NCBI RefSeq assembly: GCF_964355755.1
Contig: NC_092670.1
Span: forward strand, 25,531,795 to 25,595,794
Origin: Antedon mediterranea
Taxonomy: Eukaryota; Echinodermata; Crinoidea; Comatulida; Antedonidae
Length of the DNA: 64,000 bases
Direction: 5' to 3'
Both the position numbers and the translations under genes were made by a program. The notes below the pieces were generated by a model. The model did no database searches. It saw only the letters and a list, made by a program, of their open reading frames with translations, and was not told the DNA's origin. Numbering within the stretch: the first letter of the stretch is position 1; each line of letters begins with the position of its first letter. Below are positions 1 to 64,000 of the stretch, in pieces.

Positions 1-215
1 TAAATTATGCGGTAGGGTGGTTAGTCGATTAGTATGTTATGTAAATCATTTGATTTGGTTTTATATTCCATTACTCACTGTATGTATTTTTTTCTTTTGT
101 ATTTTAATTTATGGTTTATATTATGTTATATTTTGAAGGATGCACCTTTGTGCTATAAGTGTGCCACCGATCTAAAGGTGGAAATCCAAATAAATAAATA
201 ACAAATTGTGTTACC
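1..215 (+). repeat. Probable 3' tail of a non-LTR retrotransposon
   Basis: The stretch is AT-rich and ends in a short (AAATA)n run at about 189-200, just after a conserved-looking block, 'gtgccaccgatctaaaggtgg'-like, at 159-181. A unique 3' UTR followed by a short A-rich tandem tail is typical of LINE 3' ends. No coding part is visible because the window starts here. Alternative: the 3' UTR of an unrelated gene. Confidence 0.4.
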
Positions 216-427
216 AGGACGTAATTAGTAATTGATATAAATTATTTTTAATAGAATACCGTCATCATTTTTTAAAAATTACGAAATTACAGAAGACAAA
301 AAAGGACAATTACGGTAAATGAATATTATTGTAACATTATTTCACCATTGTAATAATTGATTATTGATTTATTTATCAAAATAGAGCATCAGTGATGACA
401 GTAGGAATAATTATCATTTGATTTCAG

Positions 428-1777
428 AACACTTGTGAAGAAATGTTTTCCACTAGATTATGCTTTTCTGATTTACAAAGATGCAGATGTAGGATTGAAG
501 AAGTCGAGATTTAAACAAAAATTTACTTTTCGTGAATACATCTTTAGTTTGTTAACATCGGACAGGTCAAAATCTATGATTAACAAGAGCCATTTTAATT
601 CCATTAACTTTCAAAGAGATTGTGCCATTGTCGGAAATGGAGGTATTCTTGTTGGTAGCAAATGTGGAAAAAATATCAACAATCATGCTTTTGTGTTGCG
701 TTCAAATCTGGCTCCGATTGTGAATTACGAAGATGACGTTGGTACTAAAACAAATATGACAGTTTTAAACGGACAAATAATGGACGAAGTTATAGATACA
801 GTAGATCAAGGTGCGCTGGGTAAAACATTTCTAGATCGAATTCAGTATTTGAATGATTCTATTTTATGGTACAGTAAAGCTACTGAAGTACAATTTAAGA
901 AACATCAGTTACAATTCCTCAGTAAAATGCTGAAAAACAAATATAATCTTCCAATTCGATTCGGGTACAGTTGGAGAACCTTCGATCCACTAACAAGATG
1001 GTAAGTAAGCCTAGGCCTATTATATTGCAAACGTAAACAAATAGAATTAAACATATGAAAATATTCTGGACTGAGAAAATGTTAGATGAAACTCAAATGA
1101 GTAAACGATACAATTACGATAAAATTGTTCTTATTGCTCATAACGTCATTTGATTGGACTAATCTCTTTTTGTTCTAGTAAAGGGCCTTCTATAAGCTTG
1201 ATTTAGTAACAGATTTGAAGTTTTTTTTAACAATTATGAACATCATTTTTTGAAAATACGGGCGTTGACCTGGGTTCTTTCTTTTTCCCCCTTCTTTGTT
1301 GCATTGTGGGCCTACTTTCCGTTAGTGGAAAATGATGAAAGGAAGGATTTTAACTATGCGCAAATGTTCGATTGACGCGCCTAGCTAGTTGAAAACATTC
1401 CAGACACCGAGAAAGATTGCCGATTTCTCGCACGGAATAGGTATTGCGGTTCATGGGTATGCATCACATAGAAGATAGTAAGACATAACATTATTTATTT
1501 AATCATCAACAGGTTCTGGGGTACAGGTATTCGTGTTCCACATCTGACTACTGGATTTAACACGTTCACCGTTGCTGTGTCGCTGTGTGATAACATTACT
1601 CTTTACGGATTCTACCCGTTTAACTATGATACCAATGGAAAACCTCTACGTTACCATTATTATGACAAGACTAATGTTCTTGGAAATAACAGCGTACATA
1701 ATATGCCGAAGGAATATGAGTTACTTACTCAATTTAACGCGTCAGGTGTATTACGGTTGGTGACGAATTGTAATTGA
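428..1777 (+). CDS. Alpha-2,8-sialyltransferase-like (ST8Sia family), copy A, 5' partial
   Basis: Two exons are visible: 428-1000 and 1513-1777 (TGA), joined through a split Trp codon (TG|G) with gtaagt donor and cag acceptor. The protein carries sialylmotif L (CAIVGNGG near 605-660, then VLRSNLAP and DVGTKTN), motif S (TTGFNTFTVA...LYGFYPF, about 1553-1625), motif III (YHYYD) and the motif VS pair H...E (HNMPKEYELL). It ends in a conserved C-terminal Cys two residues before the stop. Family members are type II Golgi membrane enzymes that move sialic acid from CMP-sialic acid onto sialylated glycans in alpha-2,8 linkage. The exon acceptor at 428 has the same phase as in the neighbouring paralogue, so the signal-anchor and stem exons must lie left of the window. 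No stop or frameshift is seen. The exact acceptor class (ganglioside or glycoprotein) cannot be told. Confidence 0.85.
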
Positions 1778-1879
1778 AATAAATTGGGAAAACATTTCAA
1801 AACTTCAATAACAACTTACTTTTTGGAAATATTATAAAATAGTATAATTGTATATCTGCATTTTAAACAGCCTCCATAT

Positions 1880-4742
1880 TCAAATACACGGTGATGTTTT
1901 TAAATGTAAAATGCCCATGTCGTTTAATCTCTGTAGTAATTTAAATTCTGTCGGAATGTTATGAATTCGATTGTAAGTATATTCCATTACAACATCTTCA
2001 TAATAGTGATGACGAATTGATCGACCTTTAGCGTCAACAACAAACGGATAAAATCCGTATAAGGTTATCTCTTTACAAAACGCAATGGCAACTGTGTACA
2101 TATTCAGTCCAGTTGTTGTGTATGGAACGTCAATTGACCAAAACCTAAAAAAAAACGAAACAAATGATTTTATATTATTATTTGTATTTCTCAAACATCA
2201 CTCAACGTTTGATGGGTGGGGGTGGGGAGCTTTATATTTGCGACACGCTATGAATTAACCTACTTTTCATTTTATCATTAGTGGGGAAACGGACATGTGC
2301 CTCCTTACTCAAATGATCGACACAATGTCGGTGGAGATCCAACCGCAACCAACGGTACACTATTATGCTTAGTAGATGTCCTGTTGGCCGTTGCTAATGT
2401 GACCACTCACGATTTAATGATTTTAAATGAATGTAACTTTAAATTGAAGGGAACAAAATTGGGACAGATTTTACTCTTAGTTTTAGTTAATGATGCGGCC
2501 ACTGAAAGTTGCAGGCGTTGGTGGACATTTGTGGATGACCTGACTCTAGGGGAAGTAACCAAATGTGATGCCCTTCTGAATTCCAGAATATTATTAATAG
2601 TATCGGTGAGTGGTCTACAGCAAATGATTTTCTACCAGAACCAGTCAAATGCCAACTTATTTAATTTTTTTTAAGCAACGGCAGATTAATGTAGCCTATA
2701 AAATCAATAATTTGGACCTTCCGATCTACTTGGTGTTTTCAACATGACCTCAGTTATGGTTATAATGTTAATGATATAGCACGCAAGCTATTTTCACTTT
2801 GTATCCTAAAGTGGTATAGTGCAGCACCAATCAGTAATATGATTACGGTTTTTACATCATATATCCAATCCAATAAAAAGAATACAGAAACGGGCAGCTG
2901 TAAGAATAATTCTTGACTCGAGTTCACGTTAGCTACGAATTACTCATAGAATATGCAGACTTTGCCTTCTTTAAAGATCCGCAGAGAAAGTCTTCTTAAG
3001 TTTGGCAATGATCTTTTTAAAGTCTACAATATTTAGGGATATGTTACCTCAATATTATAATTCTAATAGGAATGAGATCGTTAAGGAACAATACTTGCAT
3101 TTTTGCAGATGCCGTACTGAAAGGTATGTGAAATTAACAATCACGTACCTAGCACGGATCTTTTTTAACGTGTATGCTTTGTTTTTTGATTAAATTGTAA
3201 TCCAACTGTTTGAACTTTTGAATGTTTTTATATATCTGAATAACATGATTTATCGTATAAATAACTTCATAGCCTGTCGGCACAAATGCAATTGATACAA
3301 CAACAAGGTCGACAAGCTGTGGGATCTTCCATTTCATTGCTTGCGATATAGGTCAAATAATTTGCATTCACGAATGTACAACTAACGTAATAGTAGGCTT
3401 GACTTTTCATACATACCATTTTGTAAGATGCTCTATTCCTGTATACGTATAAGCTATACGTATTGGTAGATTATATGATACTTTTAGTTCCTTGGCTAAA
3501 TACCGTAACTTGTTTTTGGCCCAGAAACGCGTTCGCGCTCCTTTGTGATACCATATCACAGAATCATTTAACCACTTCAGACGTTCAATAAATTCTGCTT
3601 TTTCCAAAGTCCGACCTTCACTAGAAAGTACTGAATACAGCGTGCGTATGATATCATAGTTCAGAACAGTAAAATTCGTCTTCGTACCAACATCATCTTT
3701 GAAGTTTCGGATTGGTGCGATATTTGCCCTCATGACGTAATCGTATCGAGTGTCGATCTCCGAACCGCAACCACTGTTTTCCAAAATGCCACCGTTCCCA
3801 ATAATTGCACATTTATCATACATTTTCAGAGCATCTAACTTGCTTTTTATGTAAGTTCGCGTTGCGTTGTTTTGATTGATACTTTCAATTATATATTCGA
3901 TGAATCCTAAGCCTTGCTTAAAGTCCATTTCAGAAGACGGGACGCCTTCTTTGTACAGCATTACCGTCCAATCAATTGGAAAACATTTTAATATATGCTT
4001 CCTTTAAAAAAAAGAATGAATCGCAAAAACGTCAGTAATCCTAGATGTATCCTAAACTCACTGACCTTACTTAGGCCTATCCTCTTTTATAGTTAAAAAC
4101 AAACACATTTTGACAAACATTTACATTCATTTACGCCTGAGGTGGTAAGACACGAGACTATCCATGGAACATTTTGATCATTTAAAAATTACACCAACCT
4201 TAACATTTCAACTTTCTTATTCACATCAGGATCTTCATCTGGATGAGCAAAAAAAGTTTCATCCAGTCTATATTAAAGAGTAAGTATTTATACTGGACTC
4301 AGATAACCTCTCAAATGATTGTGGGGCAATGGGTATGGTGGTCGCCAGCTAGATTCAATGACAACTAATAGATTAGGGTTCAAAGAAAGAAACAGTGTTG
4401 ATCCTTTCACATCACACATAGATCTTCAAATTTTATGCATGCTATGCGACGTGAAAGTGGTATTATAAGCTGACACATGATCTATCGTCTATCTTGCTAA
4501 GTTTACCGGTCGTGATCTTTTTTGTTATTATTATATTTCATTTATCACTGGTTACAACTTTATTAAAAGATTGAAACGTGTAAAAAAATGCTAAAAAAAC
4601 ATAATATAGTATACCGTTTGCATTCGACAGGTACAGGTAACCCAAACGGTTCCTCTGTAATGATGGCCAATATGAGCCAGCTTCCAAACATTAGCAAACA
4701 AAAACACCGGGGACGGGTCAACAACGTCTTTGCCTTCATCAT
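1880..4742 (-). CDS. Alpha-2,8-sialyltransferase-like (ST8Sia family), copy B, complete
   Basis: Four exons on the minus strand: 4742-4615, 4267-4199, 4001-3417 and 2144-1880. Lengths 128+69+585+265 give 1047 bp, 348 residues plus stop, near the usual 350-400 of the family. Exon 1 begins with tandem ATGs and encodes a short basic cytoplasmic tail and a hydrophobic segment at about residues 13-29, a type II signal anchor. Exon 2 is acidic stem. Motif L starts at about Cys130 (CAIIGNGG, later MRANIAP and DVGTKTN). Exon 4 has motif S (TTGLNMYTVA...LYGFYPF), the HYYE motif III and the H...E pair HNIPTE. The last intron (2145-3416) contains a LINE fragment. Intron positions and phases of the last two exons equal those of copy A, so the genes are duplicates in tail-to-tail orientation, with stop codons about 100 bp apart. 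Predicted: a Golgi-lumen alpha-2,8-sialyltransferase; substrate unknown. Confidence 0.87.
2440..3195 (+). mobile_element. Dead LINE fragment (reverse transcriptase palm to C-terminus)
   Basis: Read on +, the region gives RT landmarks across several frameshifts: GTKLG (about 2450), a FVDDLTLGE active-site block near 2525-2555 (YVDD variant), EWSTANDFLPEPVKC shortly after in another frame, and the LINE C-terminal block RRESLLKFGNDLFK (about 2980-3020) and CRTERY (about 3110). Upstream to about 2290 an ORF continues, but I cannot assign it. The copy is broken by frameshifts and stops and lies antisense within the last intron of sialyltransferase copy B. Clade not determined. Confidence 0.72.
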
Positions 4743-5257
4743 AATATCATCGATATCAAACTAGAAAACACGTAGGTAAGCTGAGCTATTAAAAATGTGG
4801 TCGAGTTAAGAATACAGTCGAAAAAAAAGAATTCTTCAATTCAATTAAAATTTCAGACAATTGCCCATATGGTATAATACACTTACACAAAAAAAAGATG
4901 ATGAAGGAGAGACTTCTAAACCTGCCGCGTTCAATAATGTTTGTTTGTTTGTTTTGTTAAAATTATAATTACTATCTTTTTAGGGACCACATTGGAATTA
5001 AGTTGTTTTGCTTTAAACGACTTTATGTGTTTTCCCGTGCATCGTCAGACTTCATTAATCCCGCCATTTTTATTTGCTTTTTTGATGTACATGTATATTA
5101 ATATTTAAGGTGATTTTATATATTATTGATGTATTTTTAATGTTATTTATTGAGATGCCAAATAAATGAAAGAAAAGAAATGGTCTAGCCTACAATAGAA
5201 AGTAGTGCATTGTGTATGTACGGCCGCGCCTTGGCTGGCTATTTATTACAAGCACGC
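4743..5257. other. No gene seen
   Basis: Upstream flank of sialyltransferase copy B, presumably holding its promoter and 5' UTR. AT-rich, with A- and T-runs; an AAATAAATGAAAG tail-like stretch near 5160-5175 could be another LINE 3' end. No ORF of note. Confidence 0.5.
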
Positions 5258-5260
5258 TAA

Positions 5261-6013
5261 AGCCCGGCGCACACTAGAGCTTCCGGTTGAGCCAACTGGC
5301 ACGAGTACATTTTGCTCACAGTGTGTGCGCCGGGGAATTCGTGAGGAATCGGCCACGCGTGCCGCTGAGAAAAATATCTAGCCTATCGTGTTTAATATTT
5401 TTTGGCACGCGTGTAATTTTCCTCAAGTGTGCGCCCAACGTCGTGAGCAGATAGCTCACAAAAAAATTCCACTGCGCATGACATGTTCTGATTTATTATA
5501 ATATGTCAGCGCGTGCCGTATAGCCTATTAAGTAACTATCCAATCAGAAAATCGCGTACTGAAGGCGTTTAGTGTGCGTCCGATAGAACGCGATCACAAT
5601 TTGCGGCAAATTTTTTAGTGAGCCAAGTGTTACTCGTGCCAAAGAACTTATAACACAAGAATCTCCTGTTCTTCAATTTGCATTCAAAACACAGTATCGG
5701 AAGTACAGGGTTAAAAGGTCAAACTGGGCGACGCCATTTCACAGCATGGAGCAGCGCCCCCTCCAAACTAGGAAGTCAATTACTCTACCCCCCCCCCCCC
5801 CCTAGAGTATTAGCAGATCCCCTCTATGATTTTGACTTTTTAATTTGATGTTGCCCTACTCCATGGCTCACAATGGCGTCACCCATAGCTCTATTCTATC
5901 CCACAATGCCTTTCGAAATTGTTACGCGCTTCGGACGAACAGGAGATTCTTGTGTTATAAGTTCTTTGCTCGTGCCAGTTGGCTCAGCCGAAAGCTCTAG
6001 TGTGCGCCGGGCT
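5261..6013. mobile_element. PIF/Harbinger-like MITE with a nested second MITE
   Basis: Terminal inverted repeats of about 45 bp: 5261-5305 starts AGCCCGGCGCACACTAG and is mirrored at 5969-6013 with only a few mismatches. Each end is flanked by TAA (5258-5260 and 6014-6016), the 3-bp target duplication usual for PIF/Harbinger elements. No transposase ORF is present, so the element is non-autonomous. A second inverted-repeat element (5641-5967) lies just inside the right end. Confidence 0.8.
5641..5967. mobile_element. Nested 327-bp MITE
   Basis: A 31-bp inverted repeat (AAAGAACTTATAACACAAGA... at 5641-5671) has a perfect inverse copy at 5937-5967. It includes a C-run at 5791-5802. It lies immediately next to the right terminal repeat of the larger element, so it is either an insertion or a sub-terminal module of the same family. 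Confidence 0.72.
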
Positions 6014-7525
6014 TAAGTCACTTCAATATATCCGGTGGCGTAATGTCAAAGCCGGTGTTAGATTTTTGTACACATGGCGTGTCATACATATAGGTCAAAC
6101 CAGTGAGCTATTACAGATCACTGGATCAAACCAAAGAATATATATCACAAGAATGAGTATTCCGCGATTTTTGCATGAGAAATTTGTAACAGAGAGCTCC
6201 AGTGAGTGATGCCCGCCCTCATAAGGGCGGATGTATACATACTAAATAAGACTTGATTTAATAGATATTATACATGTCACATTAAATAGAATTATGAAGA
6301 TAGTTTTTGCAATTGTAAACTATTTTATAATACATATTTATTAACAACCTAGTGTTTATTCACTTTTACAGACAATTATTTACTAACATGCTAAGTTAGT
6401 TCACAAAAAAGGCCTAACACAGCAACACCAAAAATCAACGAATATTACTCAGCACGGCCTATTCTTTACCATTGCCGTGTACTACTGTACGCCCGGTAAA
6501 TTAAGTATTGTTTTTATGATATAAATTAGTATAAAACACATGTTATTAATAGGAGAAAATGTTACATGTCATTAACATTTATTTGTTTTACCAGAAACAA
6601 GTTAAATATAGGAATATTATTAAACTATCCTTCGTGAAAACGCGTAAACAGCAACACGCCCGGTCACGCTATCGTAGCGCCCGGTTGATAAAGCAAACTG
6701 TTTATACGGCAGTTTTTACTAAATAAATTGCATAAAACGAACAATTAAATATCCAAATAGTATTTAACATGATGTTGGCATGTAGTTGATAACATTTTTT
6801 ATCATGAAAATACTACCGGTGGTCCAGCCTTTGATTAGTGAAACCGTCACAAAAAGTTGTATACATCCCAGATACATCCACACTTATGGCGGCGCCCTAC
6901 CACATGGACAATATTACTGTTACAGTGAAAATCGCGGATTACTCATTCTTGTGATATATATTCTTTGATCAAACAAATCAAAACGCCCGCTGGTGGCGCT
7001 ACGTAAATATATATAACAGTATTAGTAAACAGATTACTGTAGCAAGTCATAAAACATTGCAATAACATTATGATACTTGTGTGGATAGATATAGATGAAG
7101 TGTAGATAATAAATAGCATTATTTATAGCAGAATTGCAGATTACAAATGGTTTATTTTTACTTCAGATGCTCTAGGCCTGGGGTGGGCAAACGCCTACCA
7201 CCACACAACAGACTTATTATAATTGACTACCACCATCCAGCAGTGGACGTGCATGTACTTATGGATGGTAGGCCTACACTATTACGTAGTCGTAGGACTC
7301 GCTCCGTGTTGCGGTGACAAATTACAAGCAACCAAAACAAATTAAAAGTAGTGATTAATTATTGTATTACCTATTATGTCATGACATTAATTGTGAATTC
7401 AGTGGAATGTTTCTGCCTCTTACGATTCTAAGAACACAATGTTGTCACCGAAAGTAAAGCCGAGTCAATCAAGCGTGTCAATAGCAGGTTGCATTCACAT
7501 TATTCATATTACAAAAGCGGACACT
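6014..7525. other. Gene-free stretch
   Basis: No supported gene. A small hairpin (CCGCCCT-CATA-AGGGCGG) sits at about 6212-6229. The short ORFs are low-complexity and match nothing I recognise. Confidence 0.5.
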
Positions 7526-7659
7526 GTAGTCCAGGCAATCTATGTCGGGATCTATGTAAAAAAAGGAGGTAACCCAAAACAAATTGCAATAGTTTTTAAA
7601 CCTTTTTTATCTGATTCAGTACCTAGTAGGACACTTTCTTTTCAAAATCTGGTTAGTGG

Positions 7660-8390
7660 AACATATAATTTAGGGGTCATTAGAGGTCAATTATGTCAAA
7701 TTTGGTAATAATCACTTTTTTAGATATAACTTATGACTGGTATAACATATTTTATCAAATGAAGTATCATATAATAGCTATTTTAATTATCTATCTAATG
7801 ATAGAAAACTGAATATGTGTACAAGCACACATGGTATAATTTTTGGGTAAAAATTGTAATTTTTTTACATTTTTATCCAAAATTAAAAGTTTTCAATAAT
7901 TATATTTTAGTAAAAATATAACTTAGGAATGACAAAGTTTTATAAATATTTTGCCTATAATAGTGATGTATAATTTACAATATAAAAACTAAATCGTAAT
8001 TGGTACGGAATTACAGGCAGAAACACTCACAATTTCAGGTCAAATAGGGACAATTTGGTATTAATTACTTTTTAGTTAAAACTTTTGACTGATGTAACAT
8101 AAAATATGTTACATAAAGTTTCATATAATAGTCTAATTATCTATCTAATGATACCAAACATGATATGTTTACATGCACAAATTTTACAGTTTTTGGGTGA
8201 AAATAGTAATTTTTGAATTTAAAAAAAAAAACAATGTTTTTAGTAAAAATAAAATTTAATTACATATTTTTTATAACACCGTTTTACCAATATTTTCCCT
8301 ATAATATAGTCATTTTAACTTTACAATATCAAAAGCGAAACGCCATTTTGTACGGAATTACATACATTTAAATAGAAACACTCAAAATAT
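7660..8390 (+). repeat. Diverged ~365-bp direct duplication
   Basis: Two head-to-tail units (about 7660-8022 and 8023-8390) share ordered words: AGGTCAA...AATTTGGTA, TAATTATCTATCTAATGATA, TACA(A/T)GCACA, TTTTTGGGT(A/G)AAAAT and ACGGAATTAC. Each unit seems to derive from the inverted arm of the enclosing element. No coding potential. Confidence 0.6.
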
Positions 8391-8879
8391 GAGGTCCAAT
8401 GTTACACAAAACTGAGATTTTTTCCTGTCAAAGTTTTCGCAATAAAATTTTCCACTCGGAATTCTCATCCAAATACTGTAATCTTTTGAGCCACGCTTAC
8501 TTTTTTTCAAAATCCAAGATGGAATTCAAAATGGCTGCCAAAATGATATAAACTGTATTCATAATGGCTATTTTAATAATATTCTAAATTGAAAGATACA
8601 TCCTTGCTGGAGAAATTTCCCAAAAAGTTAAAATGGATATGTCATCATCAGCAAGCATGTATCTTTTAATTTAAAATGTAAGTTCGAATCCAATATGGCC
8701 ACCAACATTTTAAACGGCTGCTAAATTGACTTTTATTTGACATTTAATTTTTTTAAATAATGGTTATGTAAGCAGCAAGCATGTATCTTAAAATTAGCAG
8801 GAGACTCAAAATCCAAAATTGCTGCCAAATTCCAAAATGGCCACCATATTCATGAATTGTATGGGGTAAGAAGCGACTA

Positions 8880-11370
8880 ACATTCTTAATAAAGGTACTT
8901 ATCTATTTCTTAGGTTTATCGAAAACAAAGACCACCCTATAGAACATAAATATTGAGAAATGTTGGTGAGGTCTCTACTCTATAGAACAAATATATTGAG
9001 AATGTTCATACATTCCAATAATTATCGATCTATAGTTTCCCCTATGTTTCATAATTTTTGAGATTTTATTTGTGTTACATGAGCTTGTTGAAAATAAGCA
9101 CTTTAGTGGGGTCAGTCTAGTCTTTTCAAGAAACCTTGATAACATAACCACCCTATTATACAACTAAATATTAGTCTGAGTGAGGCCACTCGTTTTTAAA
9201 AAATATCGAAAACATGAGGCTCCACCTAGTTAACACATGTTGAGAATTGTTAGTTGGAGGTCCCCATTTCAATTCAAGATTTATTTTTTTTTAAACAGAG
9301 ACCACCATCTAGAACACAATATTGTAGGGATTTTACAATTCATCGCAAGCAGAAACAAGACCTAGAACACACTTACAAAAATGTTAATGGCGTCTTTTTT
9401 GGGGGGAGGGACCCGGTCTCTATTTTCAAAAACCCGAAAACAGAGACCCGGTACAGAATACAATATTGAGAAGATTTTTGTGTTGAGATCTGTGTTCACA
9501 GTAAAATTTTTCAATAATTCTGTTTTCTTCCTACTACAAAAATCGTAAAACTTAAATATTGTAAACTTTTAGTGGCAGTCTCTGCTTTCGAAAACGGCAC
9601 AACAGAGACCCAGTATGAATACAATGAATATTGAAAATATTTTTAGTGGGGATCTTCGTTTTCAAGAAGTTCTGACAATAGCGACCCCCGCTATTAGACT
9701 ACACAAAACAATTAGTTTCAAAGATAGGTCATTAGGTCTGTTGTATTTTATATTGCTTGATCAGTTGTTAGTTAGTTCCAAGTTGATCACTAATGTAAAT
9801 ATTATATTGTTTTGCTTGTGTTTACTGCCAAGAAAACAATTATCACTATACTATGTATAAATGACTTAATATCGAATCTGAATCTGAAGCTGTGTCTTTT
9901 TGTGAGAAAAAAATGTGATGTGCCCATATATGGACATGATGATGTCATAACCACTACCCTAATTAAGCATATCACTACCATATTTTGGCACATTACATTT
10001 TTTTGTCACATAAAGTTTGATAGTATAGACAGAGCTTAACATTGTGGCTTGGTGGTTATGATGCTTGTCTACCAGTCCAAGGGTCCTAGGTTCAAGCCCC
10101 GTCACATGTCAGGATTTTTTCTAAGGACCAAATTACTCCACTCCCAAAGACTTGTAATAAGACTTTGTTTATGTAGAGCATCTTGTGTATATGTTTGTCT
10201 TGTGAACCTCTGAGGGTCCCTAATGATCAGCAATAGCTGGATGGATCACCCTCATTAAATATGGTTTTTAAAAAAAGAATTTCTAGTATTGCCTCAATAT
10301 TTTTTAATATTTCTCGAAAATAGAGACCACAGTAGGCCTATTGGGTTTTAATGGGGGTCTGTGTTTTCGAGATTTCTTGAAAACAGAGACAATCTTACTA
10401 ATATACCCATACTAAATATTTCAATATTTTATTCTACAAGGTGGTCTCGGTTTTCAAGATTTCTTAAAATCAGAACCCTTTGGTAAAGAACATAATATCG
10501 AAATGTTTATTGGTGATCTCTTATTTTACAAAAATCTCGGAGACGGACCCTAGAACATAAGATTAAGAAGTCTCAGTGAGGTTTTCATGAAATCTCAAAA
10601 ACAGAGACCACCCTATAGAACACAATATGAGAAGATTTAATTGGGGTATGTGTTTCGAGATATCTTATGGTCTCTTTCTGAAATTTATTTTAAAAACAGA
10701 GACCTTCCTAAAGAACACAACATTGAAAAGTTTAGTGGCGATCCATCTCTATTTTCGAGAAAAATCGATAATCACACACAATAATATTGGAACATTTAAA
10801 AAGATTCTCTGTTTTCAAGATTTCTCAAAAACACAGATCTTCATTGAACACAATATTTAGAAGCATATTTCATGAGCTTTCATTTTGATACACAACAGTT
10901 CTTCCAAACACTCTAATTATTGAATATTATATAAAAAAAAATGTGTAATTAAATTATGCACATTTTTTAATAGCTTTTATTAAACATTTTCAATGTTGTA
11001 GTCTCTATTTTCGAGAAATCTTTAAAAATACAGAGGCCCCCACTAGAAATTCTCAATATTGTGTTAAAGGTAGTCGCTATTGTCAGGACTTCTTCTAGTC
11101 TGGGCTCCAGACGGAGTTTTTTCTTAATATTAGTAAAAATACAAATATTTTTGCACATATGGCGTTTCATACGTGTATTACTTGAGTTTGGATAAAACAA
11201 ATAAATAAAAAAAAAATACAATACAGACTTGGGGCAAGTCTAGACTTCTTCAAAACGAAGATCCCACTAAAAATATTTTCAATATTGTATTCATGTGTCT
11301 GTGTTTTCCGGTTTTCGAAAACAGAAACTGCCACTAAAATTTGTCAATAGTAATATTATTATGTTCTATG
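8880..11370. repeat. Degenerate palindromic satellite ('AACAGAGACC' family)
   Basis: Some 20 diverged units of roughly 80-110 bp carry CAGAGACCACCCTATAGAAC, CAATATTGAGAA and TTTAGTGGGGGTCT, followed by TCTGTTTTCGAGATTTCTCG, the inverse of the unit start. Each unit can therefore fold as GGTCTCTGTTTTCGAGA/TCTCGAAAACAGAGACC. It is interrupted by a SINE at 10044-10265. Unit boundaries are blurred by divergence. Confidence 0.65.
10044..10265 (+). mobile_element. tRNA-derived SINE
   Basis: Pol III internal promoter pieces are in the right order and spacing: box A-like GTGGCTTGGTGGTTATGATG at the start and box B-like AGGTTCAAGCCCC about 45 bp later (near 10088). A non-tRNA body follows, ending near CCCTCATTAAATATGG. 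Length (~220 bp) fits a SINE. It sits inside the palindromic satellite, so it inserted after the satellite formed. Confidence 0.75.
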
Positions 11371-12538
11371 TTTTTTTGTGGTTTTTTTTCAGTTTAAAGA
11401 ATAATTTAACGTGAATATGTATTTTTAAAAATGTTTGGGGTCAAAGGTCAGTAAAAGAATTTCCGGTCATTTTTTTTATGTATAAATATGTATATTCTGA
11501 ATAATTTAACAGCAAAAACAAATCTCTATGACAATGGTTATCAAGATATAAGAACCACACATTTTAGCCATTTTCTTCCCAGATAGAAAATTTTCCAAAC
11601 ATCCCATGTTCTTCTTTAGGGTCAAATTAACCTATAACAGTTGAGATATTCTCTCCTAAATTAATCAGGTTCTTGACTAAGAAGGAAATAATATTTTTTT
11701 CACAAGTGTTAAAAATAAAAATTCAGTTTTTACTGTAAAAATATACTTTAATCACATGTAAATGTGATATTCATATCATTGGGTAGATAATTGAAGTAGC
11801 TACCATGTGGTACCAAACATGATAGTAGATAATATATCAATCTTAGTTTATATCATTAAATATTGATTATTACCAATTTTAGACATAATTGACCTCAAAT
11901 GACCGATTTTAGTAGATTTTGAAAATAAAACACTCCAATAACTACAGAATCAGAAAAAATAAGTTTTGAAACTATTGCAATTTGTTTTGGGTCAATCCAC
12001 AGATTGCCTGGACTACTGGGCTACCGGTGTGAAGGAAGGGGCGTGGAACTGATCGTGTCGCAGCCACACATAAAACCCTTTATGATCTCTGTTGTTAGAT
12101 TTCCTTGATATGATTAAATTGATATTATATACACCACAGGCACTAAACAAATTCTTAACCGACCGGTGATAGGCATATACTGAAATGTATTAATTAATTT
12201 GATAATGTATTAATTAATAAAGATCTGTGAGAATGAGAATAGTTTTATTTTTTTAATTGTTCGATAAACTTGATTATCATGGAATTTTCTTTTATTAAAC
12301 CACTTTTAACAATATTGTATTCGATTATTTAGTACCGGTAGGCCTACGGTAATATTATTAAAATACGTGACGTAACGAAAGCGACTTGATCAATATTTTT
12401 ATATAATGCTCTATAATACTATTGTTAACTTTAATCGTAATGGAAATTTTAAGTTAAAGAAATAATCTGACATTTAGCGGAGAAATGATGAATGAATGAA
12501 TCAGAGGCCTATCAGGGCAAGCCTAAACTGCTTTTTCA

Positions 12539-13153
12539 TTAAAGATGTATTGTCCCTTAATACACAAAAAATGAAGGTCAAAATATTCTAAATTTAAATT
12601 GGCCATATCAAAGTAATATTAAAGTTATTCACTTTAAGTTGAAAATTCGAGCCTAAAACAACAAGTTTACGTAATTAACAGGCATATACTTTGAACCAAT
12701 AAATTCCCTGAAAAGGGAAAAAAAGAAGGAAGGAACAGGTAAATTAATTTGATTACATTTCGTCTGGAAAATCGTTCCTACCGAAAGTAAACAAAGATTT
12801 CAAACCACGAGTGTGCATTATGCATAATGCTAATTAGGATTGTTTACAATTCGTCACGGTTGAGAGGGTGTTTTCACACAGATCACGAGAGAAAGTTTTA
12901 TGATTATGCATACAGAGTAGCCTAACAAGCGCGTTGCATTATTAAATTTGAGATATAATGATAATAATGTTGTGATCGAAAACTTTGACTGGAAGTCAAA
13001 GTTATTTTTTAACAAAAAAAAAAATCTGTATTTCAGTTAAATAATTATTTTTTCGACTAATTGTGTAATGTAAAATGTAAAAGTTAATAACTGTTAGGCC
13101 TATTATACTTCAAAATAACCCACTTTTTTTGGAATTAGGGATAATACATCTAA
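12539..13153 (+). mobile_element. TTAA/TA-target MITE, copy 1
   Basis: The left end TTAAAGATGTATTGTCCC (from 12539) is mirrored, with one or two changes, by GGGATAATACATCTA at 13138-13152. The interior matches, in inverse, the insertion at 51653-52207 over almost its full length, including an ATTATGCATAATGC block and CTTTGACTGGAAGTCAAAG (itself a palindrome). No ORF. The better-preserved copy 2 shows the exact target duplication. Confidence 0.78.
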
Positions 13154-14500
13154 CATTATTCTGATATAAATTCAGGATATAAATAATATTTTCGATTTTA
13201 TTGAAACTGGTGTACAGATTACTGTAAACAGAGAGGCTATTGGCGCTCGAGTAGGCTAAGATTCGGTGCTAACATAAACAAGATCCCGTATAGGCCTACG
13301 CAGTCTTTTGATAGCCCATTAATATTGTTCTAATCTTAAACAGGGGCGGATCCAGGATTTTGTGAACAAAACTGTAGAGAGTCCAGACCGTACCAACTAA
13401 GAGTTTTGGCGATTTTGAAATATGACACCTCTAGATGGTCGGAAATGGCACTATGAAAACTGAGGCACTAGCCTATTAAAAGGTGACATTTTCCCTCATA
13501 GGCCTATTTTGACTAAAAGCGACAGAACAGGGCGCTTCACGAAAGTCAGCGTTTGCACGTGGCGGAAAAGAGTGCTTGTCCAGGGCCGTCGGGACCTGTG
13601 GCGAAGCGAACTTTGTGAAATGACGCTGTTCTAAAATTGTAGGTACCCCCGTAACAGAGTACGCCCCAGATGACCGGAAATGGTACTCTCGCACACAGAA
13701 TTCATGTGGCAACTCTAACTTGCAGGAAAAGGCAATCGTTCTCTGATTATGTAGCATATGCTGCCAAATGAGCAAAACGATCATACTTTTTCCCTCAGGT
13801 AAACACACACGCAATTAAAGGACGATTTTGTTGCTGATATCATTAGGCCTACTCAGTATTTTTTTTTATTGCGTTGCGTTGCGTTCAAGTTCATTGCGAA
13901 CATACGTCTAGGGAAAGCCCCGAAAAAAGCGCACTTTCGGTGAAAAGGCAAATCCAATGGTTATTATAGCTCAATTTTTATTTACATCAATTTTAATTTG
14001 TTGAGGAAATTAAATATATCAATATAAATAGGTATTGATACAGTTGAGTACGTATCGGCGGGTGCTAGAAAAAAATAGCAGCTGCTATAATGTAAACTAA
14101 AGTATATGTTACCAGTTATTATGTGTACTATATTAATATCAACATATCTTTTCATGATGATGATACACTATACTTCATTGTTTGACGTATATAGGCCTAC
14201 CGCTTTCTGACTATTTTTGTTCATCATCATTGTAAATCATGTTCGCAGTAACTTTATAATTTTATTATTATTTTGACAAAAACCTTTAAACAAATTGATT
14301 GTTTTGATATTAAATTCGATAGTTAAAACCTTTTGAACGTTATACATTTTCAAAACAAGACTCAACTCCATACTCCACATAGGAATAGTTGGACACAAAC
14401 ACGGCTTCTAATCCATTCAAAGTCATAACTCTTTATATGGCTCTGCAACTTTTTCTTATAATTAAAACAAGGCCAACAGCCATTAAGTCGCGTGCTACAA
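13154..14500. other. Gene-free stretch
   Basis: No gene is supported. At 13343 the words CAGGGGCGGATCCAGGATTTT look like one hAT terminus, but no partner end was found. Two diverged similar blocks containing GACCGGAAATGG/GGTCGGAAATGG (about 13430 and 13670) suggest an old internal duplication. Confidence 0.45.
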
Positions 14501-14590
14501 TGCATAGTGATACCGGACCGACAGACAAACAGACCGACAGACAGACAGACCGACAGACAGACGGACCGACCGACATAGTGAACTATACTG
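14500..14590 (+). repeat. GACA/GACC microsatellite in a dispersed repeat, copy 1
   Basis: A run of GACAGACAGACCGACAGAC-type tetranucleotides is bounded by CATAGTGATACCGGACC on the left and CGACATAGTGAACTATA on the right. The same bounded unit recurs at 15157-15256, so the microsatellite travels as part of a repeat. Confidence 0.75.
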
Positions 14591-14654
14591 ACCGAAATTA
14601 CTGAACATGTTTAAAAATGTTGAAATGTTTAAAAACATTTATATTTTTTTAATT

Positions 14655-15140
14655 TACACGTGCGTAGCCTGTCACTTTTGACGTGCTCGTATAACGTAAT
14701 TTCGAGTTGAAAAGTAAGTAAAGAAAACAGAAATCGGGCAAAAAGAGTGCGCAATAACATTTAACGCGCAGTGCGCGCGCAAAAATCTGCGCACTCATGG
14801 CAATTTTGTAAACGCTTAAAATTGCCTGAAACGTACTCTTATTTCATCGAAAATAAATTTTGAAAATTTTAGGCGCGCGTACGCATGCGTTACATGCGTT
14901 ACGCACGTAATTGTATTGCCATATGATGATTTATGCCCTGAAATTTATGAGTACCAAATTTTATTTAATTGTGATTCATGGTTGTTAAGATATGATTACA
15001 AACGTGATTTCGTTAAATCGTGCGTAGACCGCGTAATTTTTTATTGCGCACCGTGAAATCATAACCACATCGATTCCTGGCCATAAGGAATATTCTGTGA
15101 AAAATTGATTTAGCTAGATTAAACTGAAATCAAGATAAGG
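14655..15140 (+). repeat. ~490-bp dispersed repeat, copy 1
   Basis: Begins near TTACACGTGCGTAGCCTGTC and ends near ATCAAGATAA. A second copy in the same orientation is at 43848-44370 with about 85-90% identity by eye. It is rich in CGCG words (GCGCGCGTACGCATGCG) unlike the AT-rich surroundings. No ORF, no clear terminal repeats; family unknown. Confidence 0.75.
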
Positions 15141-15156
15141 TCATAAAGCGATAAAA

Positions 15157-15256
15157 CGCATAGTGATACCGGACCGACAGACAGACAGGCCGACAGACAG
15201 ACCGACAGACCGACAGACAGACAGACAGACCGACCGACCGACATAGTGAACTATAG
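15157..15256 (+). repeat. GACA/GACC microsatellite unit, copy 2
   Basis: Same unit as at 14500-14590: CATAGTGATACCGGACC, tetranucleotide run, CGACATAGTGAACTATA. It is followed by AGTCGC...GCGACT, a short inverted pair. Confidence 0.75.
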
Positions 15257-15736
15257 AGTCGCTTCCACGCGACTAAAAATATAATTGCACATTTTACGGT
15301 GGAATATCGATATGCACAGCGTACAGAAGTACTTGTAGCAAAGATGCTTTTGATGACTAAATAAAATAACAAAGTGTCGTGGATATATTTGTTAATATAC
15401 TGAAAAGGGTATGAACAATATTAAAATAATAATGGCAAATTATTACAAATGAAATGATGAACGAGTCTCTGAATTTATTAACGTTGGCGGCGCAGTTTGT
15501 TAAAAAACACACAGAGAGCCATGTTGTGTATAAAAAGAGGAGTGAAATTTGTGTGTTTTTTGTATTGGTTCATGCTGTATCCTAACTTCCATGCAGGCCC
15601 TAGCATTTATTCTTTTGTTATTATAGACACAATATATATATGTTACCAAATTAATACCATTAATAAAATTAATTACTAAAATAAAAACGGAATATAACAT
15701 AAGCGTTATTTCATAGACAAAAAAAATCTAAAAATA

Positions 15737-17003
15737 AGGCCAAATAAAAAAACATACTTGTTAAGCGTCACCGCCCGCTCCTGATTATCCAGCCGCCTCT
15801 CTTTTTATTTTTATTTTTTTTTTTACCGATATACAACGGAAAGTTCAGCGGCCCGGCCCAGCTCCAGAGTAGGGCTCGAAATTCACGCTAGCAAACTAGC
15901 ATTTTGCTAGTAGATTCTTCATAATTGCTATTTGAAAATTTTAAAACTAGCAAATGTTTGTTAGGCTAGTGTAATTTTTGAAAAATACGTACTTTTTAGC
16001 TTAGACAACGCTAGCCGCCGATCGCTCTATGTCGGCAACGGCAATTTGGTGAAAACAATTGTTTCATTTACACGCCGCCGATTTACGTCAAGGAAACGCG
16101 AATAGCACCGTGAATCATGTAATGTGGTAAACAGCATGCTTTTTCCCCAACACATTAAATCATGTGCATTTAGTACGTCGCTGAGAATTACATCATCAGT
16201 CACGTGATTACAGAATACGCGATTATCAATTTAGGGATTTAACGAAATAAATATTTTGCCTACATAGTGGTCGAAGCGCGTTTTTTTATAGGTTCGTAAA
16301 TAGGAAACACCCCATACATAATGGACTCTACCAATTTTGTTTACGATGATCTCGCGCTCGAGATCGGCACACCACGAGGTCCTGTTGGGCGATGGGTTTC
16401 CTTATGCCTGGTTTACCTGTGGAATAATTACATACACTTTTTGCATCACAACTTTAAATACTGATTTACACAGCAATTGGCAAAGGATTCATCAAAGAAG
16501 AATGAATACTTTGAACAAAAATTCACTTAAGAAATGCCGTAAGCTGTTTTCAAACTATAAATCAGCCCACTATTTAGTATTATTGAGACCAAATCATGCT
16601 TCTCGCGATAGGGAATTTCCTGGATAGATGAGTCGAGCGAGAGACGGCGGATTAGATGGCCGATGAGTGAGGTGGGGGTAGCAGCTTGGACGGATTAGTT
16701 AGCCTAGGCTGGGCCTACAATTTCGTTTGGTGGCAATTAAATTTAATGTTTTAATTACGTCTGGATATAAACAATACAAAACTCAATTTTGTCATAAGGA
16801 ATAATATTTCATACATAGTCAATTTTGTTCTGTTTCGCATTTTAAAAGTTTGACGTTTCTTTCTAAAAAGAGTGGGCCAAAACGTCCACCACGCAAAAAT
16901 ATACCTCTATAAAAAGTAAAAAAAAAAAAAAAAAAACCGTCCCCCCGCCCCTGAAAATGTATGAAGGTGTGACGCTTAACAAGTATATTTTTTTATTTGG
17001 CCT
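15737..17003. mobile_element. 1.27-kb TIR DNA element (non-autonomous)
   Basis: A 35-bp terminal inverted repeat, AGGCCAAATAAAAAAACATA... at 15737-15771, is mirrored at 16969-17003 with one mismatch. Sub-terminal GC/CG-rich blocks (CCGCCCGCTCC on the left, CCCCCCGCCCCTG on the right) follow. The inside contains a CTAGCAAACTAGC-rich segment (15885-15980) and no recognisable transposase. No clear target duplication could be assigned. Confidence 0.7.
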
Positions 17004-17479
17004 AATGCATGAACTACAGGAAAACGCTATACAAAATAGACGCGCGCGCCATCAGCGTGCGAATTCTTTGACACAAAAATGGCTTCTAATTTTCAATGTC
17101 GTAACTCTTTATTATATGGATGGCTCTGTAGTGTAGGTAACAGCGCCCTCCATCACACACAGAAAAAAAAACAGGATTGTACAAAAATGTCTTCAAAAAG
17201 TTTGGTTTACAGTTAGTAAAACTGTTTAGTAGTCTCTTGTTAACACCAAACTCTTAACCTAGCCAACCTTTGGTATACCTATAACCTAGCCTAGCTAATA
17301 TAGGCTTAGCTACTAGAACTAAATTGATTAGTTTAGCTAGGAAGGCTAGCCTAGCCTAGCCCTAACCAACAAAACGGACCCACCAACCAAAACCAGGAGC
17401 CAGGCTAGGCGAGTAGGATTCCTAGACTAGCCTAGGCCTAGCTAGCGGATCACCCCTGTGATTGTTGGGATCTTATTCT
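17004..17479. other. Gene-free stretch, CTAG-rich
   Basis: No gene. 17260-17450 is dense in CCTAGCCTAGC/GGCTAGC words, a simple-sequence-like drift; nothing else supported. Confidence 0.45.
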
Positions 17480-19260
17480 TCTTTCTTTCCACGAATATTG
17501 TTTTCTAATCAATTTCACGTACATTTCAGGCCATTTTGAGAATTTCAAATTTTTGTTTGCATTTTGCGCACACAGCTCGTACAAGGCGTAGAAAAATTCT
17601 TTTTACAGTTGGTTTTTGTTTTTTATATCTACTGTAGTAGATTTCATTCATTTTGATAAACTTTAATTGCAAATTAACGATGCATGTGCATGTTAAACTC
17701 TAAAGTAGTTTAATGCAAATTTGTGCAAAATATACTATATTTAATCGGTTATAGCTCCTCAGGATGGCCGGTGACGCCTATTTGTTTTAATGTACTATGG
17801 AAGCTGACGAGTTGGAGATATCAATTCAATTTGTATCCTACCGGATGTTCTGACATCTCCATTGACCACTCGAAGTTAAATAGGATTTTTTCCTCTTTTG
17901 TACTAGTTAATCGCATTTAATAGAGCGCAGCATTGCGCTAATGCGTACCTAATTTTCTTCTGGATTTTTATATGTTCTTGCTTAATCAATTTGCTTTCAC
18001 ATGAGAGCTTCAAAAATTTAAATTTTACGTCGTCATATAAAAAAATTTTAATTTTTAATTTATCTATACAGTATATTTTAATTGTGTTAACTTGTTATGG
18101 AAGCTGTTGAATTGTAGATATGAATTCATATAAATATGTTGTCTATCTGATGTCATGACAAAAAAAGTCAGATTTTTATCTATTTCGTAAATGCATCTTA
18201 TTTTTACGAGCCCAAAATTCTTCACATTTTTATTAATGTAATTATTTACATAATTATCTTCTGAAATTATTAACTTCATGTTTCATTTGATTGGAATAAA
18301 AGATGGGTCTCATCATTTCTTTTATGCTAGACTGTATATAATTTTTAAATACAGTACAACATATTTAATTCATGTCATAGGAAGGCATAATAATTGTCGC
18401 CATTCATATTTTTACGTATGTGCATGTTACATTTCCGCATGTTAACATTTTTCCAGCCCTATCTAGTAATTTTGCCAAATTTTAAACCATTTCAACTTAA
18501 AATCACTTCATACGCGCACGTCAAATTAGACAATTTGTGCGCGTTTTTTGATGAAAAAGTTAACAACTTTGTCAAAATTATGTCTTTCTAAACTAAACGG
18601 TGAAATTTATTTTTTATACATATTCTGGAAGGTGATGAGTTGTAAATATCGGATCATGCATCAATATGGCTAACCGGACATTGTGACATCATCGTACGGC
18701 CACTCGAATATGAAATATAGGATATTTGTCTCTTTCATCATAGTAGCTCATCACATTTAATAGACCACATCTCTACTTATCCATATTCCATTTCCCCCCA
18801 GATTTTAGTATTGTCTAGGTCAATCAATATCTTTTGCATGATTTACCATTTTGTAAATTTTGATGTCACCATGTTCAAAAGCGGGAATTGAATGGGTCAC
18901 TTATTTTCATCATTTAAGTAAATTTCAATATGCTATAGCTCTTCAGAATGAAAAGTGATACTCATGATTAAAACGTTTCCTGGAAGTTGTTGAATTGTAG
19001 ATACGAATTAATGTTCACATTTTGTGCATAGGATGTTGTGATGTCATATGGCCAGTTAAATTATAAAAGTTGTATTTTCATATTTTGCCTAATTTTTGTC
19101 ATAGTTCATGACATTTAAAAGAGTGCGCGTCCATATTCTCCAAATTATTCAACATGTTAATAAGATAATTCCCTTCCAAAATTGCTATGTACATGTTTTA
19201 TTTTGATGACGTCATCATGTTAAAAATGTATATACTGTAGTGTATACAGTACTGTATATA
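17480..19260 (+). repeat. Left repeat arm flanking ECI1
   Basis: About four diverged units (near 17725, 18060, 18600, 18930) share GTTATAGCTCYTCAGGATG, TATGGAAGCTG...GAGTTG, GTAGATATGAATTCAT, GGATGTTCTGACATC and TTTAATAGAGCGCA. The same sequence appears in inverse orientation right of ECI1 (25290-26200). The inner border carries TTTTGATGACGTCATCATG (about 19200), matched in inverse near 25405-25430. Non-coding. Confidence 0.68.
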
Positions 19261-19317
19261 TACTTAGACACAAAATGGAGGGCACACTAACATTTTATTT
19301 TCTTCAGGTCAGAACAC

Positions 19318-19538
19318 AATTGTCGTATTCGATTGGGAACTTTCGTTGTCAACGTAAAGATCGTTGAGTACTTTTTGTATTCGAATTGTAAATTTGTGCT
19401 CAACAGAAAGTCATCCGAATAGAGAACGTTGACAACGAAAGCTTTTTCGTTAAGAACAATCCCAACGCTCAAAATACTCCGTTAAAGAAGTACTCAACGG
19501 AAAAACTACTCAACGGTCCACTCGAATACGACAATTGA
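19318..19538. mobile_element. ~221-bp MITE upstream of ECI1
   Basis: Terminal inverted repeat CAATTGTCGTATTCGATTGG (19318-19337) with a near-perfect inverse ending at 19538. A second internal inverted pair, CTTTCGTTGTCAACGT / ACGTTGACAACGAAAG, lies near 19342-19358 and 19422-19440. No ORF. It lies within 300 bp of the ECI1 start codon, so it may be part of the promoter region. Confidence 0.72.
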
Positions 19539-19822
19539 CATAATTGTTTTTCTGTGCACAATATTCTAACGTATGACATGCACGTGGCATTTGCCGGCAG
19601 ATAACCTAACTCATATATAGCGACAAGTTCAAATCTAGTTTTAAATATATATCTTAAGTTAAATTTTTGACTAAAGCATCTTAATACATGTACTTGACAT
19701 TTTATATCATAAAACCATACCAAGCGATATTGGGCCCCTACCTAGTGAAACCGGACCCTATCGGGCAAAGATCACTATGACCGCACAGTTCAGTATATAT
19801 TTTCTATATTTTTTGTTCAGGT

Positions 19823-22800
19823 ATGTATGCCTGGAGATTGTCGAGTCGTGGTCGACATATGTGCAATCCATTCAGAAACTGGCAAGCAACCACAGCATCA
19901 TTTACACAAATTAAGAGGTCATACACGGAGCGAGCAAACTATATTCATGTTGAGAATGATGAGCAGTTGAAAGGTCAGTGTGTACTGTAGGTGCATAATG
20001 ATTGGTTCCCACCAGGACGCAACACAGGGACCTAAGCGTAAGACAAGTGTGTGATTTGACCAATTACAAGTGGTGGATTATTTGAATCCTCTACACTTGT
20101 CATTGGTCAACTATTTTGCATTGGATCTACGTCCTTGTATTACGTCCTAGTGGGAACCAATAATGTAATTTATTTTTTTATATATTTTTATGCCAAGAAA
20201 GATTTTAAAAATATCTTAAATAATATCTTAAATAATGTTCTATATTTTGTTATCATATTTACTTAGATCCACCTAATGGTGCCATGACCCGCCACCAGTT
20301 GGTGCCATGACCCACCACCCGTTAGTGCCATCACCCGCCACCTGTTGGTGCCATGACCCGCCACCAGTTGGTGCCATGACCCGCCACCCATTGATGCCAT
20401 GACCCACCACCCGTTAGTGCCATGACCTGCCACCTGTTGGTGCCATTACACAACACTTTTTTTTTTTCAAATTTGATGGGATTTATTTTAATGTCAACAA
20501 ACTCATAATTTTTCTACAGAAATTGCTGACATTTGATCTTTTAAGAATAAAGATTGATAATATTTTGGATTGTATTTTTTTTTTAGGGGTATCGTTATTG
20601 AAGTTTGACAATAAACCAGTAAATGGATTGAGTAAGGATTTTTTGATTGAGTTGGATATGGCGCTAGAGAAACTAGAAAACAATCCAACATGCCGTGGTG
20701 TAATATTGACATCTGTTAGTTTGAATTTCTTCATTTTCTAGTAAAACTCAATGTTGTAGCCCTTCACAAAGTCTGTTAAAAGAATAAATGTTCTGTGAAA
20801 ATAAAGTAAGCTTTCTCCAAATCAAATAACAGCAAATTCGCATGCATGATGTAACACAAACAAACATGATGGCTCTCTTAGTGCTACATCTTTAATATTT
20901 TCCAATGCAGTCTACTTGTCATTATTTTTTGCCCAATAGCACACCTGTGTTAAGAAACCATCTCTGTCTTCTTTGCAATTATTTGCTAATTTTGTTCTAA
21001 ACATTAACCCTACACAAAATGATATATTAATTTAGTATTGAGTAGTGAATCCTGTAATGAAAAAATGAAATTGACAACATATACCGATTTTTGCAAATCC
21101 ATTTTCTATTAAACATTGATCCTACACACAATTTATACTGTACATGTTACATAACCAATTGAAATAGTAATAAATACAATGATATAAATTAACACCCATT
21201 TAAATAATATTTAGCAGATTTCCCATATTTCTCATACAGTACAATTTTTATTTTTAGGCTTTTCCAAAGATATTTTCAGCTGGCCTCGATATTTTAGAAA
21301 TGTATCAAAAGTCACCTGATTACACAAATGCATTCTGGCGTAGCCTTCAAAATATGTGGTTGCGATTATATGGGTCACGTCTCATAACTATTGCAGCTAT
21401 AAATGTAAGTATGAGGTTGAGATATAGAAATCGTCCGATTAATTCATTGTGTGCATGCAGGGACTTGACTTGATTACTTGACACACATTATGTATGTTGA
21501 TTCAGATGACGACTGATGACAGAATATTCATAGGACCAAGGTGGCCAAAATAAAAAATCTCCATATATGTTGACTTTAAAATGGATTTTACCTGTATCTA
21601 TTAAATTTAATTTATTGTACTCCTATTCCTTTAACAGTTCAGTTATTTGAACCTTTTCTTTTTAGGGTCATAGTCCAGCCGGCGGAGCACTTATGGCAAT
21701 GTCATGTGACTATAGAGTCATGGCAAGTGGGCCTTACACAATTGGTCTTAACGAAACATTATTGGTAAGTTTATTTTCCATTTAACTATTCTATTGCATT
21801 GCATACGTACGATTATGCTGATTATAAACGTGCCATATGTTTCTTGCGATACTTACTTACAATTATAACTAAAGTTTCTGTCTGCATTTTAGATATTTGT
21901 AAAGTTTTGTAGTTTTGTCTGTTATTTTTAACAGAACATCTTGTCGGTGTCTTTAATGTCTTGCATAACTTTCTCTTGTTTAAATTTGTTATAAACAATC
22001 ATCATATTACAATACATTATAAATAATATACATTTATCTTGCAGGGTATTGTTGCACCATTCTGGTTTATGGATGTAATGACCAACACGATTGGACACAG
22101 AAAAACGGAAATTTCTTTACAGTTAGGTTAGTATTACATTTACAAACAATGGCATAGTAATTTCCACTTGTCTTAAGAACATATAGTTATTGAAGGACTG
22201 GATTGTTTTGTTAAGCCTTTCTGGTGTATAATGAAAGTGCTCCCTCTATATATTATGGAATGTCAACAAACAAATTATTTTTTTCTTATATATTTTACAG
22301 ATACATTTTATCCTAAATTATATAAGTATATAATTATATATTCTAGGTTATTTTTATTTTTTTAGTAATGTGTTTTGTTGTGGGTCCCTACGAGACAAGT
22401 TTTTAACTTCTAGAAGGGATCCATGATAATAATGACTACCAATTACTGCTTTATCTATGTTCACTTTAATATCTTTTTTCTATTTTGTATATATTCATTC
22501 ATTATTATCTAAATAAATATTATCTGAATCTGAATCTGAATGAAAATGTTCTAAAAACTAAATATTGTTTACTCTAGGCAAGTTATACTCATCAGATGAA
22601 GCCTTGAAAATAGGTCTTGTAGATATGTTAGCTGAAGAGAATGAGGTGCTGGATGTGGCAAAGGTGCATATGAAACAATGGCTCAAAATACCAGGTTAGT
22701 TGAATTATAGGTCTTGTAGATACATTGAAGAGAATGAGGTGCTGGATGTGGTTAAGGTGCATATGAAACAATGGCTCAAAATACCAGGTTAGTTGAATAG

Positions 22801-24902
22801 GTCTTGTAGATACATTGAAGAGAATGAGGTGCTGGATGTGGCTAAGGTGCATATAAAACAATGGCTCAAATTACCAGGTTAGTTAAATAGGTCTTGTAGA
22901 TATGTTAGCTGAAGAGAATGAGGTGCTGGATGTGGCTAAGGTGCATATGAAACAATGGCTCAAAATACCAGGTTAGTCAAATAGGTATGTAGATACATTG
23001 AAGAGAATGGGGTGCTTGATGTGGTTAAGGTGCATATGAAACAATGGCTCAAAATACCAGGTTAGTTGAATAGGTCTTGTAGATACATTGAAGAGAATGA
23101 GGTGCTGGATGTGGCTAAGGTGCATATAAAACAATGGCTCAAATTACCAGGTTAGTTAAATAGGTATTGTAGATATGTTAGCTGAAGAGAATGAGGTGCT
23201 GGATGTGGCTAAGGTGCATATGAAACAATGGCTCAAAATACCAGGTTAGTCAAATAGGTCTGTAGATACATTGAAGAGAATGAGGTGCTGGATGTGGCAA
23301 AGGTGCATATGAAACAATGGCTCAAAATACCAGGTTAGTTGAATTATAGGTCTTGTAGATACATTGAAGAGAATGAGGTGCTGGATGTGGTTAAGGTGCA
23401 TATGAAACAATGGCTCAAAATACCAGGTTAGTTGAATAGGTCTTGTAGATACATTGAAGAGAATGAGGTGCTGGATGTGGCTAAGGTGCATATAAAACAA
23501 TGGCTCAAATTACCAGGTTAGTTAAATAGGTCTTGTAGATATGTTAGCTGAAGAGAATGAGGTGCTGGATGTGGCTAAGGTGCATATGAAACAATGGCTC
23601 AAAATACCAGGTTAGTTGAATAGGTCTGTAGATACATTGAAGAGAATGAGATGCTGGATGTGGCTAAGGTGCATATGAAACAATGGCTCAAAATACCAGG
23701 TTAGTTGAATAGGTCTTGTAGATACATTGAAGAGAATGAGGTGCTGGATGTGGCTAAGGTGCATATGAAACAATGGCTTAAAATACCAGGTTAGTTGAAT
23801 AGGTCTTGTAGATACTGTACATTGAAGAGAATGAGGTGCTGGATGTGGCTAAGGTGCATATGAAACAAGGGCTCAAATTACCAGGTTAGTTGAATAGGTC
23901 TGTAGATACATTGAAGAGAATGAGATGCTGGATGTGACTAAGGTGCATTATTGCACTACAGCTACAAATAAATCTATGTTTAAAATATCTTATACTTTAA
24001 AATGCACAATGATAACATTTTGAAACTAAAATTGTGTTTGTATAAAGACACAGACATTAAATAACGGGTGAATCTAAAATGGTGCAATAACAATGTAGCT
24101 ATACATCTAATTTTTAACTATCTTTGCATTTCATTTTAGTAAAATTGCTGGACAGTTCATTCTGCTTTACTTTCAAGTTTGAACATGTATTAATAATTTA
24201 TAATTTAATCATTATTTGCGAGATTTACGATATCAATGCGCGCTCTGGCTGTAAATTGCTGTGACTTCCTTTTTATGTTTACGTAATAATACTGCATGTT
24301 CATTACAAATGGAACTAGTGCATTAAACAATTAAAACATTGTCAAAAACTTGGTGTATAATGTCAATTTAATCATTATTAATGTCTAGAATGCGTTAATA
24401 TGCTTACTAGATTTATTTACTGTTCATTTCTGTTCATTATGCCAAAAACAATGGGTTTTTTTTGTTTTTGAATAGTACATGACTTTTTACTATTTGCCCT
24501 GTCTGTAGAAACAGTGAGCCAATTTATTACATCTAAAGCATATCCATGTTGAATGTTGGGGCAGAGGAGAAACGGCAAAGAATTACTAGTAGCAAAAAAA
24601 AGCTCCTTTGTCGTCAGAAAGTGAAAGAAAAATGTCCAGTAAAGAACTGTAGCAAAACAGTATAAATATTTCATTGCAAGATTTAGAGTAACCATGTAAC
24701 ATACTTCTCTGAATAAAAAAAAATGTTTTTTCCCCTTTCAGACCATGCTAGAGAAATAAGCAAACAGATGATGAGGAAGAAAACAATTGATAAATTACGA
24801 AGCAGACAAGAGGAAGATATTGCATACTTTACGAAATTTATCCAGAAAGATTCAATCCAATTATCACTAGGGAAATATCTTGAAAGTTTGAAGAAAAAGT
24901 AA
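19823..24902 (+). CDS. ECI1: Enoyl-CoA delta-isomerase 1, mitochondrial
   Basis: Seven exons: 19823-19973, 20587-20714, 21258-21404, 21666-21764, 22045-22126, 22578-22694, 24742-24902. The sum, 885 bp, gives 294 residues (human about 302). All junctions are GT-AG and in phase. The start is the first ATG after an upstream in-frame stop at 19778. The first ~40 residues are rich in Arg, Ser and Thr with few acids, as in a mitochondrial presequence. The crotonase fold follows: FDNKPVN, RGVILTS, SAGLDI (oxyanion hole region), SPAGG (about residues 145-149), and GLNET with Glu172 at the position of the catalytic Glu in this family, then GIVAPFW. The enzyme moves cis-3/trans-3 double bonds to trans-2 in enoyl-CoA so that unsaturated fatty acids can pass through beta-oxidation. 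Intron 1 has a MITE and a minisatellite; intron 6 has a large array made from exon 6. ECI1 is convergent with SIRT7. Confidence 0.93.
20001..20161. mobile_element. 161-bp MITE in ECI1 intron 1
   Basis: ATTGGTTCCCACCAGGACG at 20001-20019 is inverted, with one change, at 20143-20161. Flanking TAATG is present on both sides. Inner CAAGTGTG.../...ACACTTGTC words also pair. Too small to code. Confidence 0.75.
20276..20447 (+). repeat. 23-bp minisatellite in ECI1 intron 1
   Basis: About 7.5 copies of a 23-bp unit, GGTGCCATGACCCGCCACC plus a variable AGTT/CGTT/TGTT. Unusually GC-rich for the region. It ends about 140 bp before the exon 2 acceptor. Confidence 0.88.
22695..23955 (+). repeat. Tandem array of ECI1 exon 6 3' halves with splice donors
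   Basis: Intron 6 of ECI1 begins with about 14 head-to-tail copies of the last ~70 bp of exon 6 plus the first ~20 bp of the intron. Each unit is 88-96 bp, with GAGAATGAGGTGCTGGATGTGG, AAGGTGCATATGAAACAATGG, ATACCAG and the donor GTTAGT. The last copy (about 23925-23950) is truncated. Copies at about 22905, 23170 and 23535 keep the longer GATATGTTAGCTGAAGAG start seen in the real exon; the others have a shortened GATACATTGAAGAG. Copies 8-11 repeat the order of copies 1-4 at an offset of about 640 bp, a higher-order duplication. Copies lack the upstream acceptor and pyrimidine tract and contain stops in the exon frame, so I treat them as intronic decoys, not exons. Confidence 0.92.
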
Positions 24903-25057
24903 AGACATTTTTGTCTAGATTTTTGCAATTAGTAGGTATACTTCAAGCAATCTACATCAGCTTACAAATATTGCAAATCAATGTGTAATACAGGCATGCA
25001 ACCTGAAGAGAAGTAGTGCCAATTATAGGACCTACTGTGACAGTGGTAATGATACAC

Positions 25058-25063
25058 AATAAA
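25058..25063 (+). terminator. Candidate ECI1 polyadenylation signal
   Basis: AATAAA about 155 bp past the ECI1 stop codon. A second AATAAA lies at 25258-25263. Either would give a short 3' UTR ending before the right repeat arm. Confidence 0.55.
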
Positions 25064-25289
25064 TAATATAGTGAGCATATTTCACGTTTTTTATTTCTCC
25101 TTGAAAACACTGATGGTCTGCTAAAATATATTTATGAACTTGTTTGATAGTTGTGTTATTTTTGCAATACTAACTGAAGAGTAGATTTGAACTCGTCACT
25201 TTGCAAACTCAACATGTGAGTATGTTAAAATATGAACTCCGAAAATGTATGACATGAAATAAAAATGTTTTGATGAATTGTGTTTTGTC

Positions 25290-26200
25290 ATACATTATAC
25301 AGTATTTTTACAGAATACACTGTATAAATTATATATGTGTATTAATTATATACAGTGTATCATAGAAGAAATTACAAGAGCCATCTTTTATTCCAATTTT
25401 TAACACGACGTCATCAAAATAAAACATGTAGATAACAATTTTAGAAGATTATTATCTAAATAATTGAATTTTGGGCACGTAAAAGCAAGATGCGCACTCT
25501 TTTAAATGCGACAAACATTTACGAAAGAGATAAAAATCTGACTTTTTGAATTCAACTGACCGTATGACATCACAACATCCGATAGACAACATTTTTATAT
25601 GAATTCATATCTACAATTCAACAGCTTCCATAATAAGATGTTATCATGTTGGTCACCCTTCATTCTGAGGAGCTATAACAGATTGAAATATTATACTGTG
25701 TCGATCAAATTAAGTAACTCGCGTTATTTAACATTTTTTATATGACGACGTAATAAAAATCCAAATGTTTGTAACTCATGTGAAAAAGAATTGAGAGCAT
25801 ATTAAACTCTAGGATAGAATGGGATACGCATTAGTGCAATGTGCTCTATTAAATGTGATTAACAAGTACAAAAAGAGAAAAAAAAAATCCTATTTTTGAT
25901 ATTCGAGTGGCCATGTGGTGACATCAGAACATCCGGTAGATACAAATTTGACATGAATTTATATCTACAACTTCCTAAATAAGTTTTAAAAAATGGGGTC
26001 ACCAGCCATCCTAAAGAGCTATTATCAATTAAAATTAGGTATTTTTTGCACAAATTTGCATTGAATTACCCATTTTTTAGCACACGATTATTACATGCGT
26101 GTGCATTGTTTGAAATGCTCAAAATGACCTAACATGAAATTTACGCGAAATTGATTAGAAATTAATTTTGCGCATTTTGAAATTTTAAATACACATACTT
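25290..26200 (-). repeat. Right repeat arm flanking ECI1 (inverse of 17480-19260)
   Basis: In reverse complement it repeats the left arm in order: TTTTGATGACGTCGTG, TGTAGATATGAATTCATAT, GGATGTTGTGATGTCATACG, then a second unit with ATAGCTCTTTAGGATGGCTGG, GGATGTTCTGATGTCACC and TTTAATAGAGCACATTGCAC, ending near CTAATCAATTTCGCGTAAATTTC, which matches 17508-17530. Two units here against about four on the left. Confidence 0.68.
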
Positions 26201-26880
26201 TTTTTGCGTAGCATGCTGTTTTTATTATGTTAAAAGTTGCTCCATATTATGAAGTACACTTTCGTAAAGTTTCATTGAAAAACTAATTTTTTTTTAGAAT
26301 TTATGATCAACCATAAAATTGTATAAAATCGCACGTAACTTACGCTGCGCGACTTTAACCAAATCTTCTGTCAATGTTATACGATGTTTGTTGACAAGAA
26401 TTAGAGAACACAATTTTAGGAAAGAAAGAGATCGAAAAAACAAAAAGATCCGGACAATATCAAGAGGTTATTTGCCAAGTGCGGATAACCAACAAACGGT
26501 AAATACACTTGTCAATGTTTTTTCTATTTTTAATCTTGAATAAATTTCGTTACTATAGTCTGCACAGAAAAGTGTTAACATACTCACAACTAAATGATCA
26601 AAGCTTGTTGGTTTTCGTTTTATTTATAAAATATGATATTATAAAATAATAAGATAATAACTTTTAAAAAAACTAGTGTACCTGAACCTTACTTAGATAT
26701 AGAAATAATTAATGACTAAAACAAATGTCATAAATCAGTCACTGGGATTGGATGCAAATACAGAATCAACACTAACACACCATTTGTTCACTTTTCTTCC
26801 AATGTAAAAATTGAAACATAAATACTGTTGTTTAGAATATAACAAATTCTTTTTTTTTGCATAGCTAGATGTTTGATAAT

Positions 26881-26886
26881 TTTATT
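26881..26886 (-). terminator. Candidate SIRT7 polyadenylation signal
   Basis: TTTATT on +, i.e. AATAAA on the minus strand, about 50 bp beyond the far end of the 100-bp repeat array. If used, the array would make up most of an approximately 1.1-kb 3' UTR. Confidence 0.45.
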
Positions 26887-26931
26887 TTATACAGCTTCCT
26901 ATAAGAAAAATATATTTCAAAACCAATTGTT

Positions 26932-28020
26932 TTAATGTTCTATTTTGACTGTCCTTTTGTTCTATTTAATACTTGTGTTGACTGCATCCTTTGCCAAACC
27001 ATCCTGGCTTTGCCGGTGTTTTAATGTTCTGTTTTCACTGTTCTTGTTCTTTTTGGCCTTCTGGTTTGGTACTTGCATTGACTGCATCCTTTGTCAAACC
27101 ATCCTGGCTTTGCCGGTGTTTTAATGTTTTGTTTTCTCTGTTCTTGTTCTTTTTGGCCTTCTGGTTTGGTACTTGCATTGACTGCATCCTTTGCCAAACC
27201 ATCCTGGCTTTGCCGGTGTTTTAATGTTTTGTTTTCTCTGTTCTTGTTCTTTTTGGCCTTCTGGTTTGGTACTTGCATTGACTGCATCCTTTGCCAAACC
27301 ATCCTGGCTTTGCCGGTGTTTTAATGTTTTGTTTTCTCTGTTCTTGTTCTTTTTGGCCTTCTGGTTTGGTACTTGCATTGACTGCATCCTTTGCCAAACC
27401 ATCCTGGTTTTGCCGGTGTTTTAATGTTCTGTTTTCACTGTTCTTGTTCTTTTTGGCCTTCTGGTTTGGTACTTGCATTGACTGCATCCTTTGCCAAACC
27501 ATCCTGGCTATTTCGGTGTTTTAATGTTCTGTTTTCACTGTTCTTGTTCTTCTTGGCCTTCTGGTTTGGTACTTGCATTGACTGCATCCTTTGCCAAACC
27601 ATCCTGGCTATTTCGGTGTTTTAATGTTCTGTTTTCACTGTTCTTGTTCTTCTTGGCCTTCTGGTTTGGTACTTGCGTTGACTGCATCCTTTGTCAAACC
27701 ATCCTGGCTATTTCGGTGTTTTAATGTTCTGTTTTCACTGTTCTTGTTCTTCTTGGCCTTCTGGTTTGGTACTTGCGTTGACTGCATCCTTTGTCAAACC
27801 ATCCTGGCTTTGCCGGTGTTTTAATGTTCTGTTTTCACTGTTCTTGTTCTTCTTGGCCTTCTGGTTTGGTACTTGCATTGACTGCATCCTTTGCCAAACC
27901 ATCCTGGCTTTGCCGGTGTTTTAATGTTCTGTTTTCACTGTTCTTGTTCTTCTTGGCCTTCTGGTTTGGTACTTGCATTGACTGCATCCTTTGTCAAACC
28001 ATCCTGGCTTTGCCGGTGTT
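26932..28020 (-). repeat. 100-bp tandem array derived from the SIRT7 C-terminal coding end
   Basis: Directly after the SIRT7 stop codon come ten further copies, each exactly 100 bp, of the terminal coding sequence, plus one shortened (~89 bp) degenerate copy at the far end. Every unit encodes on the minus strand [22 protein letters not shown] and then a TAA, i.e. the SIRT7 C-terminus. Because 100 is not a multiple of 3, neighbouring units are in successive frames, which explains the long overlapping ORFs on both strands here. Sequence subtypes (GCTTTGCCGG versus GCTATTTCGG on +) cluster in the array, pointing to local homogenisation. Units are nearly identical, so the expansion or its conversion is recent. 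Confidence 0.95.
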
Positions 28021-31000
28021 TTAATGTTCTGTTTTCTCTGTTCTTGTTCTTTTTGGCCTTCTGGTTTGGTACTTGCGTTGACTGCATCCTTTGCCAAACC
28101 ATCCTGGATTTGCTGGTGTCTTCTTGTTTTCGGTGTCATCTCCTAATGCTCCTCCCTCTTTCTTTAGTTGTAATATTTTTGTGGTGAAAGTTTTCATTTC
28201 TTTTGATTGTAAAGGAGTAGCAATGTTGAACAGTGGGTCTTCTTCTCTGTAAAGTTATTTATAAAAAAGTTTAGTCGGTAATAATAACATTTCCTACTCT
28301 TAATTTATAATTATTACTTTCCCAGTTTTTTAAAGTCCCTGAACATACATTTATAAAATGTATTAGATGTACCTTTTGTATTCATTCAGTTCAAGATCAA
28401 GTCGATTCATCACAATCTTCATTACATCATCACATTTAGCATTGATTTTTAAATCCGCTTTCAGATCTTTAGGAGTCCACTAAAAATAATAATAATTATA
28501 ATTTATATACAAAAGCACTCAACAATGCACAAATAAACTCTTTGGTGCTTTAAATAATGGACATATAGTTAAAACTAGGTACTATTGTAATAAAAATATT
28601 TTATGATCGAATAAAATTGTTTATATTACTGTGAAATGATCAAGAATAGCTGCAGAGGGCATGGGTATGAAATTTGGCAAAAATTACAGGGTAGGATTAC
28701 ATCAACAACAGATTTATCAAAGTCTTTTTTTTACTAAAGTTAGGGAATGGGATTATCTCAGTCGTGTATGGGATTATCTTGGTCGTTTATGGGATTATAT
28801 ATGTTATAATTAGTGGCTTTTATCTCAACAGAAATGAGATAAAAGATCAACCAATTTAGCCTATTACTTCTTACCTGCAAGTTTACTATGTAAAGTTTTG
28901 ATCGCTTCTTTGTGTTTTGGTTTGTGCTCCACAAACATGGATATTTCTTTAAAACCTGCAAAGAAATGTATTGAAAGCCATTAATATTATTAAGAAGTTA
29001 CTTGTAGCAAGTAGCAAGATTGCACATTTTTGGAACTAAAAACACTCATTGTCGGTTGAATCTCTTGAGGCCAATTTACACAGACAAGCGGTAACGGTAA
29101 GCAGAAAATCTTGTAGCTTTTCCTACGTAAAATCTGTATCCACCCTCGGCAGAAACTGCCCGTCTACTTCGCCCTTTGTGTAAATGGTCATAAGGAATAA
29201 CATAGATTTTATATATTTATTTACATTACCGCTCATCTGTGTAAATTGGCCTTTACAGTTGGTTCATCAGTCAAATTTCATAAATACATGACATACTCTG
29301 AGTAAAAATATTTTTCTTTAAAACGAATATTAAACCAAATTGCCAGCTACAAAGTTGCCTGATTATTTGCATCCAAGCTGTAATAAATGAATACCTTTAA
29401 ACTAGAGCCCATACAAAGTATCATGTCAGCTTTGTTGGCGGCTTCTATTGCCCCATGCCAATTCAGAGGCCATTCTAACGTTCCCTTCTCACCAAAATGC
29501 ACAATGGTATCCAGCAAAGGTGATAAACATTTTGTACATAACCTCCCTGTCTTGTGTCTTCTAAAAGACGTCTTTTCGGTTACGTCAAAAAGTCGGATGT
29601 ATTCTTGTTCGTCGTCGCATTCTGAACAAACCTACAGGGGATTAAAAAAGTTTGACAAATTGGAGAAAAAAGTTAGGAAAGACAGTTTCATTTTGTTTAC
29701 TACAATGGTAAGAAAATATAATGTTTTTGGATGAAATTTGATACCTCAATATACATATTCCCATGTAATTCTGAGAGCTGATATTTAGGAACACCACTCC
29801 TACGATGTAAACCATCACAGTTCTGGGAGACAACATGTTTTACCTAGAAAAATAACAATACTTAAATATCATCATCATTTTGGAATTGGTGGCGCCATAT
29901 AAATGTTTGGTTATTATTATTTACCTCTGCCAAGGATCGCGTGTGTTTGTTTGCTTGTTAATGCAAGATCTTTACCAAAATAAAAATAAAAATAGATACA
30001 GTATGTGGTCGAGAACCACTCCTTTCAATTTTGGAGGCAATTAGTATTTTCAAACCTGCTAGTGTTAAAAGATAGGAGAGAATTTTTAAAAGCCGGCGAG
30101 CAGTCTTAAAGTAACAAGTAAACTGAAATTGCATTTTGTCGAAGTACTTGTCCAAAAAAATGTTTGTTTAAGAGACAAGAGTTATAATTTGTGATTTGTA
30201 ATTTTAAAACATAATTTGACTTAATGTACAGGATTTTTGATGAGTTAAAAAAACCTATTTATTTTCAAATTCACCCGTTTGTTTTTGGCATTTCCTGTTC
30301 TATTGTTCGACAACTAAAACTTTTGTTAGTTGAAAGGCTGGTTACATAACTATTACACCAAAATCACATACACGTCATGCTTGTGGTGAATTAGCCTAAA
30401 TCACACACACAAAAAAAATATATATATTTTTTCGGAGAAATCTTATGTAGGAGAATTTTACAGCAGAGGTACTTTATTGCCTTTTTGGTTAATATTAAAA
30501 CAGTACGTTAGAAGATAACTTACAATATCCTGTTGACACAATCTAGCTAGGCTCATATGTGTGAATGTTGGATCAGCATCAGTCAAAGAACTAGACCTGT
30601 AAGGATTTATTTTCACACAAAGTATTTATACTGACTGTATTAATAAACTACATATTGTACTATTGGTGTAAGATAAGGTTTATTCAGGAAGAAATGTTAT
30701 AATAAATGCAGGAGAAATGTTAACACTAAGACCATTGTCTTTATCTATCAACATTATAAAGTTAATGCGACCACTATTAAATTGGATTTTGAATTAAATA
30801 TCTTATAACTGACAACATCTTATTAACTCCATCAATCTTTTCAAAAACCAAAACTTACGTCACAATTTGTCCTTTTTGAAGTAAAGTCCACACCCCATTT
30901 GGACCTCTATAATCTGGTATAGATGCTGCCTAAAATAAAGAAACTAGAATATGTTTAGTTTTCACAAATGCAAGTCTACTGTACTTCCTGTAATACAGAT

Positions 31001-32001
31001 TAGACCATAACAACATTTATGTTGCCCAATTAGTCCACAACTGACCCAAAATTTGGGGGTCAACCTTTGTTTTTGTAATTGTGTATTCTAATTTGTGTTG
31101 GTATAACATATAACATTCTTTATTTATTGCCTTAACATTACAGTACTAAATAACTCACTGTGCTTATTCCAGCACCACTGTATACAACACAGTACTTGGA
31201 TGATTTGATAGCATCTGCAAGTTCCTCTGCTTTTGTAATTATTTCTTCTGGTGAATCTTCTTTCTTTAAAGTAAATCATAAGTAAAATGTTGATACTTAT
31301 TTAAAGATAGTTGTTCCATGGTGGATGCTTATCCTGTCCCCATTCAAAGTCAATAAATGGTAATAAATCATTGATGTAATATAAAAGACAAAAAATTTAA
31401 ACCTCTTCTTTCTTAAGCTTGGCAAGATTTCTACGGACAGCACGTTTTTCTAATTCATTGACTATTAAATCATTCTCTTTGAGGAACTTTTCTTCAGTTT
31501 TTGTTCTTTGAGATTCTTTTTTCTTCATTATTTGCATCACCTACAATATACAATGAGAAAAAGACGTCTGATAAAAGAATCGCAATGTATAAATTAAATC
31601 ACAATTCAGGAATTAAATTTAATAATAAATTAATACTAGCTAGCCAGGCCTATGCCTATATAATTCTATATAAGTCTCTCGAGTCCTACTTAGTCTCTAG
31701 AGACATCTTTTTCTAAAAACTAGTAAGATGGTGGCACAACATCAGAGAATATTATAATATTGAATATATTTATTAATCTTATTAAAGCATTTCATCGAAT
31801 CCAATCCAGGCCCACATGGTCGGGTCTTGCTTCGGGTCTTCGGCCCGGGATGATTCGGCCCTGGGACGATTCGGCCCGGGACAATTTCGGCCCTGGAAAA
31901 TCTCTCCTCAAAACCCACTTTTTAATTTGTAAATTTCTAAATTGTTCTGTCTTTGTAAAGCGCATTGAGGCTTTCAGCATAATGCGCTATATCAAGTACC
32001 A

Positions 32002-32046
<45 letters not shown>

Positions 32047-34318
32047 GTTTTCATGTTTTACAAATAATATACCACTAAACACAGTAAAACATTGCGATGT
32101 AATACTTTGTTGAAACTATCACCGTCCTAGTCGATTGAAATAGTACAGTAGCCCCTACATGTAACGATACATCACTACGACGTGTATATGTTTATATAAT
32201 GTAAAACAATTTGTGAAAACCACCTCTATTCGGGGAAAATCATAAATTCGATTTAATCGTCAATAAATATTAAATTATCTAACTCAACTTAATTAGTAGG
32301 CCTAATGGTTTTCAATTGTTTCCTAGAGCCAATTCATACTTAAGTTGGTTCCTACCCTACCCACCAAAGTTGTTCTGCGTTTAGGGCATGTGATGTACCG
32401 TAGGCCTATCCTCTACTGGTTTTACAACGCTACTCATGCCAGTGAGGGAAGGGTGATGATGTGGGTGGTTTAACTGCAATAATAAAGATTTATACATAAT
32501 ATACGGCGAGAAAACGCTAGCTCTTTATCCGTTTAAAAAAAATTTATATCCAACCTCTGCAGCACAGATTGAAAAAAAAATGGATCGAATTTCTGTTATG
32601 AGTATACAGTACTTGCCTTTACGACGCCTGAGGGAATAGACACTTGTGGAACAGAGATTGGAATGTTCCATTCATCGCAAATCAATACATTTGTATAAAG
32701 TATATTAAATCTATCAAAATAGTATTTTTTAAAGAAAATCGGCCTGTCTTGAACATTATGATACTGTACTCGAGCTGTTCAACCGGTTTTCAGCCATTAA
32801 AAACAATTATCGTAGGAGGAGATAGGAAAATGCGAAGCATCCTCGTATTATCGTCTGCGGGTATTTTTCAAGACGGACATCCATTAGACAGTGTATACCA
32901 CGATCGAAAAACACCCCTATTTGAGGCAAATCGTTGAACCTAAATTCGTTTTAATCGTCAATAACTAATTATCGAACTCAATTTAATTAGTAAACAGGGT
33001 TACATCAGGCGGTTAAAATCAGTACCGAAAGTACGAACCAACTTTATATACCATCGAGTAAACATTCTAGAAATAACGCGCGATTTACCGAATTTTGCCC
33101 TTACGTAAATTTATATATAGAAATGTTTTCCATCAATTTACTAGAATTTATTTTACTTCTGCTGACACTGAATACATCATTTCATGTCTTCCATTTCTTC
33201 TTTTTTATCTTCTTTCCTGTTGTGTTTATTAAAATAAAATCAAATAAAACATTAAATAATGAAGCAACTATTCATTAACTTAAAATCCGTTTCACGAGGA
33301 ACATGTAAAAAATATTTTATTATCGCCATAATATGACCATAACAGCGTCCTCTATATATCGATGCCCTATGAGGCCTCCGTACTTTCATCGGCAGGCCTA
33401 GCGATGATTTTCGCGAAGCTAAGCTGGCGATGGATTTCTGAAGGGTGCTCAATTATTAATTGATTAAAAATAGTTATAAATAAGAAATTATCGATATTTT
33501 ACCATGTTATGCTTGCTGAATGTTGTAGACAACTCGTGAGTAGGTTAGATGAAGTATTGAAACCATTTTGAGTAATTTTAAGGGGTGGGTACGAAACATA
33601 CTATCGAATCTTTATGCAGTATTGCATTAATAATTTACGTACGGTATTGCCGAATCTTAATATCTCATTTACATACTATTGAATCTTTTTACAGTAGGCC
33701 TATTGCATTAATAATTTACGTATGGTATTGCCGAATCTTTATATCTCATTTACATACTATCGAATCTTTCTACAGTATTGCATTATATATCTAAGATTAC
33801 AAAACATTGAACTAGCGGCCGCTTTGGTTGGCGGCCGCTTTGGTTGGCGGCCGCTTCGACTGTAATTCCACGTCGTCCCTATTACACTATCATAACAGGC
33901 ACTTTTGGCGCTGTCGGCGGCCGAGATGGACCTAAGCCGGTACGAAACTGCATTAGCGCCGAAAACTTGATAAAAACCGAAAAAAAAACTGTATAACATT
34001 ATAATTAACATTAACTATCATTGGTTTTGTCAAAATGTGAGCCGAATAGTCCCAGGCCGATTCGTCCTGGAACCGGCCCTATAGCTAGGCCTATGTCATG
34101 GATGGTGCGTGTCACAGAGAAACGGCCACGGCACGACGAGAGGCTAGGCCTAGGCCTACTACTACTACTAGCCAGGCTTATAATTAACAATGTTTTACCT
34201 GTTTTTCTTTTAATTTAGATTCACTCTTTAGTTTAACCCATGATTTAGCAGCATTTTCTGCCGATTTTCGTCTAGGTGGGCGAGTAGTAGAAGAAGACGT
34301 TTGTTCGTTTTTCGACAT
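28021..34318 (-). CDS. SIRT7: NAD-dependent deacylase sirtuin-7
   Basis: Ten exons on the minus strand: 34318-34199, 31540-31403, 31263-31159, 30929-30859, 30596-30524, 29843-29745, 29631-29395, 28955-28875, 28479-28373, 28246-28021. The sum is 1257 bp, 418 residues (human 400), all junctions in phase. A basic, helical N-terminus (about 1-100) precedes the sirtuin core: GAGIS (~116), [17 protein letters not shown] (~176-182), ELHGN with the catalytic His at ~196, zinc-binding Cys pairs C204/C207 and C234/C237, VHFGE, and GSSLKV before the NAD site YIVNLQ. The C-terminus, GWFGKGC followed by Arg/Lys clusters, matches the nucleolar-targeting tail known for SIRT7. Sirtuin-7 is a nucleolar/chromatin NAD-dependent deacylase (H3K18 among its known targets), linked to rRNA transcription. 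Exon 10 is the source of the 100-bp array. Head to head with VPS35L; convergent with ECI1. Confidence 0.95.
31905..32047 (+). repeat. SINE-like 3' module with (ATT)n tail in SIRT7 intron 1
   Basis: GTAAAGCGCATTGAGGCTTT and AATGCGCTATATCAAGTACC (about 31956-32000) followed by (ATT)n at 32002-32047 match the pattern of SINE/LINE 3' ends found in many animals ('AAAGCGC...GCGCTATATAA' then a tandem tail). Just upstream, at 31840-31896, are tandem GGGACGATTCGGCCC-type words. Confidence 0.6.
32048..33595. other. SIRT7 intron 1, no feature supported
   Basis: No gene or clear mobile element seen. The ORF around 32644-32937 (+) is unrecognised and has no support from codon pattern or motif. Confidence 0.45.
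33596..33793 (+). repeat. ~78-bp tandem repeat, 2.5 copies
   Basis: Units starting CATACTATCGAATCTTT and containing GTATTGCATTAATAATTTACG, GGTATTGCCGAATCTT and ATATCTCATTTA begin near 33596, 33672 and 33753. The last is cut short. The middle unit has gained a TAGGCCTA. Confidence 0.82.
33813..33857 (+). repeat. Three 16-bp units with GCGGCCGC
   Basis: GCGGCCGCTTTGGTTG is repeated (third unit GCGGCCGCTTCGACTG), giving three 8-bp GC palindromes within 45 bp in an otherwise AT-rich intron; a related GGCGGCCGAGATGG follows at about 33914. Part of the CGGCC-word family seen elsewhere in the window. Confidence 0.8.
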
Positions 34319-34473
34319 TTAAGCTGATCTCCGTTTCTTCTGTCTTCCTCGAGAATTTGGAATTAATTTGTAAACATCCAACATCGGAAAAAAATAATCA
34401 CAGTCACAAAATTAGCCTCCTTCCCTCTGTCGTCTTGCCAGTTTTTGTAATTAACATACGTACGTCGTCACCG
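34319..34473. promoter_or_regulatory. SIRT7 side of a split bidirectional promoter
   Basis: 155 bp between the SIRT7 start codon and the left end of the fold-back element. With the VPS35L side (40421-40547) it would form a ~275-bp divergent intergenic region. No TATA box was recognised. The placement is inferred from gene order and the exact target duplication, not from promoter motifs. Confidence 0.55.
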
Positions 34474-37400
34474 GAGGTATATTCAGAGCGTCATTTCGAC
34501 GATCGAGCATTCTCTACTTCTACGGAGCGCCATTTATGCCTTTATTTACTTACGAAAATTTCGTAAGTAAATGTAGCTGCTCCAGTGGACCAAATTTAGC
34601 ACTAGTGATATAACATAGAAATAAGTCACTAATTTTAATATTCTTTTCGTATGTTAATACACTGTGCTCAAGTGGACCCAATTTGGCGCCAGTGAGGAGC
34701 ACAGTGATATAAAATAGAAATAATTGTCACTGAATTTTAATATCTTTTCGTATGTTAATACACTGTGCTCAAGTGGACCCAATTTGGAGCCAAGGGAGCA
34801 CAGTGATATAAAATAGAAATAAGTCACTGAATTTTAATATCTTTTCGTATGTTAATACACTGTGCTCAAGTGGACCCAATTTTGGAGCCAGTGGAGCACA
34901 GTGATATAAAATAGAAATAAGTCACTAAATTTTAATATTATCTTTTCGTATGTTAATACACTGTGCTCAAGTGGACACAATTTGGAGCCAGACGAGCACA
35001 GTGATATAAAATAGAAAAAAGTCACTGAATTTTAATATCTTTTCGTATGTTAATACACTGTGCTCAAGTGGACCCAATTTGGCGCCAGTGAGGAGCACAG
35101 TGATATAAAATAGAAATAATTGTCACTGAATTTTAATATCTTTTCGTATGTTAATACACTGTGCTCAAGTGGACCCAATTTGGAGCCAGGGGAGCACAGT
35201 GATATAAAATAGAAATAAGTCACTGAATTTTAATATCTTTTCGTATGTTAATACACTGTGCTCAAGTGGACCCAATTTGGAGCCAGTGGAGCACAGTGAT
35301 ATAAAATAGAAATAAGTCACTAAATTTTAATATCTTTTCGTATGTTAATACACTGTGCTCAAGTGGACACAATTTGGAGCCAGACGAGCACAGTGATATA
35401 AAATAGAAAAAAGTCACTGAATTTTAATATCTTTTCGTATGTTAATACACTCTGCTCAAGTGGACCCAATTTGGAGCCAAGGGAGCACAGTGATATAAAA
35501 TAGAAATAAGTCACTGAATTTTAATATCTTTTCGTATGTTAATACACTGTGCTCAAGTGGACCCAATTTGGAGCCAGTGGAGCACAGTGATATAAAAAAG
35601 AAATATGTCACTAAATTTTAATATCTTTTCGTATGTTAATACACTGTGCTCAAGTGGACACAATTTGGAGCCAGACGAGCACAGTGATATAAAATAGAAA
35701 AAAATCACTGAATTTTAATATCTTTTCGTATGTTAATACACTGTGCTCAAGTGGACCCGATTTGGAGCCAGGGGAGCACAGTGATATAAAATAGAAATAA
35801 GTCACTGAATTTTAATATCTTTTCGTATGTTAATACACTGTGCTCAAGTGGACCCAATTTTGGAGCCAGTGGAGCACAGTGATATAAAATAGAAATAAGT
35901 CACTAAATTTTAATATTATCTTTTCGTATGTTAATACACTGTGCTCAAGTGGACACAATTTGGAGCCAGATGAGCACAGTGATATAAAATAGAAAAAAGT
36001 CACTGAATTTTAATATCTTTTCGTATGTTAATACACTGTGCTCAAGTGGACCCAATTTGGCGCCAGTGAGGAGCACAGTGATATAAAATAGAAATAATTG
36101 TCACTGAATTTTAATATCTTTTCGTATGTTAATACACTGTGCTCAAGTGGACCCAATTTGGAGCCAGGGGAGCACAGTGATATAAAATAGAAATAAGTCA
36201 CTGAATTTTAATATCTTTTCGTATGTTAATACACTGTGCTCAAGTGGACCCAATTTGGAGCCAGTGGAGCACAGTGATATAAAATAGAAATAAGTCACTA
36301 AATTTTAATATCTTTTCGTATGTTAATACACTGTGCTCAAGTGGACACAATTTGGAGCCAGACGAGCACAGTGATATAAAATAGAAAAAAGTCACTGAAT
36401 TTTAATATCTTTTCGTATGTTAATACACTGTGCTCAAGTGGACCCGATTTGGAGCCAGGGGAGCACAGTGATATAAAATAGAAATAAGTCACTGAATTTT
36501 AATATCTTTTCGTATGTTAATACACTATGCTCAAGTGGACCCAATTTTGGAGCCAGTGGAGCACAGTGATATAAAATAGAAATAAGTCACTAAATTTTAA
36601 TATTATCTTTTCGTATGTTAATACACTGTGCTCAAGTGGACACAATTTGGAGCCAGACGAGCACAGTAATATAAAATAGAAAAAAGTCACTGAATTTTAA
36701 TATCTTTTCGTATGTTAATACACTGTGCTCAAGTGGACCCAATTTGGAGCCAGTGGAGCACAGTGATATAAAATAGAAATAAGTCACTAAATTTTAATAT
36801 CTTTTCGTATGTTAATACACTGTGCTCAAGTGGACACAATTTGGAGGCAGGGTAGCACAGTGATATAAAATAGAAAAAAGGCACTGAATTTTAATATCTT
36901 TTCGTATGTTAATACACTGTGCTCAAGTGGACCCAATTTGGAGCCAGTGGAGCACAGTGATATAAAATAGAAAAAAGTCACTGAATTTTAATATCTTTTT
37001 GTATGTTAATACACTGTGCTCAAGTGGACCCAATTTGGCGCCAGGAGAGCACAGTGATATAAAATAGAAATAAGTCATTGAATGTTAATATATTTTTGCA
37101 TGTTAATACACTGTGCTCAAGTGGACCCAATTTGGCGCCAGTGGAGCACAGTGATATAAAATGGAAAAAGTCACTGAATTTTAATATCTTTTCGTATTTA
37201 ATATACACTATGCGATTTGGAGCCAGGGGAGCACTGTGATATAAAATAGAAATAAGTCACTGAATTTTAATATCTTTTCGTATGTTAATACACTGTGCTT
37301 ACGTGGACCTAATTTGGCGCGCGCGCCAGTGAGCACAGTAACATAAAATAGAAAAAAAGTCACTAAATTTTAATATCTTTTCGTATGTTAATACACTGTG

Positions 37401-40400
37401 CTCAAGTGGACCCAATTTGGCACCAATGGGAGCACAGGGAAATAGTCACATACAAAAACATCGAGAAAAAATACTTCTGGAATTAAAAAATATTTCAAAC
37501 TTGGTATATATGTTCGATATCGGTTACTCCATCCGTAAACCAAAAGAAAAAATAGTTACAAGCCACATCAGTGATTTTAATAACGTGCGTTCGCTTAAGA
37601 TAATACTTATGGAAAAACATACAATTCCGACACATATTATGTTAAACTCTAATAATGATTTTGACAACAACAACAAAAAAAAACGGTTAGGAATTCGATT
37701 TTTTCCCTGTAAATTGAGCAACTTAAATTTAAAATATACCAAGAAATATATATTGAAATCAAGGAGTATTTTTTTTTTTCTAAAGAAATGCTCGTATGTT
37801 AATACACTGTGCTCCAGTGGATCCAATTTGGCGCCAGTGGAGCACACGGAAATAGTCACATACAAAAACTTCTAGAAAAAATATTTATCGAATTCAAAAA
37901 TATTTCAAACTTGGTATATAAGTTAAATATCGGTTACTCCATCCGTAATGCAAAAGAAAAATTAGTTTCAAGCCATATCAGTGATTTTAATAAATTGCGT
38001 TTGTCTAAGAAAAATACTTATGAAAGAACATACAATTCCAACACATTTTTTTAAACTTTAGCGATTAAAAAAAAGACATTATGTTAAAAATATGAATTAT
38101 GTAGTAACATATTGAACGTGTAGTAACCTATTGAACGTATACTACCAAATTTCAAATGTGTAGGACAATTATTTTATGACGATCAAAATTTAAAGTTTAA
38201 AAAATGTGTTGGAATTCTATGTTCTATCATAAATATACATTTTAAACGAACGAAAATTACTAAAATCACTGATATGGCTTGAAACTAATTTTTCTTTTGC
38301 ATTACGAATGGAGTAACCGATATTGAACTTATATACCAAGTTTGAAATATTTTTGAAATCCAGAAGTATTTTTTCTTGATGTTTTTGTATGTGACTATTT
38401 CCCTGTGCTCCACTGGCGCCAAATTGGATCCACTGGAGCACAGTGTATTAACATACGAACATTTCTTTTGTAAACAAAAAATACTCCTTAATTTCAATAT
38501 ATATTTCTTGATATATTTTTAATTTAAGTTGCTCAATTTACAGGGAAAAATCGAATTCCTAACCGGTTTTTTTTTTGTTAAAATCATTATTAGAGTTTAA
38601 CATATGTGTCGGAATTGTATGTTTTTTTTCGTAAGTATTATCTTAAGCAAACGCAAGTTATTAAAATCACTGATGTGGCTTGAAACTATTTTTTCTTTTG
38701 GTTTACGGATGGAGTAACCGATATTGAACAAATATACCAAGTTTGAAATATTTTTAAATTCCAGAAGTATTTTTTCTCGATGTTTTTGTATGTGACTATT
38801 TTCCTGTGCTCCCATTGGTGCCAAATTGGGTCCACTTGAGCACAGTGTATTAAAATACGAAAAGATATCATAATTTAGTGACTTTTTTCTATTTTATATC
38901 ACTGTGTGCTCACTGGCACGGCGCGCGCGCCAAATTGGGTCCACGTCGTGAGCACAGGGTATTAACATACGAAAAGATATTAAAATTCAGTGACTTATTT
39001 CTATTTTATATCACTGTGCTCCACTGGCTCCAAATTGGGTCCACTTGAGCACGGTGTATTAACATACGAAAAGATATTAAAATTCAGTGACTTTTTTCTA
39101 TTTTATATCACTGTGCTCCACTGGCTCCAAATTGGGTCCACTTGAGCACGGTGTATTAACATACGAAAAGATATAAAAATTCAGTGACTTTTTTCTATTT
39201 TATATCACTGTGCTCCACTGGCTCCAAATTGGGTCCACTTGAGCACGGTGTATTAACATACGAAAAGATATTAAAATTCAGTGACTTTTTTCTATTTTAT
39301 ATCACTGTGCTCCACTGGCTCCAAATTGGGTCCACTTGAGCACAGTGTATTAACATACGAAAAGATATTAAAATTCAGTGACTTTTTTATATTTTATATC
39401 ACTGTGCTCCTCTGGCTCCAAATTGGGTCCACTTGAGCACAGTGTATTAACATACGAAAAGATATTAAAATTCAGTGACTTATTTATATTTTATATCACT
39501 GTGCTCCACTGGCTCCAAATTGGGTCCACTTGAGCACGGTGTATTAACATACGATCGAAAAGATATTAAAATTCAGTGACTTTTTTCTATTTTATATCAC
39601 TGTGCTCCACTGGCTCCAAATTGGGTCCACTTGAGAACAGTGTATTAACATACGAAAAGATATTAAAATTCAGTGACTTATTTCTATTTTATATCACTGT
39701 GCTCCACTGGCTCCAAATTGGGTCCACTTGAGAACAGTGTATTAACATACGAAAAGATACTAAAAATCAGTGACTTTTTTTCTATTTTATATCACTGTGC
39801 TCCACTGGCTCCAAATTGGGTCCACTTGAGAACAGTGTATTAACATACGAAAAGATATTAAAATTCAGTGACTTTTTTATATTTTATATCACTGTGCTCC
39901 ACTGGCTCCAAATTGGGTCCACTTGAGAACAGTGTATTAACATACGAAAAGATATTAAAATTCAGTGACTTATTTCTATTTTATATCACTCTTCCTGTGC
40001 TCCCCTGGCTCCAAATTGGGTCCACTTGAGCACAGTGTATTAACATACGAAAAGATACTAAAAATCATTGACTTATTTCTATTTTATATCACTGTGCTCT
40101 CCTGGCTCCAAATTGGGTCCACTTGAGCACAGTGTATTAACATACGAAAAGATATTAAAATTCAGTGATTTATTTCTATTACTGTGCTCCTCTGTCTCCA
40201 AATTGGGTCCACTTGAGCACAGTGTATTTACATACGAAAAGATATTAAAATTAGTGACTTATTTCTATTTTATATCACTGTGCTCCACCGGTGCTGAATT
40301 TGGTCCACTGGAGCAGTTACCGTAGTACTATTTCTAATTCGGAAGTAAATAAAGGCATAAATGGCGCTCCGTAGAAGTAGAGAATGCTCGATCGTCGAAA

Positions 40401-40420
40401 TGACGCTCTGAATATACCTC
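34474..40420. mobile_element. 5.95-kb fold-back (FB-like) transposon with satellite arms
   Basis: Terminal inverted repeats start GAGGTATATTCAGAGCG (34474) and are mirrored up to 40420. The ~90-bp outer unique part is nearly perfect. The target duplication is GTCACCG at 34467-34473 and 40421-40427. Inside each end the arm consists of ~97-bp tandem units (TGTGCTCAAGTGGACCCAAT, GGAGCACAGTGATATAAAAT, GTCACTGAATTTTAATATC, TTTTCGTATGTTAATACAC): about 28-29 on the left (34565-37435) and about 15 in inverse on the right (38800-40320). The middle (37435-38800) is a further long inverted repeat around about 38130. No transposase. This matches the known architecture of fold-back elements, whose long inverted repeats are built of short tandem repeats. 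Confidence 0.88.
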
Positions 40421-40547
40421 GTCACCGTACACAAACAATGTGACAACGTCTGGAGCGGGGAGAATTACTTTTTAACTAGGCATAATAGGCTTAGAAAAGG
40501 GCCAGGCCACCAGTTTTTTTTTCTGCTCTCAATACAATTTAGAAAAG
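40421..40547. promoter_or_regulatory. VPS35L side of the split bidirectional promoter
   Basis: 127 bp from the right end of the fold-back element to the VPS35L ATG, containing its presumed 5' UTR. It starts with the target duplication copy GTCACCG. The second half of the same ancestral intergenic region as 34319-34473. Confidence 0.55.
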
Positions 40548-43500
40548 ATGGCAAATTATGAATGGTAAGAATAAAAATTAACATTTATGATAAATTAGCC
40601 TAGTCTATTTGTATTAGTAGCCTAGACGAACTAGGCTAGGCCTATAGCTAAGCCTGGCTATAATGCCTCTCGGCTGGCCTCTATCTATTAGTATTAGTTA
40701 GGGTCACACTCACACAGTGCATATCGGCCGCCAGTCTATTCGGCCGCCGGTTATGGAACGCCTAAAATCATGAAACGCCAAAAAGGACAAAATATGTATT
40801 GTTCATTTCGGCCGCAACAATCGTCAATATTGTTAATGTATGGCACGCCTCAATTATAAAAAATGGTGTTATACATGTGCCTAGGCCTATCGCCTGAAAA
40901 TAGACGTGCGTATTCAAACAGCAAGCAGCAATCAACAAAAACGATCATACTTTTTGATTTGTATAGAGGGGTGTCACGAAACCTAAGACCACGAAAGCTA
41001 AGATTCCCTAAGACCTAAGATCACGAAAGCTAAGACCCAACCAAGAACTAAGATTACAAATTCTAAGATATACTACAGCTTAAAAACAATACTTGTTTAT
41101 CCATACATAATTTTAAACATAGTAGGTTTCATTTATTACCATAAATATAATTAAATACTACCGCAAAACATAGATAAACTCACGTTATTTTCGCCCGTTG
41201 AGTAAATGTATATTTTTTCTTTACAACAAACAAACTTGACGGGTTGTTTGTTGGTATATATTTACTCCATTGTGTTGGTTCAGAGGATGTTTTTCTTTCG
41301 CACCTGCCTTTCTTGTATTTTGACTCCAAATTTGTTAACTAACTTTATCCTGAATACCACACTTTAAAATTAGGACTTATAAGTACTTTCAGAAGGAGAA
41401 ACACATAAAAACAAACTAGATTTAATTCGTCACTATGACGAATTATAGGTTATAAGCATTGATTTAAATAAAGATAATTGATTTTTAAAAGATATATTGA
41501 TTGATTGATTTTCTCAGAATCTTTAATTTATAATATATGATAGGACCTTGCTAACGCGAACACCATAGCCGGTATCACAATCCGATCAAAGATCCCTCTG
41601 GGTATAATGTCATAAACCGCATTTGTTGTTACATAATAATAAAGACATAAAGTAACTTTTTATCTAGATTTCATTATAAATCATGTGTATAATCTATACA
41701 CTAAGAAATAAATTTGAACAAACAATACGGATAATAAAAAAAAAATCTTATTTCGTTTCCCAAGGTGAAACTCGAACTCGGTACCTTGAATGGCATAGAC
41801 ACGAGCACAGACCATCGAGCCATACACAACTGACTAAAAGTTGGAGAAAAATTCCTTCGTGTATTTACTATGCAGTAACCACTTTGGTGCAGATAGATTA
41901 TTACATACCGCAATGGATTATAATGTTTTACTATGATGACATCTTTAAAAATTGAAAAAAATGATGCACTGTCAAACTATATACTTTTAACTTTAATATA
42001 TGAACTTCTTAAGGAAGAAAGTTAATGTTAAAGGGGGATTCTGGGTTTAAAATTGGTTTTAAATATCGTTTATTTATTAAATAAAAAATATTATAACAAT
42101 ATAGACATGTCAGAATGAAGAAGTAATAACGAGGAATTAAAAAAATTAAATTTCATATACATTTTAGGGTAAATTCATGGAAAGTCTGTTTTTCAGCAGC
42201 TTAGGGAAGCTCATTAATATTCATGAGATATTCACAAAATCACGTCACCAGTGGATTCCAAACTCGCGACGTCATGTACGTTGTGTTTGTCAACTAATTT
42301 ACATCTCTCTCCCCTGTCAAACGACGACCACCCGATCATTGTGAAATACATTTTTTGTAGATTTTCTAAGCTAGGCCTAAAGTGTAATAATAACAGTAGT
42401 AGCATATATTTATTTGACATTTAATGAAATACAAAATTTAGTACAGATACGGAGTCATAAAATTATACTACAGTATTTTTATACCTCTATAGTACAGATC
42501 GTGTTATCGGCTTCACGTACAATACTACTCTAGGCCTAGCCTAATAATAATATGGGCGAGAGCCATTCTGACTAGGGATTCCATGCCACGATGGCTACGT
42601 TAAAACAATGGGGCCCATGGGCCTAGCTAGCCTACTACTAGACGATTGGCCCATAAATAACAAAACCCATCCTATCAACCAAACTCCTAAACAATCTAAA
42701 CCTAAAACGTTCTACAAAATCGGCTGTAAATATTGAAGCAAAACAAGGTCCGATCGCCGTCCACACGTATGGTGTCCCGATCGTCTAAGTAGGCCTAAAA
42801 TAAAATAGGCTTAGTTTACTCTCCAAAAAAGCGGATACTCGACTCATGCATCAAGCAAGTAGACCAGGTAGTAGGAAGGAGACCTAGCCGATCCGGCCCA
42901 GGTAAAAATTGAGCTAGCTAGTGTAGTAGACCCTATGCGAATTGATACTACCAGGCCTTTTACTATAGGCTGCACTACACAAATATTCCAACTCTCTCAT
43001 TCGAGCTATATTATCTATACCATTCCGGTAGGTCAAGTCGACCTTCAATCAAATACTGTACATCGTTCATGTTGTGATTATAGACGGGGTATACTCGACC
43101 CGACCAGTTTGGTATTGTTGTATCTGCTTATCACGTGACGATGCCAGGCATGGGCAGCAGAGAGAGCACGTGTATTTTCGTCTCGCTCGATCCTCAGCAG
43201 GAATGTACAGTATACGTTACGCTTCATTGATTTTGATTTTTCCCTAAGTCGGTGCGAAAATCGGCAAACGTAAAGTGCAAACATATCTAATTTTTCACTG
43301 TTTTGATGAATTTTCATAAAAAATTGACTTTATAAATGGGAAGACCGACTAAAATTACATCAGATAAGTATAATTTTACAAAAGTAATTGATATGGTTTA
43401 TGATAACGAGTCGTCGGAAGATGGACCATTTCACGAATTTCCTATTTTGTAACCACAGTGTGATTTTGCCGTAGCTGCACTTGTAATCTGGCCTGATTTC

Positions 43501-46500
43501 ACAGCCTTCGTTCTGCTTCACTGGGCGCTTATATAAATTGAAACTTTTACCGTTCAAGAGACAAACAAATATATTTTACATTTTTTACTATTCATTTTAA
43601 ACCCGGAACCCCCCTTTAAGTTTGTTATTTTGGCCTAAGAAAATGTTATAATTGTCGAAATTAATTTTGTTAAATTTAATATGCCATTAATGATGACTTA
43701 ATCAACTTTTGTTCTTCTAATTTCATAATAAATCATACATATGATACATACACTTCAAGAAAATTAAATAAAAAATAGGTGTTCCCGAGCATTCTAAAGA
43801 TATATATTAATTTTAAAATTTAGCATATTTTCACTATTTTGTTAACTTACACGTGCGTAGCCTGTCATTTTTGACGTGCTCGTATAACGCTGTTTCGCGT
43901 TGAAAAGTGAATAAAATATGATGATATTATAAAAAAAAGGTTATACAACAGTAATCGGACAAAAACAGTGCGCATTAACGTTTGACGCGCAGTGCACGTG
44001 CAAAAATCTGCGCACTCATGGCAATTTTTTAAACGCTTAAAATTGCCTGAAACGTACTCTAATTTCATCGAAAATAAATTCTGACAATTTTCAACATTTT
44101 AAGCGCGCGTACGCATGCGTTATATGCGCTACGCACGTAATTGTATTGCCATATGATGAAATATGACCTGAAATTTATGAGTACCAAATTTTGTTTAAAA
44201 GTGATTCATGCTTGTGAAGATATGATTACAAACGTGATTTCGTTAAATCGCGCGTAGACCGCGTAATGTTTGATTGCGCACCCTGAAAACATAACCACAT
44301 CGATTCCTGGCCATAAGGAATATACTCTGAAAAATTGACTTAGATAGATGAAACTGATATCAAGATAATTCACGGACAAAATAGTGCTAAGGAAAGAATA
44401 AATAAATAAATAAATAAAGATTTTGACAGAATCAAGAGGTTATATGCATGATAATGCATATAACCTAATAAATGAATCCTTTGAATTGATGATTTTACAG
44501 ACGTGTTTCTTTGTATACTGTAACTCCTCCCATTATGCTCAATGTTTTTGTTTCTATGGAGCGCCAAAAGAGCAACAATAATAGTACAAGTATAAAAACA
44601 GAAAGAATTAACGAAACAAAAAAACTTATTATCATGATTTTTAAATTGAAATTTATTTGCGAGTATTTATTTCTTAGTACTAGCATGATTATACTATTAT
44701 CATTACAATTTTAATTTTACATTGTTCCATCAACACTGTAGATGGACTCCACAGAGTTTTCAGCCCTCTATATAATTTTTGCTCTTTTGACGTTCCATAG
44801 AAACAAAAACATTGAACATGGGGTAGGCCTACTGTACTGTTAGGCTAGTCATGCGAAATTCGCAAACAGTATGTGTGCGAGAAAAACGTCTGTAAAATCA
44901 TCAATTTAAAAATGTATTTGTTACTTTTTATTTGATTCTTTTTCATAAAAGCGCTAATTCTAAGGTATGGTGTTCAGAATAAATGTTGGGAGTTAAAATA
45001 CAAGGCAGGTGCGAAAGATAAATATTTGTAATCTTAGTTCTTGGGTCTTAGCTTTCGTGATCTTAGGTCTTAGGGGTCTTAGCTTTCGTGGTCTTAAGTT
45101 TCGTGACACCCTTGTATAGAGTTGCGCTATTTTACTATCATTCGCCGGCTTCTTCCTGAGCCCTACTACTAATAACCATACTTTTAAAACGTCTATAGGC
45201 CTCCTGCACGTGTTTTTGTGAAACGATGTATATAATTTACGTATACTGTACGTCGATACTATAGATTTTAATTTTAAAAATATCTTTTATTTCTTTATTT
45301 ACAATAATCATTTAATGTAAATAATTAAGTAAGTAGTCTCACATAACATCCATACGACGTTCGTAAATCTAAATGTTTAAATATCAGTACCTCTTTGAGA
45401 ATCGTGTCCACCTTTATTATCCATACATTATTCTCACATCTATCATCATTGTACATCATAGACCTACTGTAGGGGTGGTAGATTGATTTATAACGGAATA
45501 TTATCTATATATTTTATTATTATCCTAAACCATGCTCACGTCAGAGTGGCGGATGCAAAAATCATCATCATGCAGGCCCGTAGCCAGGGGGGGTTTTATG
45601 GTTCGGGCGAACCCCCCCCCTTTACAGCGAACCCCCCTTAACCGACTGCGAACCCCCATCCCCGACATGCCCAATACCTCACCCTCATCTCCGAAAATCG
45701 TCCAAATACGTGCCCCACAGTACAAAAAGTTGTTCGTAAATTAAAAAATTCGTAAACTCGTTCGGAATAACTCATACAGTACCTTCTTCCCTGTATGAGC
45801 GTACTTCGAGCGATATAGTCTGTAAAGAGTTGCAAATGAATTGCCGATTTTAAATGTTTGGTCCCTGCATGTAACATGATATTGACGCGTCTCACAGCGA
45901 GCTGGGGGACGAACTATTCGTACAAAGGACACCGCCAGACAACTGCGTACCAATTGTTTAGATCACTGGCAGTCAGGCAGCATGCATAAAGTATATAGCC
46001 TTCCGACATACATCAGTATTTATGTGTGGCTATGAAGTATAATGTATCATAGAGGATTATAGTGAACATTAATATTTTACACTATAATATCTATGGTATC
46101 ATGTACTGTAGTTCACATTATGGCATCCGATTATTTTTTTCTAGACCACCAGCCGATACGTACTCAAATGTATCAATATCACCTATTTACATTGGCATAT
46201 TTAATTTCCTCAACAAATTGCTGTAAATAAATATTATAGATAGAGCTATAATAAAAATTGCATTTGCCTTCACCCAGTGTGCTTTTTTCGGGGCTTCTCC
46301 TAGACGTACGTTCGCATTGAACTTGAACGCAAAACAAAATATCGAGTAAATGATCAAACAATCGGCGGTTCCGCACAGAGCACGCGCATCTAACATACGG
46401 CAACAAATGTTATCGTTTAAATAGTCCACGAGTCCAAGTACGATCGTTTTGCTCATTGGTAGCATGCTGCATGAGAGTGTCTTTTCCGGCCATCTAGGGG

Positions 46501-49500
46501 TGTCATTTAACAAAATTTGCTTCGCCTCAGGCCCCACCCCAGGGGGGTAGGTATGGGGGTGGGGGTGACCCAAATACTTAGTGTGCAAACCCCCCCTTGA
46601 CAGATCCTGGCTACGGCCCTGTCATGCATCAAATTCCTTTATGGTATAAACCTCATTGAGCTGGTATCCACTTGCAGGTATAGAACGAGTTTCGTAATTA
46701 ACTGTGATTAAAAAATACGCAATAGGCGCGTCTACTTGTTTAACTATTAAATTATTATTTATTTTCAAAACCTTAAACAACGGCATGCTAAAAGAACACA
46801 TTACAATTCATTAAAACCTGTAAGATAAAATGGAAACACAAATTATTTATAAATAATGAGATAAATATTTATATTTACTGTACCTAAAAAATATCGATCG
46901 AGGTTTAAAAAAATGTCAAACAGTATTATTAGAAATTCCAATATTCAAAATTAACTAAAAACATAATGAACGTTTTCATTAAAAATGTATCTAATGCGCC
47001 ATATACAAATTAGCGCGACCAAAATAAAACGCGACCGATATCAAGCGTAACTAATAGGATAAAAAGCGTATCTAGCGGCGCTCCATACAAAATACCGGAT
47101 GTTTATTTTATCGCGACCGATTTCAAACACGATCGATTTCAAGCGCGACCGATTTCATCTGACACCATTTACACACGTATATTCAGGCGATAGGCACATG
47201 TATACACCCTTTTTGACAATTAAGGCGTGCCATACGTTATTAACAATATTGACGATTCTGGCGGCCGAAATGAACAATACATATAATAATAAAAAAATAA
47301 TAAACAGTATTTATATAGCGCCACCTAATGAATCACTGACCCCTCTAGGTGCTTTACATTAGACCTTAACTAATGGTAATAAACTATCCCCCGCCGGACA
47401 CCATTCCGGTATTTCTTAGTCAAGGTTTCGGGGATGGAGACAATCAATAATGTGAAAAAAAAATGTAACTAAGCTTAACTATGCTTAACTAAGGTAAAAC
47501 GTATTTTGTCTTTTTTGGCGTTTCATGATTTTGGGCGTTCCATAACCGGCGGCCAAAATGACTGGCGGCCGAAAAGATCAGACACATATGTGCCCTTTTT
47601 GACAATTAAGGCGTGCCATACGTTATTAACAATATTGACGATTCTGGCGGCCGAAATGAACAATACATATAATAATAAAAAAATAATAAACAGTATTTAT
47701 ATAGCGCCTAATGGATCACTGACCTCTCTAGGTGCTTTACATTAGACCTTAACTAATGGTAATAAACTATCCCCCGCCGGACACCATTCCGGTATTTCTT
47801 AGTCGAGGTTTCGGGGATGGAAACAATCAATAATGTAAAAAAAAAATGTAACTAAGCTTAACTATGCTTAACTAAGGTAAAACATATTTTGTCTTTTTTG
47901 CCGTTTCATGATTTTGGGCGTTCCATAACCGGCGGCCGAAATGACTGGCGGCCAAAATGATCAGACACCTATCTAAGACTCCCAGACCGTATATTATTAT
48001 TGATTTTGATCCAAGTCGGCCCTAAACCGTCTCGGCCAAAGTCAAGTCGGCCTCAAGTCAACTCTGCCTCAAGTCAACTCTGCCTCAAGTCAACTCGGCC
48101 TCAAGTCAACTCGGCCTCACGTCAACTCGGGCAAAAAATAATCGGTCAACTCGGCCCTGTTAAAGTATGGAATGCAAAAGGTGCAAAGGAAGGGGATTGA
48201 TAAAATAATATTTCTTCACATTTTAAATATTAATATTTAGACAATAATACATTTAGCAAAAAAAATAAGAAGGATTTCACCATCTTTCCTTTATTTACGT
48301 TTAATAAAATTAACAAACAATTGATTAATAAGCTAGCATTCATACTATTATTAATGATTACAATATGAACATTTGGAAAATAAATAGGAACACATTGTAG
48401 ACCCAATAATGATGATGCACGTACGTGGGCGCGTACAGTGGCGTATCCAGTATCCCCTGATTTCGTGTCCGTCGGCACACGTCATCGCGTCTGTCGGCAA
48501 ACAAAGGGAAAAAAATAAAGTTAGGCAAATAAGAATAAACTATTATTCTGACAATAATTGAACTGTAAACATAATTTTTTTTTTTTTTTTTTTTTTTATT
48601 CAGTATACACAGAGGCGCCTTACAAGATGGAACCACCTTAGCTTCAAGGCGCCTCAGATTAACAAATACAACATTTTAAAACAACTAACAGAAACATCAA
48701 TCAAATCTTCCAGAATTAACAAGAAATTGTTGTACATAATAAAATAATAAAGCATTTTCACAATTCGAAAGAAGATCGGAACCAAAAATAAAAATTTCAC
48801 TTAAAAATGTAAAATTAAATGTTAAAGAAAAATCCTTGGCTAAGATATCCTCAATAATTGAGTTAGCGCTTACAAGTAGAATATCTCTTTGTGTATTATA
48901 ATTAGGGCAGTAACATAAGAAATGAAGCGGATTCTCAACATTAAAGCCACAAGTACAATTTGGATTGTCCCGAAGTCCATGATGATGTAAGAATAAATGC
49001 GAATTGAGACAGCTGAAACCAAGTCGGATTCTAGTGTGAATTTGGTTAATCTTCTTATCACCTGTATCATAATAAGAACGTTTTTTTGTTTTAAACAAAT
49101 TGGATTTCAGTAGCAATTTTTTAAACTCAACAAGAGATGAGGAATTTTTTATTTCATTATTTAACTCATTCCAATGTGTTATAATAGATGGGACAATAAA
49201 TGATATGATGTGGTCTTACAAAATGGAATTATTATATTTCGGATGTTACGCAAGTTATAAACTTCAATATTCTCAGAAAAATTAAATAAGGAGTAAAGAT
49301 ACATTGGTGTTAACTTATGAATAATTTTAAAAAACAGTATTAGGTGAAGAAATTGTCTACGTTTTTTCAATGATAACCAGCCTAATTCTTGTCTTAATGC
49401 ATTATGACTTGTAATTTGTATGTTTCCACGCACCAGTACATATTCTACCTGCAGAAATCTGGATATTTTCTAGTTCATCACTTAATTTATCTGGAATATT

Positions 49501-52500
49501 ACACCAAACAGGAGCTGCATATTCCATTAATGGTCTAACGTGTGATATGTAAATGTGACAGAGAGCCTGTCGAGGTAGAATATGTTTGACACGACGTAGC
49601 ATATTTAAAGATAAAGCGAATCCCACTTGAGTTTTGCATTAAGCATTACACCAAGATGCCTATGATCATTTACAAATTGTAGATTTACATTATTGAAATT
49701 TAAACTAACATAGTTATCTAAATGTTTACGTGTAAACAGTATAGCTTTCGTTTTGTTAGCATTGAATGTTATTTTCCATTTTTTTGCCCAATTATAAATG
49801 CCATTTAATTTTTGTTCTGAAATATTACGATCTGTATCATATCACGAAGTATCATCTGCATATAAACTAATATTAGATTTGATATTATCAACCATATCAT
49901 TTATGAATACAATAAATAAAAATGGACCCAAAACAGATCCTTGGGGTACTCCTGCTGTAATGGTCACCCAAGGACTGGTAGTTCCTTCAATAATAACACG
50001 TTGCTCACGTGAGTTTAAGTAACTTTGGAACCATTTTAGAAGAGTGCCATTAATTCCATATTGATTTAATTTGTATATAATCCCATTATGCCAAACTTTA
50101 TCGAAGGCTTTGGAAATATCCAAAAATACCGACGTACTTCTTTCCTTAAATCTAAAGCTCTATTAAATGTATCTATAAGATAAAGAAGTTGATACGTTGT
50201 CGAGTCACCTGGTGTAAAACCAGATTGGAATTGAGGAAGTTTATTATCCACAAAGTATTTATATACTATATCAAAAACTGCACGCTCAAAAATTTTTGCA
50301 AAGTTGGAAAGTATGGATATAGGGCGGTAGTTCTCAATAAGGGATTTGTTGCCTTTTTTATGCAGAGGAATGACATTTGATTTTTTCCATTCCACAGGAA
50401 AATATCCTTGGCTTATGCAGAAGTTATAAAGCTTTGTCAAATGGGGTGCAATAATTTCAGCAGATTCTTTTAGTATGATACTGTGAATTTCATCAGGTCC
50501 CATCGCCTTGTTTTTATCCAGCATAGTTAATAATTTCATGATCTCATCAACAGATAATTTTAGAGTTGAGAGTCTCGATGCAGTTCTATATGTGAAGTCC
50601 GAAGGAAAATCATCATGATTAGGAATAAACGATTGAGATTTAAAATAATTGTTAAAAGCTTTAACTTTCTCACTATTTAAAGTTAGGACATCATCGTTTA
50701 ATTTGATTGGAGGAATCTTATAATATTGTTTGGAATTACAAACTGAATTTATGGTAGACCACCAAGTTTTTGAATCACAGTTTTTATTCATTAATAAATC
50801 AAATTGTTTATCCAAAAAAGTTTGTTTAGCTTTTCTTATTGCTTTAACAACTTTTGCGCGAATTTTCTTAAAATCGTCCAGTTTGAAACTTGTATTTCAC
50901 ACCTTATCACATCTGACAAGAGATCACTACAAATATGGGAATTAACTAAGTGTATAGAATTAGATATGTAAAGAGCACATCCTCCGCCATGGCGGTTTCT
51001 ATCATTTCTAATAGGTTCTTGATAACCGTCTAGTAAAATGTCATGGTTCAAGATAGTTTGATCTAGCCATGTTTCTGTTAAAGCAATAATATCATAGTTA
51101 TTTTAATTTGCTAGGTGTTGAATTTCAGCTAGTTTACCTGGAACGATTAGACTACGTATGTTAATATGGCAAACTGTAAACTGTTCCGAACCAGGATTTG
51201 GATGTATATCGCCGCACATTAAAAGCATGCACATTAGAATACTTAATTTGATAGCAACATTATTACGCCCCAAATTTGTGATAAATAAATTATCCATTAT
51301 CAGTAAAAAAAATAAGTAAAGTACTCACTTTAAAAACGCTAGCACATATGAGAACACTTAGCCAAACGAACATAGTAAACATTAAAATAAAAACAAGAGA
51401 ACACGTTTTTGCTATCTAAAATTAACAAATAATGGTCATATTCCGTCGGTAAGAAACGAACTGTTAATGACACCGCACAGTTTTAACGTTCTTAATGTTC
51501 AGCAATCAGTCGTTCAAAATCATTTTCATTCTTGATATGCTTGGTTTTTTCTTCACCTTTACACAGGGCCCATATCTTGCATCTGTTAGTCCAGGCACGT
51601 TGAACTCCATCATGGTGTCTTACCTTCCAAAAAAGATTGAAATTTGCTTTTGTTAAAGATGTATTGTCCCTTTGACTAATTCCAAAAAAATAAAAAATAA
51701 TAGATTTCGAAAAAAGGTGGGTCATTTTGAAGTATCATAATAATTATTAACTATCACCAAAAATTTTTCGAAAAAAAAAAAATTTAACTGAAATACAGAC
51801 GGTTTTTTGTTTAAAAAATTACTTTGACTTCCAGTCAAAGTTTTCAATCAAAACATATCCCATAATGAAACGCGCCTGTTTGGCTACTCTGTATGCATAA
51901 TCATAAAACTTCCTCATGATCTGTGTGAAAATACCTTCTTAACCGTGACAAGTTGTAAACAATCCTAATTTAGCATATGCATAATGCGTACTCATGGTTT
52001 GAAATCTTTGTTTACTTTCGCTCATGACGATTTTCCAGATGAAATGTAATCAAACTAATTTACCTGTTAATTACGTAAACTTGTTGTTTTTGGCTCAAAT
52101 TTTCGACTTAAAGTGAATAACTTTAATATTAATTTGATATGGCCACTTTAAATTTAGAATATTTTGACCTTCATTTTTTTGTGTTTCAAGGGACAATACA
52201 TCTTTAAGTCTTCCGAGATATAAACCGGCATACCCTTCAGTTTGGATTTGGCTGCAAACACATTGTTACGGGTCCTGATTGAATTGAACCGAACAATTAT
52301 TGGCCTAGGCTTGTCAGTAATAGGACCTATTCGATGAGATACTTCAATATCGTCGGACTTGAAAGTGATACCCAGTTTGTCGCGAATAACCTCCGCCACC
52401 AAATCGTCAGTTGACTTTGTCGAGTCCTGTAAACTGTAGAATCTAAGGTTATTACGACGTGAATATTGTTCTATATAGTCCACTCTGGTTTCTATATTAC

Positions 52501-55500
52501 TGATTTGCTCCTGCAGCTTATCAAATGCTTTGTTTAATGTTTCAGTAATAGAAGTATCAGCTCCTGAAGCAAGTCTTCCTTCAGCTTATCAACATCTAAC
52601 TTCGGGGCCATGATTACACTTGATTTTATACAGTACCACCGGTTAACTGTTTTACATATCAGGTCACAATCACAGCTGGTAATTTCGGCCAAATTTACTA
52701 ATTTGCATAAGTGACGCAGATGTTTGGAAACCTTTTTGAAGGATTTTGATTTGCATATGGCTAGCACAGTAATAGTTAACCTTGCAGTGTTTTCAACGGC
52801 GAGCCAATGGCAATAAATGCGGTATCATGGGGGTAAAATACTCACTGCTTATTTACACCGACAGAGCATTGACCATCATCTTTAAAAGTTTACATGATAA
52901 GTCCTAGATGCTATTTACGATGATAATGAAACAATCGGGGAAAAACAAAGATAAATGTCTCTTTGAAAGGTGAAAATCGAGAGCAAAAAAGTTGTACGTG
53001 CTCACTCACCCGATGTCTCTGTTTAAAACATACATAATTCTTTTGAGTGTTTGTTTATTTACACATATCATTCCCTTCAGATCAACTATTTTTTATTTTC
53101 ATTACATCTAACCAAACACGTAAAAAATTTGGTTAAAATATCTTATCATCTAGCACGTACGTACGGCCGTACGCGCTAGATTGTTTACTCAAAAGTCTTT
53201 GAACGGTCCGATGACCTTACTCTATTCAACCTTGTTTTTGCAGTTGAGCCTCTCATGACCAGGGATTTGTATGTCTTCCTACGCTGAGATTATATAGTTC
53301 CACATGCCATGTGCTTTTTTCTCTAAGATTTATTTATTATAAGTGCCAAAAACCCTTTTTTTTTCTCGATATGAGGCCTTTATTAATATTATTGAAATTT
53401 TTTAAAGAAAAAGCACACATACCATAAAAAATATCTATGTATTTCATTTTTGGAACAGAATATTCCGTGAGGCTCAACTACAAAACCACCATTTTGTGAT
53501 ATGATGTCATCGTAAGCCAATCAAAGCTGAGCTTTCTCGTGATTGGCATTGCTCACGGTTGAATGATTTTGGATTCTGGCTGATTTGATTGGTGGATGCG
53601 AATCACCCGCAGCGGAATGTTTTCTCTTGCGCGTGTACCATGAATAGAAGTCGATCATACGGTCTCTCTGAACGTTACTACACAAAGTTAGAGCAATGAA
53701 TTTGTCCGAATTCCGTTAAAACAACTTTATATATTTTATAAGCATTTAATAACATGTTTTATTGATATTTCCAATGGTGATATATAAAATAAATTACTAA
53801 AAAACGTAATAATATGTAATTATTTTAACCAAAAATGGCGTAGTTAATAGAATTGTCGACTGAGGCCGCAAATTGTTTTACTTCTTTCGTGGCTATAAAC
53901 GATAATTTTCGGCGATGTTTTAGACCCTATATTTCGAAAAATACAAGTCAGATTTCCTAATTTTTTTTCTTTATTGTAATATGAACACAACATACTAAAG
54001 CCGATTTTCCACTAGGCGAATTTGTTCGCGCGAATCGAACGCGCCAGCTTGTACGCATGTGTATTCATGTTTACGTCTTCCAAATCCTTCTCTACGCATG
54101 CGTATTAGCTGACGCCTTCGATTCGCGCGAACAAATTCGCCTAGTGGAAAATCGGCTTAACAGAGGTTTTGTTTTAATTTTGCATCGTTATCCCATATAG
54201 ACAATATGCAATCCTAGAACATATATTGATCAGGTGTATGTACAGATAATGAAACTAATTTTGTCGGCAAATTTGCAATTCCCGCCCCCCCCCCCCCCCA
54301 ACTTCAAAATCCTGGATACGCCACTGGGCGCGTATGTTCGTTCGTGCGTCAAATAAACATGTCCGATATGCGAGGACATTTATTACATTTATTAGGTGTA
54401 ATAAGATTGTTTGGTTGAATCATTGTGGTATTAAATAATGTTAACTCCATGGTTGAATCACACATAGATTTCTTCAGTGTATGCATTTGATTAGGCGACA
54501 ACATCTGAAACCAATTCGTAGCTGCGCATTTGGCAGCTATTTCGATATCTACAACTGCTATGTGTTTTTGCTGACCGGGGGATTCCCCTTTTTTTTAAAC
54601 GCAAATCATGGACAAAAACGATATGTACGATCATTTTTCTATGACCAAATGGTGGAAACATGGAGCTATAATAGCTCAATGGTGGAACGTAGGCCTACGT
54701 CTTCGATTTACTAAAATGTGGTACCTGCACGTGTTTTGTAACACGCGGGTACTTCTATTCATATTGGCAATGAGATCATTTTTTTATGAGTATTTTTCTT
54801 ATTTCTTAATTTTTTTTAAAGAGTGGATAGTAATAATCATAATAATATTAAGCACTTTTTGCGTTCCATACTTTATTGTGGCCGAGTTGACCGATTAGTT
54901 TTTGGCCGAGTTGACGTGAGGCCGAGTTGACTTGAGGCCGACTTGACTTGGGGCCGACTTGACGTGGGGCCGACTTGACTTTGGCCAAGACGGTTTGGGG
55001 CCGACTTGACCTGCACACTTATTATTATATATATCTGCTGAATGAGCCTCTGCTGTTCAGGTAAGGTTTCAGGACGATTCGGCCCTGAGACGATTCGACC
55101 CGGGACGATTTGGCCCACTTTTGGGCCGAAACATCCACTTTGTGGGCCGAAACGTCTCACTTTAGACCAAATTTATATTAATTTTTTTTGCTATTTATCA
55201 AGTTTTTAAAGGCGTTTAACAACCCGTATTTTATTGATATTGACAATGTTGATAATAAATTACTAAAACCATAATCATTTGGTATGACACAAGCAGGTAA
55301 ATTTATGGCCCTTGGGGGGATAAACTTAAAACCTTTAGGTCAACATTTACTTAAATAATGTAGTAGATATAAACAGTATTGCAATAGTAAGTTATAAGTA
55401 GTGTATAACTATAACAAATGTTGACAAAATAAATAATACATACATGCCATTTTACTATTTCAATCGACTGTATGACCGTGACAGTTTCAACAAAGTATTA

Positions 55501-58500
55501 AATCGCAAATTTAATAAAACATGAAAACAAATTAAATTTCATTACTGAATGGATAAAGAATATATTTCAATCTTCCTCCTTCAACCCTAATGTTACATAA
55601 AACACAAATTGAGTTTCTTTAAAATATGACTCAAACTCATTCTGACAAGTTTCTCTTTCGAAAGTAATTCCCAGGGTGCAACACTAATTCATTGTGTCTA
55701 TTCGTTCCCGTGAACAACTGGTATATAGTCCTGTGGTACCCAACTATGCATTGCATACATTTGAAAATTGCCAGTTTTTTACGCTGAAGTTATGTATTCG
55801 AGAACCATCTGTGGGCACAACCTACAGTAGATGGTAAGCGAGTGTACCATCTAGTTTATAATAAATCATCTAATATTATAGACTTCAGTTTTGAGAAGAA
55901 AAACAAACAATAAAATTAGCATAAATTTATTTTACTGTTTTTACTCGACTCACATTGTTTCAAATTTGTATTCACTTTATTGTGCAACCATTTTTTAAAG
56001 TTGAAAATTATGTATCCGCAGCATTTCTTTAATGTATAAAATTTGTACACAATAATTTGCAGGTCATCAAGACCACGTAACTATGAAAGGGAACGAAAAC
56101 AAACAGCACTAGCCTCAGAACCAACATTTGAACATCCTCTTAAATTGATAACGGTCAGTACAACTTCTTTTGATATTATTGAAATTCCAGGGTTGATTAT
56201 TATTACTATTATAGATATATATACTGTAGCGCTTTTCCAAGAGACCAAAAGCTCCTGAGATGTATATCCCTTCCTAATAAGGAAAGCATTGTGGATGAAG
56301 AGAAAAATGAAGAGAAGTGAGGTGTTGATATTCTTTGCCAATTTGAATGTGATTAGCAGAATGTGTGTAACAAACAGAATAATAGCCTTGATCTTCTTTG
56401 TATCCAGTCATAAAAGAAAGTTACAGGATACAAATTAGTTTCTTTGTATAGGTATCTGAAGTAAAAGTAAAGAAGTCAACTAAATCTAGCATCAAATCTA
56501 AGTCTACTCCTCTAGCGAAGAAACCATCAATATCAGCAGACCCTCTTTCTAGTGCCCTGGATGGCACAGATCCCCTCTCTCAACTTGCAGCTTCTTCTGT
56601 CATTGATCCTCTTTCCAGAGCTGCTGCTAGTGGGTCTATTGTAAAACCCGGAAGGAAAGATTCAGTAAGTTTTACTATTTTCCTTCTTTTTTTGACAGAT
56701 GTTGTTTTAGCAAAAATAACTGTTTTTATATGATTTGTTTATCTTTGTTAACATTTAAAAGAACCATTTATTAACTTTAGGATAGAATTGTTTGGTATTT
56801 GTTTTTTTTTTAAATTATTGTTTTATCTTTGTATGAGACAAACACCATTATTTCCACTTGTTCTGTGGATGAAATAAAATTATCTTATCTATTCCCTTAA
56901 AAAAAAAATCATTTTCTTCACTATATAAAAAGATAAGGACATACTGTAGCATGTGCAAGCAACAGTAGACAATTCTGATTATGCTCTTTAAGAACTCGCC
57001 TAAAAAGTAGTCTTTTGGCTTTCCAACTAAGTTATCTTCTAAAGTTTGAAGTTAATATCTATAAGAAAAGCAACTTACTTTGAAACTTGCACGAAAAAAA
57101 AAAATAAGGCCACTGAAGACTTACAAGAAAGAAATTTATTAACTTATGTTTTCAACTTTTAATAAAGAAGATGAACTGCAAGAATGTATGATTACTCTAG
57201 ATGATATTGTACTATGACACCAAACAATTCAGAACAAATAAAAACACAAATACAAACCTTGTAAACATCAGTGTTTTCACTGAATTGCCATAGTTTTTTT
57301 TCTCTTTTGTGGTTAACCACCACCTTTATTCATTCAATCTTTCATACATATTTCGTTCACATTTCATTTTCGTACATTAAATTTCCCTTTTCTACTTTTT
57401 TCGTTATTTTCTAATTTTTACACTTTTAACCTTTATACATAGTGTTTTGATTTATATGCATACAAAAAACCATACAAATCTACACTTCATTTTGTACATG
57501 ATGTAATACATTTTAAAATACAAATATGAATGCTACTTATAGGTTACAACATGCCTAGTGTGTTTATATCTTTTAAAATATATTTAAACTGAATCCAAGG
57601 ATTCTGGATTCTAATTGCCATAGTTTGGTAAATACATTTGATCACATTAAAAATTATATTTCAACTCTGAATTATCCATTTACAATAATAGGACTGACTG
57701 AAACCTGGCTATCTGGAAATTCTGATATGAAATTATATAACCTACGTAATTATGATGTTATCCCATGTAATAGAGCAACAAGAACCGGTGGTGCAATCTA
57801 TATTAATAATGATATAAGATATAAAATTAAAGAAATGATCAATTACTTGCTGGTGGTGCGAGTGTCTTTGTTGAAACTGTCAACAATTATTAGAAATAGG
57901 AAAATAGAATATTATGACAATAAAATCAAAAGAATGTTAATAACGTTAAAAATATGTGGAAAGTAATAAATAAAGTATTATGTAGAAATAGAAAAAAAAA
58001 ATATTCTTCTTGTTCTTCATGGCTGGCTGGCATCACTGAACACGATATTATGAAAGTAAATTAGATAAGAATAAGTCATGTGGTCATGATGATATAATGA
58101 TAACATATATTGTAAGTAATTATGACCTTATTTAAAAACCAATTGCTCATATTGTTAACAAATCACTTGAGAGTTAGTGGTATATTTCTAGATCAATTAA
58201 AAAAGCGAAAACTGTGCCTGTGTATAAAAAAGGGCAATAAAGATAAGGTCAGCACTTACAGACTGATATCTATCTTACCATGTCTATCTAAGATCTATGA
58301 GAGGGTAGTGTACTATCAGACAATGTCATTTTTACTGAAATATTATGTATTTAGCGAGTCGCAATATGGGTTTAGGGAGGATTCAACCAAACAAGCACTT
58401 TTCCAAACATAGACACATTGACTAAAGAAATTGATAATAAAAAGGAATAGGGGTTCCTAGATCTGTCAAAAGCATTTGACTATGAATCATGAAATACTGC

Positions 58501-61500
58501 TTGATAAACTAAGGCATTATGGTATATGACGCATTGCTCTAGAATGGTTTAGTTAAATAATAGGAAACAATATGTAGAAATCAAAGGAGGTAAATTGGAT
58601 TACACAGAGATACCACATGGAGTGCCTCAAGGCTCGATATTGGCACCGTTATTCTTCCTATTATATGTTAATGATATGCCTGGTATATGTACACTAACAG
58701 AAACAATAATGTTCGCAGATGACACAAATGTTTTATTAGAACATGATGATATTGATACTGCATTTAATATAATGAATAATAAAATACATCACCTAAGTAT
58801 GTAGTTCAAAGCAAACATGCTTACTGTAAATGTATCAAAAACGAAATACATATTGGTTAGAGGCAAAACTAAACCAATTGATATTGGCCTAAATAAACTG
58901 AAAATAACAATGGTGTATAGAACGTGTATAAACCATACGATTTCTTGGTATTGAACTTGACCAGTTCCTGTCGTTCTCGTATCATGTAAATGACATAGCC
59001 ACCAACATTTATTTTATGATTGTTCCCTTCTAAAAAAAATCCTTCTCTATAAACTCTTATTAATAATTATTTATTAAGTAATTCAATTATCAATTGTTTT
59101 TTTTTTATTAATAATTTAATAATTATTTTAAAATGTTTAAGTTCTAGTTGTTTCGCCATTGAGAGGGGCGACCAATTTAAAGCTTGCTTACTGTGGAGTC
59201 CCTTTTCCACTTATATATTTCTTTTCTTGCATTATATTCATTATCAGGACTTTTTATATTTATTATGTTACTCTGTGTTTTGCTCTATTATTGTGGAAAT
59301 AAATGTTATTTTTATTTTATTATTAAAGTAACATTTAAATTAAACAGATCTGATATTAAAAAGTGTTTGATATTTGTTTATAGACAGATTCAGTGAAATC
59401 AAGATCTGATAGTTTAGGTGATACGTTTGAGTCTTGGAATAGCAAGAAAGTCAATATTCTTACCAAGTATACAACATCTGAAAAGCTCTCAATCACTACA
59501 GTGAGTTACAATCATTTAAAAATAATAATATTTAATGGTTTTAAAAAGGTCATACCTATGTCAATACAGTAATTATAAAATATAAATACACATATTTTTA
59601 CATATTTTTTCTTTTTACACTTACTGTAAAACAATTTTTAAAAATAAATTTTGTTTTGTTTTTTAATAGAGTTTCTTGTCACAGTCAGACAGAGAGAAGG
59701 GTAAGTCTAAAGAAGTTCAAAGTAAACTTTAATACATTTGTTATTTACATCTGTAGCTAAGTACCATTGTAAAGCTGATCTTTGCTAAAATGTTCCATTA
59801 AACATAGAAGTAGATATTTGTTTCAATCTTTTGAAATAACTTTAGCACAATACAGAAACTGAAATTCCTAGTGTCATAGACAGTGGCAACAGAAGATACA
59901 TTATTACAAGTGAGTATTTTAAAAGGACAAGCAAAGCAGGAAAGGAAATACCTTACAGTATGCTGACTAACTGATATTTATAAAAAATAAAAATATATTA
60001 TTTGAATTACCGTACAATATTTAAATTGATATTTACAAAGAAGCAACTTTTAAATGTTGTTTCAGTTGTGATGAAGTCACAGATTGCACAAGGTACAGTG
60101 ACAGATAAAGTGAAGAATCGCTTGGAGCAGCTTGATGATTTTGAAGAGGTACAATTCTGTTCTTATTAGAGTCCTTGCTTGTTTGATTCCTCATCAATTA
60201 AACCATATCAAATTGCTTCCTTATCAATTAAACCATACCAAATTGCCTTGTTAATAGTTTATGTAATATTCAGTCATAGACAAATGAATAATGGTCTAAT
60301 TAAGATTTAAATTCTATTCTTTCTGGTGCAGCATTTTCCAAAAATGTTTCCACTTCTATTGTGTGTACATTTGTCCTGTTAAGGTCACTTCGTTGGTTTA
60401 ATCTTAGTTCATTGTTTTTTTATAGGGGTCAGTTAAGGAGATGTTGAACCTGAGTCAACAAGACTATGTAAACCGTATCAATGAACTTAATGACGCCCTC
60501 ATCACATCGTGGGAACAAGACCAGAAAGTGAAGGCACTCAAAATTGCTATTCAGGTGATATTCTTTTATTACAACTTTTAACATTTTAAGATCTTCACAT
60601 ACTTAATAATGGTCTTTAAATACACTTCATTTAATTTTTTATTTGGCCTGCGCATTTTCTCAGGCAATTAAACAACAAAATGTAAAGCTACATCTGTTAT
60701 CATCAGTGTGAATAGAAAACTATTAAAATATTTCATTTCAAAGTTTTTTAACAACAGTACTATAATGTTTGTTTGTGTTTCAGTGCTCTAAGCTTCTAGC
60801 GGACACATCTGTGATTCAATTTTATCCCAGCAAGTTTGTTCTGATTACAGATATTTTAGATACTTTTGGTAGGTAGACATTATTGCCAATAGAGTATACT
60901 GCCCTCTAACAGGTGACAATATAGACCCCCCCCCCCCCCTCCCTTCTCTGACCCCAATCAATTGAACTTGACATTGTCCTTTCCAATTTAAATTAAATAT
61001 AAATGTTTATATTCTTGGAGACTTTAACATTGACATTCTTAAACATGAGTCTGACAGTACTGCCCGTCAATTCATTAATGGTATCATCCAGAATAACGCA
61101 ATCCACAGCCTCATTATTAGATAATATTGATAGTCAAATAAATTTGATTGTTCTCACATAAGTGGTTTGCTATAAGTGATATCTCTGATCATCTCCCTGT
61201 TTTTAATATTTCCAACCTCTTTGATGCTGTAGCCACTATCTCAAACAAGGAAGAGATCCCTTCTGTCAGGCAGATTAACAATACGTCTCTTAACAACTTT
61301 ACCATGATGTTTCTAATGAAACTTGGTTTGATATCCTTAATTTTAATGATCCTGACTTTGCTTATGACCTCTTTGATAACACACTTAAAGCCCTTTATGA
61401 CCAACACTTCCCGTTACTGAAAAGGAACAATACAAACAATAATAACAAAATTAAATCTTGGATGTCAAATGGTCTGCTCTAATCAATAAAGCATAAACAT

Positions 61501-63764
61501 AAACTCTATGCTAAATTTCTTCAAAGCCTTTCTCCTGCCAATGAAATTAAATATAAACAATATTGTAATAAACTTAACTTCACTATCAAAAATGCCAAAA
61601 GAATCCACTTCCATGATATTTTCACCAAGAAAACAAAATATTCAAACTCTTTTTGACACCTTTAATACCAACATTATTTTACCTGTGTCCCAGTACTTTG
61701 CAGCTAACAAACTCTCCCTCAATTATTAAAAATGTAGCTACATCCTATTTGGAACCCCACAGTTGACTAGAGGTATTAATGTGTTCCCACTTAAAATCTT
61801 TATTGATAATCATGAAATCCTCTCTGTAAAGTCTATTAAATTTCTTGGTGTTAGCATTGACAACTGCCTCTCATGGAAACCCCATATCCAGGAAACTGAG
61901 ATCAAGGTTTCTAAGAACTTAAGATCATTTCTACCTTCCTCCCAACTAATATTCTCAGAACCCTTTATTGCACTCTCATTCTTCCTTATTTGAGCTATGG
62001 TAATATTGTCTGGGCAAACACTTACCCAACAAACATCAATAAACTCTCTATTCTACAAAAAAAAAGCTATATCTATATATAGACTATATCTGGCACTCAT
62101 GCACTTTTGAATTCCTCCCCATTTATTTTCCAAACTCGATCTTCTCAAACTCTCGGACATTAACCTATCCCAGCAAGGTGTTTTTGTTTTTTTGGCTACT
62201 CGCTCCATTCTCCCTTACCATCTCAATGACTTATTCGCTCCCAATAATACCGTTCATAAATATGACACTAGAAATAACATGTATATCCAAACCACAACAC
62301 AAACTATTTTCAACACAGCATTAAATATTCTAAACCACTCAGTTTTTTAGAATGTTGGTGTTGTGAAAAAAAGAATGTTTATTTCAGATTTGAACTCCCT
62401 AAATTCAGTTGCCAAGCATCTTCTTAACCACATATTTAAAAGAGTTCAATTTACTTTTTAAAGGCAAGCTTGTATACGATAGGATCCGCCGCAAGTCTAC
62501 CTATCAGCCATCTGGTAGCAGTATTCCTCAGATGTTGCCAGAGAAGTTCACACCAGATCAAGTGCCAGATTCAGCTAAAGAAACTTGTCGTAATTGGTTC
62601 TTTAAAATTGCCTCAATTAGAGAGCTCATACCCAGATTGTATCCTTTAATAATTCTTATTTTACAATTTGTTAAATAGATTGACTGCTTCTTTTTATTTT
62701 AATCTTAATTTTATTCTTAAAACAATAGTAATTTTTGGAACTGCTAAACTTGATATACTGTACGGTAAGATTACTCTTAGGGGAGGAGCATGTATTTTCA
62801 ATAATGATAATCTTGTCCATGATATTGTGTAAGCCGTTAAATAAATAAATATGCTTTACCAAAGTTTCTGTAAAATGTTTCCTCAACTCTCTTTTAAGAT
62901 ATGTTGAAGTGGCAATTATGAAATGCTATGGTTTTTTAACAACTGGGTAAGAATATTTTTTAATGAAAAATTGTGATTGTGTAGTTTTTGCTGCAAAGAA
63001 AACTATATTATTCAAGACTGTTAACAAATTCACATAAACTTTTCCATTATAGAGAATACTCTCAAGCTCTTTTAAGATTAACCAATCAGATGCGAGGTAT
63101 CGGTGACCCACTCGTAGCCATATATGCAAGAGGTTATCTATGTCGGGTAGGTGTTCAATTATTGTTTGAAAAGATAATTATAAAGATTGAATATATATAT
63201 ATCGGTTCAACCTGCAATAGATGATAGTACATTGCTATTAATACACTAAATATAATTAAAGTTATATTTTAAAAATTTAGGTTGGAGTTGCAGTAGCACC
63301 TGATGTAAAAGATCATCTTATCAACAACTTCTTTGATTTTCTCTCTACTTATACACAAGTGAGTATAAAGTACTGTATATTCTCAGGATCATAGAAATAT
63401 TTGGTAATACAGTATCTCATTTGTATCATATGTTGTGCCTGTATCATCATCATTATGGTATATGATACTAGGAGATACATGTATTACCAAATATTTGTCA
63501 TACTGAAGAAATCTAGATACCGGGAACCGGGCGGTATATTACTAAAAAACAATTAACTGACAAAATAAAGAATTCTACAATCATGCTTGTGATATGAGAA
63601 TCCCTATTTGTCACTTTATGGTTCTGTTGTATGATTCACAGCTTCAAAAAGACTCTGTGCAGAACATACTGGCGATACAAAGATTGGAAATGGTCAACTA
63701 CTTATCACTGTACTCACCAGCATTGGATTGGATCCTACAGTGTATTGCTCACAAGGCATCTGAG
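40548..63764 (+). CDS. VPS35L: VPS35 endosomal protein sorting factor-like (retriever subunit), 3' partial
   Basis: Exons: 40548-40564, 56063-56153, 56452-56664, 59384-59500, 59670-59700, 59856-59909, 60066-60148, 60426-60554, 60784-60868, 62464-62638, 62899-62946, 63053-63146, 63281-63358, 63642-63764. The sum, 1338 bp, is exactly 446 codons, about half of the ~960-residue protein; the gene runs off the window. Diagnostic stretches: MANYEW joined to [131 protein letters not shown]35L is the scaffold of the retriever complex (with VPS26C and VPS29), which works with the CCC and WASH complexes to recycle membrane cargo from endosomes. Exon 1 codes only 17 bases; the 15.5-kb intron 1 holds most of the transposons. 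The 31- and 54-base exons (59670, 59856) are supported by phase only and are less certain. Confidence 0.93.
40725..40885 (-). repeat. CGGCC-family repeat without the 216-bp insertion
   Basis: In reverse complement it contains AATTGAGGCGTGCCATACATT, CAATATTGACGATTGTTGCGG, CCGAAATGAACAATACAT directly joined to ATTTTGTCCTTTTTGGCGTTTCATG and GGCGTTCCATAACCGGCGGCC. The units at 47190-47985 have the same words but with about 216 bp inserted after AACAATACATAT. It therefore serves as an empty site. Confidence 0.78.
41753..41833 (-). mobile_element. tRNA-like sequence (SINE head candidate)
   Basis: On the minus strand TGGCTCGATGGTCTGTGC (box A-like) is followed about 40 bp later by GAGTTCGAGTTTC (box B-like, GGTTCGANNCC with changes). 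It lacks clean acceptor-stem pairing, so I do not call a tRNA gene. Probably an old tRNA-derived SINE. Confidence 0.4.
42028..43619. mobile_element. 1.6-kb TIR element nested in the MULE
   Basis: Left end TTAAAGGGGGATTCTGGGTT (42028) and right end, in inverse, TTAAAGGGGGGTTCCGGGTT (to 43619), continuing as TAAAAT-type similarity for about 30 bp. TTAA is present at both outer borders, so the target duplication is TTAA or TA. Contains a small + strand ORF at 43336-43452 ([10 protein letters not shown]...), unrecognised, which could be a transposase relic. Otherwise no coding signal. Confidence 0.72.
43848..44370 (+). repeat. ~490-bp dispersed repeat, copy 2
   Basis: Same repeat as 14655-15140, same strand: TTACACGTGCGTAGCCTGTC at the start, GCGCGCGTACGCATGCG in the middle, CCACATCGATTCCTGGCCAT and ATCAAGATAA at the end. 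A short AAATAAATAAATAAATAAAG tail follows near 44398, which hints at retroposition. Confidence 0.75.
44476..44906. mobile_element. ~430-bp MITE with inner palindrome
   Basis: AATTGATGATTTTACAGACG at 44476 is mirrored near 44887-44906. Further inside, CAATGTTTTTGTTTCTATGG (about 44540) pairs with CCATAGAAACAAAAACATTG (about 44795-44815), and AGAGCAA with TTGCTCT. The whole can fold into a long hairpin. No ORF. Confidence 0.75.
45573..46621. mobile_element. hAT-like non-autonomous element
   Basis: Ends CAGGCCCGTAGCCAGG (45573) and CCTGGCTACGGCCCTG (to 46621) form a 16-bp TIR with one mismatch; GGGGG/CCCCC blocks follow just inside on both sides. CAGNG...-type termini are usual for hAT elements. 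Flanking TCATG is repeated; a full 8-bp duplication is not clear. The long minus-strand ORF 46187-46588 is unrecognised. Confidence 0.72.
46622..47189. other. VPS35L intron 1, no gene seen
   Basis: Nothing supported apart from a few CGCGACCGATTTCAA repeats near 47109-47158. Confidence 0.45.
47190..47985 (+). repeat. Two 386-bp tandem units, each with a 216-bp insertion
   Basis: CAATACATAT recurs at 47275 and 47661, an offset of 386 bp, and the flanking text matches throughout (GGCGTGCCATACGTTATTAAC, TAGCGCC, GGTGCTTTACATTAGACC, CCGCCGGACACCATTCCGG, GGCGTTCCATAACCGGCGG). Compared with 40725-40885, both contain about 216 extra bases (47285-47500 and 47671-47886) flanked by ACATAT / AC(A/G)TAT. 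The insertion preceded the tandem duplication. Confidence 0.8.
48574..52800 (-). mobile_element. Near full-length LINE (ORF1, endonuclease, RT), inactivated
   Basis: On the minus strand, with a poly-T (poly-A tail) at 48574-48597. ORF1 starts at 52611 ([14 protein letters not shown]), shifts frame near 52560, and shows a coiled-coil-like stretch, then the L1-type RRNNLRF...HRIG...RPIIVRF RNA-binding region. It is interrupted by a MITE and resumes with AWTNRCKIW to a stop near 51492. ORF2 starts at 51297, has GDIHPNPGS (51187-51213), an AP-endonuclease piece ([11 protein letters not shown], ~50970), RT blocks ([46 protein letters not shown] at ~49842-50560) and a C-terminal Cys/His knuckle (CTCG...HFLCYC, ~48925-48955). 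Frameshifts near 50120, 49840, 49630 and elsewhere make it dead. The 5' boundary (~52800) is approximate. Confidence 0.87.
51653..52207 (-). mobile_element. TTAA/TA-target MITE, copy 2, inside LINE ORF1
   Basis: Core 51657-52203 with inverted ends AGATGTATTGTCCC, flanked by TTAA at 51653-51656 and 52204-52207. Removing the core and one TTAA restores the LINE ORF1 reading frame exactly (...SEDL|TKANFN...). TIR symmetry fits a TTAA or a TA duplication, not a 3-bp one. The copy at 12539-13153 has the same inside. Confidence 0.88.
53999..54157. mobile_element. 159-bp PIF/Harbinger-like MITE
   Basis: TIR of about 41 bp: AGCCGATTTTCCACTAGGCG at 53999, mirrored to 54157. TAA is on both sides (53996-53998 and 54158-54160). 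Nested in the hAT-like element. Shares AGCC start and TAA target with the element at 5261-6013, but the TIR sequences differ further in. Confidence 0.87.
55065..55170 (+). repeat. Tandem CGATTCGGCCC words
   Basis: AGGACGATTCGGCCCTGAGA, CGATTCGACCCGGGACGATT, TGGGCCGAAAC (twice). Same word family as 31840-31896 and 34040-34080. No ORF. Confidence 0.65.
55171..56062. other. End of VPS35L intron 1, no feature
   Basis: AT-rich; no gene or element recognised. Confidence 0.4.
57600..59010 (+). mobile_element. Dead LINE copy in VPS35L intron 3
   Basis: Same strand as the gene. Endonuclease piece [14 protein letters not shown] (~57690) and GGAIYINND (~57787), then, after deletions, RT blocks [12 protein letters not shown] (~58220), [24 protein letters not shown] (~58350), DLSKAFD (~58455, frameshifted), [21 protein letters not shown] (~58617) and MFADDTNVL (~58710), and [10 protein letters not shown] near 58940. 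Several stops and frameshifts. A different lineage from the LINE at 48574-52800, judged by these blocks. Confidence 0.82.
60990..62345 (+). mobile_element. Dead LINE copy in VPS35L intron 9
   Basis: Endonuclease pieces [10 protein letters not shown] (~61010) and [13 protein letters not shown] (~61165), then a C-terminal RT part (AANKLSLNY ~61700, [20 protein letters not shown] ~61820, [14 protein letters not shown] ~61995, YDTRNN ~62260). The RT core with the catalytic FADD box is missing, so the copy is internally deleted. Same strand as VPS35L; ends about 120 bp before the next exon. Confidence 0.8.
63396..63494. repeat. ~99-bp palindromic hairpin in VPS35L intron 13
   Basis: ATATTTGGTAATACAGTATC at 63396 pairs with a near-perfect inverse ending at 63494; about 34-bp arms around a ~30-bp loop. 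Probably a tiny MITE. Confidence 0.72.
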
Positions 63765-64000
63765 GTAAATATACTCAGATGTAGGAGGAATGGGTTTGTG
63801 TTTCACAGTGAATAATTATGACCAAGAAAAGAACCCAATCTTTAAATACTTGGATTAAGGCACTAATTATTGAATTGAAATATGTTGAAGGTCAGCAGCT
63901 AGAGCGACTGCTCAGAATTGAATTGTCTCTGGAATTGTGTTACTTCTTTTGCAGAAAATTCAAATGGTTCATTGTACTTTAATGTTTTTGAAAAAATATA

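Follow-up and report, generated by a model that had tools for sequence, protein, structure and literature searches.

The genes for SIRT7 and VPS35L lie head to head in the genome of the crinoid Antedon mediterranea, and the repeat-rich DNA between their start codons raises the question of how about 6 kb came to separate two genes that would otherwise begin very close to each other, and what became of the promoter or promoters presumably located there. The window analysed here is a stretch of 64,000 nucleotides (G000:C1:25531795-25595794) from a 354-Mb genome of 18 contigs.

The SIRT7/VPS35L interval and the inserted element

SIRT7 on the minus strand and VPS35L on the plus strand, both of them housekeeping genes, diverge from ATG codons at 34318 and 40548, respectively. 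The 10 exons of SIRT7, separated by GT-AG introns, join into a complete, uninterrupted frame of 419 codons (419 aa) that aligns to human SIRT7, and a Pfam SIR2 match supports the assignment independently. The short first coding exon of VPS35L ends within a tryptophan codon, which is completed at the exon-2 acceptor, and its product was compared with the start of human VPS35L, MAVFPW-HSRNRNYK. Furthermore, a later exon matches PDB chains of VPS35L (7e-15). The head-to-head arrangement proposed in the initial annotation is thus well supported by the exon chains and the human comparison. The same annotation regarded both genes as intact, which holds for SIRT7; VPS35L looks intact within the window, but the gene runs past the window edge, so that its integrity is seen in part only.

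Subtracting the inserted element and one GTCACCG from the ATG-to-ATG spacing leaves 275 bp as the presumed empty site, and the sequence agrees with the earlier estimate both of this spacing and of the remnants left on either side, which measure at most 155 and 127 bp with 5' untranslated sequence included. The interval had been read as holding a single fold-back element of 5947 bp bounded by GTCACCG, and the identical 78-bp ends, the arrays and the exact duplication bear this reading out (Table 1). The rightmost base of the element is C, so that the 8-mer CGTCACCG occurs at both junctions.

Table 1. Positions of the inserted element, its surroundings and the P-superfamily copies (window coordinates unless a contig is given)
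Feature	Position	Strand	Description
SIRT7 coding exon 1	34199..34318	-	ATG 34318; phase 0 into exon 2, 31540-31403; gene model aligned to human SIRT7
SIRT7-side intergenic remnant	34319..34473	-	155 bp including one GTCACCG; single copy in genome
Left 7-bp target duplication	34467..34473	.	GTCACCG, from the sequence
Fold-back element	34474..40420	.	5947 bp; ends, arrays, duplication, genome-wide family
Left terminal inverted repeat	34474..34551	+	78 bp, identical to right one
Left arm	34598..37444	+	97-bp units x 29.1 (TRF); higher-order period 978 bp (autocorrelation)
Middle domain	37445..38929	.	Imperfect inverted repeat (palindrome); 98.5% identical to copy L061
Right arm	38930..40315	-	97-bp units x 14.2 (TRF); inverted relative to left arm
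Right terminal inverted repeat	40343..40420	-	78 bp, identical to left one
Right 7-bp target duplication	40421..40427	.	GTCACCG, from the sequence
VPS35L-side intergenic remnant	40421..40547	+	127 bp including one GTCACCG; single copy in genome
VPS35L coding exon 1	40548..40564	+	MANYEW, split codon; then ~15.5-kb intron; exon 2 from ~56063
P-superfamily element L072	C1:2820600-2827000		
P-superfamily element L073	C3:37947000-37953400		

With its long inverted terminal arms built of tandem repeats, the element has the architecture of a fold-back transposon. The opposing arms are complementary at 94–97% over up to 606 nt, and four stretches folded as single-stranded DNA gave z-scores of -2.4 to -4.6, which makes hairpin formation by the 97-bp units plausible. 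The middle domain contains no coding frame of transposase type, and an Rfam search of positions 30000-45000 returned no match. Near-identical units repeated about 29 and about 14 times, with a longer period of 978 bp superimposed, are difficult to assemble correctly, and their copy number may be inexact; however, the ends, the 7-bp duplications and the array architecture recur in independent copies across many contigs, so that an origin of the arms in tandem repeats wrongly collapsed or expanded during assembly is extremely unlikely.

A fold-back family with 7-bp target duplications

A search with the outermost 30 bases of the element, allowing up to three mismatches, yielded 153 matches in the genome (66 forward and 87 reverse), as compared with none for the reversed control. 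Twenty two-ended copies, the window copy among them, were examined, and 13 carry a target duplication of the same length, 7 bp, at independent insertions; it is exact in 11 and has one mismatch in the other two (L057, L068). From the number of ends against the control and the frequency of the duplication, it is clear that the insertion is not a chance arrangement, and the element represents a new family of an already known kind, the fold-back DNA transposons. The remaining two-ended copies have lost the 7-bp duplication or never had one, which is not surprising where copies have been rearranged or are chimeric; chimeric copies without matching duplications have also been described for Galileo.

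An empty site was found for L061, since the paralogous target in the flank of L058 is uninterrupted and contains ACGGAG(T/G) once. A match to the window that seemed to span the empty site of L065 was discarded, its alignment being gapped at the junction. L061 is also the nearest sibling found for the window copy, and the identity of their middle domains indicates that the family was mobile fairly recently.

Several further features of the family were observed. Copies L016, L018, L024, L025, L026, L031 and L048 form a subfamily with another shared interior of about 1 kb, 88–95% identical. The flank cgcagtttc is common to L027, L028 and L053 (C1:8.14-8.45 Mb) and suggests duplicated segments, and seven fold-back ends in G000:C6:20245422-20395918, which lie 20–32 kb apart with the same single mismatch and strand, suggest segmental amplification. 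At L040 (C2:32875274) and L080 (C5:2934076), remnants of fold-back ends adjoin tandem coding arrays of C2H2 zinc fingers.

Among known systems, the TU elements of sea urchins come from a marine invertebrate as well and have a modular fold-back build with repeats in the arms; compared by description only, they differ in having an 8-bp target duplication instead of 7 bp. A target duplication of about 9 bp is usual for Mutator elements, as against the 7 bp found here. The Tm1 Mutator/Foldback elements of root-knot nematodes are alike in their fold-back architecture and unlike in being assigned to Mutator (PMC3169594). Tetris from Drosophila virilis likewise has tandem repeats within the inverted arms of a fold-back element and is apparently non-autonomous (PMC4079207), although its repeat unit, compared by description only, is about 220 bp rather than 97 bp long. 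Galileo, a P-superfamily element of Drosophila, combines long inverted arms containing internal tandem repeats with a 7-bp duplication, and many of its two-arm copies lack a transposase gene and vary in arm length (PMC3573991, PMC3688188); moreover, its tandem repeats contain transposase-binding sites (PMC3688188). In contrast, the arms reported for Galileo are about 0.3–1.2 kb long and those of the present family up to about 2.9 kb, and here no transposase was found with fold-back ends, which are themselves unrelated to those of the P-type element in the same genome.

Source of the transposase

No transposase frame was found in the 20 two-ended copies, and the family looks non-autonomous. Long frames in two-ended copies other than that of the window were rejected as transposase, since they correspond to LINE-type or retrotransposon insertions. 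A pattern search for other elements with the same terminal 12 bases gave 12 places, as compared with 8 in the control. Three of these places were followed up as possible autonomous partners and rejected, L078 being a diverged family member, L079 an apparent chance match and L080 a remnant beside a zinc-finger array.

The genome contains at least 35 matches to PF21787, the P-type transposase domain. None of these 35 lies near any of the fold-back ends listed, about 100 of the 153, and GAGGTATAT is absent within 6 kb of four further P-type loci. Two of the P-type loci, L072 and L073, are copies of a P-superfamily element of 5.55 kb that are 99.5% identical to each other and possess an intact frame of 794 aa with both PF21787 and PF21788; a third locus among the PF21787 matches equals them in score and frame length. 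The element has 47-bp ends (CTGAGACAACAATC...) and is flanked by the 7-bp duplications CGGACAC and AGCTAGC. It was rejected as the source of the fold-back ends, to which its own ends are unrelated. The near-identity of the two copies together with their 7-bp duplications makes it very likely that a P-superfamily enzyme with a 7-bp stagger was recently active in this genome. Further frames for a P-type transposase, 617 and 621 aa long, occur at L074 and L075; their N-terminus is weakly zf-AD-like, under the Pfam cut-off.

Duplications of 7 or 8 bp are characteristic of the P superfamily, and 7 bp was found both in the fold-back family and in the P element of the same genome. Because this P element and Galileo agree in the 7-bp duplication, mobilisation by a P-type enzyme is the leading interpretation, and most plausibly the fold-back family would be moved by a P-superfamily transposase in a Galileo-like manner. 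Outside Drosophila, the present elements add a fold-back family whose 7-bp duplication is clear, beside near-identical P-superfamily copies in one genome, and this co-occurrence bears on the source of transposase for such families.

The divided interval and its putative promoters

In the presumed empty site the two divergent genes would start within 275 bp, a spacing in the range of bidirectional promoters, which makes it plausible that the interval was a shared promoter now split by the element. In mammals, transposable elements have been reported next to bidirectional promoters, in connection with new antisense gene pairs and not with the splitting of an existing pair (PMC2777200). A sense-direction TATA box, as defined by a simple consensus, is present in neither remnant, and Inr-like matches, uninformative alone, occur at several places. 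Alternatively, the two genes may never have shared a promoter, having separate, closely spaced ones, in which case nothing functional was split. This would agree with the remnants' G+C content of 39–41%, without an obvious island, and with TTTTTTTTTCTGCTCTCAATACAATTTAG directly upstream of the VPS35L ATG, which is splice-acceptor-like, so that an upstream exon is possible and exon 1 and the start site could be elsewhere; however, 275 bp offer little room for two independent promoters, barring upstream noncoding exons, and we regard this alternative as rather unlikely.

As for the choice of site, P elements of Drosophila favour promoter regions and are highly prevalent there (PMC7776569). In 39 one-sided flanks of the present family, the 100 bp next to the ends have a G+C content of 0.389, as compared with 0.338 at 700–1400 bp (paired Wilcoxon p = 0.006 over the 39 sites, a single uncorrected comparison). 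The G+C-richer flanks are compatible with insertion into promoter-like DNA, a likeness in composition that is not a demonstration of promoters as such. A palindromic target consensus was not detected in 13 sites (p = 0.2).

The explanation that we consider fairly probable as a whole is transposition into an open divergent promoter, with each remnant starting its own gene. A non-autonomous fold-back transposon would have entered the 275-bp interval by cut-and-paste with a 7-bp staggered cut, the insertion and the duplication being evident from the anatomy of the locus. A transposase acting in trans and cutting with a 7-bp stagger would have moved it, the most plausible candidate being, as for Galileo, an enzyme of the P superfamily, and the site was presumably accessible because the chromatin at the two divergent promoters was open. 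The SIRT7 and VPS35L remnants most likely each retain a start site and a minimal core promoter; both genes would persist, and coupling through shared elements, if there was any, would be interrupted by 6 kb. The repeat arms, by analogy with Galileo, most likely represent multiple transposase-binding sites serving transposition and not host gene control.

The initial annotation had suggested that the element itself might give promoter activity through the motif GATATAAAAT, thought to be present in every unit. Most units do have it, but not all: the left arm, with about 29 units, contains 25 exact copies, and the right arm, with about 14, contains 13. Similarly, TATAAAA is contained in most units, 27 times on the plus strand of the left arm and 15 times on the minus strand of the right arm, which at first sight would allow a TATA-like motif in the units to serve one or both genes. 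However, TATAAAA points inward, and thus away from SIRT7 and VPS35L, in all 27 matches of the left arm and in 15 of the 16 of the right arm; these motifs are therefore poorly positioned for transcription of the two genes, and a supply of promoter activity by the element is disfavoured as improbable. Divergent or cryptic initiation may occur at the element ends.

Transposition that left two working remnants is compatible with the insertion being a segregating, possibly harmful allele, with many chromosomes empty. The perfect target duplication and the closely similar middle domain of L061 point to a recent insertion, whereas the assembly contains the occupied form only, with no second allele or empty copy of the locus and with both flanks single-copy; segregation of the insertion may be tentatively entertained, at somewhat less than even chances. 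Should an empty 275-bp allele survive in the population or in a sister species, it would provide a natural test of whether close divergent genes need a joint promoter, since the two alleles would share genes and flanks and differ by the 6 kb inserted between the halves. A further reading, which is very unlikely, is that the fold-back family belongs to the P superfamily and prefers open divergent promoters, and that it has separated a conserved SIRT7/VPS35L regulatory pair in this lineage, the hairpin arrays being maintained by selection as a boundary or alternative promoter.

Other repeats were observed in the window. Downstream of SIRT7, a minisatellite with a 100-bp unit (26970-28119; about 11.5 copies, 97% matches) repeats the 3' coding end of the gene (...TEKTEH, stop), and the long first intron of VPS35L contains remnants of LINE-type reverse transcriptase (48697-52824). 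A further tandem array, with a period of 183/273 bp, occupies positions 22608-23948 in a stretch with strong G skew.
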